A stretch of 55,868 nt of DNA from assembly GCF_000003605.2 (NCBI RefSeq), contig NW_003143305.1, positions 221,571-277,438 on the forward strand. The letters are read 5' to 3'. Shown here one piece after another: positions 1 through 55,868 of this stretch. Origin of the DNA: Saccoglossus kowalevskii (taxonomy: Eukaryota; Hemichordata; Enteropneusta; Harrimaniidae). Under the pieces are notes generated by a model. It worked only from the letters and a program-made list of their open reading frames with translations. It had not been told where the DNA came from and ran no database searches. Positions within the stretch are counted from its first letter, which is position 1, and each line of letters starts with the position of its first letter. The position numbers and the translations under genes were made by a program.

Positions 1-2559
1 GTCCCCAAAACGTCACAAGAACACTTAAATGCCTCCATGGGCTGGGTGGAGCTTAGGATTCTAATTTGACTGACCATTCAACGACAGCAACTGTCAATGG
101 CTCATTAAATGTAGATAGTTCCAATCTTTTGTTTATGTGTATAGATTGTGGTTGTCATTGCCCTAGCAGTGTTCCCGCGCTTTGGTTGGTCTCATTCCTT
201 TGTCGGCGTGATGTGTACACATAAATACGCAAGTTTATGTTATTATTTTCTGAACGTATACTCTGTCGCTGTCGGATAAAAAAAATAATTCCTTTAGTTT
301 TTTTCCAAACCCCCCTACCCCCCACTGAAACTTAATTGATAAATATTGGTCATGACGTCAGACTACATTCACCATTACATACAAATTGATAATCGGACAG
401 TAGTATTGCATAGCTGTTGGTTGTAGGGTGGGTGTAAAAAGATTTTACAAATGCACCTCATTTGACGCACAGATTTACACTCGAACCAAACCATTTTTCT
501 GTTTTTTTCCCCTTTCTGTTATTTCTGTCCATGATTGGATAGAAAAAAAACGAACTACAAATACTCCAAGATTTTTTTGACTTCATTAAAAAATAAAATC
601 GTTTTTGTAGGATGGAAACTTTTTGAGGTTAAAACCCCCACCCCCAAACTAAAGAAAATAAGTTTTTTATCCGACATCGATCTTTTGACGTCGTCCCTTA
701 CAATCTTCATAATGTTGATCGTGAAGGTTACATCAGTGTTTTGCGTGTATTTCTGGTGACGAGACAGTTTGTTGGAATCCGAATTTAAGTCGGGTATACT
801 AGTATGCACAGTTGATTCTAAATTGAGGCGGTCTATTCTACAATGTTCTATAAATATATTCACAGACATACATTTTTGTAGAGTAAATCTCTGGTCTCTG
901 AGCGATCACTTTTTACCTCAGACAACTAAGAGAACTGTAATAATTTGAATTTGAATTGTAGTCGTTCACAGACATTGGTCAGAGAAAATAAGAATTGTGA
1001 ATCTGCTCAAAATCTGCCGGTCTAGTCAAACACAAGAATGCGTAAATGTGCTTTTTTAACGGATATATATCAATTTGGCCCGAAACGGCAAAACCTGGCC
1101 GAGCAATTTCACAAAATGTACTCTGTCTGTACTCATTTCGCATACGAAATTGTACGTGAACGTCGACATGTTGTGGTGCTTCTCTACTAGCCGGAAATAA
1201 AACATATTACCAACCAGCACGGCGCGGCGGCAGTGAATCCTTTTCGCTCATTTATTCACAATTATGTATTTAGAAAAACGCTCAATACCAGTCATGTGGA
1301 AGGCGTCAACAATTCGTTGAATGTTTTTCATGACAATGCGCATCGCATTTTATTCCAAGCGTTTCTATATTGAACACGGTTTGATTAGAATAAGAATGTC
1401 GACCGACCACACACCAGTGTGTGGACTTTTCCTGGTGAGTAGAGTGGGCAAAGGTTGTTGAATAAAAGGTACATCGATTGCATCTATATCATAACTACAG
1501 GCAAAATTGTTAGGAACGGCTTATTAATGCTGTTTATCTTTGACAAGTTGATTTCAACCACCGTATGTGTATTCAGACAGACACTTTATATTCTCTCTGG
1601 TTTTGACAACCTCATGCCCAACTTGCAAAGAAGCTCGTCTGTGTTTTCTTTCCTGTAATTCATTCCATTGTATTCTCTGACATGAGACAGCGCACTGGTG
1701 GCGTTTATTTCACCTCGTATACAAAGTAGGCATTTTGAAAACGATGTGGGTGGAGCTTACAGTGCCTGGAAATTCGAGACACGACGCTTTTGAAACCATT
1801 TTATCCGGCAAAAGTAAATAGTCTATCTGTCCAATTCACTACTATTTTTATTTATGGTACCCTGAACAATTATGGCGCCACTTACGTTTGAAAAATAGAA
1901 AATATAATGCAATGTTTTCTGTTTTTGTAGAGCTTTAGGTCACTGTTCGTTATTGATGTGAGTGAGAGTGTCTTTATTTGAATAATGGACTCCACCTGCG
2001 ACTGTTTATATACCATGTCAGTCATTAAAGAATCCCTTGACCTGTAAACCGTTTGTAGAGTGTCATAAAAAGTGAACCATCTTACTTCAAGAATTTTCTT
2101 CACCTTCATTTGTGGATCTTAAGCATTTGTTCCACCTCCTTTAGACAAGAACGTATTGATTATTGTTGAAAACAACATTGTAACAAATCAATTTAACATA
2201 ACATTGTAACAAATAAATGAATAACCCTCCCACTGCGTTTATTTTTATGTCATGGTGTCGTTGCTGAGGACAGGACTGTCACAAGGTTCGTTATGATATA
2301 CATGTTGGGTTAAATTTAGTATTTGGAGAAAAGGTATTATATTATATTAGATTACAGCCAAAAGTAGAATTATTTCACAGCCGAGCTAGTAGATTTTGAC
2401 ACACTTACACATGTCGAAACTCCATTCACAAGAGACGCGTGCCATACATGTGCTGGATATTCATTGTAACCACCTGCTAAGTGATTACCGAGAATGATGG
2501 TGCCCAGTGACTTATGTGCGGATTTCAATTCTGTTGTCGTGACAATGATTCCAGGTGGG
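1..2559. other. no supported gene
   Basis: I see no coding region with a recognisable domain or convincing splice structure here. Open frames are short and AT-biased. A pyrimidine and poly-T rich stretch lies near 290-320. The segment is best read as intergenic or intronic DNA. Confidence 0.5.
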
Positions 2560-2565
2560 GGACGT

Positions 2566-2572
2566 TATAAAA
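2566..2572 (+). promoter_or_regulatory. TATA box
   Basis: A TATAAAA followed by GG sits in a locally GC-richer stretch, about 80 bases before the ATG of the 195-codon frame at 2647. Spacing fits a transcription start near 2595-2600. The site could belong to a cellular promoter or to a solo LTR; the sequence does not decide. Confidence 0.4.
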
Positions 2573-2646
2573 GGTCAAGGTAGATGCAGCCGTGGGGAAG
2601 GACACTACGATACTCGGAAGCAGCCAGAGCCAGTCTTGTGATGTGA

Positions 2647-3234
2647 GTGAACGGGGAGAATAAGTCCATCCCCACGTGGTGTGTAGGTTACTCGCCTAGT
2701 CGACGGACGTTGTGTAGAGACAGTGGCAGACTAGACTCCTTTTCTATGGGCAGTTCTACAGAACTTCTGTGTTGGACACGAGTTTTACAAAGTATTCTAC
2801 GAGAAACCAGGCCTGGGTATCGAACTGAATCTACATGTAGCAACGTTTTCTACTATAGCCCGACAGAAGCCGGTAATTTATATCACGCTCGTTACACGCA
2901 CATTAGTCTAGGGACCATTGGCTGTGTTTTGAATGTTATTTGGGTAATTATTTGTGTAATTTATTGTCTGAATTATTGTTACAGTATTTTTATTTGCAGG
3001 TGCTCTGAAATTGTAACAGTATTAGTTTCATTGTATTTTATAACAGCCCGTTTTCTGCTTCAAAGTTTTGCGCGCCTATCGGCACAGTTAAGTAGCGGCG
3101 TCGTTCGATACGTAAAGGAGGCGTTGCCCATTATGAATCATCCTGGTTTGGGTGTAAGTATATGGATTATCTACGGGACGCCACTGCTTTGTCCTGCCCT
3201 GACATTAGTGTTAATTTCTCTTATTGTACGGTGA
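2647..3234 (+). CDS. hypothetical 195-aa open frame, possible membrane protein or LTR-internal frame
   Basis: This is the longest uninterrupted frame of the window (195 codons). I do not recognise it. The first 90 residues are polar with several cysteines. Residues about 92-145 are strongly hydrophobic with two or three possible membrane spans broken by a Cys-rich turn (CRCS). A second hydrophobic stretch lies near 170-195. There is a TATA box at 2566 and an ATTAAA signal at 3277-3282, so a short TATA-to-polyA transcription unit can be drawn. The same layout is common in solo LTRs, where open frames arise by chance. No homologous copy is seen elsewhere in the window. The start is simply the first ATG after the TATA box. 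A real protein is possible but unproven. Confidence 0.25.
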   Translation: MNGENKSIPTWCVGYSPSRRTLCRDSGRLDSFSMGSSTELLCWTRVLQSILRETRPGYRTESTCSNVFYYSPTEAGNLYHARYTHISLGTIGCVLNVIWVIICVIYCLNYCYSIFICRCSEIVTVLVSLYFITARFLLQSFARLSAQLSSGVVRYVKEALPIMNHPGLGVSIWIIYGTPLLCPALTLVLISLIVR

Positions 3235-4079
3235 ATTCATATCTGTGTACTATTGATATCATAAACCGGTTGTACAATTAAACCATCTTTTACGATGTTA
3301 CTTTGCATTTAGTTGTGTGCGAGCGGGTCTGGTACGATAATAATTTATACAGGGGACAATCAACTAATCAGCTGGCTTATTTTGATATTTTAATGAGTAG
3401 GGTGTCGAAGAACCCACAACACGAGATCGGGGCGTCCTCTTATCACATCTGTGGTCGGATGCAAGCCTACCCCGTGACATGGACATAAAACGACAGATTA
3501 CAATATATTTGAACCTTATGTTTACAGCTTTGGTTTCAACATAGTATTTATGACCACAGTGTTGCGTATGATGAATTTCGTTTATTCCTGGGCCAGCCCA
3601 GGGACTGTAGTGCTAGCGGCATGTTTGTGCCCTACATTTGATGCTTTTAGACGTGTCTAACAAATAGATATATAGGATCGTTGCAGTGCTTTTATCATCT
3701 GACATGCATTTATGTTCAAAGTTTTATGTACCGTAAACATATGTATATGCTCAGCTACGCTAGAACAATGAATTTATTTATAAGTTTTTTTTCTTTGTTT
3801 GTTATATATATATATATATATATAACAAACGTAGTTTTTTTTTAATATGGGGTGCAAGAACTTTTCTACCTTATATCCTGCAATAAAGATTTAATAATAT
3901 TTGCGAGGGGGAAATGTTGATGTTCAAAACTGCCACATATGATTTTAATCTATGTATGTACTGACGCCATAATTGGACGAATAAGTGAATTAATGGAGAA
4001 ATCTAAACCAGGTGCATCTGCTGGGATACCTGTATCACCTTAATAATCTTTAAGAAAGTACTGCACTGCAAAAGAATCA
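3235..4079. other. no supported gene
   Basis: Contains the ATTAAA signal at 3277-3282 and a dinucleotide palindrome at 3797-3830. A 61-codon frame at 3303-3488 has no recognisable features. Confidence 0.45.
3797..3830. repeat. (TA)n palindrome
   Basis: A TA run is flanked by GTTTGTT on the left and AACAAAC on the right, making a perfect hairpin of about 34 bases. This is a microsatellite that could extrude as a cruciform; no gene function is implied. Confidence 0.7.
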
Positions 4080-4262
4080 TCAGAATCGCCTATCTATTTC
4101 ATTGATAGTGAAAACCTCAAACACATGCTGTGCAACTGCACTGAGAAAAGGACTGGGCTTTAACAGGTTTCTGTGTACAGTATGTATTCTATCGCCTTCT
4201 TCACACTTGATAACATGGGAAGATTTGGCTTTTTCCCATTTATCATGTTGAATCTCCAACAA
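4080..4262 (-). pseudogene. possible Ty3/gypsy integrase C-terminal remnant
   Basis: The 60-codon minus-strand frame reads D-K-W-E near residue 6 and H-T-V-H-R-N-L-L-K-P near residues 28-37. That order resembles the end of gypsy polyproteins, where a D-(K/R)-W-E motif in the integrase C-terminal domain is followed by a (T/V)-(L/V)-H-R-N-L-L-x-P tail. The rest of the integrase is not recoverable upstream in any frame. If the match is right, this is an old, truncated retrotransposon fragment. The evidence is a short motif only. Confidence 0.3.
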
Positions 4263-5775
4263 ACTACATGGAGATGACTTCGATCTACATTGAAAGTTGG
4301 CAGTATAATATGACGTGCAATTGTATGCACGTGTCTTGGGGCCCCAGGTTCACGGATGGATCTAAAGTACTGAGCATGTTTGCCAATGAATGGTTGAAGC
4401 AATTTCTCACTCATCAATGTAGTCTCATGCAGATAACATAATTACAAGAGAAGTTATTCCACAGTGCTTGCCGTCTAGTTTTTTGTTCCACATTCCTGAG
4501 CGTATTTTGAAAAGTGATCTGTAATAACCAACACGCTTTCATAACAAATTATGGAACATTCCAATTATAGGTGGTCGATGCAAACAATTTTGTGTTCTGT
4601 GGTAACTGTTCTAGCAGTGGGTGACTTTTTTGTACCTAAAAAGAGCGTGTTCTAACTAAATCCATGGTGTCATCAAACCCAAATTGACCATTGGCATCAT
4701 GCAGATCACCTCTAAGCTCGCGTGTTAGTCCTATATGCTGAGTTGACCTAAACAGCACACAATTTCTCACTGATAAATTCTCTTACTGGTTCAAAAGAAG
4801 TTGAGTCAGCCTATACATGTGTGATCTCACTGGGATGTACCGAGTTTTCTGTTTTCTTACGTTTATGCAAATGACAATTAAGTAACATCGCATCGCTCTT
4901 CTCTATTATATATTACTATCCATTTAGTTTGTCTTTGCCAAGTTAATTTTGAAAATGGCACATTCCAATGAAAAGTGAAACCTGAGTTTCTTCATAGCAA
5001 AACAGTCGGCAACAGACATGTCGTGTGAAAATCCAGGGACTCCAGAACTACAATCAACAGTACACAGACTGTATGAGTGGGGGAATGTATCAGCTGGTAT
5101 CTAGTGTAAGAAATAGACAAGGGACGAAGGCTCCAGCAAGCTCACATTTTTTAAACTGGAAAACAGACAAAAAGTATTAGAAATTGAAGCGGCTTCAGCA
5201 AAGACCATGCTAACAGGATTCTGTTTCATAATTAATGTCACATGATAGACAATCAAGTAGTTTGAATAATCTGTGCCATGTATTTTTATGGTTTGGTTAT
5301 CAAAATATGGTTTTTAGAATATATAATGAGCCATGTGCTTATATAGTATACAGTAATCTTTCAGGTCAGTTATATAGTTTGTTTTATGCTTTTATTACAA
5401 AAAAGCATGTGTTCATGAGGTTGCATCTGTTGTTCAATGATTTCATCAATACATTGCTTGCATGCTGCAAGTGTTGCTGATATCAAATTTCTTGAATGTG
5501 GTCCAAATGCAAGTAAACGATGATGCATTTAGTGTGGCAAAAGTTACTTTATTAAAAATTATAAAACAATAATGAAACTGACAATGCTTTGTGCAATGTA
5601 TTATTCAATGATAAAACAAACCTTTTCTGTATGCTAGTGGGAATTCATTAAGCCAACTTAATTATATGTACTTATACATGTATATATATACAGTTTTGGC
5701 ACGTCTGGAAAGAAGTGGCAATTAGATAACATAGGAAACGATAGAAAGCTCAAATAAAGCATAATACAACTAATC
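4263..5775. other. no supported gene
   Basis: No confident coding region. A short plus-strand open stretch around 5018-5104, starting ATG TCG TGT, has coding-like composition but no second exon or domain I can support. Confidence 0.4.
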
Positions 5776-6421
5776 TTCCGGCCTGGCATTCAACACCACA
5801 GAAACTGTTGAAATTAATAAGTTCTACCTCAAGGTCTTGTTGAAGTAGGAAATCTTTTAACCTGCCACCATCCTCTGAAAGATGTTCTTGTTTGATTGAA
5901 GCACAAAACTGAGTCACGTTAGACGTAGAAGCTTCATTTGTTCAGGGTAATTTTGTACCATCATGTTGAGGGTCATTGTACGTCTTATGGTCGCTGACGT
6001 CTGTTTCATCGCACAAGAAGAACATCAGAATACGGCACTGGTGGGGAATGCATGCATTTGGTATTGACATGCAATACAATGACATGTTAACTTTCCATTG
6101 ACAGATTATATATATATATATATATATACCCGAGATGATCCTATTTTGAGGTATATCTGGTTCTTCTTCTGATGTAAGACCAACGTCATTGATACATGTA
6201 ATAATGGTTTTCTTTGTATCGCTGTATCACATTCTTGAAAAAGTTTAGTATATTCTTTTGCATACTATAACTCATCCCTTTAATTAAATCACGCGAGCAC
6301 CAAGTGGACATTTCTATAGCTGCTGAGGCATCAGTTACAATGTATTTGGTTAGCGTCATCTGTTTTACTTGTTCGGTCCAGATATTATTTTGAATTTTGG
6401 TGCAACCTGACAAACAAGGAA
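5776..6421 (-). pseudogene. two decayed exons of an unrecognised gene
   Basis: On the minus strand an acceptor (TTTGTCAG) at 6422 opens an exon that runs from 6421 to 6130. It ends at a GT donor immediately inside a TA microsatellite. The exon reads through a cysteine-containing segment (C-T-K-I-Q near its start, S-T-W-C-S-R mid-exon). It then changes frame near 6185 into an acidic S-E-E-E-P-D stretch. After a short intron of about 90 bases an acceptor (CCCCACCAG) leads into a second open stretch from 6037 down to about 5776, interrupted once by TGA. I recognise no domain. Coding-like composition, plausible splice sites and a long open second exon support a former gene. The frameshift, the stop and the phase mismatch say it is no longer intact. 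Confidence 0.35.
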
Positions 6422-7507
6422 AAATGTTTAGTTACTGTATATGTATATAGTTTTTACAGTGGACGGCAAAATATATACATAATGGAAACTTACCCTATCA
6501 ATTTACCTTGGAACATTGTATATCCGTCAAATGTTTCTTACTGTTTATTTACCGTGTACAGCATGAACTGGCGTCAATGACGTCTCCTCTTTATATATTT
6601 ATTGCACAGATATTATGTCATATCTCAAATTGTAGTTTGGCGACATAGGCTGCAAAAATTGTATACTGTGAATGAAAGGGTATTTTATGTTTTCCACAAT
6701 TATTTCAACAATCTGGGTTTTAAAAAATGCTATTTTCCCCTTAACATTGTATTCTATGGAATTGTATAAAATGTATACATGTACACTTACTGGCTTATCA
6801 TCATTTTGCTTGATGGTGGAGCATGATAATTGAAATCCACACTGGTGACTGGACAAGGACGCGTGGTTTGATGACACTAGATATTAAATGCTCCAGGATA
6901 CATCATACCTGTAACAAAATAGATTCATATACACGTGTAATATCCTTCAAGCTTGATTCCAGTCAATGTGGAGCAATGTTTATCACATATCAATCGTTAA
7001 CACAATGTATCCGATAGCAGTGCTACAGGCATCATCTGTACAATACAGTTTAGACTTGCTTCAGAAGACTCCGTTTTGTACAACGTTTATCACATCAGCT
7101 AGCCACAAGAGGGCGCCATTGTTTAATGCTAATCACCAACATCTGTTTTTTTTGTGATTCAAATAGTAAAAGAAAATAATTTCAGAACAACATTTCTTCT
7201 AATTGTGTTGAGTCGTACTAATCATAGACACATCGTCTAAAGAGGGGAGGTGTTACATAGCACGTTTGTATTGTTTTTAAAATAACATGATTACTGACTT
7301 TTTCGGTGACAGAAGTGTGTTTATTTTTAACAGTAGCCATGCTTCTTTAGCGAGAGACATACATCGTCGTGGTACTAATCTCTGCTTGTTTGAAATGTGA
7401 AATTGAAATAAGGATTTCCTGTCCTTTCGGCGTGTCGCATTATATGAAAATCCAGTTCCAACATCCAAGCTACCTTTTTCTGCAGAACCATACATACAGA
7501 ACATTAA
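6422..7507. other. no supported gene; possible upstream exon end at 6791
   Basis: A minus-strand open stretch ends in a good donor (GTAAGT) at 6790, and could be the exon before the pair at 5776-6421. The reading phases do not match, so I do not annotate it as coding. Nothing else is recognisable. Confidence 0.35.
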
Positions 7508-8365
7508 AATACCTGATTAAATTTTGCGTATTATCATCAAAAAACGATCAGGTATTTACTGAAATTGCCTCATATGCTGTTACAACACAATGAGTAGGTA
7601 AATGGTCTGTAGAAAGTATTTTCTCTTTGAGGCATCTTCCTTACTCACTCTTCTTCAACCGATGTGAGACGGTGACATTGTTTGCACCTGCCGAAACGAG
7701 GAGCTGCATTTTGGTGTATTGTGAACTGTTGACGATGTCTGGTTGCTGAGTGAGCATTGCATGCAAACGATGATGTGCGTTTAACTTGCCTTCTTTCTGA
7801 TCGGTCTTGCTTCATTTTCTTTTCAGTCTTTGCAGCTATCTTAGCTCTATGGGTCTTTGTTTTTTTTCATTGTAAGTCTTTTCTGTTGTCTTTAAAAAAT
7901 TGTCCTGCTCCCATTCTCATGTATAGTTTGACAAGATGCTTGAAGAAAATCTTTATAGCCATGGTGTTGAAAGTGGTTCCTGGATAGTTTATGTATATAC
8001 CAGCAAAGATGATATAGATGTTATCATTGTTGATCAATTGCTCAGTAGCATTGGATATGAGCTGGAATTTTATCAAGTTTTTAACAGTTAACAACTTGAT
8101 TCATTCTTGCTCGAGCATGATGAAAAATGTACAAGCTTCATAACTTACATAGATAAGACCACGTTTAATTTATGAACTGCCTCCCGTCAATGAAATCATG
8201 TGTCTATGGATACATTTGTGTTTGATCACCTATAAGAAGAATCCGCTCCTTATTTGCAAATTCCCGTTTCACCTTTTCATGGATGTTACATTATTTGCAA
8301 TGTGTTGGCGTGATGCTTGTAATTCAAGATTTTTTTATTTCAGAACTAAACTGATTTATTATTAT
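7508..8365. repeat. dispersed repeat R2, copy 1
   Basis: This stretch matches 20094-20905 in the same orientation. Both begin with ACCTGATTAAATT and share the blocks CTCACTCTTCTTCAACCGA, AACGAGGAGCTGCA, GTGTATTGTGAAC and CTCCTTATTTGCAAATTCCC in the same order. Small insertions and deletions separate the copies. The minus strand of both carries a short related frame (7867-8094 here) with residues such as T-V-K-N-L-I-K-F and N-N-D-N-I-Y-I-I-F, shifted out of frame in the other copy. It is a transposon-sized repeat of unknown class. Copy 2 lies directly downstream of a Tigger transposase on the minus strand, so R2 may be the 3' part of a Tigger-type element. Confidence 0.7.
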
Positions 8366-11300
8366 GTCGGAAGAGTATGGTCATATTATGAGCTTTGTTG
8401 CCTATCAGTACTCTGTAAAACCTGATCCAATTGTTTTCAATGCATTCCAAACATTCGAGTAAGAAATAGTGTTAATTTATCATTCCTGATATCATCAGCT
8501 TCCAAGCTCTGCAGTTAGGAAAAACAAAAAAAACAGATTTGGGTTTCAGGCGGAAAATTTACTGCACTTTTAATATTATTTGTTTATAGAAATTATTGGT
8601 CAGAAACAACCATTATAATACACTGTAGAAACACTGTTATATTTTGTGGTTCTGTAGCAACACAGAAGTCTTCCACGCTAGCTGATGGGTTCACTAGATG
8701 GTATACAAATTCACTATGCAATATTTAGTGATACAAACGGTGGCATTTTCTTGTTTCTTGTGAGATATTACAATAGTAAACATCTGTTAACCTGTATATA
8801 TTCCCCTTAAAATTCATTCAAACCAATACTGATCATGGTATTTGTATTGTGTACCTATAATTTAGTATCTGCCGGTATTTATAATATTTCAACACAATTA
8901 TGTATATCTAGAAAACAATGCAAGACTACTCATGTAATTTATATTGCATCACGTATGTCAAATGTGTGAGAAATCGATTAATAAAATATCAAAATCAAAT
9001 ATACAGATTACCATATACGGATCTGCAATTATAAAATGAATTGAATTTTAGTATTTCAAAAAGCAATACAATATATATATATGCCTAACTTATGCCTATG
9101 CCGTTTATGGGATGTTCCCAATTTAGTTTCAACAATCATGCAAGAAGTCTAATGTACTTATTTACCACAAACCTAATCAGGTCTGAGAAATACAAAGAAC
9201 ACATGAACTAATTTATATTATAATAAACTGACTGTTCTTGAGATTTTAATGGGACACTCTGACAACTTACGACTTGAACTTCCCATACATAAAATAATAT
9301 GGAAGGATTTTATAAATATATATATATGGTTTTGCAGTCATTTGATTTGGTAACTGGAGATCCATAAATGCATGTCAGTCTCTGAATGCAGACTTCATTT
9401 AATTACAAATTGTTATGCTACTTTAACTTGGTACACGATTTACACTGTTCGCATCATATTCCTTTCTAAATTCTCACAAATTAACATTATTAATTACTCA
9501 CGAACCGGAAAGCAATGGCTTAAGAACATCCATGGTCGCTGAAGCAATATCTTTTAGCTGAAGACAAACGCCTGTAATCAACAGCAACGTACATGTACAT
9601 AATTAAATTATTGAGATTTTTGAAAGTACACCTGCTTAGAGGTAGAACAGCTTGTTGGCTCTTCGCTAAAATTTGTGGGTTATATGACTCCATAACTGCA
9701 ATTTAAGCTTAATTATTACACAATGAATGAAGAGAATTGGCGCAGTGATGACGACAATAGTTCTTTATTGTACTTGTAAAAAGTCACTAAACTGGACGAC
9801 AAAGTTCTTCCCCACATAACATTTGAATTTCCATTCTGTTTTGACAAATTATACACAACATACTGTTCATGTGAAGCACTCCTCGTACTGTATGCCATCA
9901 CAGCCTGTTTATTTATTAACACCCACTTGGTTGGTATGGATAATGAGAACTTGCAGTGGATTTTACTTTAGATAAATGCTTGGGCTTTTGGCACCAACAT
10001 ATTTTTCTGACAAATTAGTACCATGGTGTCTGAGTGACAAACAATCTGAAATGTATTGCTCCACTTTACGACTCCTTTTACATCATCACAGGTCACTGAG
10101 GTACAACAGCTCCCTCATTCACTTTGATATAATATCATTATTTGAGAATTTGTTTTGAATCTAGACAGCAACACATCCTGAATATAGATTGAGATTGCCT
10201 TTCATGGACAGAACATACATTAATTGAGAAACAGATAAGCACATTGAAGATAAGTAAGAATGCAGAAAATGATTTGTGCAAATTGTCGCCAACAAACATC
10301 TACAGTTTTCTGCACAGAAATTATAAACAATATCGACTACCGAGATGCCATAATGTGAAGAAGGCGATGAAGGGCTTGATTTCGACCCTGGTGCGTTTAC
10401 ACGGTTTGTCATATCTAAGCTCAACCACCAAATCAGGGCCTGCTAATTGAAATCCAGTCTATGAAACGTGCCTTTGTTGAGCTATTATCATTTACTTTTT
10501 CCATTGACAATTTGTTAAAGACTCCATCGTTGTTCATATATTTAACATATGTTCAAGGTAACCTTTCCTCAATCACATAGCAATGAACTAAATCGGTCAA
10601 CAGTAAATTGGTACAACACAAATGAAAAATTGCAGTTCTGTTTGTCCAATCAAAACATATTTCTTTATCGTGTCTTGTTATGCAGTAACGTGGCTCCATA
10701 TACATGGTTAAGAATTACATCACAAGGAATTAATCAAAACGTTGTTATTATCTAGGGCATTTTTGTGGCATTTTCACTTGATGACAAAAAACAAATATTC
10801 AATGTTTTCTGGAAGTGATCAGTCCGCATTTTTTAGTTCATTCCAATTATTGTAAAATTGGGACAAGCTTATTTATACATCTATGCTATACTCTGGTATG
10901 ACAAATGCCATAAAGACTTAAAGCATCTTACTTTGATTCAAATCAATCATAAAACATTAAATACAAATTGTGTTAAGATCAATTTATGCAAAGAAAGGGT
11001 TAAATATGAACTTGACATTCGGGTTGGGGTGATTATCAATGGTGTATAACACTTATCTAAAGTTATAACTCGCTGGTTTTAGGCAACATGCAAATATCAG
11101 TACTGATAAAAATAAATTGTAGTACAATGTTGAAATACCAAACTTTACCTTGGATGTACCCCCAAATCAGGAGGTGCAAACTCGAGGACATCATGCATAT
11201 TTGACTGCGCTTACATTGAAATATAGTTAATAGTTAATGATGGTGAATAATTTGTAGTGAATCTCGTGCATTGTATTTTACTGTATATCTGACTAAGTGG

Positions 11301-11459
11301 CGGGCAACATATTCCAGTACATGGCATCAGACCTAAAATCGGGTAGAGGTTTAGTGCCACTGAGCCTACAAATGTGTGTGTATTTTTTACTCCTGTGTGC
11401 GAAACACAAAAGGGAGTCTTTGCAGTTACCATGTCTGTATGTCACTTTTTTGTTCCACC
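8366..11459. other. no supported gene
   Basis: AT-rich sequence with small TA microsatellites near 9071 and 9316. Open frames (for example 9716-9922 minus and 10244-10450 plus) have no recognisable motif, repeat partner or splice context. Confidence 0.5.
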
Positions 11460-12560
11460 ATTATCTCAAGAACCACTAATCACATTTTGATACATATAAT
11501 GCGCAGAGTTGATTAGGATTTGGTAAAAACCTATGAATATTAATTACCTAATTTGAATGATAATTAACTGATTTTTAGCTGTTCCAAGACTGTTACACTG
11601 ATATCTGAGGAACCACTCATTGGATTTTGATGAAACTTGGCACATGAATGCTCTGAACCAATACGCAGATTTGATAAGTTTTGAGTAAAAATCTGTTAAT
11701 ATTATTAATTACCTAATTTCCATAATGATTAATCTATTTTCGGCTTTTCCACTTATATCTCAAGTTCTAATCATAATATTCCAATAAAACTTGGTACATA
11801 GATGACACTGCACAGACCTGATTGTTTTTTAGGGTAATATCAGTACATATTAATTACCTAATTTGCATAATTAAATAATTTTCAGCTTTTGATATTTTGA
11901 GTAGTAATAATCACGTTTCAATGAAACTTGGTACATAGTTACTTGAGAACTGTGCACATACCTCATTAGTTTATGGGTAAATATTTGTGCATATTAATCA
12001 CGTTATTAGCATAATTAGTTAATTTTCAGCTTTTCACCTGATATCTCAAGTACTAATCATCACATTTCAATGAGACTTGCGACAGATATTCTAGGACTAT
12101 GCAGAGACCTGATTAATTTTGGGATAAATAATTGTGCCTATTAATTACCTAATTTGCATAATTAGTTAATTTTTTCGTTCTATGGCTGTTGCACTGATGT
12201 CTGAAAACCACTCATTGGATTACAATGAAACTTTTAAAGAGTACCCATCAAATTTCAATGAATCTAGGACTATACACCATATTAGTTTTTGGTAAACATT
12301 TATGCTTCTTAATCACCTAATTAATTAATACTGATATCTCAAGTATTGATCATCACATTTGAATAAAATTTGGTACATACATGCTTTAGGACAATAAACA
12401 GTCTGATTAATTTTGGGTTGAAATCTGTTCATATTAATTTTCTAATTAGCATAGTAATTAATATTTTTTTGGTTCTAATCACATTTCAATGAAACTTGGT
12501 CCATTGTGCAGACCTTATTAGTTACCTTATTTGCATAATTAGTTTTTTGCGTTTCCATCA
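11460..12560. repeat. diverged satellite array, unit about 140-170 bp
   Basis: The same phrase order recurs seven or eight times. Each unit has a block like ATCTCAAG-TACTAATCATCACA, then CAATGAAACTTGGTACAT, then a CAGACCTGATTA-like block, then TTAATTACCTAATTTGCATA. The last block is found near 11540, 11708, 11851, 11995, 12142, 12308, 12436 and 12528. Units are well diverged and some are truncated, so this is an old tandem array. Confidence 0.8.
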
Positions 12561-15500
12561 ACATCTCAAGTTCAAGTAATTTTGAATTAATTTTTAATGT
12601 GTCTCCAATACTCTCAGCACACGGGAGTTCTTTCTAAGCTTTCTTTGATTATACCAATGTTTTGACAAAATCCATAACATTATATACTATACTACAATTT
12701 TTTAAACCCATGGTTATATCAAATATAGACAAGATAACACTTTTATTCGATTTAGTACACATGTGCAAAAACAGCATGTAGTTATTAATGGAATTACACC
12801 CTCTATTTTACTGTTTATATCTGCGTGGGCTACGTGAAAAACGTCGCTGTAGGTGATCGGTGAACAATTTAAAAATCGAGTAGGGATATTAGGTATTGCA
12901 TATAGATCAATTTATATTCAAATAAAGTACCCTATCTACAGCTCAAATATTGCCAATATTTATACTCTGTATTTATACTTATTTGGACAAAAAATAGGAC
13001 TTGTATTTATACCTACAATCCTGAAAAATATAACGTGTTCCTTATTGTTCTCGGTCATTGTTGATTTTTTATCCATTGTTTATGGTGGCTAGTGACTGGT
13101 ATAGCGGCCAATTAACACAGTTTAACGTGACCGCTGGCCGCTTTAAACAGGTGTCAGCTCTATCCAGTGACATTTACATGGTAAATTGCAAGGGACTGAA
13201 ACAATACGGCCATTAAACATCTAAGCTTTCTTTGATTTCCTCTTACAGGAAAATATGTTACGTATTAGTAAAGATGTTTGTAATATTATTAATGCCATTC
13301 TAATACTACAAGAGACCAACTGAAAGATACACAGAAAATACATATAATCAAAATCTCTTGTTTTGCCCACCCCGGTATTGATGTACCGAATTGCGATCAT
13401 CAGCTGCCGCGAAGAGGGACAAGAACTATAAGGGATAATTACCTTTGTGAAATATAACAATTTCCACCTCCACCCACCATGTAACTGAAACTATCTCCTA
13501 AATACGTTATTAACATGTACAGTTTTACAAATCTGTAAAAAAATATTTATGTAAAATAAATATACAAATATGTAAGCAGGAAACATGCGACCTTGGGGGG
13601 GAAACCTTTTGAGCCCAAGAAGCAAGCAACCATGCCGAAGACAGACCCCAATATTGAATAGCACCCATATACATGCAATTACCTTGAAGTTTTTGGAAAA
13701 CATTTGGGGCCATCAACTATCACAAAAGCCCTTTAGTACCAATACACATGTGACCTCGAAGATTACACAACACCTGTATACCAAAGGAACCAAAAAATAG
13801 AAAAAAAATAACATTTTCCACTATTTTCTGGCTTCTATTTGCAGAATTAATGGTGGATTCTCTTATGAACAAATCCCCATCTCCAACGCAAAATGTTTTA
13901 ATAATTTTGTGGGATGCCTGTTCCTCATTGGACCATTGAGAATATAAATTTCGTATTCTCTCGTTGCTACCTTAATAGCTGAATTTAGAAAATTATCAAC
14001 AGACTCTTAATGATTTGTTAACGTCATCATCCTAGGATCCTTGCTTTATAATGGACAGCCGCATATGGAAACCTGGTGTCTCCCAGTCTACTTTAAAAAA
14101 TATATCATCAATTATACATTGGCCTTATCTTTGTGTAGATGTTCTAAAACTGCCTGTCTCTTGGATGTTCTGGTTACACCCACTACTCTAAAATGGTAGC
14201 TTGTGTGATGTAATTGAAATGGCATTGTCATCAGTATCTGCAAGGTGAACTAAACACTAAACAGTGAAATTTCACTCAAATTATCTGACAACCCTTTTAA
14301 ATGAAATCCCACTCCCAAAGAACAAAATACGTCAATTTGCATTTCACATTGTTTAGTGACAGAAATATCACAAGCCTGCCATAACTGCCATGGCTTGATC
14401 TGCTTTCAGTAAAACAACAACTTGTTTGTTGTCAACTCTAGTTAACGGTACATTGACCACTTCTAACCCACTTTCCTTTCAGCTTGTGGAAGTCACCATT
14501 GCATTTCAAATAATGTTTTCTCTACCTGTTGCATTTAAGAAACTTGCTGTCGCCAGTATGTGTTTGCATCAACTGGTTTACTGATATTCATTAAGAAAAT
14601 AATGTGTTATATTCTCAAGGGCCCTAGGGCCCCATACATACAAAACTATGGAAATGTAACATAATCTTAGAGCCAACCAACCACTGCACTCTAGAAAAGG
14701 ATACACTCCAGCTAATGGTGTTCAGATTTTCTCCATAATCCATGCCCAGGCATGGGTACCAAATCATTTAAGAAGTCAAATTACGTTTATAATATATTTT
14801 GTACCAATACCTCCAGTACCAAAAACTGTGTTGCATTGGCAATACCGATCCCTGGAATGGATATAAAATAATCACAGCCAGCCAAAATGCTGAAAAATTT
14901 TTGAAATCATCAAATGACCACAACCACTGTACCTGTCCCATGTATAAATAACCTGCAACGATTAACTTAATGAAATAACCCACAGTATAAGGTATTATAA
15001 TTATAATGGTATATAAGTATAAGGTAAGTAGTAATTTATTAGGACTGAATTTATTGCCAGGTGTAGTAAATAGTCTTCATACAAAAAACAAGAAAATATA
15101 TTTTGGTTCTTAGTACACAATAAGGATCTCAATCATGACCTGGTATTGATGAGATGTGGTTCTCAGCACTGCACACAAATCCAGCATAGCGTCAATTTGA
15201 ACAACAGAATTCCCTTTGGTGCTCCCAAAACCAGTAGATCTGCATCCTCTGTTATTATGTAATCAACAAGTCCCATCTTTGATAAATAAGACAGCTGGCC
15301 GTCGGCCTCATTGGGGGCCACAATTTAATCAACCCTGGCTTGCTGTAGTATCTAAAAATACGATCTATGAATGCTATTTATTTTTGAAATTGATAGACAA
15401 TCTAAATAATGTTGGCGATTTACTTGCCTGAATTAACTGATTAACCATTTCCTTTGTTACAAAGACAGCCCTACCAAATGTCATTAGGGCCTGAAATGAC

Positions 15501-15959
15501 TGTCCCTGTCTTTTCAAATCTAAAGCACCCTTTAAATTTAATGCTTAGCTCCTGTAAGAAATAAATGGGATTGCATATTAAGAATTGGATTATGATTACA
15601 ATAATTGATGACCAAGTAAAGGTTTAGAGAGGCATCCAGTTGTGAGGCCTCCATTGTATAAATTATATTTTTGTCACTAATATACAACGAATACAAAACC
15701 TTAGGAGTAATATTCAGCCAACATTTTTTGGGAATCAGTATGCACCTTCATTTGGCATTTACAAGAAATGTAGATTTATTGTTTTGGTGACCTGTTTATC
15801 CTTTTTGGATTGTTTACTGGTTGCCGCTTTGGAAAGTATGGAAACCTCAGAAACATGAAAAGTTGGTTTGCAAATGATCTTTTGTGGGCACACTTCACGG
15901 AATCCACATAGCATAATATCAGAAGTAAATAACATAATGGTATAAATTGGACGATATAT
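12561..15959. other. no supported gene
   Basis: No recognisable coding region. A small GC-rich block at about 13095-13175 repeats GCGGCC/GGCCGCTTTAA-type words and looks like one or two units of a minisatellite. The rest is unremarkable AT-rich DNA. Confidence 0.5.
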
Positions 15960-16404
15960 CAGGTCAACCAGAACTTAATCTTTAAGATTTTATTTCTACT
16001 GACGTTTCGACAATTCATCAGAGTCAAACAACTGGCAAAAATAAATGGAAATAAAACATAACTGAACAAGCGGAAGGCTGGTTGGCGATCCGCTTCGCTC
16101 AAAAAGCATGCAACAAGTTGTCATAATAGGACATGAACGTGAAGATAACATTGGTTTATAACTAAAACCATTGCGAAGTTACTTTATATTATTATAAAAT
16201 TTATTATTTCCAACCGTTTTGCGATATTTTTTTAGATTGAAGCATATACCTCTATGATTGAAGGCAGCATATACAGTTCATTCAAATTTCAAAGTTGCGT
16301 TGGGATTACGTTGATACTATGTCGCGCCGGTGGTCTCTTACCAGTGCGCAACGTAGCCAAAATAAAAAGCATGATCATCTGAACACTATTATTACTGGTA
16401 GGAG
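15960..16404. other. possible retroelement 3' end signature
   Basis: The words GACGTTTCGAC and ATTCATCAGAGTCAAAC occur at 16001-16028. On the minus strand this reads as a TGATGAAT...GTCGAAACGTC phrase that I have seen near the ends of invertebrate retroelements. No protein accompanies it. Confidence 0.25.
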
Positions 16405-16850
16405 GTAATAAATGTGGGGCGAAAGTATTCAAAAATCAGTTTTTGGCTGTGTCCATGACAGCGGTGGGCCAAGTTTTTTTTCCATTAGTGATGGTACGAC
16501 CTGCCTATCAGCCAAGCCAAAAAAATCACAGAGCAGTTAAAAGCCATTGCTGGTGAAAAAGTTACCCCAACTTTCATGTCAATTTTCTCTGAAATGAAAA
16601 TAGACATAAAAATACAGTAAATTTATGCCCACACTGAAGCTGAGCTATGTTATTAGGTGTTTTATTCCAAATTTGTAGGAAGAGATACATTTGGCGCGAA
16701 GCTATCCAAAAAGTTTTTTGGCTGTTTCTATGGCAACAGTGGACCAATTTTTTTACAGATTTTTCCTAATAACTAGGATGTAGGTGTGACCTACCTGCCA
16801 AGTTCGAGGGAAATCGGCCAAGCCAAAAAAATCACAGAAGAAATAATACG
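16405..16850. repeat. direct duplication, two units offset by about 270 bp
   Basis: Blocks near 16418-16545 and 16690-16842 share TTTTTGGCTGT, (G/A)CAGCGGTGGGCCAA-like, GACCTGCCTA-like and GGCCAAGCCAAAAAAATCAC in the same order. The copies are diverged. They look like a tandem pair of a dispersed repeat rather than a gene. Confidence 0.6.
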
Positions 16851-17399
16851 TGGAAACACTGGAAATCATACAGACACGCACACAAGGCCACAAAAGTGAT
16901 TATCAGGGCAATCCTAGCGAAACGGATCACCAATAAACGAATAAATACGTAATAGGGGATAAAAAATAAGAGTGAATGCAACAAAACACAATGCAATAAA
17001 AATCGATGTAGAATGACGAACAAAGCAATCGGTAAAATACTCCCTAGGGATGACAATAAAGTGTGGACCCCCTCTCCCACGATACACCACTGAAAGAGGT
17101 ACAGTCTGGGCGGAAATGCCTATAAAAACTGGCCTCAAGTTGCATGAAAAACAAAGGAACTACTGGATACTGGATAAATACATTTACCAATCATTCCTGG
17201 TAATACTGTGGGTGAAAGAGTGTCTAATATATTTAAGTTGCATTGAAGTCTCTGTTCTGTGTATCTTGCAAAGACCACAGTAAAGCTTTTTTCTTTTGGC
17301 GTATAGCAACATTATTTCAACTCCAATAAAATCAATACCGAAATCGATGATATAATGGCTGTCCTCTGCCCTAATCTATTTTCCGCTGCACTGTTGCTT
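16851..17399. other. no supported gene
   Basis: Overlapping frames on both strands (16832-17283) have no recognisable residues and show opposite-strand mirroring typical of non-coding DNA. Confidence 0.45.
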
Positions 17400-18990
17400 C
17401 CATTAAATTCACTCGCCCATTTGTAGGACTTCCTACTGACCCATGATTTTCTTGCTTTTGGACAACTTGTACTCCTCTGGTGTTTACCTGCTGTTGTGAT
17501 CTATTGCTACCAGCTGTGTCCATGCTACCATTTGGTCATGGGCGAACTCTTGGTTATTTGGACAATACTTCAACATAAGACTGTGGTAGACTTCAATCTG
17601 GCCAGTATGGCAAAACCTTGTCAAATGCTTTATGTCTCTTAATATAAGTGTTGAGAATGACCTACTCCATTGCTGCTTAGGCCTTGCTTCCTTTCTTAGG
17701 TCACTTCTTCTTTCTTCTGTTGGTAAAATTGGTGGATGAACGCAACGTGTTACCTTCTCTCCTGGAAATTCATGCATGACAATTACAGATGTGGTGCAAA
17801 AGAAACTTTCATTGTTCATGCAGGTACACCACATCACCATCACAATGCCGTATGGATCACCTCAGATGATTAATGATAGACTTCATTCATGGCATCAACT
17901 CCACACAACCTCTCTTCTTACTGGCTTGTGCCCATCTCTTCTTTATAATATTTAAGAAGTGACATATGTCAAACTGGTGTTCTACTTCAGGATATTCATT
18001 CTTTACCATAGATCGGATTTGTACATGTCTATCAGTTGCTAGGGTGTCCACTGTTATCCCTCTTTCTTTCATATTGTCCAGTGACCACCAACATCCTTCT
18101 TTTTCCATTCGAACAGAACTACCTGTTTCAGTACACTCAATAACACTGAAGTATAGAATGGTTCCAGTTATCTGTTGCATTAAGGTGCAAGTGCCATACT
18201 TGGCTGAATATCCAGGCGAATCACACCTTCCATCTCCAGAAAACCCATAACCACAGGTTTTGCTGGTGCTCCTTGCAATTTTTATTCAAAACATGAAGTA
18301 GATACTGCCGCTGGTTTGTGTAGTTTGTTTGCTTGGAGAAAAACTGTAAGTTAGGAAGGTTGGCAAAATTCTTGATGTGCTTATACGTTGCAGCTGATGC
18401 AAGAAGATTTGTGACAGGCATTTGTTCAATGGATGGCTGGGAATACCACTGTAGAATTGTATGCCCACTAAAGCATAATGACAGTGACAGTTGTGTTCAT
18501 TTTACAGCTTTTCCTAGTTTCTTCTGGACATGTTGACAGACCACATTCACTACACTGTATTACTGACAACAGACTATCAAGTAATAACTCATGGACAATA
18601 TTTTTTTTCATTGATATGCCGAATAGATGCCTTGTTTCATCTTCAATCTTCAATGATTCTGGTTTTTAGTCTCTTTATCTTTGTTATCTTCTTTGGTTTC
18701 AGTCATTTCATATTTGCAAACATTCCCCCAATGTAGGCAATACTGGATGCCAGTGTTTCACATATGTATGGTCATGTTGAATGGAATTGACATCAGAACT
18801 TATACCACACTGTTGACAGGTGTAATTATGTGCCTGCAATACCTTTTGTTGAAGGCAGGTTGATCTACACAGAAAAAGGTGAAAAAATAGATAATAAATA
18901 TACTCACTTATTTGATTTAATAAAACGAAAACAGAATGAAAAAAAGCATGTACATGTGTTAATACAGACTGGGAAAGAACAAACAAATTA
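17400..18990 (-). pseudogene. Kolobok-like DDE transposase, shattered
   Basis: Read on the minus strand from 18990 to 17400, fragments in shifting frames follow the order of one transposase family. A Cys-rich N-terminal piece (18708-18900) and a piece with P-V-T-N-L-L then L-Q-F-F-S-K (18421-18250) come first. They are followed by G-D-G-R-C-D-S-P-G (about 18235), T-D-R-H-V-Q-I-R and H-Q-F-D-I-C-H (18060-17950), and C-H-T-G-Q-I-E-V-Y-H-S-L (about 17600). The D of GDGR, the D of TDRH and the E of EVYH are the likely catalytic triad of an RNase H fold. I assign Kolobok-like from memory of this motif set; another THAP-associated DDE superfamily is possible. At least three frameshifts lie near 18240, 17880 and 17480, so no active enzyme is encoded. 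It lies immediately inside the TTAA-flanked MITE at 19011. Confidence 0.7.
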
Positions 18991-19010
18991 TCAACAATAA
19001 TCTGAAACTT

Positions 19011-19184
19011 TTAAAGCAGGTGGGTCGTCACTTGCGCACGCGCGGGAATTGAGTCCCAAGCGACGACAACAACACAGCTAAAAACGCAAAGGCTCATGGG
19101 TAGACGCTTGTTTGTAAACAATGACACACTATGGCCATCTGACGCATGCGCAGGTGACGACACTTCTCCCCCCCCCCGCTTTAA
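19011..19184. mobile_element. MITE with TTAA target duplication and imperfect terminal inverted repeats
   Basis: TTAA occurs at 19011-19014 and again at 19181-19184. Inside, the left end reads AGCAGG...TCGTCACTTGCGCA. The right end, read on the other strand, is AGCGGG...TCGTCACCTGCGCA. The element is GC- and CpG-rich, unlike its surroundings, and carries two palindromic GCGCA(T/C)GCGC-type words. TTAA duplications are typical of Kolobok and piggyBac superfamilies. The remains of a Kolobok-like transposase start about 20 bases away. Confidence 0.55.
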
Positions 19185-20093
19185 ATAAAGAGCAAAAAGT
19201 GGAGCTTTGATCCAAATTATCAGGTGGTTGCAAGATAAACAAGGAAACCCACTCAAGGTTACACATCAAAGCACCAGCACCAGAGCATTTATTTGCACAA
19301 CAATGTGCATTTTACATTCACAAAATAATCCTCGCTGAGACGTTTGTCCGACATATCTGAAGTTTTTGTGTACAGTTTGATGTTACATTAGTTTCATCTG
19401 TCATGTGTCCGGAAAGGAAGGCTTCAGTCTCGGCAGAAATATACATCAATATTTTCATAGTTTGCTGTTCTATCAGGATTTAGTATGTTGTTGATCTGAA
19501 AAATGAAATGGAATTGAAAGAAATCCACATGTTAGTTCAATTGATTAAATTTCAATGCACAGAAATATACATAAATTCTAAAAACAAAGGCTCCCATTGC
19601 AGTCCACAAAAAGACAGTTACACTATTTAGAATAAGAAAAATGTTTACCTTTCTTTTTCGTAAGAGTGCCAGCACTGTTTCTTTTTTTTTTACTTTCCAA
19701 ATCACTTTTCTACATTTTATACACAAAAAAATAATTACATGTAGTAAAATTATACAATTTTATATAAATAGATAGAAATAATGGTCATGGAAAAATAAAT
19801 TTGTCAGACATGCGTGCTACTTGTCTAGTTCAATCAATCATGTACCTGGTGATTTGTCATTCTTGGAGACAAAGATTTATGTTGTCATCTGTTCAAAAAA
19901 ATAAAATATTTTTCACCTGAATTTTAAGTGTGTCTATGGTCAAAATAAGTTGCATTTTAATAAATCAAGACGTGCAACTTTTAGGGAGATGTACTGAAAG
20001 ATACTTCATACAGTATCCTGATTTGTAGAATTTATATTTTGTAAACCTCTTCTAAGTGTAATATTTGATATTGTATACATAAATATTATCTTT
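19185..20093. other. no supported gene
   Basis: AT-rich DNA without recognisable coding or repeat content. Confidence 0.45.
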
Positions 20094-20905
20094 ACCTGAT
20101 TAAATTCCGCATATCCTCATCACAAAACGATCAGCTACATCTACTGGAATTGCCTCATATGCTTAACAGCACCAGAACAGTATTTTCTCTTTGAGACATC
20201 TTCTGAACTCACTCTTCTTCAACCGACATGAGCCGGCAACATTGTATGCATCTGACAAAACGAGGAGCTGCACTTTGTGGTGTATTGTGAACAATGCATG
20301 CAAACGACGATGATGATCGGTCTTGCTTCAAATCACTTTGCTTCATTTTCTTTTCAGTTTTTGCAGCTATCTTAGCTCTATGGGTCTAATTTTTCTTTCA
20401 TTGTAAGTCTTTTCTGTTGTCTTGCTCCCATTCACATGTATTGTTGGACAAGACGCTTGAACAGAATCTTTATAGCCATGGTGTTGAAAGTGGTTCCTGG
20501 ATAGTTTATGTATATACCAGCAAAAGATGATATAAATGTTATCATTGTTGATCAATTGCTCAGTAGCACTGGATATGAGCTGGAATTTTATCAAGTTTTT
20601 AACAGTGAACAACTTGATTCATTCTTGCTCTAACTTGATGAAAAATGTATAAGCTCCATCAGTTACATGGATAAGACCACGTTTTGTGAACTGCCCAGTG
20701 TTTCTGGATACATTATGTTTCTTCTTGTATTTGATGCTGAAACAATTAGGTGATTAATCAGCTCCTTATTTGCAAATTCCCGTTTTACCTTTACATGGAC
20801 TTTTCTATCTTTGGATGTTACATTATTTTTAATGTATTAGCGTGAGGCTTCTAATTCAAGCTTTTGTGTATTTTTGAATTTCGAAACTAAACCGATGTAT
20901 CATTT
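20094..20905. repeat. dispersed repeat R2, copy 2
   Basis: Same orientation and block order as 7508-8365. This copy lacks a short piece near 20420 present in copy 1 and has an extra insertion near 20730 and 20805. It abuts the C-terminal end of the minus-strand Tigger transposase at 20950, so it occupies the 3' side of that element. Confidence 0.7.
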
Positions 20906-20949
20906 CCTTTTTGTTTCAATTGGTATTCCACGTTTCAAAGCTAATATAG

Positions 20950-21600
20950 TTCTAGCTGCTCTACATATATTGCCATCTTCGTTGAAGTCCGCGTTACTGT
21001 CGTCGAACAAAATCCCTACAGCTTCGTCATGAAGTCTATGTCGTCGCACACAATTTTCTCAGAAATCAAGTCTTCTTGAGAACTGTCTAAATTATTTGCA
21101 ATGGCTGTCACTAGGAATGACTTTCTGACTACATCAGTGGACACAGCTTCCCAAGCCTGACTAACCCAGTCTATAATGTGTTGTCTCGTTGGCTGATTCA
21201 GATTGTTCTTTTCCGTGTGCTGTCCTTCCCGCATGTTTTTCACCCACTCTATTCTAAGATGATCTTTAAATGGTTTATTAACACTGACATTCATGGGTTG
21301 AAACTATCGCAGTACAACCAGCTGGCATAAATACCAAGTCAGTGTCACAGCTATCGGCGGCAGGTCTTGCATTGTTGGTCATATGCTGACGCCCTGTCAA
21401 TAATAAGGAGGCGTCTAACATCGTTGCTGTTTCCCCCCCCCCCCCAAGTACGATTGTACCAAGTAATCATTTTGTTCGATGTCATCCACCCATTATTAGT
21501 TGCCGTTATTCGTACATTTTTGGGGATAAAGAGCTTAGACATCACCCTGGGACTAAACTTCCCGTCTTCCTTCCTGTGAAAAAAAGATAAAATATATGGC
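20950..21600 (-). pseudogene. pogo/Tigger transposase, C-terminal half
   Basis: Minus strand. A first open piece (21545-21351) reads N-N-G-W-M-T-S-N then W-Y-N-R-T-W and R-R-L-L-I-I-D-R-A-S-A. This is the DDE domain of pogo/Tigger transposases around its second catalytic aspartate. After a frame change at about 21320 a second piece (21294-21016) reads V-S-V-N-K-P-F-K-D-H-L-R, then Q-P-T-R-Q-H-I-I-D-W-V and S-Q-E-D-L-I. That is the usual C-terminal end of this family, including the end of the DDE_1 domain. The N-terminal helix-turn-helix and CENP-B-type domains are not present on this strand nearby. The gap includes a poly-C/G tract (21429-21444) that probably caused one frame change. Function lost. 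Confidence 0.8.
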
Positions 21601-22228
21601 TATCGCGATGGGCTTGAAGTACGAAGAATTTCTTTTCTCTAACAACTGAAGAATAATTTTGTTATTACAGCGAGCGCAAGATATTTACATATACCTAACT
21701 CCCGCACCCGGTAGGTAATTACCGAGGGACTTTGCAACATCCCCCAGAAACTTCAAAACAGACCAGGGTTTGAGATGGGTTCAACTATTAAAACGTGTAA
21801 GCGTCCAGTCAAACATTCATCAAACAATCATTTTTTATTCATTGTTGAAATCGAACACTTTATTATTTTTATCAGGTGCGGCCAACGAGCAATAAATTAA
21901 AATAGTCAATTCTCTGGGACAAAATGTATTGTTATGCTAATTAATATAAAGGAAAGACGGGAAATTAAAAGCTGTTCATAAGCTATCCTCCACCTGAAAA
22001 AAAAATTTCTTACCCTTTTGACCAAATTCATCTTTCCCCTGCCCTCATTAAAAAAACTTTTTTGTCTACTCTCCTACCGCCAACTTGCCTTTCTTGCCCT
22101 CCTGCTTACCAAACCATCTTTTTCCTCCCTCTCATTAAAAAGCTCTCTACTCTTCTCTCGTTGTGTTACCTTCCCCTTGGGAGGATGCTGCCTTTTCCCC
22201 ACTGCCCACTTTCAGCATACTGTTTGAA
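21601..22228. other. no supported gene
   Basis: AT-rich with a pyrimidine-rich stretch (22000-22210) that gives long but meaningless Leu/Ser/Phe-rich frames. Confidence 0.45.
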
Positions 22229-22480
22229 AGATAATCACCCATTTAGTAATATGTCGTGCGGACTGCATCAATGTATACGCCTACCAAATTTGATTGAACT
22301 CCATTGATTTATTCACGATAATCCCAATTTAGAAAAAAACAATATGGAAATTATCCCCAACAATAATATGGCATGCATATTACATCAACATTCAACCAAA
22401 TTTTATCCTAATCTGTTGAGTTGTCCACGAGATAATCCCAATTCAGTAAAAACCCTATGCAAATTATCTAATTTACCCTG
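22229..22480. repeat. short tandem array, about 115-bp unit
   Basis: The phrase GATAATCCCAATT(T/C)AG followed by (T/G)GCAAATTATC-like sequence appears at about 22316 and 22431, with a weaker copy at 22230. Each unit also contains a CATCAA...ACCAAATTTxAT block. Two to three diverged units. Confidence 0.6.
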
Positions 22481-23070
22481 AACAGATTTGGCCCAAAAAC
22501 TAATCAGATCTGATACCCCAAAGCATACATGTATCAAATGTCATCAAAATATCATAAACGGTTCTTGACTCAAACACACATTCAGGAAGACACCTTAAAC
22601 TCCAAAAAATGGATAAAACAACCAATTTTTATTTCATCATACAGTTAATTTCATAAACAAAATCTTTGTACAAATGTCATATACCAGTTTCAGCAAATAT
22701 GAATTTTAAATACGTTCGGGGGGTAACAAAAAAACATCAAACTGGTGTGCATATTTTAAAGCAAATGTAATGCCAACAAAGTTATTAATGGGCTCAGTCG
22801 CTATCTTTAGTACACACTTAATACTATTCAACATTTACCCTACTGTAAGCTCCGACCGTTGATATTGCAAATGTACGATATCAATGTCAGAGAATTCAGT
22901 CTGAGAATTACTGCCCAATAACGGTCGACCATTCATTTTGAACATCCAAAATTGTAATTTAAGATACAAAAACATGTGTAAATATGCAAACATAGTTGCA
23001 TTCCCACTTTGTAAATATTTATGATATACATGGGTAAGGATGGTGAATAATTTTGGAATTACATTTTCAG
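22481..23070. other. no supported gene
   Basis: No recognisable coding content. Confidence 0.4.
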
Positions 23071-23330
23071 AATGAAAAGTCAAATTTTTACTCTTTTTGG
23101 GCCTCTGCATCTGTCACCTCCCCTGAACTCAGTGAGAGCAAACTTTGGAATGTCATCAGGATATTCCCTTTTTTTTTATTCTAGATGCATGCATGCATCC
23201 AGCTTTTTAAATAATTCATTCACTTCTTCAGATCTCCATGGAAAAGCTAAAACAATGAGACACTTCCTCGGGTCTTGTCCTTCCTCCTCCGAACAAGATA
23301 ATTTACTTGACATATAATTGACAGACATGA
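23071..23330 (-). pseudogene. fragment of an unnamed transposon-associated family (acidic + WRS...LD motif)
   Basis: On the minus strand from about 23330 the reading M-S-S-K-L-S-C-S-E-E-E-G is followed by F-P-W-R-S-E-E-V-N-E-L-F-K-K-L-D. After one stop it continues with R-E-Y-P-D-D-I-P-K. An acidic serine-rich start followed by a P-W-R-S...L-F...L-D motif is familiar to me from multicopy, transposon-linked invertebrate and fish proteins, but I cannot name the family. It lies about 650 bases downstream of the tail of family copy A on the same strand and could be a separate insertion. The internal stop and lack of a complete frame make it a remnant. Confidence 0.35.
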
Positions 23331-23974
23331 TCTGGCTGTACATTGCTTTTTTTTACTTCTGTAATCGATCTTCTCTGATTTAACTCCTGTTTTCTTCTGT
23401 TTAGTTTCTGTAAAATATAAATAAAATTGTTATTTAATTAAAATAATTATGTATGAATTATTATAAGCAAAATGGACAGACATGGACATGTATACCTATC
23501 TGATGGATAGATAGGTTAGGCAACTACGCTTGACTCGAATTAGTAAAATATTGTTAACAGAAATCACCTAATGCCCACAGTTAGTCAATACGTTTTAGTT
23601 TATATGGTGGTATATGGAAAAACACTTGGTGTGACGATCTAAACAAATACAAGTACAGTTTTCTGCATACAGCAGAAACTAGAGAAATATGGGGTACTAT
23701 GTATGTATACTTTGTATTTGTTCATTTATCTCTATTTATCCACTGTAAGAATCATTCAAAAATCATGTCACAGCAACCATGATAGAATCACCAAGATCTA
23801 TAGAGACAGTGGAGCTATTTCGACCATCACTTGTTATTTTTAAAGTTATGACAATATTAATAATACAATATTAGAGGTAGAACTAGTTTGTGTGCAGAGT
23901 TCCTGTGCGCCCACTTTAAATGCACCAAGATAGCGAAACTGTAGTGATTGTCTGGACCTTTATTTACAATAAAA
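23331..23974. other. no supported gene
   Basis: AT-rich spacer between the minus-strand fragments. No motif recognised. Confidence 0.4.
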
Positions 23975-25000
23975 TTAAACTATTATTTCCAGGTCTCCAT
24001 TCTTCATGTCATCTTGTAACTTGTAAGAGTACACTGCCTCCACATTGCCGCCTTCATATACTATATTGTACCATTTCGGGAATTCAGACGCCTGAAATAT
24101 ATAATAAAGTATTATAATTATTGAGATGCCACAGACAACTGCCATGGAATAAAATATTACCACATAAAAGGTATTATAATGATTCGATGAGATTACCAAT
24201 TGGCTAATGAATAAAAACAAATTTGGTGACTGCATTCCAGGTAAAATTGAGTGGTACAATATAAGCCAATGAAAATAATCTAAATTCTAAATACATATTA
24301 TTATCAGTAATTAAGATATATGTCTGTTCTGATCATACCTGTGAGAGAACTGTGCCTCTGTAATCTACAAATTTCCGACCTATGTCGCACTTTTTGCCAA
24401 CAAGGAAAGCGGTTTCTGGGTCTTGTGAATCCGACATTGCTGGCCAATTCATTGCAGGACAAGTTTACTCTCTTCCTTCCTTGTTCACAAAAAAACTGAA
24501 GACCGATTTGTCTCCTGCATCTCGTTTCAATACATTATTATTTTCAGAGCTTGATCTTTTCCTTTATTTGAGCGCATTGATTCTAACATAGAATCAACTT
24601 ACCCCATAGTTTTCTAAAGAACATATTTTCTTTTTTGGAATGCAGCACGGATAGACTTCATTCCTGCAGCAGCAACCAATTTTTGACTTGTGTCATCATC
24701 CTGAGATGATAACCACAGATCAGTCTTGTTCATAAGAAACATTGTAGAGGCCTCTGAGGCTAATACCATTATATTGGGCTAGAAACGCATAAGTTGATCA
24801 AGATACCCAAACAGACGCTCCACATATTTATCGTGCTTAAGCACTAAGCGTCTGTTCACGAAATTCATGGTTATTACCTCATAAAGGCCACCTTTCATTA
24901 GTAACTTCGTAAGAACTGGTAACAAGGACCTCGGGATCTTTTGAGTGTGACCATCATGATACTCTTGACTATGCATGATAAAAGCATCCAAGACAGTAAA
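23975..25000 (-). pseudogene. unnamed multi-domain family, copy A (C-terminal half)
   Basis: Minus strand. The first piece (24991-24603) carries K-H-D-K-Y-V-E-R-L-F-G-Y-L-D-Q-L-M-R-F, a TAG stop at 24781-24779, then P-N-I-M-V-L-A-S-E-A-S and M-N-K-T-D-L-W-L. This block is clearly related to 35571-35739 of copy B. The next piece (about 24590-24339) has D-K-S-V-F-S-F-F and E-T-A-F-L-V-G-K-K, with a TAA at 24467-24465. It ends G-T-V-L-S-Q at a GT donor. A 247-bp intron (24338-24092) follows. The last exon (24091-23975) reads A-S-E-F-P-K-W-Y-N-I-V-Y and Y-K-L-Q-D-D and ends at TAA. The final domain, G-x-V-(13)-W-Y-N-x-x-Y, looks like a small SH3/Tudor-type barrel and matches copy C. Two stops, and a missing LWQS block seen in C, mark it as a pseudogene. 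The family is multicopy in invertebrate proteomes as I remember it, but I know no name or function. Confidence 0.6.
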
Positions 25001-25312
25001 GTGAAGGCAGAGTCTTACCTTTCTTTAGCTTTCTTTCAGTGAGTATAAACACACGTCAAGTGATTATCTGAGTGAATCTAACGAAGATATGGTAGCCAAG
25101 GCATACGCTCGTTCTTCAGGTTCAGATCAGACGATCCCGGATGTTGGAGAGTGGGAACTTCGGTACCTGTCGGGATCGTTCAGCGATATTTCAATCACAT
25201 CGGCCATTTATACTACACTCTCCTCAGTCATCTTTTTCGGTGGTGGTTACATCATCCTGTACTTTTTCTTTTCCAGTATCAGGCCCATGTGATTTAGGCA
25301 GGTATCGCGTCA
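24994..25312 (-). repeat. promoter-like repeat R1, copy 1
   Basis: About 320 bp matching 55540-55863 in the same orientation. Shared blocks include GGGAACTTCGGTACCTGTCG, ACATxGGCCATTTATACTAC and CATCTTTTTCGGTGxTGGTT, and (T/C)CAGTATCAxGCCCATGTGA. On the minus strand both copies hold a conserved GTATAAAT and, about 190 bases further on, a conserved splice-donor word AAG|GTAAGACTCTGCCTT. Similarity stops just after the donor in both copies. This looks like a mobile promoter plus first exon. Here it ends just upstream of family copy A, on the same strand. Confidence 0.65.
25206..25213 (-). promoter_or_regulatory. conserved TATA box in R1 copy 1
   Basis: GTATAAAT on the minus strand, identical in R1 copy 2. 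It lies about 190 bases before the conserved donor at 25018, so a first exon of roughly 160 bases is predicted. Confidence 0.4.
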
Positions 25313-25605
25313 GTAACTCAGATGGTTATCAAATGCATTGTTACATGATATGGAATAACTAACAAAACGCAACTCAACATCCATCATGTTCCAATACATT
25401 CAAAATCCATCTGATCAGTTAGTCCATCAGTCTATTTACCCATACAGATACGTAGTGCTATCAGTCAGTCAGTCGGTCATTCATTCATTCAGTCAATCAG
25501 TTGTAAGCCACCCATAATGGTGGGTAGAGTCTGGTCAGTCAGTTAAAAATCACCCACCACAGAGGGTACACTTCCACCCATGTTAATGGTTTCCCTGTGG
25601 CACTT
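25313..25605. repeat. simple TCAG/TCAT repeat and spacer
   Basis: Imperfect tetranucleotide TCAG and TCAT runs occupy about 25460-25502. The flanks show no gene. Confidence 0.5.
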
Positions 25606-26240
25606 CTATTCAGCTGGAGGCTGTTCTTCAAGGAACAAGTTCTTAAAATGTTCCCTCTGACTTGACGTCAGCCGTTTCAGAAGAACCATGACAACTCTCC
25701 AGTGGATCAGCACCACAGGGCTGCTCGGTGGGCGAAACGTATACCTAGGTGGGATCAGCCAACCATACTCTCTGCAAATGTTGTTCATCTTCCACACATA
25801 AGTGGGGGTCACATACCAGTTATCAGTAAATTCTCTATGGAAGAAATTAACCAACCAGATATATATCCTTTCCCACCTTGCTTCTCTTCCCAAGGCTAGA
25901 GATCCCAATGTGGTTATTGCAAAAGTAACTTTCCTCTCAGGGGATACGGATTTCTCCCTCAATACCACTCTTTAAAACAGTGCACTTTCACGGATCTTGT
26001 CCAAACCCTACATCCAGGGAGCGGGCACATGGAAGTTCTCTCCATAGTTCTCCCTGGCTGTGGCGGTGCAGGAACACACATTGGGATCAACTTCATTTTC
26101 TGCTCTTCAGGACATGTTAGCGTCACTTTGCGAGTTGGCAGTGACGTCATTGTAGAACCAGAAGCCTCGCCTGCTGGTAATGCTGGCAGTGATGATGGGT
26201 TTTTTTCATTCACACTAACCTTGATGTTACCACCCATCAA
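25606..26240 (-). pseudogene. unnamed zinc-knuckle family fragment
   Basis: Two minus-strand frames overlap. The upstream one (26240-25959) begins with a Ser/Pro-rich linker and ends C-P-L-P-G-C-R-V-W-T-R-S-V-K-V-H-C, a CxxxxC...H zinc-finger-like motif. After a frame change near 25970 the downstream one (25968-25606, 120 codons, open) reads I-W-L-V-N-F-F-H, E-Y-G-W-L-I-P, F-R-P-P-S-S-P-V-V-L-I-H-W-R and L-T-S-S-Q-R-E-H-F. A CPxxGC finger followed by a G-W-x-(V/I)-P...S-P-x-x-L-x-H-W-R module is a recurring, transposon-like invertebrate family that I remember but cannot name. One frameshift separates finger and module. Role unknown; nucleic-acid binding is a guess from the finger. Confidence 0.45.
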
Positions 26241-28160
26241 ATGTGCTCTTATCCTCCTTTCCCTTATGTTCTTTGCGTCAGAATTCCCAGTTTCTAGGGA
26301 TACTCTGCTTTTTCCTAGTTCTAATCTAAATTTCTTTACTTGAGGTTCCGGTCTTCATCCCTCTTTTTTGGATCTCTCTTCTCGCCACTGGCTCCACCCT
26401 AGATTTCATTTGGATTTCCATTTCAGGACACAATAGCAGTCATTGAAACAAAGTATTACCATGTACATTAAACCAAGGATTTTTTCAAACAAGGGAAGAG
26501 GGGTGCAGCTCCCTCAAGCCATAGAATGATCCATTTTAACTTGGAATTATCAAAAACTCCACACCTTGGTAGGGAGAACCCTACCCACCCCCACTTGGTG
26601 GCGCCACTGAATTGCAGTGCTCCCTCTTGCTGTTTTTTTTTCTAGAGATAAACCCTGTTAAACTTTTATTGAACAAAAGCCATTGTCAATGACATAGTCC
26701 CAGTTTGTATTAGCATTTTAGGATGGACAGGTCACAGTACAAGATGAGAGGATGGTGATTACAGCGATCATAGCAAAGGGTGGGGAAAATCATCTATGTA
26801 TATAGATATATCTGTAAAATGTTAATAGTAATCACCTAATTAGAATGTAGCAATGGTTTTTTAAAGCAACAATTTAGAGAAATTCAAAAACGTGTGTAAT
26901 ATGCACAGAAACAAGAGTTGAAGTTATCCATGCTGTTTATTTATATTGAATGATCTGGCCCTTTTTTTATTTTTTCATTTGTCAAAATTATTGTGAATTT
27001 GTTTATCATAAACTACAAAAAAATTCATAATCAATCTGATGAGATTACAAGAAATTATGACTGCACATTCCTCCTCAGTTTGCTGAATTATTTAGCTCTA
27101 ATTAATACCAGCACTGTCCCTTTAATATGGTAAAACAAGTAAACATTTATAATATATATTTGTTATTAAATTTATATGCCTACTGCTGGTAAAGATGCCA
27201 GTGAATACTATTCTACTCAAACATAGCTGATTAGCTCTACTCAACAAAGAAAAGTGTTTTATCTATTTTACCAACACAACAATCTCAAAATAAATAGATT
27301 AATTGTAAATTGATGTACTATGACTTTGGAAATGAAACATCAAAATAGAACAAAAATACAACACCAGCAAATGCTTACATGATTCTGTGGCATTTAAATC
27401 ACCTACACACTCATGGACGGGCAGACATTTGTACAAGACTACCTACTTTGATAATTTTCTTGGTAAGAATCTTAGCAGTATGTCATATGTTCAAGGAATG
27501 TTTAATTTCTGAATATATAGTAAATGAAGATGTGATTAGGCCATCATTCAAACCGTCGATTAATAACAAAGTAGGATTTAAAAATACGTTGTATAGGAAA
27601 ATATAGTCCATTGTGCCTTAAAAGCAATACTATATTTTTCATAATAATGTCACCAGGTAACAACGTCATACATACTATGGCTTGCCAGTTCATTTATTCA
27701 GCTTTGACTAGACTGCTTTGAATCTGGACAGAATTTAAACTTACTCATCTCAGCTCCAATTTGTGGATCAACAAGCAGCTGAAAGCCACCTAGAAACTGT
27801 TTACAGTATCTATGTACCTTTACATGGGTTGGCGGCGTCAAACAGTACCCGTGATGGGAGACAATACAATACAATACAAATAATCAACAATCAGTTACTT
27901 GACAATACAAAAAGCAAAAACAGAAATCACCACATGCTTTAAACATCACAAGCATGTCAGTCTACGTTCAATAGACAGCTACTGGTCTGTCCTGTCGGTG
28001 TGCATATTTCGGTGACACAAAAACGACGAATTCGGCCAAATGTTGTTATCGGTTGGCTTAATATAACGGACCGTATTTTTGTGAAAGATTGGTATTTTTG
28101 TCCTGATTGGTAGGAATCTGGAAAACGCATTTCACAACTTGTCTCTTATTTAGTTTTATG
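26241..28160. other. no supported gene
   Basis: Low-coding AT-rich DNA. A short ACAAT pentanucleotide run lies near 27864-27880. Confidence 0.45.
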
Positions 28161-28168
28161 CGTCATTC

Positions 28169-28179
28169 AAGATGGCGGC
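28169..28179 (+). promoter_or_regulatory. YY1-type site AAGATGGCGGC
   Basis: A perfect AAGATGGCGGC word, which in animals marks YY1-bound core promoters, lies 230 bases before the Tigger N-terminal exon. A TCACGTG E-box follows at about 28213. Together they suggest a small promoter in front of the exon, although a single 11-mer can occur by chance. Confidence 0.35.
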
Positions 28180-28398
28180 CCCCATATAGTAAATATCGTA
28201 TTTATTTTATTATCACGTGTGCGCCAGCTGACTGTGGATTAAAGGGGTCAACCATTTCGTAACTAGGGTATGTCAAAAAGATTTTTGAAAAAAATATGTT
28301 ACGCAAATTGTGTTGGGGTGTTTTCATTTTCGTGTACGTTGTAGGGATCAATAAATCACTGCTGATTCTGTCCCTTTCTAGTTCTCAAAGTTTGAACT

Positions 28399-28610
28399 GT
28401 GGCGAATAAATCTGAAAGAAATGTGTTGAGTTTGGATAAAGGGTTAGAGTAATCCAGCTTTATGAAAATGGGAGGAGTTCAAGAAAGGTAGCAGAGATTC
28501 TGGGTGTTGGCAAAACACAAATAAACAGTGTTATGAAACGAAAAGCTGAGGTATTGGACGAATTCGAGAATAATGCTCTCAGTGACAAAAAAAGAAAAGT
28601 AGAAAAACTG
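28399..28610 (+). pseudogene. pogo/Tigger transposase N-terminal (HTH) exon
   Basis: The plus strand reads a basic start (A-N-K-S-E-R), L-S-L-D-K-G-L-E, and after a one-base loss near 28449 V-I-Q-L-Y-E-N-G then S-S-R-K-V-A-E-I-L-G-V-G-K-T-Q-I. This is the CENP-B/pogo N-terminal helix-turn-helix. The exon ends with basic residues (K-K-R-K-V-E-K-L) at a consensus donor GTAAGT at 28611. The expected initiator is GTG at 28399, so the start codon appears mutated. A lost start and a one-base deletion make it a pseudogene even though the splice donor is preserved. The CENP-B-type second domain lies 1.3 kb downstream at 29931. Confidence 0.7.
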
Positions 28611-29930
28611 GTAAGTAATTTATTTCAATTATGAGAAAAACACCACAGACTTTCAATTTCATAGCTACAGTCTATACATACATTCAATGCCTATTTATTT
28701 TTTAGGAAATGAGCTAAATGATCTGAGCTGCGAGTCGTTTAAGCATCACCAGAAATGAGTGGACAAGATGGCTGACATCCGCCCTGGCCAGTGTTCCCCA
28801 GTCAAATAAACATCACAGAATGTGCCATAGAGAATGCATTGCATATATTAAAAACATATATTAAAACCAAATATAATTTTGAGTTTATATTTTTCATTTT
28901 TTTTCACTTTTGTGTGCTTCGTAATAGACAGGTGACGTTCCAAGCTTACGATATGTTATAGATATTTCCATTAAAACTCCACCATTAAATGCCCAACTTG
29001 CCGTAAAACATGATGACAAATTCTACACTGGCCCAATGTATTACCAATGGACGATGTGTATTTGTGTGCCAGACTGTTTTTACAAATAAGAAAATGCAGT
29101 AACGCAGGTGACTGTTCAAGTTTGTTTGCTTCGTTCTGGATACTCTCTGGTTCAATGAACATGGCGACGCAGCTGACGCAGTATTTGCTGCCCAAATTAG
29201 ATTTGAAATTCATGCATTTTTTTACACATATGTACGGTCCAGTTGTTAGCAAATATAACTGTTTTAATCCAATTAACAACAGGAAGTAACCTGAATCAAG
29301 ATTATTTCAGATTATGTTATGATATTCCATGTTAAATCACCTCACCTTTCAAACGCGAACCACTAACGCCATACTGCTTTTGATGCTGATGGTCAGACCA
29401 CAAGATCAATGTATTGTATCCGCCGTTTTTCCTCTTTATAAAAGAGGGCTTTCAGCACACTGTCTGTCCGTGAGTTGTGTATTGTTCCACGACCGTCTCT
29501 ACTTTATTTTGTAATGCGTCAGACAAACTTAATTTGCATATCAATTGCCATTGGCGACCACAATGATATTTACAAGATTAGTCTGTTCACATATTTTTGT
29601 ATTAAGTAATATAGCAGGTGACTGTCTTCAATGCCATCATAAGAGTATACCTAAGGGTATCCCGTCCTCTGGCTACCACAACCATGTATTACATGGCTTC
29701 ATATTATCAGCTAAAAAAAATACAAGTGGGCACAGAACAACGGAAACAAAAAATTACCTCACTTACTATTATTTCCAACCCCAAGCTGTGAACTACTTAA
29801 CATAACAATAGACTCTCAATTAGACTAAACAATAGACCTTTAAAGTCTATGAAATCATCAGTTGTCTTGAATAATTTTGCATGTAATTATAGTCAATGCA
29901 ATGGGATAGACAGGAAATCCCTACTTGACC
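28611..29930. other. intron or spacer between Tigger exons, no other gene
   Basis: A frame at 28971-29289 is mirrored on both strands and has no recognisable motif. Possible acceptors exist (for example TTTTTTAG at about 28705), but the frames that follow stop quickly. Confidence 0.4.
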
Positions 29931-30175
29931 AGATTCTATTGTCCATTTCTGGCATGCAGCATCACGCCGGCTACCCATAAGTGGTACTATGATTGAAAAG
30001 CGAGCTCTGAAGTTGGCTGCTGACCTCCACAATGATGATTTTAGGGCATCCAATGGTTGGCTGGAGTTTTTTCGTAAGTGCCACAACATCGTGTTTGGAA
30101 GAATGACCGGCGATCTTGGTGATGTGTCGAGATTGCCAGTCATATGCGAAGGCATATTGTCGCATACGACTTCCG
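29931..30175 (+). pseudogene. pogo/Tigger CENP-B-type DNA-binding domain
   Basis: The plus strand reads D-S-I-V-H-F-W, R-R-L-P-I-S-G-T-M-I-E-K-R-A-L-K-L, then D-F-R-A-S-N-G-W-L-E-F-F and H-N-I-V-F-G. This is the second helix-turn-helix (HTH_Tnp_Tc5/CENPB type) of Tigger-like transposases. It continues to the L-P-V-I-C-E-G position, normally just before the first catalytic aspartate. Family similarity is lost from about 30176, where the heat-shock-element LTR-like sequence begins. So the DDE domain was removed or displaced, most simply by that insertion. Together with 28399-28610 it forms the N-terminal third of one gene. Confidence 0.75.
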
Positions 30176-30184
30176 TGTCACTGA

Positions 30185-30197
30185 GAATGTTCTAGAA
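30185..30197. promoter_or_regulatory. heat-shock element 1
   Basis: GAATGTTCTAGAA: three perfect alternating nGAAn pentamers, the binding pattern of HSF trimers. It lies about 165 bases before the TATA box. Confidence 0.55.
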
Positions 30198-30276
30198 CCG
30201 TATTGTGTCTGGGTGGAATTTTTAGAAGTTGGTTGAATAGGTAATAGGACACTGTAGAAGGCAATATAATGTAATA

Positions 30277-30289
30277 GAACATTCTAGAA
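30277..30289. promoter_or_regulatory. heat-shock element 2
   Basis: GAACATTCTAGAA: a second perfect GAAnnTTCnnGAA, about 70 bases before the TATA box. Two such sites in about 100 bases are unlikely by chance. Confidence 0.6.
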
Positions 30290-30354
30290 ATTTGTAGTAA
30301 GTTGCAGACTCATTATGTATGCTGATGTAATGGTCTATTTATAGACAGTGTGGG

Positions 30355-30362
30355 TATATATA
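30355..30362 (+). promoter_or_regulatory. TATA box
   Basis: TATATATA followed by GGGGAG, downstream of both heat-shock elements and before an initiator-like TCAGCA. Confidence 0.45.
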
Positions 30363-30655
30363 GGGGAGTTGTTCAGCACTGAGATCAGATCGGAGATCTT
30401 GTTGAATTGTATTGGAGTTTAAGTATCTAGTTATTGGAGTAGTGGAGTTTTACCGCGTTATTGTACTTGATGTTTGCAGAGTATAATAATACCAGTACCA
30501 GTTGAAACCTCATCTGTTGGCTCCGTGTTCGTATTTTATCATCGCCGCCAGGGAAGTCTTTTTGTTACTGTTGCCATTTTGGTATATGTGATATATTTTA
30601 TAAATGCACAACTGATAGTCCCCTGTATATATATAAAAGGAGAAGATTGCAGTGG

Positions 30656-33224
30656 TGACAACAAATCAAAAGAACGTTAAATTCTCATGTTATGCAGCAA
30701 TCTGATAGGGGAAAAGAAAAGGCCACGATGTTTTAAAAACATTAATCCCAGGACATCACCAGTCAGTTACTACGCAAACAAAAAGGCTTGATGATATCAA
30801 ATGTGTTTGAAGACTGGTTGCGTGGCTTGACAGAAGACTAGATCGCCAGATAAAGAAAAGCTCAACTCTTCTTTGACAGAGCAGCATGTCACAAGCATCT
30901 CAATCTGGATTTCATCCTGTTGACATCAACAGCAATACAACCATGGAAAATGAAGACACTGGTGATAATGAACCTCATACCGCCGCCAATGCTCTTTTTG
31001 GCAGTCCAGTGCAACCCCTTATAGACATTGATGTCAACTTGTTGACTACCAACAGTGTTACTGACTGGGAGTGATCTGCTGTAGATTTGTTGGCAGAACA
31101 GAATGATGAGTGACAAAGAGAATATAGAAAAGAAAGAATAAAAAAACAACAGTCACAGATTTGACCACAGCAGCAGATAAATTGAAGAGTTGAAAAAAAT
31201 TAACAAGACACAAAGATTAAAAAAACCCTTGACAATCGGAACAGCTAAACAAAGCAAACCGAGACCAAAACTGCTGAACACTACTCATTATTGTGCAATG
31301 ATTTTTAATTCACATAATTCAAAATTGAATATAAATCGTCATTTTTGTATTCGTACTGAAGTGTTTGGATACTGTGTACAGTAGTGTAATAGTGTATGTT
31401 AAATAAAGTTGCAATAACTGTTCTAATACATAGATTCAATGCCTAATTAAATAACTGAGCAATAATGCAATTTATTTCTAGGTAGCCATGAATGAATTTG
31501 ATCAAAGATGGAGATTCCCTAATGCAAACTCTACAGTAAATTGGTTAATGGAACTTTATATTCTGAACACCCAAAATGTAGGACATATTCTTTTTGCCAA
31601 TTAAAGTAGTTGGCTGCTGTTAATAAAAATAACCAAATTGTCTCGACTTGTACAAGAAAATGCTAAATAGATTAATCTGGTCGGCGAGTGCACCACTGAA
31701 ATAAGTGCAAAGCGCTCTTTTTTTACCACAGGGAACAATTCTTTATGGGTTTTGCGCGGAAAATAGTTCAACAAGCACACTTTATTACAAAGTTGTAAGC
31801 GACAGCATAAAATAAAACTGCGTCAAAAGTCTATAAAATTTGGCGATATGCTTAAATGGTAGCCGACTACATTTACAGGTGAGCAACACTTCCCGATAAT
31901 TATGTGCAACATAGTATTATTTATTACAAGACGAAAACATTCAGATAGCAAAATGTTACTTGCCCTGTATCAAAACAAAATGTGACAAAATACAGATACA
32001 TATAGAAATTATCCCTTATAATGAGCTTTTGTTTGAGAGTGTTTGCTCTTATAAAATACTTGGCAGTAGTATTGCTGGTTCTCGGTGTATCGTTGCTGGT
32101 TTTTGTTGCCTCAAATTATGGCAAAGTTCCGGGATGCTGACCTATTATTGGAGGATGTGGAGAATAAAAGATATGCAGGTTGATAGATTGATTTATAGGC
32201 TTACTTGTGGCGGTGTAGTGAAATGCCAAAAACTTGTACTGGATGAAGATTGGCGAAGATTTGGCTGATGTGTTTGCTATCATCATACTAAAAACATTTG
32301 TTAGTTGATCTCTATCTGCTTTTCTTGCCTGGGCTTCTCTCTGCATCATTAGATCAAATTGTTCTTGTTTTTCCCCGCCTTATTTCTATTTGCTGTAACT
32401 TATTGAATTGTTTTCCTTCAAAATCAACCAAGTTGTAGGACATGGAAGACATGTCTCCCTCTAATTTTGCTTCCCGTTTTAGCAGTATTAGGCTCTGAGT
32501 ATGAAATGGTGGGAAAACATTATTGGTTGATGTAATTGAGAAATGATTATTATAGGAGAGAGAAATAATGTGTTTATAATATAAACTTTGGTTGGTAACA
32601 ATAAGTTTTTTTTATTTGTACAAATAACTAAAGTGGTGTGAGATAATTGGTGACAAAAAATGTCAAGCATATTTCTATTTGTATTGAAATATACTAGTAA
32701 CTTTTTAAACTGAAGTACTTTCGCCTACTTGCAACATTATTCCTTTGAAAGAAATACAATAAAATACAGTTCTAGTTTTCAAATGAAGCTCATGGTCGAT
32801 AAGACATTTAAAAGTTTAAAGTTACCAGGTCATTGTTTCATTGTGCCATGGAACTACAGATTTATATTTGCAACAATAATAAAACACCGAACATTGAACT
32901 TTATCAGCCAAAAACATTTGCTTACCTTTGCAATCAACATTTCTCCCACTGATCTTTAGACTAAATGCACATTAACCGAAATCATCCTTTCAAACTTGTA
33001 CATTGCTCATTAGAAACTGTTCCATGGCTTCCAGGACTTGCACTACCGTCATCGGTAATATCGTCAATGTCTAAATTTAGTTGGGTGTCATCTTAGTCCT
33101 ATCTGTGTCTGTAAGGTCTAAAAGAAAATAAGATTTATCATACAATGATATTTCCTAAATGAATACAATAAACAAAATATATTATAACAAAGGCAATAGC
33201 GTGCCCCTTGCACTTCTTGATCCA
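30656..33224. other. no recognisable gene
   Basis: A 62-codon acidic frame at 30886-31074 and an exon-like open stretch after an acceptor TTTCTAG near 31483 (M-N-E-F-D-Q-R-W-R-F) could be coding but have no family I know. The rest is AT-rich. Confidence 0.35.
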
Positions 33225-33515
33225 AACCATTGTTCCATTGTACTTGGACAATTAACCCGTATCGTATGTCTAGCATTTCCACAGAAAATGGAACACAACA
33301 ACAAACAACCAAAGTTCACGTACTGGAGATTCATACAATTCATGAACAAAAAATAGAAATGCACAAAAAGGAACAACTGTGGCATTACTTACATGCCAAA
33401 TAATAAATAAAATAGTGAGTGACAATCCCAACATCAGTTCGAACCATCGTCCTAGAACTATTAATAGACAATTCACACGCATTGTATGCCTCCAACACTT
33501 CCACAGGAAACGGAG
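33225..33515. repeat. tandem duplication, about 212-bp offset
   Basis: Block 33225-33300 (AACCATTGTTCC, ACAATTAACCCGTATCGTATG, TTTCCACAGAAAATGGA) is repeated in diverged form at 33437-33512 (AACCATCGTCCTAG, ACAATTCACACGCATTGTATG, TTCCACAGGAAACGGA). This gives related frames on the minus strand with no domain. Confidence 0.6.
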
Positions 33516-34270
33516 CATTGGCGAGCACGACGCGAATCAACCGAAATCGAGCAGATCGCCTATAGCGGGCGCTTTAGCTGACACATACTCGAAGTCGATT
33601 ATATTTCAAAGCTCTTGCCGTGTTCATCTAGTACATGCCCACAGTGTATCTTGTTGGTAAGTATAGTGTAAGTAGAAGTTATATATTTCATCAGTCAACT
33701 CCATATCAGGTAATTAAAATTGAAGATTATTTTTCGATGTAATATGTTTGAAATTCAATGACCTTTAACCTGCCGCCCAGCCATCCGTGGACGACTACTT
33801 CTCCAAAAGCGCTAGACCGTTTTTGAGAAACCATACTGCGCTGTGTATATATACTGATTAGTAATGCATGTCATTTTTTTAGTCATTTCTGTTCAGCAAG
33901 CTGTAGATGTGAAGCCATTTGACATAAATGGATCAGAACTAAAATTTATAAGGTCAAGCGAGATACAAAATCTCTAAAAGGTTAGCACAGAAAATTAATC
34001 CTAGAGACAGATTTTGTTGTACCAGTCAATAAACCCAAAGAGCGTCCACCTAAAATAAGAGGAAATGGTTCCCATGAGTGTGGCAAATGACCTGGCTAGA
34101 GAGCTATACCAGAAAAGGCCAGCCAATCCCAAATCGACACAATAAAGAAACAAAACCAGTCTTTACAAGAAAAAGACTGGTTTTGGAAATCTCTCAAAGC
34201 AACACATTTGGTCAATCACAGCCTACGAAAAGTAGCGAGGACAAAGAATAAACATGCAACCTCCATTATT
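33516..34270. other. possible decayed N-terminal region of copy B
   Basis: Short open runs with basic and Lys/Arg-rich composition occur between 33980 and 34270 in shifting frames (for example A-N-D-L-A-R-E-L-Y near 34085). They may be the eroded N-terminus of the family gene that follows. No domain can be named. Confidence 0.3.
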
Positions 34271-35760
34271 AGTCTTAAGAAACATTTAAATAAGAAAGTG
34301 GAGAGCTGCAGTGTATAGACTTCATCATAGAAACTTTCTGGCAGAAAATACCCATGAAAGAGGCAGTTTATTGTCAATGTTGGAGAATGAGAAACTAAAA
34401 GTATTTGAGGAGGCCTACACGCCAGCCCTCATGGAGTGTATTATGAATCTTGGCAGTAAAAACGTTGCCAGTGGTAAGATGAGCTAGGTAATTGCTAAAA
34501 TTCTGGCACTGTGTGGGAAAGGCAAATAGGTTGCCATCATAGAGAACCATTGATAACATCATGGATTCAAGAGTACCAGTACGTCACAAGCTGTAACCCC
34601 AGCTTTGAACACTTGTTATTCCAGGATGAAACCAGGAAGTTTGGACGGACATTCAACATCAATGTCGTCAGCGATGAACAGCAGACTGCATTTGTGCTTG
34701 AACTTGGGGAGATAGAAAATATAACATCAAGAACACTATTCAGCACTCTCCAAATGATCCTGATGGACATCAGTGAAATTTCAAGTACTTCTGTTGGCAA
34801 GACCATTGCAAGTCACATGAAAAACATGTTGAGTGACCGAGCTAGTAACAACATAGCTTTCAACGACCTGAATGAAGAAGAACAGGGAATCTACTCAAAA
34901 ATAAATAATTTCTTCTGTGGATTGCACCTCCTAGTCAACTATGCTGATTGTTCATCAGAAATCTTTCGCAAGTTCGAAACATCATATACCATCAACGGAA
35001 GTGAATGATCCATTCAAGATGCTGGTGCTCTTAATCTGGTGAGGATGGCTGCCAATTGCTTTGCAAGGGATGGGGGGTGAAAAGTCTGGAGCTTATGGAG
35101 AATTTACCACTTTTCTTTGTTCCATTGGTCATTGACATTCTTTGGTAACCTTTCGTGGCAACAGATATAACATCATCTTCCTTCTGCAGAAAGCTCTATT
35201 AACCAGCTTAAAACATCTTTTGTATGTCGCAGGAGTTAAGATACTGAATCTACTGGACAAACTTGTAACTGTACTTTATGGCGAATCATTGAGGGTACAA
35301 ACCACATTCTGGAACTGAATACCAACCATCGGCTCCTACATTTTTCACGTGTGCAGCAGAAGATGCCACAGAATTTATCAAAGGCAAAGATCACTCATTT
35401 ACTGAAGATTGGCTCCATAAAAATGTTTGAAGCTCTCGTCGAGGAATATAACATGGATGAGATTGCCTTGCCCTTGCCCAATCCATTTTTCTGGGGCTAC
35501 CCACTTTGTTACAACGTGGTGTATTTCATCAGCCATCGAACAGCCTTAGAACCAAATCAGTTCTACCAACTTACAAGATGTCAGAATTTATCTTTGGTAT
35601 TGTTGATTTCCTGTTCAGGTATGGACCCAATGAGACATACATTATGTATTCAGTAAACACAACAAGGGACTGGCTTAGGTCTCTACCCCAACAGGAAAGA
35701 GACAATCTACTCTTATCGTCCAAGAAAGAGGGTAGATAAACAAGAAAAAAATGTATAGAA
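34271..35760 (+). pseudogene. unnamed multi-domain family, part B (transposase-like core)
   Basis: Plus strand. A basic coiled-coil-like piece (34280-34480; W-R-A-A-V-Y-R-L-H-H-R, L-E-N-E-K-L-K-V-F-E-E-A-Y-T) ends at TAG. A 165-codon open frame (34511-35008) then carries D-E-T-R-K-F-G at residues 39-45, a beta-strand pattern, M-L-S-D-R-A at 106-111 and N-N-F-F-C-G-L-H at 132-139. Broken pieces follow, then M-S-E-F-I-F-G-I-V-D-F-L-F-R-Y and Y-S-V-N-T-T-R-D-W-L (35580-35690). The last block is homologous to copy A. Asp39 and Asp109, 70 residues apart and followed by a Cys-His motif, suggest an RNase H/DDE fold; this is my inference. The end, K-K-E-G-R then a basic helix, fits directly onto the start of part C at 41592. 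Several stops and frame changes disable it. Confidence 0.6.
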
Positions 35761-36469
35761 CGTTGTATAGAGCTCAATCCTCTTTTTCCCCCATGTCTTA
35801 CTATGGTGCATCATTTGTCAGTTCCTCTGATTGACATCATATCCGAAGTCTAACTTACTATGGCAACCATAAATCTATTCTCTTTTATCCTAAGTTAAAC
35901 TTTGTATGGAAAGCACATCTGACCCTCCCCAGGGGGTAAGTCAATGTCTTATGTCAAACTGCTAGGCAGTGCAAAAAGCAAACATACTTAGCATAAATAT
36001 ACAGTGTACTGCATTGTTAGCTTCTAGCACAGCCCTTTGGTGCTCCAAGCAGAAACTTTTCCAGCATTGTGACACTTGGTGAACTCAACTTGAATCATGG
36101 GCAAACCAAGTAAGTACAATCTGAATAGTTGTAACTCTCAATGAATTGAACTTGAGTGGGCTTGGCTACAAATGAATTAAACTCAAGTGAGCTTGCATTG
36201 AACAGAATTAGAGTTAGGTGGACTCTGCTACAAATGAATTCAACTAACTGACAACTATCGGTCGTGGTCTCAGTTATCAAGAATCTCACATCAGGGGCAA
36301 CAGTCAAAGATTTTTCACCACAAATTAAAAAATCACAAAATGCAATCTTACAGGTGCAAGTGGAATCGATGAACATGGATTTTTTCTTGCTGTCTATACT
36401 TAATTTTGCTTTATATTTTAAATTTGTCTAAAACCACTTTCTAGCACTCCTTAATACTTTTTTTCTTAG
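35761..36469. other. intron or spacer, imperfect short repeats
   Basis: Near 36080-36240 words such as GAATTGAACTTGAGTGGGCTTGGCTACAAATGAATT recur two or three times in diverged form. They resemble the unit language of the 41.2-kb minisatellite. No gene. Confidence 0.4.
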
Positions 36470-39034
36470 GTAAACACACTATTGCCTGTGTTAAAGGCAA
36501 GGAATTCTATGAAACTATCAGATTCTTTCAGGGAAGTGATTGCAGAGATTAATAAAATAATGGAACAGAAAAGCTTTAGTTTTTTCTTGGAGGCGATTAC
36601 AAGGTATTTGCACAGTACCTCCTACAAACACACCAGAATTCAACTTGTCCTGTAGCATAATAGAGAGCAGCCTTATAATAATTTTCTGAAGATTATTGTG
36701 GTGGTGCCCTGCTAAAAGTGGTAGTGCACATATACAGTGTAATGGCAATAAGTATCATGTATCAATAAAGTTTTTATTATTTTTCAGTTTATTCTTATGG
36801 TCCTTGGACTAAAATGAGCCACAAGCCAGTATGCATGTGCATGGTGTCATTGCCCAAAGAAAGAAGGGTACAGTTATCTTATAATTCAACATAATTTGAT
36901 CAATATGTTTTAAAATGTATGAGTATATATAATGTCAATAGAAATTGCCTAACTATGGAACAGACTCGTACATTGTACATGCCAGTCAGTGTACTGTATT
37001 TGATCTATCACTAGCACATTTAAATTAGAGATTTTTCTATGCTCAAAACAAGCAATATTTTAATAATTCAGTATACAGCATATGGATTTGTTATGTTTAT
37101 ATGTGCTTCTATGGGAAATGTACTTCTAATGGAGTAAATATGGTATCTTGAAAGCCGTGCATGTAAGATTTGTAGTAGTTACTGTTTTTTCAATTAATAG
37201 GCATGATATTAGCAAAGACAATGATCACTGGACTATTCAGCCTCACTGCATGTCAATAGAAGGATTGGTTAAAGGACAGTTCTCAGTTCATCTTGATCCT
37301 ATTTTTTCAATCCCATTGGATTGTGTTGTGATAGATGAACCGCACTTGTTACTGCGGATAATGGATGTCCTGCTTAGAGCCGTTGTTCTGGAACGTCATG
37401 AGTTGGACTTAAAGGTACTGAATATTTACTGTAAATAAATTAGTCTAAAAATACACTTCAAATTTCCACACTTTGAAGCAGTTCTCACTTATATGCTCAC
37501 ATATATCCACCACATTATATCCTTTAGGAGAAGAAAAACGCAGTGAAGTCATTGGTCGAGTGTATCAACAACACAGTATATGTTACTTTCAACGTTTGGG
37601 TCAAAAAAGGAACCTCTGAATTGGACTGGACTAGTCTGACAGGTGGCAATACGAAGTTGTTGTTAAAGAAATTACCTAGTCATTTATCAAGTATTCTGAA
37701 CAGTGAAACATTAGAAATAGTCAAGACAATTTGGGAGGTTAGTTTTGTTCATATTCATCTTATATTTGTCTTTGTAATTAACTGCCAGAGATACATGCAT
37801 GGGTCAATTAATTCAACCCTGCACAGTGATCCATTTAGCTACTTTGCCTGATTAACATGATTCTTGGGGCAATGTGCAGTTTTTGCTTCAAATTTCAAAG
37901 TGTATACCTGCTACATTCAAATCTGGCTCCCCGTACTCAAAAAGTGGAACCTCTGCCTACAGGTATAGTTTTCGTTGATGTGGGGGGGGGATATATGTTT
38001 ATGCTTCCCAAGATAATCGTTGTGGAATATTCAATATGGCAAAATCATAACCTAGAGGTTGTATATTCATTTTATATCTACAGGTTGCTACAGACTAACA
38101 CTGATAGTTCTTTTAATCTATTATAACAGACATTTTGTTTCTATTTTATTAGAATTTCAATGATTTATACCAATTGATGAAGAACAATCCAGTTCCACAT
38201 GTGTTCCAGGAGAAAGCTAAAGAATGGGTAAACCTATTTCTAACGCTATCTGACAGGCGTACAGTCTACCAAAGAGAACGAATCACCCCATACATGCATA
38301 TTAAGTACCCAATATGATGAAATTTCATGGTGATATCACTCTTTACTGGACAAGGTTAGTAACTGATTCCATGCTCTTAATAGAGCAGTGATAGTAAATA
38401 AGTACTCCAGTGATATGTACGGGGGGGGGGATAACTGTATATCAATTATTGTAAATTTTGTTATTCAACTTTTGATCAATCACTATAAAATAACAACTGT
38501 TTTGTTTCATTATGTAGTATTACTCATTTTAACCAGTCTATTACAATAAATATACATATCCTTTGATATTCAGGTGTGGAAAAGAACAATGATGATGGTA
38601 GGCGAGTGTAGTTCAGACGCAGCAATAAAGCTGATACTCCTGCTGATATTCTGCAGTCTGAGAAGACACAGAATATGCTAAAGGATTTCCAAAGGCATAG
38701 GCGAGAATACGTCAAACGAAAGGCCAAGTACTGGGAGGATGGCATCTATGACGAGAGGAATGCAGGCCATGCATTAGCAAAACCAATGCTGCTGCAATTA
38801 TAGTATCAAACCAGCCTACATTCCAAACAGAACAGTGTGACAGAACAACACAGAATATTGAACAAACTGTTTCACAGACAAGTGAGCCATCACATATACC
38901 AGTAACAGACAAGCAGACAATTATGAAGATGCGGCTTCCTGAACTTAAAGATCAGTGCTGCAGTCATAATCTTGCTGTATCAGGGACTAAAAAAGAAGTT
39001 ACAGGAAAGACTTGTTAAGGCTTTAAAACTGTAA
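36470..39034 (+). pseudogene. six-exon decayed gene of an unnamed transposase-like family with C-terminal SAP domain
   Basis: Six exons have matching GT-AG borders: 36470-36603, 36788-36867, 37201-37414, 37528-37737, 38153-38354 and 38574-39034. Reading order: S-F-R-E-V-I-A-E-I-N-K, F-L-G-G-D-Y-K, then L-M-V-L-G-L-K and Q-Y-A-C-A-W-C-H-C-P (a CxxC insert). Next come C-V-V-I-D-E-P-H-L-L-L-R-I-M-D-V-L-L-R, L-D-W-T-S-L-T-G-G, R-I-T-P-Y-M-H, F-T-G-Q-G/V-E-K-N-N-D, and a basic helix. The end is a SAP DNA-binding motif (M-R-L-P-E-L-K-D-Q-C, then L-Q-E-R-L-V-K-A-L after a frame change). Phases agree across introns 2, 3 and 5. Lesions: a frame change in a T-run near 36590, TGA at 36815, frame changes near 38310 and 38345, TAG in exon 6, and two further frame changes. 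The G-G-D, CxxC and conserved D/H motifs suggest an RNase H-type transposase, but I know no superfamily name. Confidence 0.65.
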
Positions 39035-39060
39035 AAATGTAAATGCAATATCAATATCAA

Positions 39061-39270
39061 TTTTGTCATTTAATCTTGATGGCCAGTGCATTAACCAGAA
39101 TAGCCATACGGGAGGGGGGGGGGGCTTGTATTTATTATTGGCATGTTTACAATGAGGGATATTTATTGTTATGTTTCAGTCCTGAGTTGTATATGATATA
39201 AATTTATTTTTAAATGCACTGATTGATCTTAATGGCTGTAAGGGCGGGGGGGGGCTTTATATTTATAATT
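39061..39270. repeat. poly-G containing tandem pair
   Basis: Two related units (about 39072-39140 and 39225-39275) share TTGATxTTAATGGC-like sequence, a G-run of nine or more, and CTT(G/T)TATTTAT. Further G-runs occur at 37982 and 38420. These can form G-quadruplex-like structures and are frequent indel sites. Confidence 0.45.
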
Positions 39271-39503
39271 GTATAAGGACGGATAATACAATCTCATCTT
39301 TGTTAAATATAAAAGAATACGGTAGTTCTTTTTTTGGAGTATGTGGTGGCCCTGAAAACGGCCGTTTGGTTTGTGTGAATGATTATTCACTTAAGCACAC
39401 CATTCTTTGGTTACACGTACAGATACAGTTTCAATCTTGTAAATCTCCCTGGTAACATCATCTGTGATTAAAACACTTGGTTTACTGGTCTTCAATGAAA
39501 ACT

Positions 39504-39913
39504 TCATCTCCATGTTAGCCACCTTGCACTTGGTGCCCAAATTGGTGGTATACTCTTACCATTCACGAGGAAAATACACCGGGCTGAATATGTCCTTATT
39601 GGTGGGGTCAAAACGCCTCGGGTGTTTCCTATATTGTTGGATACCAATATCCCCACCAAATAAGGCATCATATACATCCCGGTGCATTGGGACAGTGTCA
39701 GAATATACCATCTTAAGTGGATTGCCAAGTGCTTGACGGACCATCCTGAATTGCTGACTTCTCTGGAGGTATCATTTGATAGAATCGCTGAATGGGACCA
39801 ATGGGAACATCATTTTCACACAGCCATTTCCACTTGTTGGATGGCTCGTTGGGATCAGCCAACAGAAACAACTCAACATTGCCTACTTTCCTTGTTGCTG
39901 TAATATGGTACAT
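39504..39913 (-). pseudogene. unrecognised broken coding-like segment
   Basis: All three minus-strand frames are partly open. The upstream part (39913-39713) and the middle part (39744-39556) have coding-like composition and appear to continue one another after a frame change near 39730. Openness then passes to a third stretch that extends towards 39410. I cannot place it in a family. A structural protein of a mobile or integrated viral element is one possibility, on composition only. The segment lies between the SAP-tailed gene and part C, on the opposite strand to both. Confidence 0.3.
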
Positions 39914-40142
39914 GTTGTCAGGACTTAGTAAACTGGTATAATACTGGGCAATTCCTTGGTTATATGCACAATGTTATGCAGCGGAACAAAGAAAACAATT
40001 AGAAAAAACAGCTTGGGTTACGAAAACAAAGAACCACTCATAATAACAAAGGACTGTGCTGGACCCTTGAAAACAATGGATTAAGTTCTTGGCTCTTGCA
40101 TCTAATTAAAGGCAGAATTCCCTGAGTCAACAGGAAATCATT

Positions 40143-40205
40143 AGAATACACCCCAAGCTGACAGGAAATGACTTTTGACCAGCTTCTATTGTTCATTTCT
40201 TGCAT
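40143..40205 (+). repeat. short copy of the Tigger exon boundary seen at 29.9 kb
   Basis: ACAGGAAATGAC, TTGACCAGCTTCTATTGTTC and ATTTCTTGCATG match 29915-29960 in the same order with a few changes. The similarity covers only about 50 bases, including the D-S-I-V-H-F region of the Tigger CENP-B domain. It is a fragment of a related element. Confidence 0.4.
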
Positions 40206-40370
40206 GAAATATGACTTTGAGAGAGGTGGCTTCTTTGAAAATTACTGACCAAGAACATGATCTTTCTGCAGAGATATCAAGCAACAGATCGGGTAGAGTG
40301 AAAAAGGTTTTTCTGCCCACATGTACACGAGTCTAAAAAGGTAGGATCTGACAAATATTTACCTATACCC

Positions 40371-40850
40371 ATGGACACAAATAGTTACAGTTTTGTCCCT
40401 GATAGTTTCCATTCTCCAGTTACTGATACTGCTAGTACTAGTACTAGACGTAGAAAACTTAAAAAACACCGCAGAAAGTCAGAAAAAAAAACATATGATC
40501 GCAATACTAGTGACAGTGATGAGGAAAACAGCTGCAAGCCTAGAAAAAAGCCAAGAAGCCATAGAAAAAACATCACTTGAGTAGCAGCACTGACAGTCTT
40601 AGTTCTAATTAAGGCACAGGTGTTGGCAGGTCTATGATAACAATGTACATGAGATAATTGGAGAAATTGATGGAGAGCATGAAAATGTACATGGGAATAC
40701 TGAACATATGGATAGTGGGTCGGAACATGTACTGTTTAAGGTGGAGATGACAATAAGCGTGAGGATGAACAGGTTGAAGATAAAGGTGAGGGTGGTGGTG
40801 ACGGCAGTGTGCTCGAGGAAGGAGAAATCGATGATGTTGATAAAACTTGG
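40371..40850 (+). CDS. low-complexity basic/acidic coding-like segment
   Basis: A 69-codon frame from 40371 starts M-D-T-N-S-Y-S-F-V. It passes into a Lys/Arg/Ser-rich block (R-R-R-K-L-K-K-H-R-R-K, then S-D-S-D-E-E-N). After one or two frame changes (about 40585 and 40738) an acidic block follows (E-I-D-G-E-H-E-N, E-D-E-Q-V-E-D-K-G-E-G-G-G-D-G and L-E-E-G-E-I-D-D-V-D). Alternating basic and acidic tracts resemble disordered N-terminal regions of nuclear or transposon proteins. It could be the N-terminal exon of part C or an unrelated fragment. No donor with matching phase was found. Confidence 0.3.
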
Positions 40851-41182
40851 ATCCTGTTTCAAGTTATTATATAGTATGGATTGGGGGTATTACCGATATA
40901 ACTTATATATCATGCATACATATATTGTACATGCATATGTTATGAATTCAAAATGTATGTATTTATGATACATTGCTTTGTTATATGTATCTTACAAATT
41001 AGTAATATAATACTACAAAATTATTAGACTTGTAGATTTTGTTGTCCACAGAAGAGTACTTGTTCTCATGAAGGTAATCAGACTACATAGTCTGATGACA
41101 GTATGTGGACCCAAGTCAAAAATAGTTATATTCAACAGTCACCCAAGTTGAAATTAATTGTAATTTCCACCGACAGATTTGA

Positions 41183-41380
41183 ATTTACTTGTAGTTAAAA
41201 ACAGCCCTATTAGAACTTACTTGTAGTTACTTTAGCCCCATTAGAACTTGCTTGTAGTTAATTTAGCTCCATTGGAACTTACTTGTAGTTACTTTAGCCC
41301 CATTAGAATTTACTCGTAGTTACTTTAGCCCCATTAGAATTTACTTGTAGTTACTTTAGCCCCATTAGAATTTACTTGTA
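41183..41380. repeat. 31-bp minisatellite, about 6 units
   Basis: The unit is ACTTACTTGTAGTTACTTTA plus GCCCCATTAGA, with units starting at 41215, 41246, 41277, 41308 and 41339, each exactly 31 bases. A diverged unit is at 41183 and a partial one at 41370. Substitutions are few in the middle units, so the array is fairly young. Confidence 0.9.
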
Positions 41381-41591
41381 CATGTTAAGCTCAAGTCCAA
41401 TAAATTCGTAGCAATGGTTACCCAACTTAAATTAATTTGCAGTTACTTGCACTCAAATGAAATTAGGTAAGTTGTAACGTAATACTCAAGTACAACTTAG
41501 TATGCAACTTTGCACCCTTGGTTAAATGACATTTCAAATGAGTCACCATAGAAAGTTTGACTTGGAATAACATGTGTGTAGTAGCCCCCAG

Positions 41592-42168
41592 GGAGAAAGA
41601 GGATTAAGAAAAGGAGAATTGAAGCATTGCACAAAAAACAATTGCTGGGGGAAAAACATAGAGGTCTTGAAAGAAAAAACAGACTTAGCGACGAAATGGT
41701 GTTCTTCAGCTTGTGGCAGTCGGTTGAGGAAGTTGCCGCTAAGTTGGGAGGAATGAACACAATTAAAAAAAAAATTTAACGACACAATTAAAATTCAGAA
41801 AGACGATGCTACAGCAATCTTCCACCAATCCTCAACTGTTTACCTTGGCCAAGAAACTGCCTTCTGGCAAATATGTTCCAAAGACAATGCCTGATCTGAA
41901 GTGTGTAGAAACTTTAGTAAATGAAGCAAAAGCTTGCGAGGCCACATTAGAAAATGTGGATGGAAGAGTTCCACTCTTGGTAGGTAAAGATGTGGATCAT
42001 AAATGTGATGATGGCATAACTTATACAGGAAGAGTGATTAATGTAGTGCCAGGATTTCCAACATGGTACAACATCAAATATGACCACTTTGATGCCATAT
42101 ATACATATCAGTTGCAAGATGATTACCAAGAGAGAATTCTGAATATTAATATGAAACCAACTTTTTGA
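41592..42168 (+). pseudogene. unnamed multi-domain family, part C (C-terminal tail)
   Basis: After an acceptor-like CCCCCAG (41585-41591) the plus strand reads a highly basic helix (R-K-R-I-K-K-R-R-I-E-A-L-H-K-K). S-D-E-M-V-F-F-S-L-W-Q-S-V-E-E-V then runs up to an A-run and a TAA near 41779. A 120-codon frame (41806-42168) follows in another frame, with L-A-K-K-L-P-S-G-K-Y, V-P-L-L-V-G-K-D-V-D-H-K, Y-T-G-R-V-I-N-V-V-P-G-F-P-T-W-Y-N-I-K-Y-D and Y-T-Y-Q-L-Q-D-D-Y. This final barrel-like domain is the same as in copy A, but here it is not split by an intron. The basic helix continues the end of part B (35760), suggesting one gene with 5.8 kb inserted or spliced out between. A single frame change in the A-run is the only clear lesion in this part. 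Confidence 0.6.
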
Positions 42169-43149
42169 GTTAGATAGTTATCTATCTGCATATACATATG
42201 GAAATTGCACATAATTTTAAATTAAAAACACTTCTGTTATAACCCACAAGTAAAAAACAAAAAATATCACATTGCATATTTATGCAGCATTTACCACAGT
42301 AAAACGAGTTGAGCACATATGTCTATACATTTGTTAGTGTATAAAGGGTGTGTTTGTTTAGATTTTAAGTGTAATAACCATTGTACTTTTTAAATTATAT
42401 TTCATCAAACTTATTTTAATGTCAGATTCCTGTCATTCATTTATTTCAGAAACTACAAGTTGTAAATAACATTAAAATTGTACATATTAAGAAGATTTAT
42501 CATTCTGGCTGTCCTGACTTACATAAAGGTAAATACCATGAATTTGTTCTGCTAATGGTTGGTTTTAACTTTTGCCCCACCATGCAAATTCCGACAATGT
42601 GGTGATACATTGGTTATTTCTCAAATGTCAGTATACTTTCTATGCATGGCACACCTAAAATCGGTTAGTATATTATTGTATTATTTCTGCAGTTGTCATT
42701 TTTTCCAATCGCCCTCACACAGCAGGTGGACATTCATTACCAAGGTCAAGCTGTGGATATTATCATTATTGAACTATTGCTTAATTTCCAACACAAATAA
42801 TTGGTATAACTCTTTCGAATATGAATGGTCTGCCTTGCCTAGACTATCCATGTATATTAAAGTATTTATTGGGGATTCACACAATATATAAACCCAAAAC
42901 AGAAATAAATGTGAAAACATGTGACCTCACCCAAATGTACATAAATAAAATAAAATAGTGAGTGACAAATTTAGATCATCCCCGGGAAAATCATCGATCC
43001 CGGCTCCAGTTTCTGAACAACAGTTGTTCAAAAATAACTTCCCTAAAATATCTACGACAATCGCGGGCGGTGGGTTTATTGTCTTTACCTCAGAGGATTT
43101 CTTTTAGTTCCTCGTGAAAAGGACATGTTATTTTGGCACGTTCACTTCT
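42169..43149. other. no supported gene
   Basis: A 110-codon frame at 42559-42891 is Phe/Ser/Cys-rich with no recognisable motif. The word AAATAAAATAGTGAGTGACAA at about 42951-42972 also occurs at 33406-33426, so the two sites may share a short repeat. Confidence 0.4.
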
Positions 43150-43332
43150 TCAGCTATGGTCTTCAGTTTCCTTGAATTTCTGTTTCAGTTTCTTTACTTT
43201 GGTCTTGATTGCGTCACAGGACCATCCGACGAACCCCACTGCCTGCAATTTCTCTCTCATCGTCTCATACACTTGCTTATTGTTCCTTACGGAGCTGTCA
43301 ACTTGAAATACAATGTCATCATCTCGCCACAC
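43150..43332 (-). CDS. Myb/SANT-like DNA-binding domain (Harbinger-associated type), partial
   Basis: The 60-codon minus-strand frame reads V-D-S-S-V-R-N-N-K-Q-V-Y-E-T-M-R, L-Q-A-V-G-F, W-S-C-D-A-I-K-T-K-V-K-K-L-K-Q-K-F-K-E. This is the helical pattern of the Myb/SANT-like domains found in the accessory protein of PIF/Harbinger transposons and in related host proteins. Known Harbingers carry such a protein beside the transposase. A HARBI1-type transposase lies 2.4 kb away on the same strand. The end after the third helix is close to the expected domain end, but the protein is shorter than full accessory proteins, so a further exon is missing or lost. No lesion is visible inside this frame. 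Confidence 0.55.
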   Translation of the reverse strand: MWRDDDIVFQVDSSVRNNKQVYETMREKLQAVGFVGWSCDAIKTKVKKLKQKFKETEDHS

Positions 43333-44221
43333 ACTAATGTGCTCTAAACTTCAGCATCTGACCATACCTTTCTCGACAAGCTAGCAGTACTTTCCTCCAT
43401 TGCCACATGTCATATAAATCAGTGTATCTTCTATTATATTCACCACAGAGGGCGTGATTTCGGCCAATCGCGGCAAGTGCAGCGTTTCCCAAGCATCTAT
43501 CGGGAACGAGATTGAGTTTTTTTTAGACTGTGATCTCTAACGCCAAGATCTATAACGTGAACGCCACAAACAACCGATTTCAATTTGCACACTTGATTAT
43601 ATACTTCTACACAAATCAAACATTGACTGCGTAACTACATATACCTCGCACAAAAATTATACAACAGGTACTTAACAATTTCACAATAAATTCAAATTTT
43701 CGTTTTAAAGATAAATTATTTCGTAACAAAACAGTACTTTAGACTTAGACTTTAAAAGTCAAATACCAATGTATGTAACAATTGGAACAAGTGAAGAAAT
43801 TGATGCAAAATTTTAAAGCGGCAGAGGAGAAATCCTGGGATTTAAAGATTCCATAAACCCTCCAGCAAGTATGGTGATCGAAATTACTGGTACTGTAAAC
43901 ATTTTTCTTTCATATCGCGATATGTGAATAAATTAATATAACCTGAACTGAATTCGTCTTTCGTTGGTGAATTATGTTTTGCGGTAATAGGCATTTCACA
44001 TTGATTTTCATAAAAAGTAGAATTGTCATGTATCAACTTCCAAAACGACGCCATGTTCTTGAAAATATATGTTTTATTGTCTGTCTGGTGGGAATAATGT
44101 CCATTGTTAGGGGAGTATCTTACAATACATACATGGACAAAGGGAAAACATAACAATAGTGTGTAGTTTTCTATTCACAAGTAAAATCTAGTTTTCGTTG
44201 TTAGTATTTTTCCATGTGATA
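43333..44221. other. no supported gene
   Basis: A 90-codon minus frame (43884-44156) has no recognisable motif. CpG-containing stretches at 43010-43080 and 43440-43560 may be a decayed promoter of the Myb/SANT gene. Confidence 0.35.
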
Positions 44222-44481
44222 GGACATTATTTTGACCCACCCACAAAATATAAGTGATGAGGTGCAGTCATCTAGCGGATCAGACCTAGAGGATAGCACA
44301 CATGAGCAAACTACAGGTGAGGTGTTTGTATAATAAGATACAAGTGAATAAGCAATTTTCTACATTACTATTTTGCCTTTTTCTGAATGTCAAAGCATTT
44401 CTCAATCAGGTCAAAAAAATGTTCCATTCAAGAAAAGAATGTTGGAAGTAGCAGAAGGTACATCAGCAGAGAAAGTAAAAG
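44222..44481 (+). CDS. two small exons of an unrecognised gene
   Basis: Exon 44222-44316 follows a TAG acceptor and reads H-Y-F-D-H-P-Q-N-I-S-D-E-V then S-G-S-D-L-E-D. It ends at GTGAGG in phase 1. Exon 44410-44481 (72 bases) follows AATCAG, reads Q-K-N-V-P-F-K-K-R-M-L-E-V-A-E-G, and ends at GTGAGT, again in phase 1. The phases join without a stop. The acidic serine-rich start followed by a basic helix resembles disordered N-termini of nuclear or transposon proteins. I find no third exon downstream before the MITE at 44544. Phase-compatible, consensus splice sites are the main support. Confidence 0.4.
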
Positions 44482-44543
44482 GTGAGTCATCAATAGGTGT
44501 TATTTATTTGTAACATGTTATAATCGCGTGTAGATCCTACATT

Positions 44544-44937
44544 AATGTAGCCTAGAATGCATGCGTCGGTTTCACTCGCCGTTCTCGCTACACTATCGTG
44601 TAGACACGCGCCCAGTAATTCCTAATTACCTATTCAGATTTATGCAAACGTCACAGAATATGGGCGGTAATACAGGGTCTCATTTGAATCTTGGGAGAAA
44701 AATAACCCATTGCTCCTTGGTTCGACCAGTTGATTGACAACTCAAACTATAAATCATGCTTCCCAATACGTGTTCTCCAGACTAGTGACAGCGCTCGCGG
44801 TGGCGTCAATAATAATTTAGCCAATGACATTCATGGTCAGTATAGGAGCAATAATTCGAAATTACTGGGCGCGTGCCAAGGCGTTATAGTGTAACGAGAC
44901 CGGCGAGTGAAACTGACGCATGTAACTGTTCTACATT
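44544..44937. mobile_element. 394-bp MITE with long terminal inverted repeats
   Basis: The left arm (44544-44638) contains ATGCGTCGGTTTCACTCGCC and ACGCGCCCAGTAATT. The right arm (44857-44937), read on the other strand, contains ATGCGTCAGTTTCACTCGCC and CACGCGCCCAGTAATTT. The arms match over about 80-90 bases at roughly 80 percent by eye, and the tips read AATGTAG on both sides. The centre (about 220 bases) has no coding content. A target duplication of TTA or TAA type is possible but not clear. It is a non-autonomous DNA transposon, perhaps mobilised by the nearby Harbinger. Confidence 0.75.
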
Positions 44938-45700
44938 TTAAGCTCCAACCAATGTTTGTCTCGCTTTGTAGGTTGTTTTCAATGAAATCTCTAACTTTAT
45001 TTTATCCTTGTTATCCAACTGACGAGACAACATCACTGTCTAATGCTATACATTTCATTGTCTGTCGTCGATATTGTCTGCGTTGACTGAACATGAATAG
45101 AACTGTAACCGTCTTGTGCACTCGGTAGTATTGTGTAACCTGCATTGTGATTGGGTCTTGCTTGAACAAGATGTAGGTAGGGCAACATACTACAAAGAAT
45201 AACAAAACTATGTAAAAATGATTAATATAGCAAAAATAATTAAAACATAATAAAAAATATTCAGACAGAATTCAATCAGATTGAAGTGCACACCTTTTTA
45301 TTGCAATTCAAAATCAACAGAACAACTGTATTACAGTTTACAACCATGAACAAAAAGTCAACCAGGTTTATCTTTTTAAAATTAGCAGACAAATAAATAA
45401 TTGTTAATTTAAAATTCACAAAGTGAAAACAGATATTCAAAACGTGCAGTATATATACAATAATATAACACAGGATAACCTAAATATGATTTAGTTCAGT
45501 CTCAAATACAAATACATTAAACTTGAAACAAAAAATTCATTGCAATTCGAATTTGTTTATTACCAGGAGTACAAACAATAAAAAAAAGGTTTTGTCGCAG
45601 TATAACTTGATTTGAATTAACCATTCTTAGAGCTGGTCAATGAAGACTGAGGGCATACTGAAATTGAAAGTTATGATGTAGAAACATTTTTTTTTAAATA
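44938..45700. other. no supported gene
   Basis: AT-rich. A 64-codon minus frame (45011-45205) has no motif. Confidence 0.4.
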
Positions 45701-47361
45701 CTACAAATGCCCCTTTAACTTATTTACAAAAAGGAATCCATAAAATTGTACAGTGCTTACAATGAAGGATAAAGTACTCAATGTTGTGCAAAAATACTCG
45801 AGTAAACTGTTTCTCACGGGTATTACAGTAGGATTACCAGCACCTTGATATGGTACATTTGGCACATCAAACTTGTCAATACCTTTCAATAGTTGTGGAT
45901 TAAAAGAAACATTGCTATCCTCACACATGTTGTGAAGTATACAGCATGTAGTAACAGTTATTGGAACATTATCTAGACGTAAATCATTTCTTTTCATCAA
46001 GCATCTCCATCGCCCCTTTAAACGCCCAAATGCATTTTCAACGACCACTCTTGCTCTACTAAGCCTATTGTTGAATCTTTCCTGATCTTGAGTTAGCTGC
46101 CATTGTCCGAAAATGGTTTCATCACAATGGGCATTAATGGATAAGCAGGATCAGCCAATATTACCGGTCGTATTTGGTGATCTTGATGTTTTTGCTCTGG
46201 AAACAAAGTACCATCTGTCAACTTGCTATGAATATGAGAGTTAGCAAATACTCTGGCATCGTGTACGCTACCAGCCCTACCTACATTTATATCAACAAAT
46301 TTACAAGAGCCTGTAAAATAACAGAATAAAATGACTTTCTGTTGAAACAGTCGCTGAGATTATTCTCTGGGGCAATAATTGGTACGTGGCATCCATCTAT
46401 TATAGCAACAGCATATGGGAAGCCCCACCTTTGCTAAAAACTGTCCATTGTTGCCTGAAAAATAATCGTACAAATCACATCACTGTAAAATTTAGGAAAA
46501 ATCCAGACATGAGAATAATAAATTAATAATATATGTGTGACCAATCCATTCAACAAACGAAAATATAACTACATATACTACCATTCAAGATGATTGATTC
46601 TCACTAGTCCTTATATAATATAAATAATAATTGAAATATAGAAATTGTATGCTAATTATAAACATTTTTGATTCAATAAACATTTAAATATCAACTTTAA
46701 CTACAGATTGTCCAATCAGCAGAAATAATAATTTTAGTGACGCCACATGAAAAATTACTGACAATAATTTTAACCCAGATTTTATTTTAACCACCTTCAG
46801 TAAAAAAACTTAATAAAATTCCACACGATGAAGAAGATGGAAATGTAGTTGAGGTTGCACCAAAGACATGCACAATTGTTGACCTACCAATTCCAAATAA
46901 ATGAGCAATAGTTCTGTAGTGTTGCTGCAATTCTCACGTCCACTGAGATGGCATATCGCATTCTAGTGTCTGATTTCTTTAAATATGGACGCAGTCGATC
47001 ACATATGTATCTCTGTTGATTCTGAAATGAAGTAAATTAAATTTATCAGTTTTCTAAAATATCCACATATTACGACATGAAACATTATAATAAAAAGCAG
47101 AAAGTTGAACATAAGCATCACCAAACATCGAATTAAAAATGCAATTTCAGCTTACCTAATGTTTTCAATAAAATCTTTGTTATCCCAGGTTGGTAAAACT
47201 ATCCTGTCCCACCAATGAGTACTCCTTGTACGAAGGACAGTTGTTGTTCGTAAGCCAGCTTCTTGTATGAAAAGTACAAATGAATATCTCAGTCGACGAC
47301 GTGCATTCATATAACGCTGTAATCGAATTCTTTGTTCAGTGATATATTGACGTGAGCGCAC
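45701..47361 (-). pseudogene. PIF/Harbinger transposase (HARBI1-type)
   Basis: Minus strand, several exons. The first open piece (47361-47156) has R-R-R-L-R-Y-S-F and T-H-W-W-D-R-I-V-L-P-T-W and ends at a GTAAGC donor. The second (47021-46800) has L-R-P-Y-L-K-K-S-D-T-R-M-R-Y-A-I-S-V and H-L-F-G-I-G-R-S-T-I-V, the helix-turn-helix, with one frame change. The third (46460-45701) has F-P-Y-A-V-A-I-I-D-G-C-H-V-P-I (first catalytic D), G-R-A-G-S-V-H-D-A-R-V-F, I-L-A-D-P-A-Y-P-L (second D) and V-V-V-E-N-A-F-G-R-L-K-G-R-W-R (E). The last ORF (46048-45701) is open. The DDE triad is present but split by frame changes near 46300 and 46110, so the copy is dead though recent enough to align along its whole length. 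Confidence 0.85.
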
Positions 47362-47478
47362 GGCAAATAGACGGATTATTCATTGTCTCTCGTGCTTGAA
47401 GATTCGTTATACTTATCAGCAAACTTAAATCCTTGACTGTCTGTCACTGGGCAACAAGGCTACGGTGGACACAACGAA

Positions 47479-47628
47479 CAGGTGTTTGGAAAAACAATAG
47501 GGGTAGTTTATACCATTGGTACCACTACTACTAAAACCCAGGTTCTAAAGCAGGGAGCGCTGGTACACTACTAAAATTCTAAATTGGTACATACTGGACC
47601 AAAGTACCTACAAATATCCAAACACCTG
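47479..47628. mobile_element. 150-bp element with perfect 12-bp inverted ends
   Basis: CAGGTGTTTGGA at 47479-47490 and its reverse complement at 47617-47628 bound a 150-bp segment that itself contains GGTACCACTACTACTAAAA and GGTACACTACTAAAATT-like direct repeats. It is the size and form of a small MITE. No clear target duplication is visible. Confidence 0.45.
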
Positions 47629-49225
47629 TAAAAGTATATAGGTAGAGTAGGTTAGTTAAGAGCTGCACCACGGGTAGTTGGGATGCCAAGCGGTGGGCAG
47701 TGTTAATACATAAGGGCAGAGAAGGATACAGATACTTCTGAAAAGCTTCACTTTTCCAATCCCCCATAAATTTAATCAACTCTGTTGGTATCCCACGAGG
47801 CACCTCCATGACTGGAACTATGAGTCGAGTAGTGGGATGTCATAGGAACGAGCGATTTTAACAGAGTGAGAAGCCTAGAGTTAAAGTGAGCTGAAAGTAT
47901 GGGTTAGCGAGTAGAGGGCTTAGTGAGGCCAAGCAGGTTGAGAGGAGTGACGAAACCGGGCAGAACGGGTGTCTCTCTGTAAGCGTGGCAGTGGCAAAAT
48001 TAGTTTCCTCTCCTTGGTCTGGATAGTTTTAGACCATCAAATAATCAGCCCCATGTAAACTCCGAAAGTCTTGATGAGTGACCTGTCAAAACTTTGAGCT
48101 GTCTTCGGCAGTACATTGGATTTTCTCAGTAATGCAACAAATAGTAACAAACAAATAGCCCAGAATACTTTATCGTCAGTCAGAGTTAAGTTTAGTTGGG
48201 AATGGATACCCAGCAAGATCGGTGGTGTATTGGTACTGCCTAACAGAGGACAATGCCAGACGTCTGGCAAGAAAGGCAGCATACCGACAGACGACAGAGG
48301 ACTACAGGATCAACTGGGACAAGAGTATAGCCATGCTCTAAGCAAAATGAAAGGTAGACCCTGCGGTGGGTTGCATAATTCTCGCATTGCTGCCATGACG
48401 ATAGGGTGGCGAAAGGTATCACTATTATTATTAGCCAGTGCTACCTGGCTATCTGTATAAATAACGACAGAATGGTTTCGCTAATATGGTGCCCAACGTT
48501 TGGCTGCTAACAGGATTTATAGAACTTCTTTATGGTTAATGTGCAGCGAGGCTGTGGCCGGCCAGTCAGTGTGCCAGGCAACATATTGCCAGTCCCCGCG
48601 ATGTGTACATCAGTAATAGGACGTGGATCAATGAATTTGTGGCAACCATTAAATACTTTTAAATATGATAGCCATCATTTGATATTCACTTGGCAGTCGT
48701 TGAAGAGTCGGATTTTATGGGATGCTTGCTTGAGCTGGTTCATGTCATCCAGTATGCACCAGAGGAAAGTTCTACCTCCTTTGACAACATGACAAGCCCA
48801 GGCCAGTTTACCGGCAATAGAAATTGCAGCTGGTGCCCAGCAAAAATTATGAAACTCATTGGCGACAATTGTAGCGTAAGGTTAACCGTGTCAATTTCAA
48901 TACCCAGGAAAGTGAGCTTTTGTGAGGATCCCACTACCTTATGCCAGGCTATACGAATACCAAGCCGTCTTAGAAGTTGAAGCAGCGTGTTGAGGGCAGT
49001 GTCACACTCGTCATATGTTTTTGAAATGATCAAAAAGTCATCCAAGTAGGCCACCATAGCCTCATAACCCGGCTTAGCCATCATGTGACGGACGCTTTGG
49101 GTTAGTCTGTGAAAAATGCCTGGGGAGCGTCGAAGTTGAAGCTGGCACGCGTTGAAAGTGTGATGTCTCGTGATGGGTAGGACGTTGACAACTTTGTGGT
49201 GCTTGGTTATGTACGCCAAGCTGAT
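47579..49225 (-). mobile_element. DIRS-like tyrosine-recombinase retrotransposon, degenerate
   Basis: Minus strand. The 159-codon frame 49219-48740 is a reverse transcriptase: L-Q-L-R-R-S-P-G-I-F-H-R-L, then Y-L-D-D-F-L-I-I-S (catalytic Y-x-D-D), I-A-W-H-K and L-T-F-L-G-I-E-I-D. A degenerate RNase H region follows (48740-48430). Then come pieces of a tyrosine recombinase: Y-L-S-F-C-L-E-H-G (48422-48240), L-L-L-F-V-A-L-L-R-K-S-N (48282-48037) and G-I-P-T-E-L-I-K-F-M-G-D-W-K-S with the expected Tyr (47809-47579). RT, RNase H and YR in this order are diagnostic of DIRS-like elements. Frame changes near 48280 and 47830 disable the recombinase. The 5' end is cut at about 49225. Confidence 0.8.
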
Positions 49226-49246
49226 GGAGAAAATGCCAGCGGTGTC

Positions 49247-49982
49247 CTACACAATCAGTGACAATAGATCAAAAACTGGATGGAATTTCAGTGGACCCAA
49301 GAACACTGACTCTGACGAGGTGTAGTAATGGTCGAATACGTCAGTTGTGTTTGAAGCATTGTTATATGTTGTAGTAATACAAAAGTAGCACCATTCTTGG
49401 CAACAGTCTAACAAGCGAGCTAAACTTGGTTCTGTTTCGAATAAAATGTAGTAAGCGTACCATCTGTTTGAAATCAATGAGAAGAGAGAAGGAATGGAAT
49501 GTACATTTGTTTCGGATTCACTGCTGGAATACGACACACAGCTCCACAAGTGATTGAGAAGTTCTCGTACATCAAACTCTTTCAAAAAACCCTGGCATGT
49601 GTCTTTGATTAGCATGGAAGTGCCATTTCGGACACAATGGGGCTAGTTGAAAGATTCTTTTCAATCATGTATATTTTACTTTGTGGAACTATATTTGCTT
49701 TTAGGTCTGCAACATTACAGATAATCGAGTGTCCATGGAAAGTTCTGATACCACCCCCAGATGTAGCATTTCAAAGCCCCCACAGTCACGCAACTGGGAA
49801 AACCCTACATACTCTCCATTTCCATTGTGTAGTCTTTCATTGGAAGTCAACTTTTCAATCATTTCTTTGGCACTGCTTTCTGCATTCAACTGAATTTTCT
49901 TATATCCCAATCCCATTTTGTGAAAGATTTGTTTTTCAGCTTCGTTTGGTATTTTGGACGCACAGCGGTCCGACAGACACAA
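49247..49982 (-). pseudogene. N-terminal exons of a HECT-associated (G2E3-like) family protein, partial
   Basis: The minus frame 49982-49701 contains I-P-N-E-A-E-K-Q-I-F, G-L-G-Y-K-K-I-Q-L-N and L-R-D-C-G-G-F-E-M-L-H-L-G. A G-L-G-x-K-x-I...C-G-G-(Y/F)-E-x-L module is the region before the HECT domain in multicopy G2E3-like E3 ligases of fish and invertebrates, as I remember it. A second minus frame (49615-49247, 122 codons, open) reads C-Q-G-F-L-K-E-F-D-V-R-E-L-L and Y-S-S-S-E-S-E and may be the next exon. No HECT catalytic domain or its active cysteine is present in the window. It is cut by the DIRS-like element at its 3' side. Confidence 0.4.
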
Positions 49983-50309
49983 GAAATGGCCTGTCCAAAT
50001 ACATTTTACATCTTTGTAATAAAGATATACATTAAAGTGAAGTTTTACATTATTTTGAGGATCTGTACCTCACTGTAGAGAAGCTATTCATGACTGAAAT
50101 TGTATACATTACTGTAAAAAGATACATGTAATACATTATTGTAAGATCTCGCACAATGTACCCCATTGTACAGAAGTTATACACTACCTAGAAGATTTAC
50201 ACCATACTGAAAATTTTATGTTACAATTTTAGGGAAACTTGCCCATTTTTTTATATGGAAATTGAGCTTATTTTTTCTAATAGCAATATGGAATTCAATA
50301 TTCTGGATA

Positions 50310-53300
50310 TTTTATAAGAATCTTTGATACGCCATTAAACTCAGTTTTTGTGTTTTGCAGCTTGATATATAGATATAGCGTTTAGCCACAAGTATTACAA
50401 AATTTAGCAATACAGAAAATTGTTCTTCTCCCAGAATAATTTGTTTTGCATTGGGAATATCAAGAAGCCCTAAATGTCTTCCCCACAACATATACATACC
50501 CAGAACTCCATAACAAATTCACAATTATAAAATGAAAAGTGTATTAAAGTTTCTTTTTCTCTTCGCCGCAAAAAGTAAATTTCTCAGTTTCTACTCTTGG
50601 TGGCACCATTTTGGACAGAATAACATTAGTGGGTAATACATTGTGCAATATCTTAAATTGGACGGTTCTTACTCTATTATCAATTGTCACTTTATGAGTA
50701 AGCTGGTACAATGGATCCCAACATTCAATATGTTCATTGAATAAAAGAGTGTAATACATTTCAGACCTGGGAGGAATAAAATAAAAATCTACAAAGCATT
50801 TGGTTACATTTCTGGTGTTAGTCTTTAATTCCCCTTAATACTGCTCCAACTCTGAAAAAAGTTTCCCTATTTTAAAATTAGCAATATTGTTTGCAGTAAT
50901 AGAATTTCTCCATACTCGTGGTACGGCATTAGTAAGACTAACACATAATAGACTGTGCAACTCCCATTGCCCTCACATCCTCCCTACCAAAATATTGCTA
51001 TTTTTCTTGAATAGCTGCCCCACATACATAATTCCGGCTCTAATAAATTTTTTACATATATGTTGATTGTTCCAAATTACTTGTTTTAACAATAATTTCT
51101 CATTATCGTTGCCCAACTGATTAGCTTCTGACCACACATGTAGCATGTTTTTAAAGAAGCCAGATAGTTTAACTGACAATATTTGAACCTTAAAATTACT
51201 TTACAGTAGAACTTCCACCTACTTTTCCTACTTCACTTTCCAACACTGTCCTCCAGGGATATTTAATATTTGTATCGCAAAACCTCTGGATCCAATTAAT
51301 ACGCTGTGCCTTATAAATTGCTCCTATGTCAGGCATGGTTAACCCTACTTTATCCACAGCACCTATCATTGTTTGTCGAGCAGTTTTGTCCGGCCCACTC
51401 CAAAGGAATTTGAAAATTAATTTATTTACATCCCTGAGACCATGTGTCGGAAAATCTATCATGTTCATAACATATTGAATTCTCGAAATAGCCATACTCT
51501 TAATAATTTAAATCTTGCCATATATAGTTAAATCTCTAGATTTCCAGAAATTTAGACTAATTCTGAGTTTTTCCAACTGTTCTGCCAGATTCAGATCAAG
51601 TGCCTTATTTTTATTATAGGACACATAAATGCCTACAATTTTAATTCGACTTTCTGGCCACTTGACTCTCAGTGGTTTTTCTTTACAATCTTTATTTTTC
51701 CCTTACCACATTGCTTCATTTTCGTTAATATTAACCTTGAGGCCTGATAGACTCTCAAAGCTTTCTAACAACTAGAAAACATTCTCCCCAGATTTTACAT
51801 CTTCAACATAACATGTGAGGTCATCTGCAAATGACACATTTTTAATTTCTTAATTTTCTATCTCTATAACTCTGATGCCTTTATCGGATCTAAGATTTAT
51901 TAGGAAAATTTCCAGGGCAAGAACAAACAGTAATGGGGAGATGCAATCTCCCTGTTTGACTCCCCTGGCAAGCTTGAAGTACCCGGTGACTGCCTCTATT
52001 CATAACGCAACTTTGGTAGTTGCTTTATAATGCTTTTATCCAGCTTATGAAATTCTGACCAAAATTTAACTGTTTAATACCTTGAATAAGCAAGACCAAT
52101 CTAATGAATCGAAGGCTTTTTCTAGATCTATTTGTTATTAAAATGCCAGATATATTAATTTCGTCTGTATAGTTCATCACCCCTTCAATTAATCTTATTG
52201 CGTCTCCAATAAACCTAAAAATAAAATAAAATAAAAATTGTATAGTCCACATTCAAGAGCGTTACTGGTCCCCAATTACGAATGAATCTTTTGTCTTTAC
52301 CTTTTGTCTCGATTAGGGAGATAACCCCTTGCCTCTGTGATGGTGAGAATTCTCCCTTCTCAAATGTAGCGTTAAACGAATCTATCATATAAGGCTTTAA
52401 GATTGGCCAGAATTGTTTATAAAATTCGCACGTTATCTCATCATTACCAGGGGTTTCATTAACCTGCATAGATTTTATCACCCTTTCAGCTTCCTCCTCA
52501 GTTATTGGCCCATCACACATTTTTGATTTGTTTTCAACCATCTTGGGAATTTCAGGATTATTAAAAAACATATTTTCATTCCTGATAATATTCTCTTTAT
52601 TCTTTTCTAGTTTACTGGAGTATAAGATCATGTAGAACTGTTTTATCTCTTTGTTTATTTCATCTTGCTCACTTATCTCTACACCATCTTCCCTGGTATT
52701 TTATTTAACAGCCTTTTATTGTTATTGTATTTCTCCATTTGAAAAAAATATTTTGTGTTTTTCTCTCCTAATTCTACCCTGTTTCACCTAGATCTAATCA
52801 TTAATCCTTCAATTTTCTGTTCAAATTCTTCCTCCAATTTTTCTTTAACTCTGTCTCTCTGTGTAATTAGTTCCTCAGTTGGCTTATTGCTCATTTTTGC
52901 TATTTCTGTTAATTCCTTTTTTAATTGTAACACTTTTTGTTTTCGTACAGCAGCTTGAATTTTACCAAATCTCATTGATTCTTATTTAATTTAAAATTTT
53001 ATCCAATCCCACTTCACCCCAGGATCCTGAATATCTACTCCTTCCTGTGCCCAGTTTGTCCTCAATCAAAGATACTTATTATCTCTCAAGAAACTATTGT
53101 TTAGTTTCCAGTAAGATGGCCCACGGCCACTTCCCTCCCATGACATTTCAAGAGTAACTGCTTAATTATGAAATTGTCAAGTCTACTTTGCACTACTTCA
53201 GGGTGGAAGCGTCTCCAAGTATAATTTTTTTGTCTGCATTTCTCACCCTCCATATATCAATTAAGCCAAATGACTTCATTATTTCTTTTATTAGTTTTTT

Positions 53301-53990
53301 GCATTTTTTCAGGGTGTTGGATTTCCCCCTTTATGATCATTTTTCAGATCCATCATAATGTTAATATTGGGGTCTTGAACATATTCTTTTAGTTAAATAT
53401 CGCCTTCAAAGATAACATATGATTAACTTCGTCGTTTGGTGCAGACGAGTTCACAATTACAAACTGTTTCTGAGCGATGTTAACATCTGTGATTAGAAAT
53501 CTCCCTTTAGGATCGTTTGTTACGGTATTAATGTTGAAATCTACACCCTAAACACGGTGAGGACTCCCCTGCTATTGCTGGAGCCATGCGAAAAATCTTT
53601 AGCTGAGATGCCCAGTTTTATCAGTACTGTGAGTTTTCTGTAACATAATTATGTTTCAGGATTTGTTTCTTTAAGCCATTTAAACATTTTTTCCGCTTTT
53701 TTATCTTATATAGACTTACAAACTTTATATTAGAGCCCATAACGTGCCTGATTTTTCTGTCAGTATGAACACAGTGACAACCACAAAGTACCTCAAGTTT
53801 TCAACTCATTTTTTAACAATAAAACACTTAACTAAATACAGAGTAAACCTCTATGAAACAAAACTCAAACAATAATTAAAAGAAACTCTTACTCCATAGG
53901 CCCAAACACGGTTCAGTGAAACCACGGAACAAGACATTGGGTAGCCTAACAAAAAATGGCTTACAATTTCAAAACAATATCCAAACAAAC
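50310..53990 (-). pseudogene. L1/Tx1-like LINE ORF2 (endonuclease-RT)
   Basis: Minus strand, in many frames. The end of the AP endonuclease is seen as Y-T-W-R-R-F-H-P-E-V-V-Q-S-R-L-D (about 53225-53175). A coiled linker is at 52975-52784. The RT starts with M-Q-V-N-E-T-P-G-N-D-E-I and Q-R-Q-G-V-I-S-L-I-E-T-K-G-K-D (52480-52280). The catalytic block V-S-F-A-D-D-L-T is near 51820, and V-K-Q-G-D-C-I-S-P-L-L-F near 51940. The thumb region is at 51495-51196. The C-terminal region has V-Q-F-K-I-L-H-N-V-L-P-T-N and F-T-F-C-G-E-E (50759-50560), ending near 50310. F-A-D-D is the RT active site. More than ten frameshifts and stops show long inactivity. Clade placement (L1 superfamily, Tx1-like) is from motif wording. 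Confidence 0.8.
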
Positions 53991-54070
53991 AGAACGCCTT
54001 CCCAGTCACACACTATTATTGTATACAACTGTGTTCGACATGTTTACATTTCATTACTAACCGATTATTG

Positions 54071-55188
54071 TTAACTCCGACTCTGTCTTCGATCAGCTAT
54101 TTCTCCTCCTGTGTATCTATGTCCATCTATGAGCACGACGCCATTAGAAAACCGCACTTTATGACTTTTATCGAAGGCTTCCTTTATCAAGGGCCTCATT
54201 TTCTTCTTTTTTGTGTAATCCAACTCACAAAGGTCCTCCTTTACATAGATACCGCTTCCCTCGAATTTCGATTTATTCATGAGAGTTTCACGGCGTGTGG
54301 GTCGTCGAAGAAATTTGGTAATTATATGGCGCGGACGGTTTTGTGCTTGTTGGCCAATGCGATGTGCGTACTCTACTTCTCCTTTTTTCTATGTTGAAAA
54401 TTTTGCCTAGCACTTTTTTCAACATTTCCATTGGGTTTTCCCCTTGTCTTTTTTTGATACCTCCGAATCTAAGATTGAAGCCGCGACAATATCTTTGTAA
54501 CCTTGATTTCCTTCAACTCTGTGTCCATTCGTTCTAGATCTATCTGCGTTTCCTTGTAGTCTAGGTTATTCACTGTCTCTATGATTCCCTCCATTTGATC
54601 TTGGAACTTGGTCTGTTGTTCTTCTAAGCCTTTCTAAAGATTCTTGAATCTCTCTGTTGTGTGCATCAGTCTTTCTATCCAACCTTTTCAGTAGAGTGAA
54701 CACCATTTCGATTGTTATTTTCTCCCACGCAGTAATCGTCGCTTTCTTCACTGTGGTCTTCGCGCGGAGGGTTATTTGTTGACTGTGATGTGTTTCCTCG
54801 TGGTAACATATTTTGAGAACTGTCCTTCCCGGATTTCTTTGCCTTATTTCCCGAACCAATGTAGACTCTCACTCAAACTTCATGACCTCTGACCTCCAAA
54901 TATGACTGTTGCCTTTTTTTTTGACTTTCCCTGTCAATCTCTGGGTCGTACTCTTGAAGGACCTAACTGAGAGCGAAATAACAGGTTTCGTTCAGTTCTG
55001 GCGTCACGGGCAAACGTTTTGGCACATACTGATCGAGGCATACCCAAAACGTTACCTGCCTGTCCATCTTTCGCCGTTTCTCTGCAAAGATCGCGAATAC
55101 TTACGCGATCACCGTTCCGCGTTACTCCGAGGCCTATCAACTCGCCGTCAGTCATGGACAGAACGGTATCGTCACTTAAACGTAACAT
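54071..55188 (-). pseudogene. LINE ORF1 (SAM-like N-terminus, coiled region, RNA-binding C-terminus)
   Basis: The minus frame 55188-54934 begins M-L-R-L-S-D-D-T-V, then T-D-G-E-L-I-G-L-G-V-T-R-N-G-D-R-V. This is a small helical, SAM-like module seen at the start of some invertebrate retroelement ORF1 proteins. A Lys/Asn/Glu-rich region (54872-54566) includes L-L-K-R-L-D-R-K-T-D-A-H-N-R-E-I and would form a coiled coil. The last piece (54280-54071) reads S-G-I-Y-V-K-E-D-L, I-K-E-A-F-D-K-S-H-K-V-R-F and L-I-D-G-H-R-Y-T, like the C-terminal domain of L1 ORF1. The three pieces are in different frames. It directly precedes ORF2 on the same strand. Confidence 0.65.
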
Positions 55189-55294
55189 TCGCCCTCTATA
55201 TACTAGAATGAGTAAATCATATACTAGTAAGAGTGAATAATTTACTGACGGATAAACAAGTAATAGAGTGCGCGCATTGTATAACTACGAATTT

Positions 55295-55530
55295 ATATAA
55301 AATAATTAAATAGCGAATGTACATAAAACAATAGAATATGATAATGAAATAGCGAGTGTACATAAAATAATAGTATTTGATAATAACGAAATAGCGAATG
55401 TACATTAAATAATACTATTTAAAAATGACGTATGTACATAAAATAGTAATAGACAATAAAATGACGAGTGCTCAAAATGTAATATCGTTTTGTAGTAGTA
55501 GTATAACGAATGTACATAGAATAATAGTGG
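55295..55530. repeat. tandem array, about 42-bp unit
   Basis: The phrase (A)GCGAATGTACATAAAATAAT followed by AGTATTTGATAATAACGAAAT recurs about five times with substitutions (55312, 55355, 55396, 55429, 55507). It sits just upstream of LINE ORF1 on that element's strand, where L1-type elements often have 5' UTR tandem monomers. Confidence 0.7.
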
Positions 55531-55539
55531 TTGCTAGTA

Positions 55540-55868
55540 AAGTAAAGGCAGAGTCTTACCTTTATTAAGCTGTCTCTTGGTGAGATGATACACACGTTGA
55601 GAATGGATATCTAAACGAAACTAGCGAAGGAACGGTAGCTGAAGCTTGCGTTATTTCTCTAGGTTCCGATCAGACTGCCGAAGTTCCCGGATATTGGAGA
55701 ATGGGAACTTCGGTACCTGTCGGGATCCTTCGGCGATACGTAAATCACATAGGCCATTTATACTACACTCTCCTCCGTCATCTTTTTCGGTGATGGTTCC
55801 ATTATCCTATAATCTTCTTTTCCAGTATCAAGCCCATGTGATTTAGGCCAGTATCGCCTAGGTGTCAA
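55540..55868 (-). repeat. promoter-like repeat R1, copy 2
   Basis: Second copy of the 24994-25312 repeat, running off the window end. It keeps the minus-strand GTATAAAT at 55756-55763 and the donor word AAG|GTAAGACTCTGCCTTTACT (GT at 55558-55559). Here it stands upstream of the tandem array and the LINE ORF1, unrelated to family copy A. Confidence 0.7.
55756..55763 (-). promoter_or_regulatory. conserved TATA box in R1 copy 2
   Basis: GTATAAAT on the minus strand, flanked by the same bases as in copy 1. Confidence 0.4.

What the first reader, a model, noticed from the sequence alone, without database searches (positions are those of the whole stretch)
34271..42168. Unnamed multi-domain gene family: parts B and C join into one gene
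Part B (34.27-35.76 kb) ends in a basic helix after the W-L...K-K-E-G-R block. Part C (41.59-42.17 kb) starts, after an acceptor-like CCCCCAG, with a basic helix and an S-L-W-Q-S-V-E-E-V block and ends in a W-Y-N barrel-like domain. Copy A (23.98-25.0 kb, minus) carries the same W-L block and the same W-Y-N domain within 1 kb. So the order is: coiled coil, D-E-T/S-D-R-A core, M-N-K-T...W-L block, basic helix, L-W-Q-S, W-Y-N tail. I remember this architecture as multicopy in marine invertebrate proteomes but know no name, function or transposon class for it.
Basis: partly seen in the sequence, partly recalled or inferred. Interest (0 to 1): 0.8.

Follow-up and report, generated by a model that had tools for sequence, protein, structure and literature searches.

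The report
Jumping gene with a histone reader
The broken pieces are relics of an animal DNA transposon that I could not match to a named family; its jumping enzyme looks like a distant cousin of the hAT transposases and ends in a spindlin domain, a type that reads chemical marks on histones.

Summary
An uninterrupted 723-residue frame elsewhere in this 572-Mb genome (L010, contig C1912) carries the DE.. core, MSDR, NKT..WL block, basic helix, LWQ block and the start of the WYN tail in that order. A second relic (L014) has B and C 36 bases apart instead of 6 kb. The WYN tail is a Spin/Ssty (spindlin) domain: part C scores PF02513 E 7.7e-10, above its cut-off, and matches spindlin-1 and -3 at 3.6e-19 to 1.7e-18. 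The family is a cut-and-paste transposon: L010 has 14-bp terminal repeats (12 of 14 identical) and an exact 7-bp target duplication, a second copy has another, and two copies share one internal deletion. Conserved D, D, CxxH and E and a model whose four best PDB matches are all Hermes, a hAT transposase, point to a hAT-like enzyme. A 7-bp duplication and no Pfam match for the core keep it outside the named families tested. Window copies are dead relics. That the spindlin tail guides insertion is inferred.

The parts
34290..34484 (+). copy B, end of the N-terminal helical part (fragment)
   Evidence: matches L009 frame residues 263-314, E 9.4e-8
34499..35005 (+). copy B, catalytic core with DET, MSDR-like LSDR and FFCGLH motifs
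   Evidence: matches L010 residues 45-252, E 2.7e-19; no Pfam family over cut-off
35136..35315 (+). copy B, part of the helical insertion (frameshifted fragment)
   Evidence: matches L009b residues 113-180, E 1.4e-6
35461..35736 (+). copy B, region of the conserved E and the N-x-T..WL block
   Evidence: matches L009b residues 260-356, E 6.6e-18
35737..35779 (+). copy B, remainder of the basic helix after a stop codon
   Evidence: resemblance to L014 by eye
35780..41585 (.). interval between B and C: insertion or intron, holding another gene-like unit
   Evidence: absent from L014, where the two alignments are 36 bases apart
41588..41776 (+). copy C, basic helix and LWQS block
   Evidence: by eye against L010
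41806..42165 (+). copy C, C-terminal part; Spin/Ssty domain at about 41980-42114, without intron
   Evidence: PF02513 E 7.7e-10; spindlin chains
42166..42841 (+). copy C, 3' non-coding part to a candidate right end (..GGTCTGCCTTGCCTA)
   Evidence: homology with L014 ends there; weak terminal match, no target duplication found
24782..25024 (-). copy A, region before the NKT..WL block
   Evidence: L010 residues 436-514, E 3.4e-21
24617..24778 (-). copy A, NKT..WL block
   Evidence: L010 residues 516-565, E 1.8e-23
24339..24464 (-). copy A, first half of the Spin/Ssty domain
   Evidence: L010 residues 686-723, E 2e-13
24092..24338 (-). copy A, GT..AG intron inside the Spin/Ssty domain
   Evidence: sequence; same place in L010
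23975..24091 (-). copy A, second half of the Spin/Ssty domain and stop
   Evidence: 91% identical to the L010 exon over 35 residues

Best explanation
A, B and C are dead relics of a family of cut-and-paste DNA transposons without a name that I could find. The autonomous form is about 6 kb, with 14-bp terminal inverted repeats starting TAG and 7-bp target duplications. It encodes one transposase: an N-terminal helical or coiled-coil part, a DDE core of hAT-like layout (D, D, CxxH, large all-helical insertion, E), a long basic helix with an LWQ block, and a C-terminal Spin/Ssty domain. Shown: gene order, identity of the tail, element ends, target duplications in two copies, two copies with one and the same internal deletion. 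Inferred: D110, D183 and E502 (L010 numbering) cut and join the ends as in Hermes; the tail binds a methylated histone tail, so that the transposase docks on, and perhaps inserts into, marked chromatin, as chromodomains do in some integrases (recalled).
Confidence: 0.78

Rival explanations
1. A host multigene family or a domesticated transposase with many pseudogenes; L010 would be the working host gene.
For: Only the L010 match covers all 723 residues without a stop. Third-codon-position changes are in excess in several pairs (ratio 1.65, 1.52, 2.24, 1.76, 1.32, 1.25, 1.82), though 1.00 for window B against L014.
Against: L010 itself sits between terminal repeats and an exact 7-bp duplication, and two copies share one internal deletion at places with unrelated left flanks.
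Confidence: 0.12
2. Part C is not part of the B gene but a separate relic that lies downstream by chance.
For: 6 kb and another gene-like unit lie between them; no transcript evidence.
Against: L014 has both, same order and strand, 36 bases apart, 74-78% identical; L010 has both parts in one frame.
Confidence: 0.04
3. The 6 kb between B and C is a true intron with a GT..CCCCCAG boundary.
For: The join would be in frame and continue the basic helix (by eye).
Against: No intron there in L010 and L049, nor through the basic helix in L009; B resembles L014 past the supposed donor; the interval holds a SAP-domain unit.
Confidence: 0.25
4. The core is a CxxH DDE enzyme of another branch (P, Kolobok, MuDR or Dada type) rather than hAT-like.
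For: CxxH or DxxH is shared by hAT, Kolobok, P, MuDR and Dada (PMC3706591, passages). Dada makes 6-7 bp duplications (same source).
Against: The four best structural matches are Hermes; terminal repeats are present, which Dada-U6 and Dada-U1 lack; a 7-bp, non-TTAA duplication speaks against Kolobok (recalled).
Confidence: 0.2

Closest known systems
hAT transposases (Hermes)
   Same: order D, D, CxxH, long helical insertion, E; best four PDB matches; left end TAGCG fits the recalled hAT end rule YARNG
   Different: 7-bp instead of 8-bp duplication; no Pfam match to hAT dimerisation or BED domains in L010; right end TAGGT does not fit that rule; Spin/Ssty tail
Spindlins (SPIN1 to SPIN4)
   Same: the tail domain, up to 3.6e-19 by sequence
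   Different: one repeat instead of three, and fused to a transposase-like core
Dada transposons
   Same: CxxH/DxxH DDE enzyme, 6-7 bp duplications, introns in most genes (PMC3706591, passages)
   Different: Dada-U6 and Dada-U1 have no terminal repeats; Dada targets small-RNA genes and has CCCC and CCHC zinc fingers
Chromodomain-bearing integrases (recalled)
   Same: a chromatin-reading domain at the C-terminus of a DDE enzyme
   Different: retroelements, other reader domain, other enzyme

Membership tests
Spin/Ssty domain (PF02513) | profile score over the curated cut-off | tested here: met
   window part C 38.9 bits, cut-off 25; L010 first half alone 16.8 bits, below it
Spin/Ssty domain (PF02513) | aromatic cage for methyl-lysine (SPIN1 residues recalled) | tested here: inconclusive
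   by eye F, Y, Y, Y at the four places in L010 and L012; window C lacks the F
hAT superfamily | D, D, CxxH and E in order with a large insertion before E | tested here: met
   D110, D183, C229, H232, E502 conserved; which E is catalytic is inferred
hAT superfamily | Hermes-like fold | tested here: inconclusive
hAT superfamily | 8-bp target duplication (recalled; about 8 bp) | tested here: not met
   7 bp exact in L010 and L047
hAT superfamily | hAT C-terminal dimerisation domain and BED finger (recalled) | tested here: not met
   no such Pfam match at E up to 1 in the L010 frames; a divergent domain could be missed
Dada superfamily | insertion in small-RNA genes, no terminal repeats, CCCC zinc finger | tested here: not met
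   terminal repeats 12 of 14 identical in L010; the insertion sites and fingers were not examined separately
Kolobok superfamily | TTAA target duplication (recalled) | tested here: not met
   ATTGTGA and ATCATTG
MULE/Mutator | MULE or Mutator transposase domain (PF10551, PF20700, PF00872) | tested here: not met
   no match at E up to 1 for L010, L009 and L011 frames
P element superfamily | THAP finger and P-type RNase H and insertion domains (recalled) | tested here: inconclusive
   no such Pfam match; not among the rows, which excludes nothing

The most novel reading that the evidence does not exclude
A distinct, unnamed lineage of hAT-related animal transposons captured a spindlin-type histone reader and uses it to choose insertion sites by chromatin mark; the sharing of the domain between these elements and host spindlins reflects capture in one direction or the other, so that host spindlins could even descend from such an element.
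Probability: 0.25. Interest if true: 0.85.

Novelty: new variant of a known kind. Interest (0 to 1): 0.62.

Why it matters
A transposase fused to a histone-mark reader would allow a direct test of how cut-and-paste elements choose where to land, as chromodomain integrases do for some retroelements (recalled). It also links spindlins to transposons from the opposite side: in mice SPIN1 marks young LINE1 copies for silencing (PMC11499256, passages).

Tried and rejected
Related loci in viral contigs: none. Phage records: no match. Rfam at gathering scores: none. PADLOC, 3 proteins: two weak matches to one of them, E 0.014 and 0.06, taken as coiled-coil chance. PDB by sequence: none for the core; one match at E 1.4 for profile A2, taken as chance. 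Weak Pfam matches of the core (such as CUT, E 0.07) are below cut-off and taken as chance. An earlier reading that the right end of the L010 element is at 6920 was dropped when C2920 and C2736 aligned on to ..GTTATACCTA; one search tested that wrong end and found no significant terminal repeat. The C1166 copies looked like young insertions but are a tandem duplication of about 6.57 kb, 98% alike. Inverted-repeat scans of L010 and L009 did not show the 14-bp repeat among the 25 longest pairs listed. Papers: spindlin + transposase + domesticat 0; Spin Ssty + transposon 0; spindlin + transposon 22, of which the 15 listed titles show no such fusion; spindlin + transposase 9, none by title; three broader searches listed 20 of 29, 15 of 22 and 8 of 12, none fitting by title. 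Only open-access papers are held and Repbase is not, so the family may have an entry there. Foldseek's own table was not obtained; P, Kolobok and other families absent are not excluded. The species was not identified.

Full report
What was checked. The window lies at C3427:221571-277438 of an assembly of 572 Mb in 4830 contigs, so the family could be followed through its own genome. Counts of matches there are lower bounds, as the tool says.

Gene order. The part B core found 8 matches, itself included. One led to L010 (C1912), where a single open frame of 723 aa at 3276-5444 runs through HSDEAS, MSDR, CGLH, RGNRFN, LPGG, HNKYVERLF and NKTDQWL motifs, a long basic helix, LFYGLWQ and the first half of the WYN domain; the second half follows after a GT..AG intron and ends in a stop. 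With this protein as query the genome gave 70 matches, by my count at about 26 places on 21 contigs; only the L010 match covered all 723 residues without a stop. The window pieces of B match L010 or L009 in order, and those of A match L010 in order.

B and C. L014 (C347, minus strand) aligns to window 34352-35677 and then to 41776-42840 with 36 bases between the two alignments, so B and C were one unit; the LWQ stretch is missing there, evidently deleted. The window has 6 kb in between, which holds a second gene-like unit with a SAP domain (1.9e-5). By eye B resembles L014 past the KKEGR stop to about 35779. Whether the interval is an insertion or an intron is open: the CCCCCAG join is in frame by eye, but L010 and L049 have no intron there.

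The tail. Window 41806-42165 scores 38.9 bits against Spin-Ssty (cut-off 25) and matches spindlin-1 and spindlin-3 chains at 3.6e-19 to 1.7e-18; in the two alignments printed, each of the three spindlin repeats aligns to the one window domain. In a small-set search (E up to 0.05) of 21 sequences (19 loci plus window A and C), at least one half of the domain was found in 16 and both halves in 12; none in L009, L013, L046, L049 and L053. Two of the 16, L063 and L064, are deletion derivatives. L053 has a different tail that matched nothing. The halves are 198 to 939 bases apart in 8 of the 10 other copies that have both, and contiguous in window C and L014; splice signals were looked at only in L010 and copy A. 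The family profile itself, searched over the genome, found part C alone, because in most copies the domain is split. By eye the four cage positions of SPIN1 (recalled) hold F, Y, Y, Y in L010 and L012, while window C lacks the F. SPIN1's second repeat reads H3K4me3 and its third has no cage (PMC11499256, passages seen).

Mobility. The left end TAGCGATAAC begins at the same base, give or take one, in 4 of 4 copies found. The right end GTTATACCTA is shared by L010, C2920 and C2736, and related right ends occur in L011, L055, L051 and L050. In L010 the element is 6067 bp, with 12 of 14 terminal bases inverted-repeated and ATTGTGA on both sides; L047 has ATCATTG on both sides of a 4470-bp element whose right end is a shortened one. 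In 6 of 8 copies examined no such duplication was found (one of them, L055, is partly N), and C2920 shows none either (flanks); this fits old, rearranged copies but is no support. Copies C2920 and C3528 both lack L010 1630-5397 and are 89-93% alike. Their left flanks show no similarity to each other or to those of L010 and L047; the stretches taken as right flanks in that test were not all true flanks, as the right end was found later. Copies with one internal deletion at several sites are typical of elements moved in trans. Copy A has neither end. Copy C has a weak candidate right end at 42841 and no duplication. Codon positions: third-position changes exceed the others by 1.25 to 2.24 in 7 of 8 pairs and not at all (1.00) for window B against L014.

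Verdict. The finding is real: relics of a hAT-like transposon with a spindlin tail. It is not filed as hAT, because duplication length and the hAT-specific Pfam domains were tested and not met. Nothing of this kind turned up in the paper searches named, but Repbase and animal proteomes could not be searched. That the tail steers integration is a proposal. My odds: one gene 0.95, spindlin-type tail 0.97, mobile element 0.9, hAT-like enzyme 0.75, reader function 0.5.

Noticed in passing
window 37202-39018 (+): A second gene-like unit in pieces between B and C, with a SAP domain (PF02037 E 1.9e-5); other pieces match no Pfam family. It looks like another multicopy invertebrate family (recalled).
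   Followed up: partly
window 17887-18285 (-): Mutator-like transposase fragment (PF20700 E 6e-5, below its cut-off).
   Followed up: no
window 24995-25308 and 55536-55857: Direct repeat, 80% identical, that abuts the truncated 5' side of copy A.
   Followed up: no
window 7510-8363 and 20093-20904: Dispersed repeat of about 0.85 kb, 76% identical.
   Followed up: no
window 41177-41380: 31-bp tandem repeat, 6.5 copies, just upstream of part C.
   Followed up: no
L053 1249-4919 (C1166): Divergent member with long open frames and a different C-terminal tail that matches no Pfam or PDB entry; it is duplicated in tandem. Tails seem to be exchangeable within the family.
   Followed up: partly
window 45701-46359 (-), 48740-49246 (-), 51196-52700 (-): Frames that look like a Harbinger-type transposase and reverse transcriptases (impression from the translations, not tested).
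   Followed up: no
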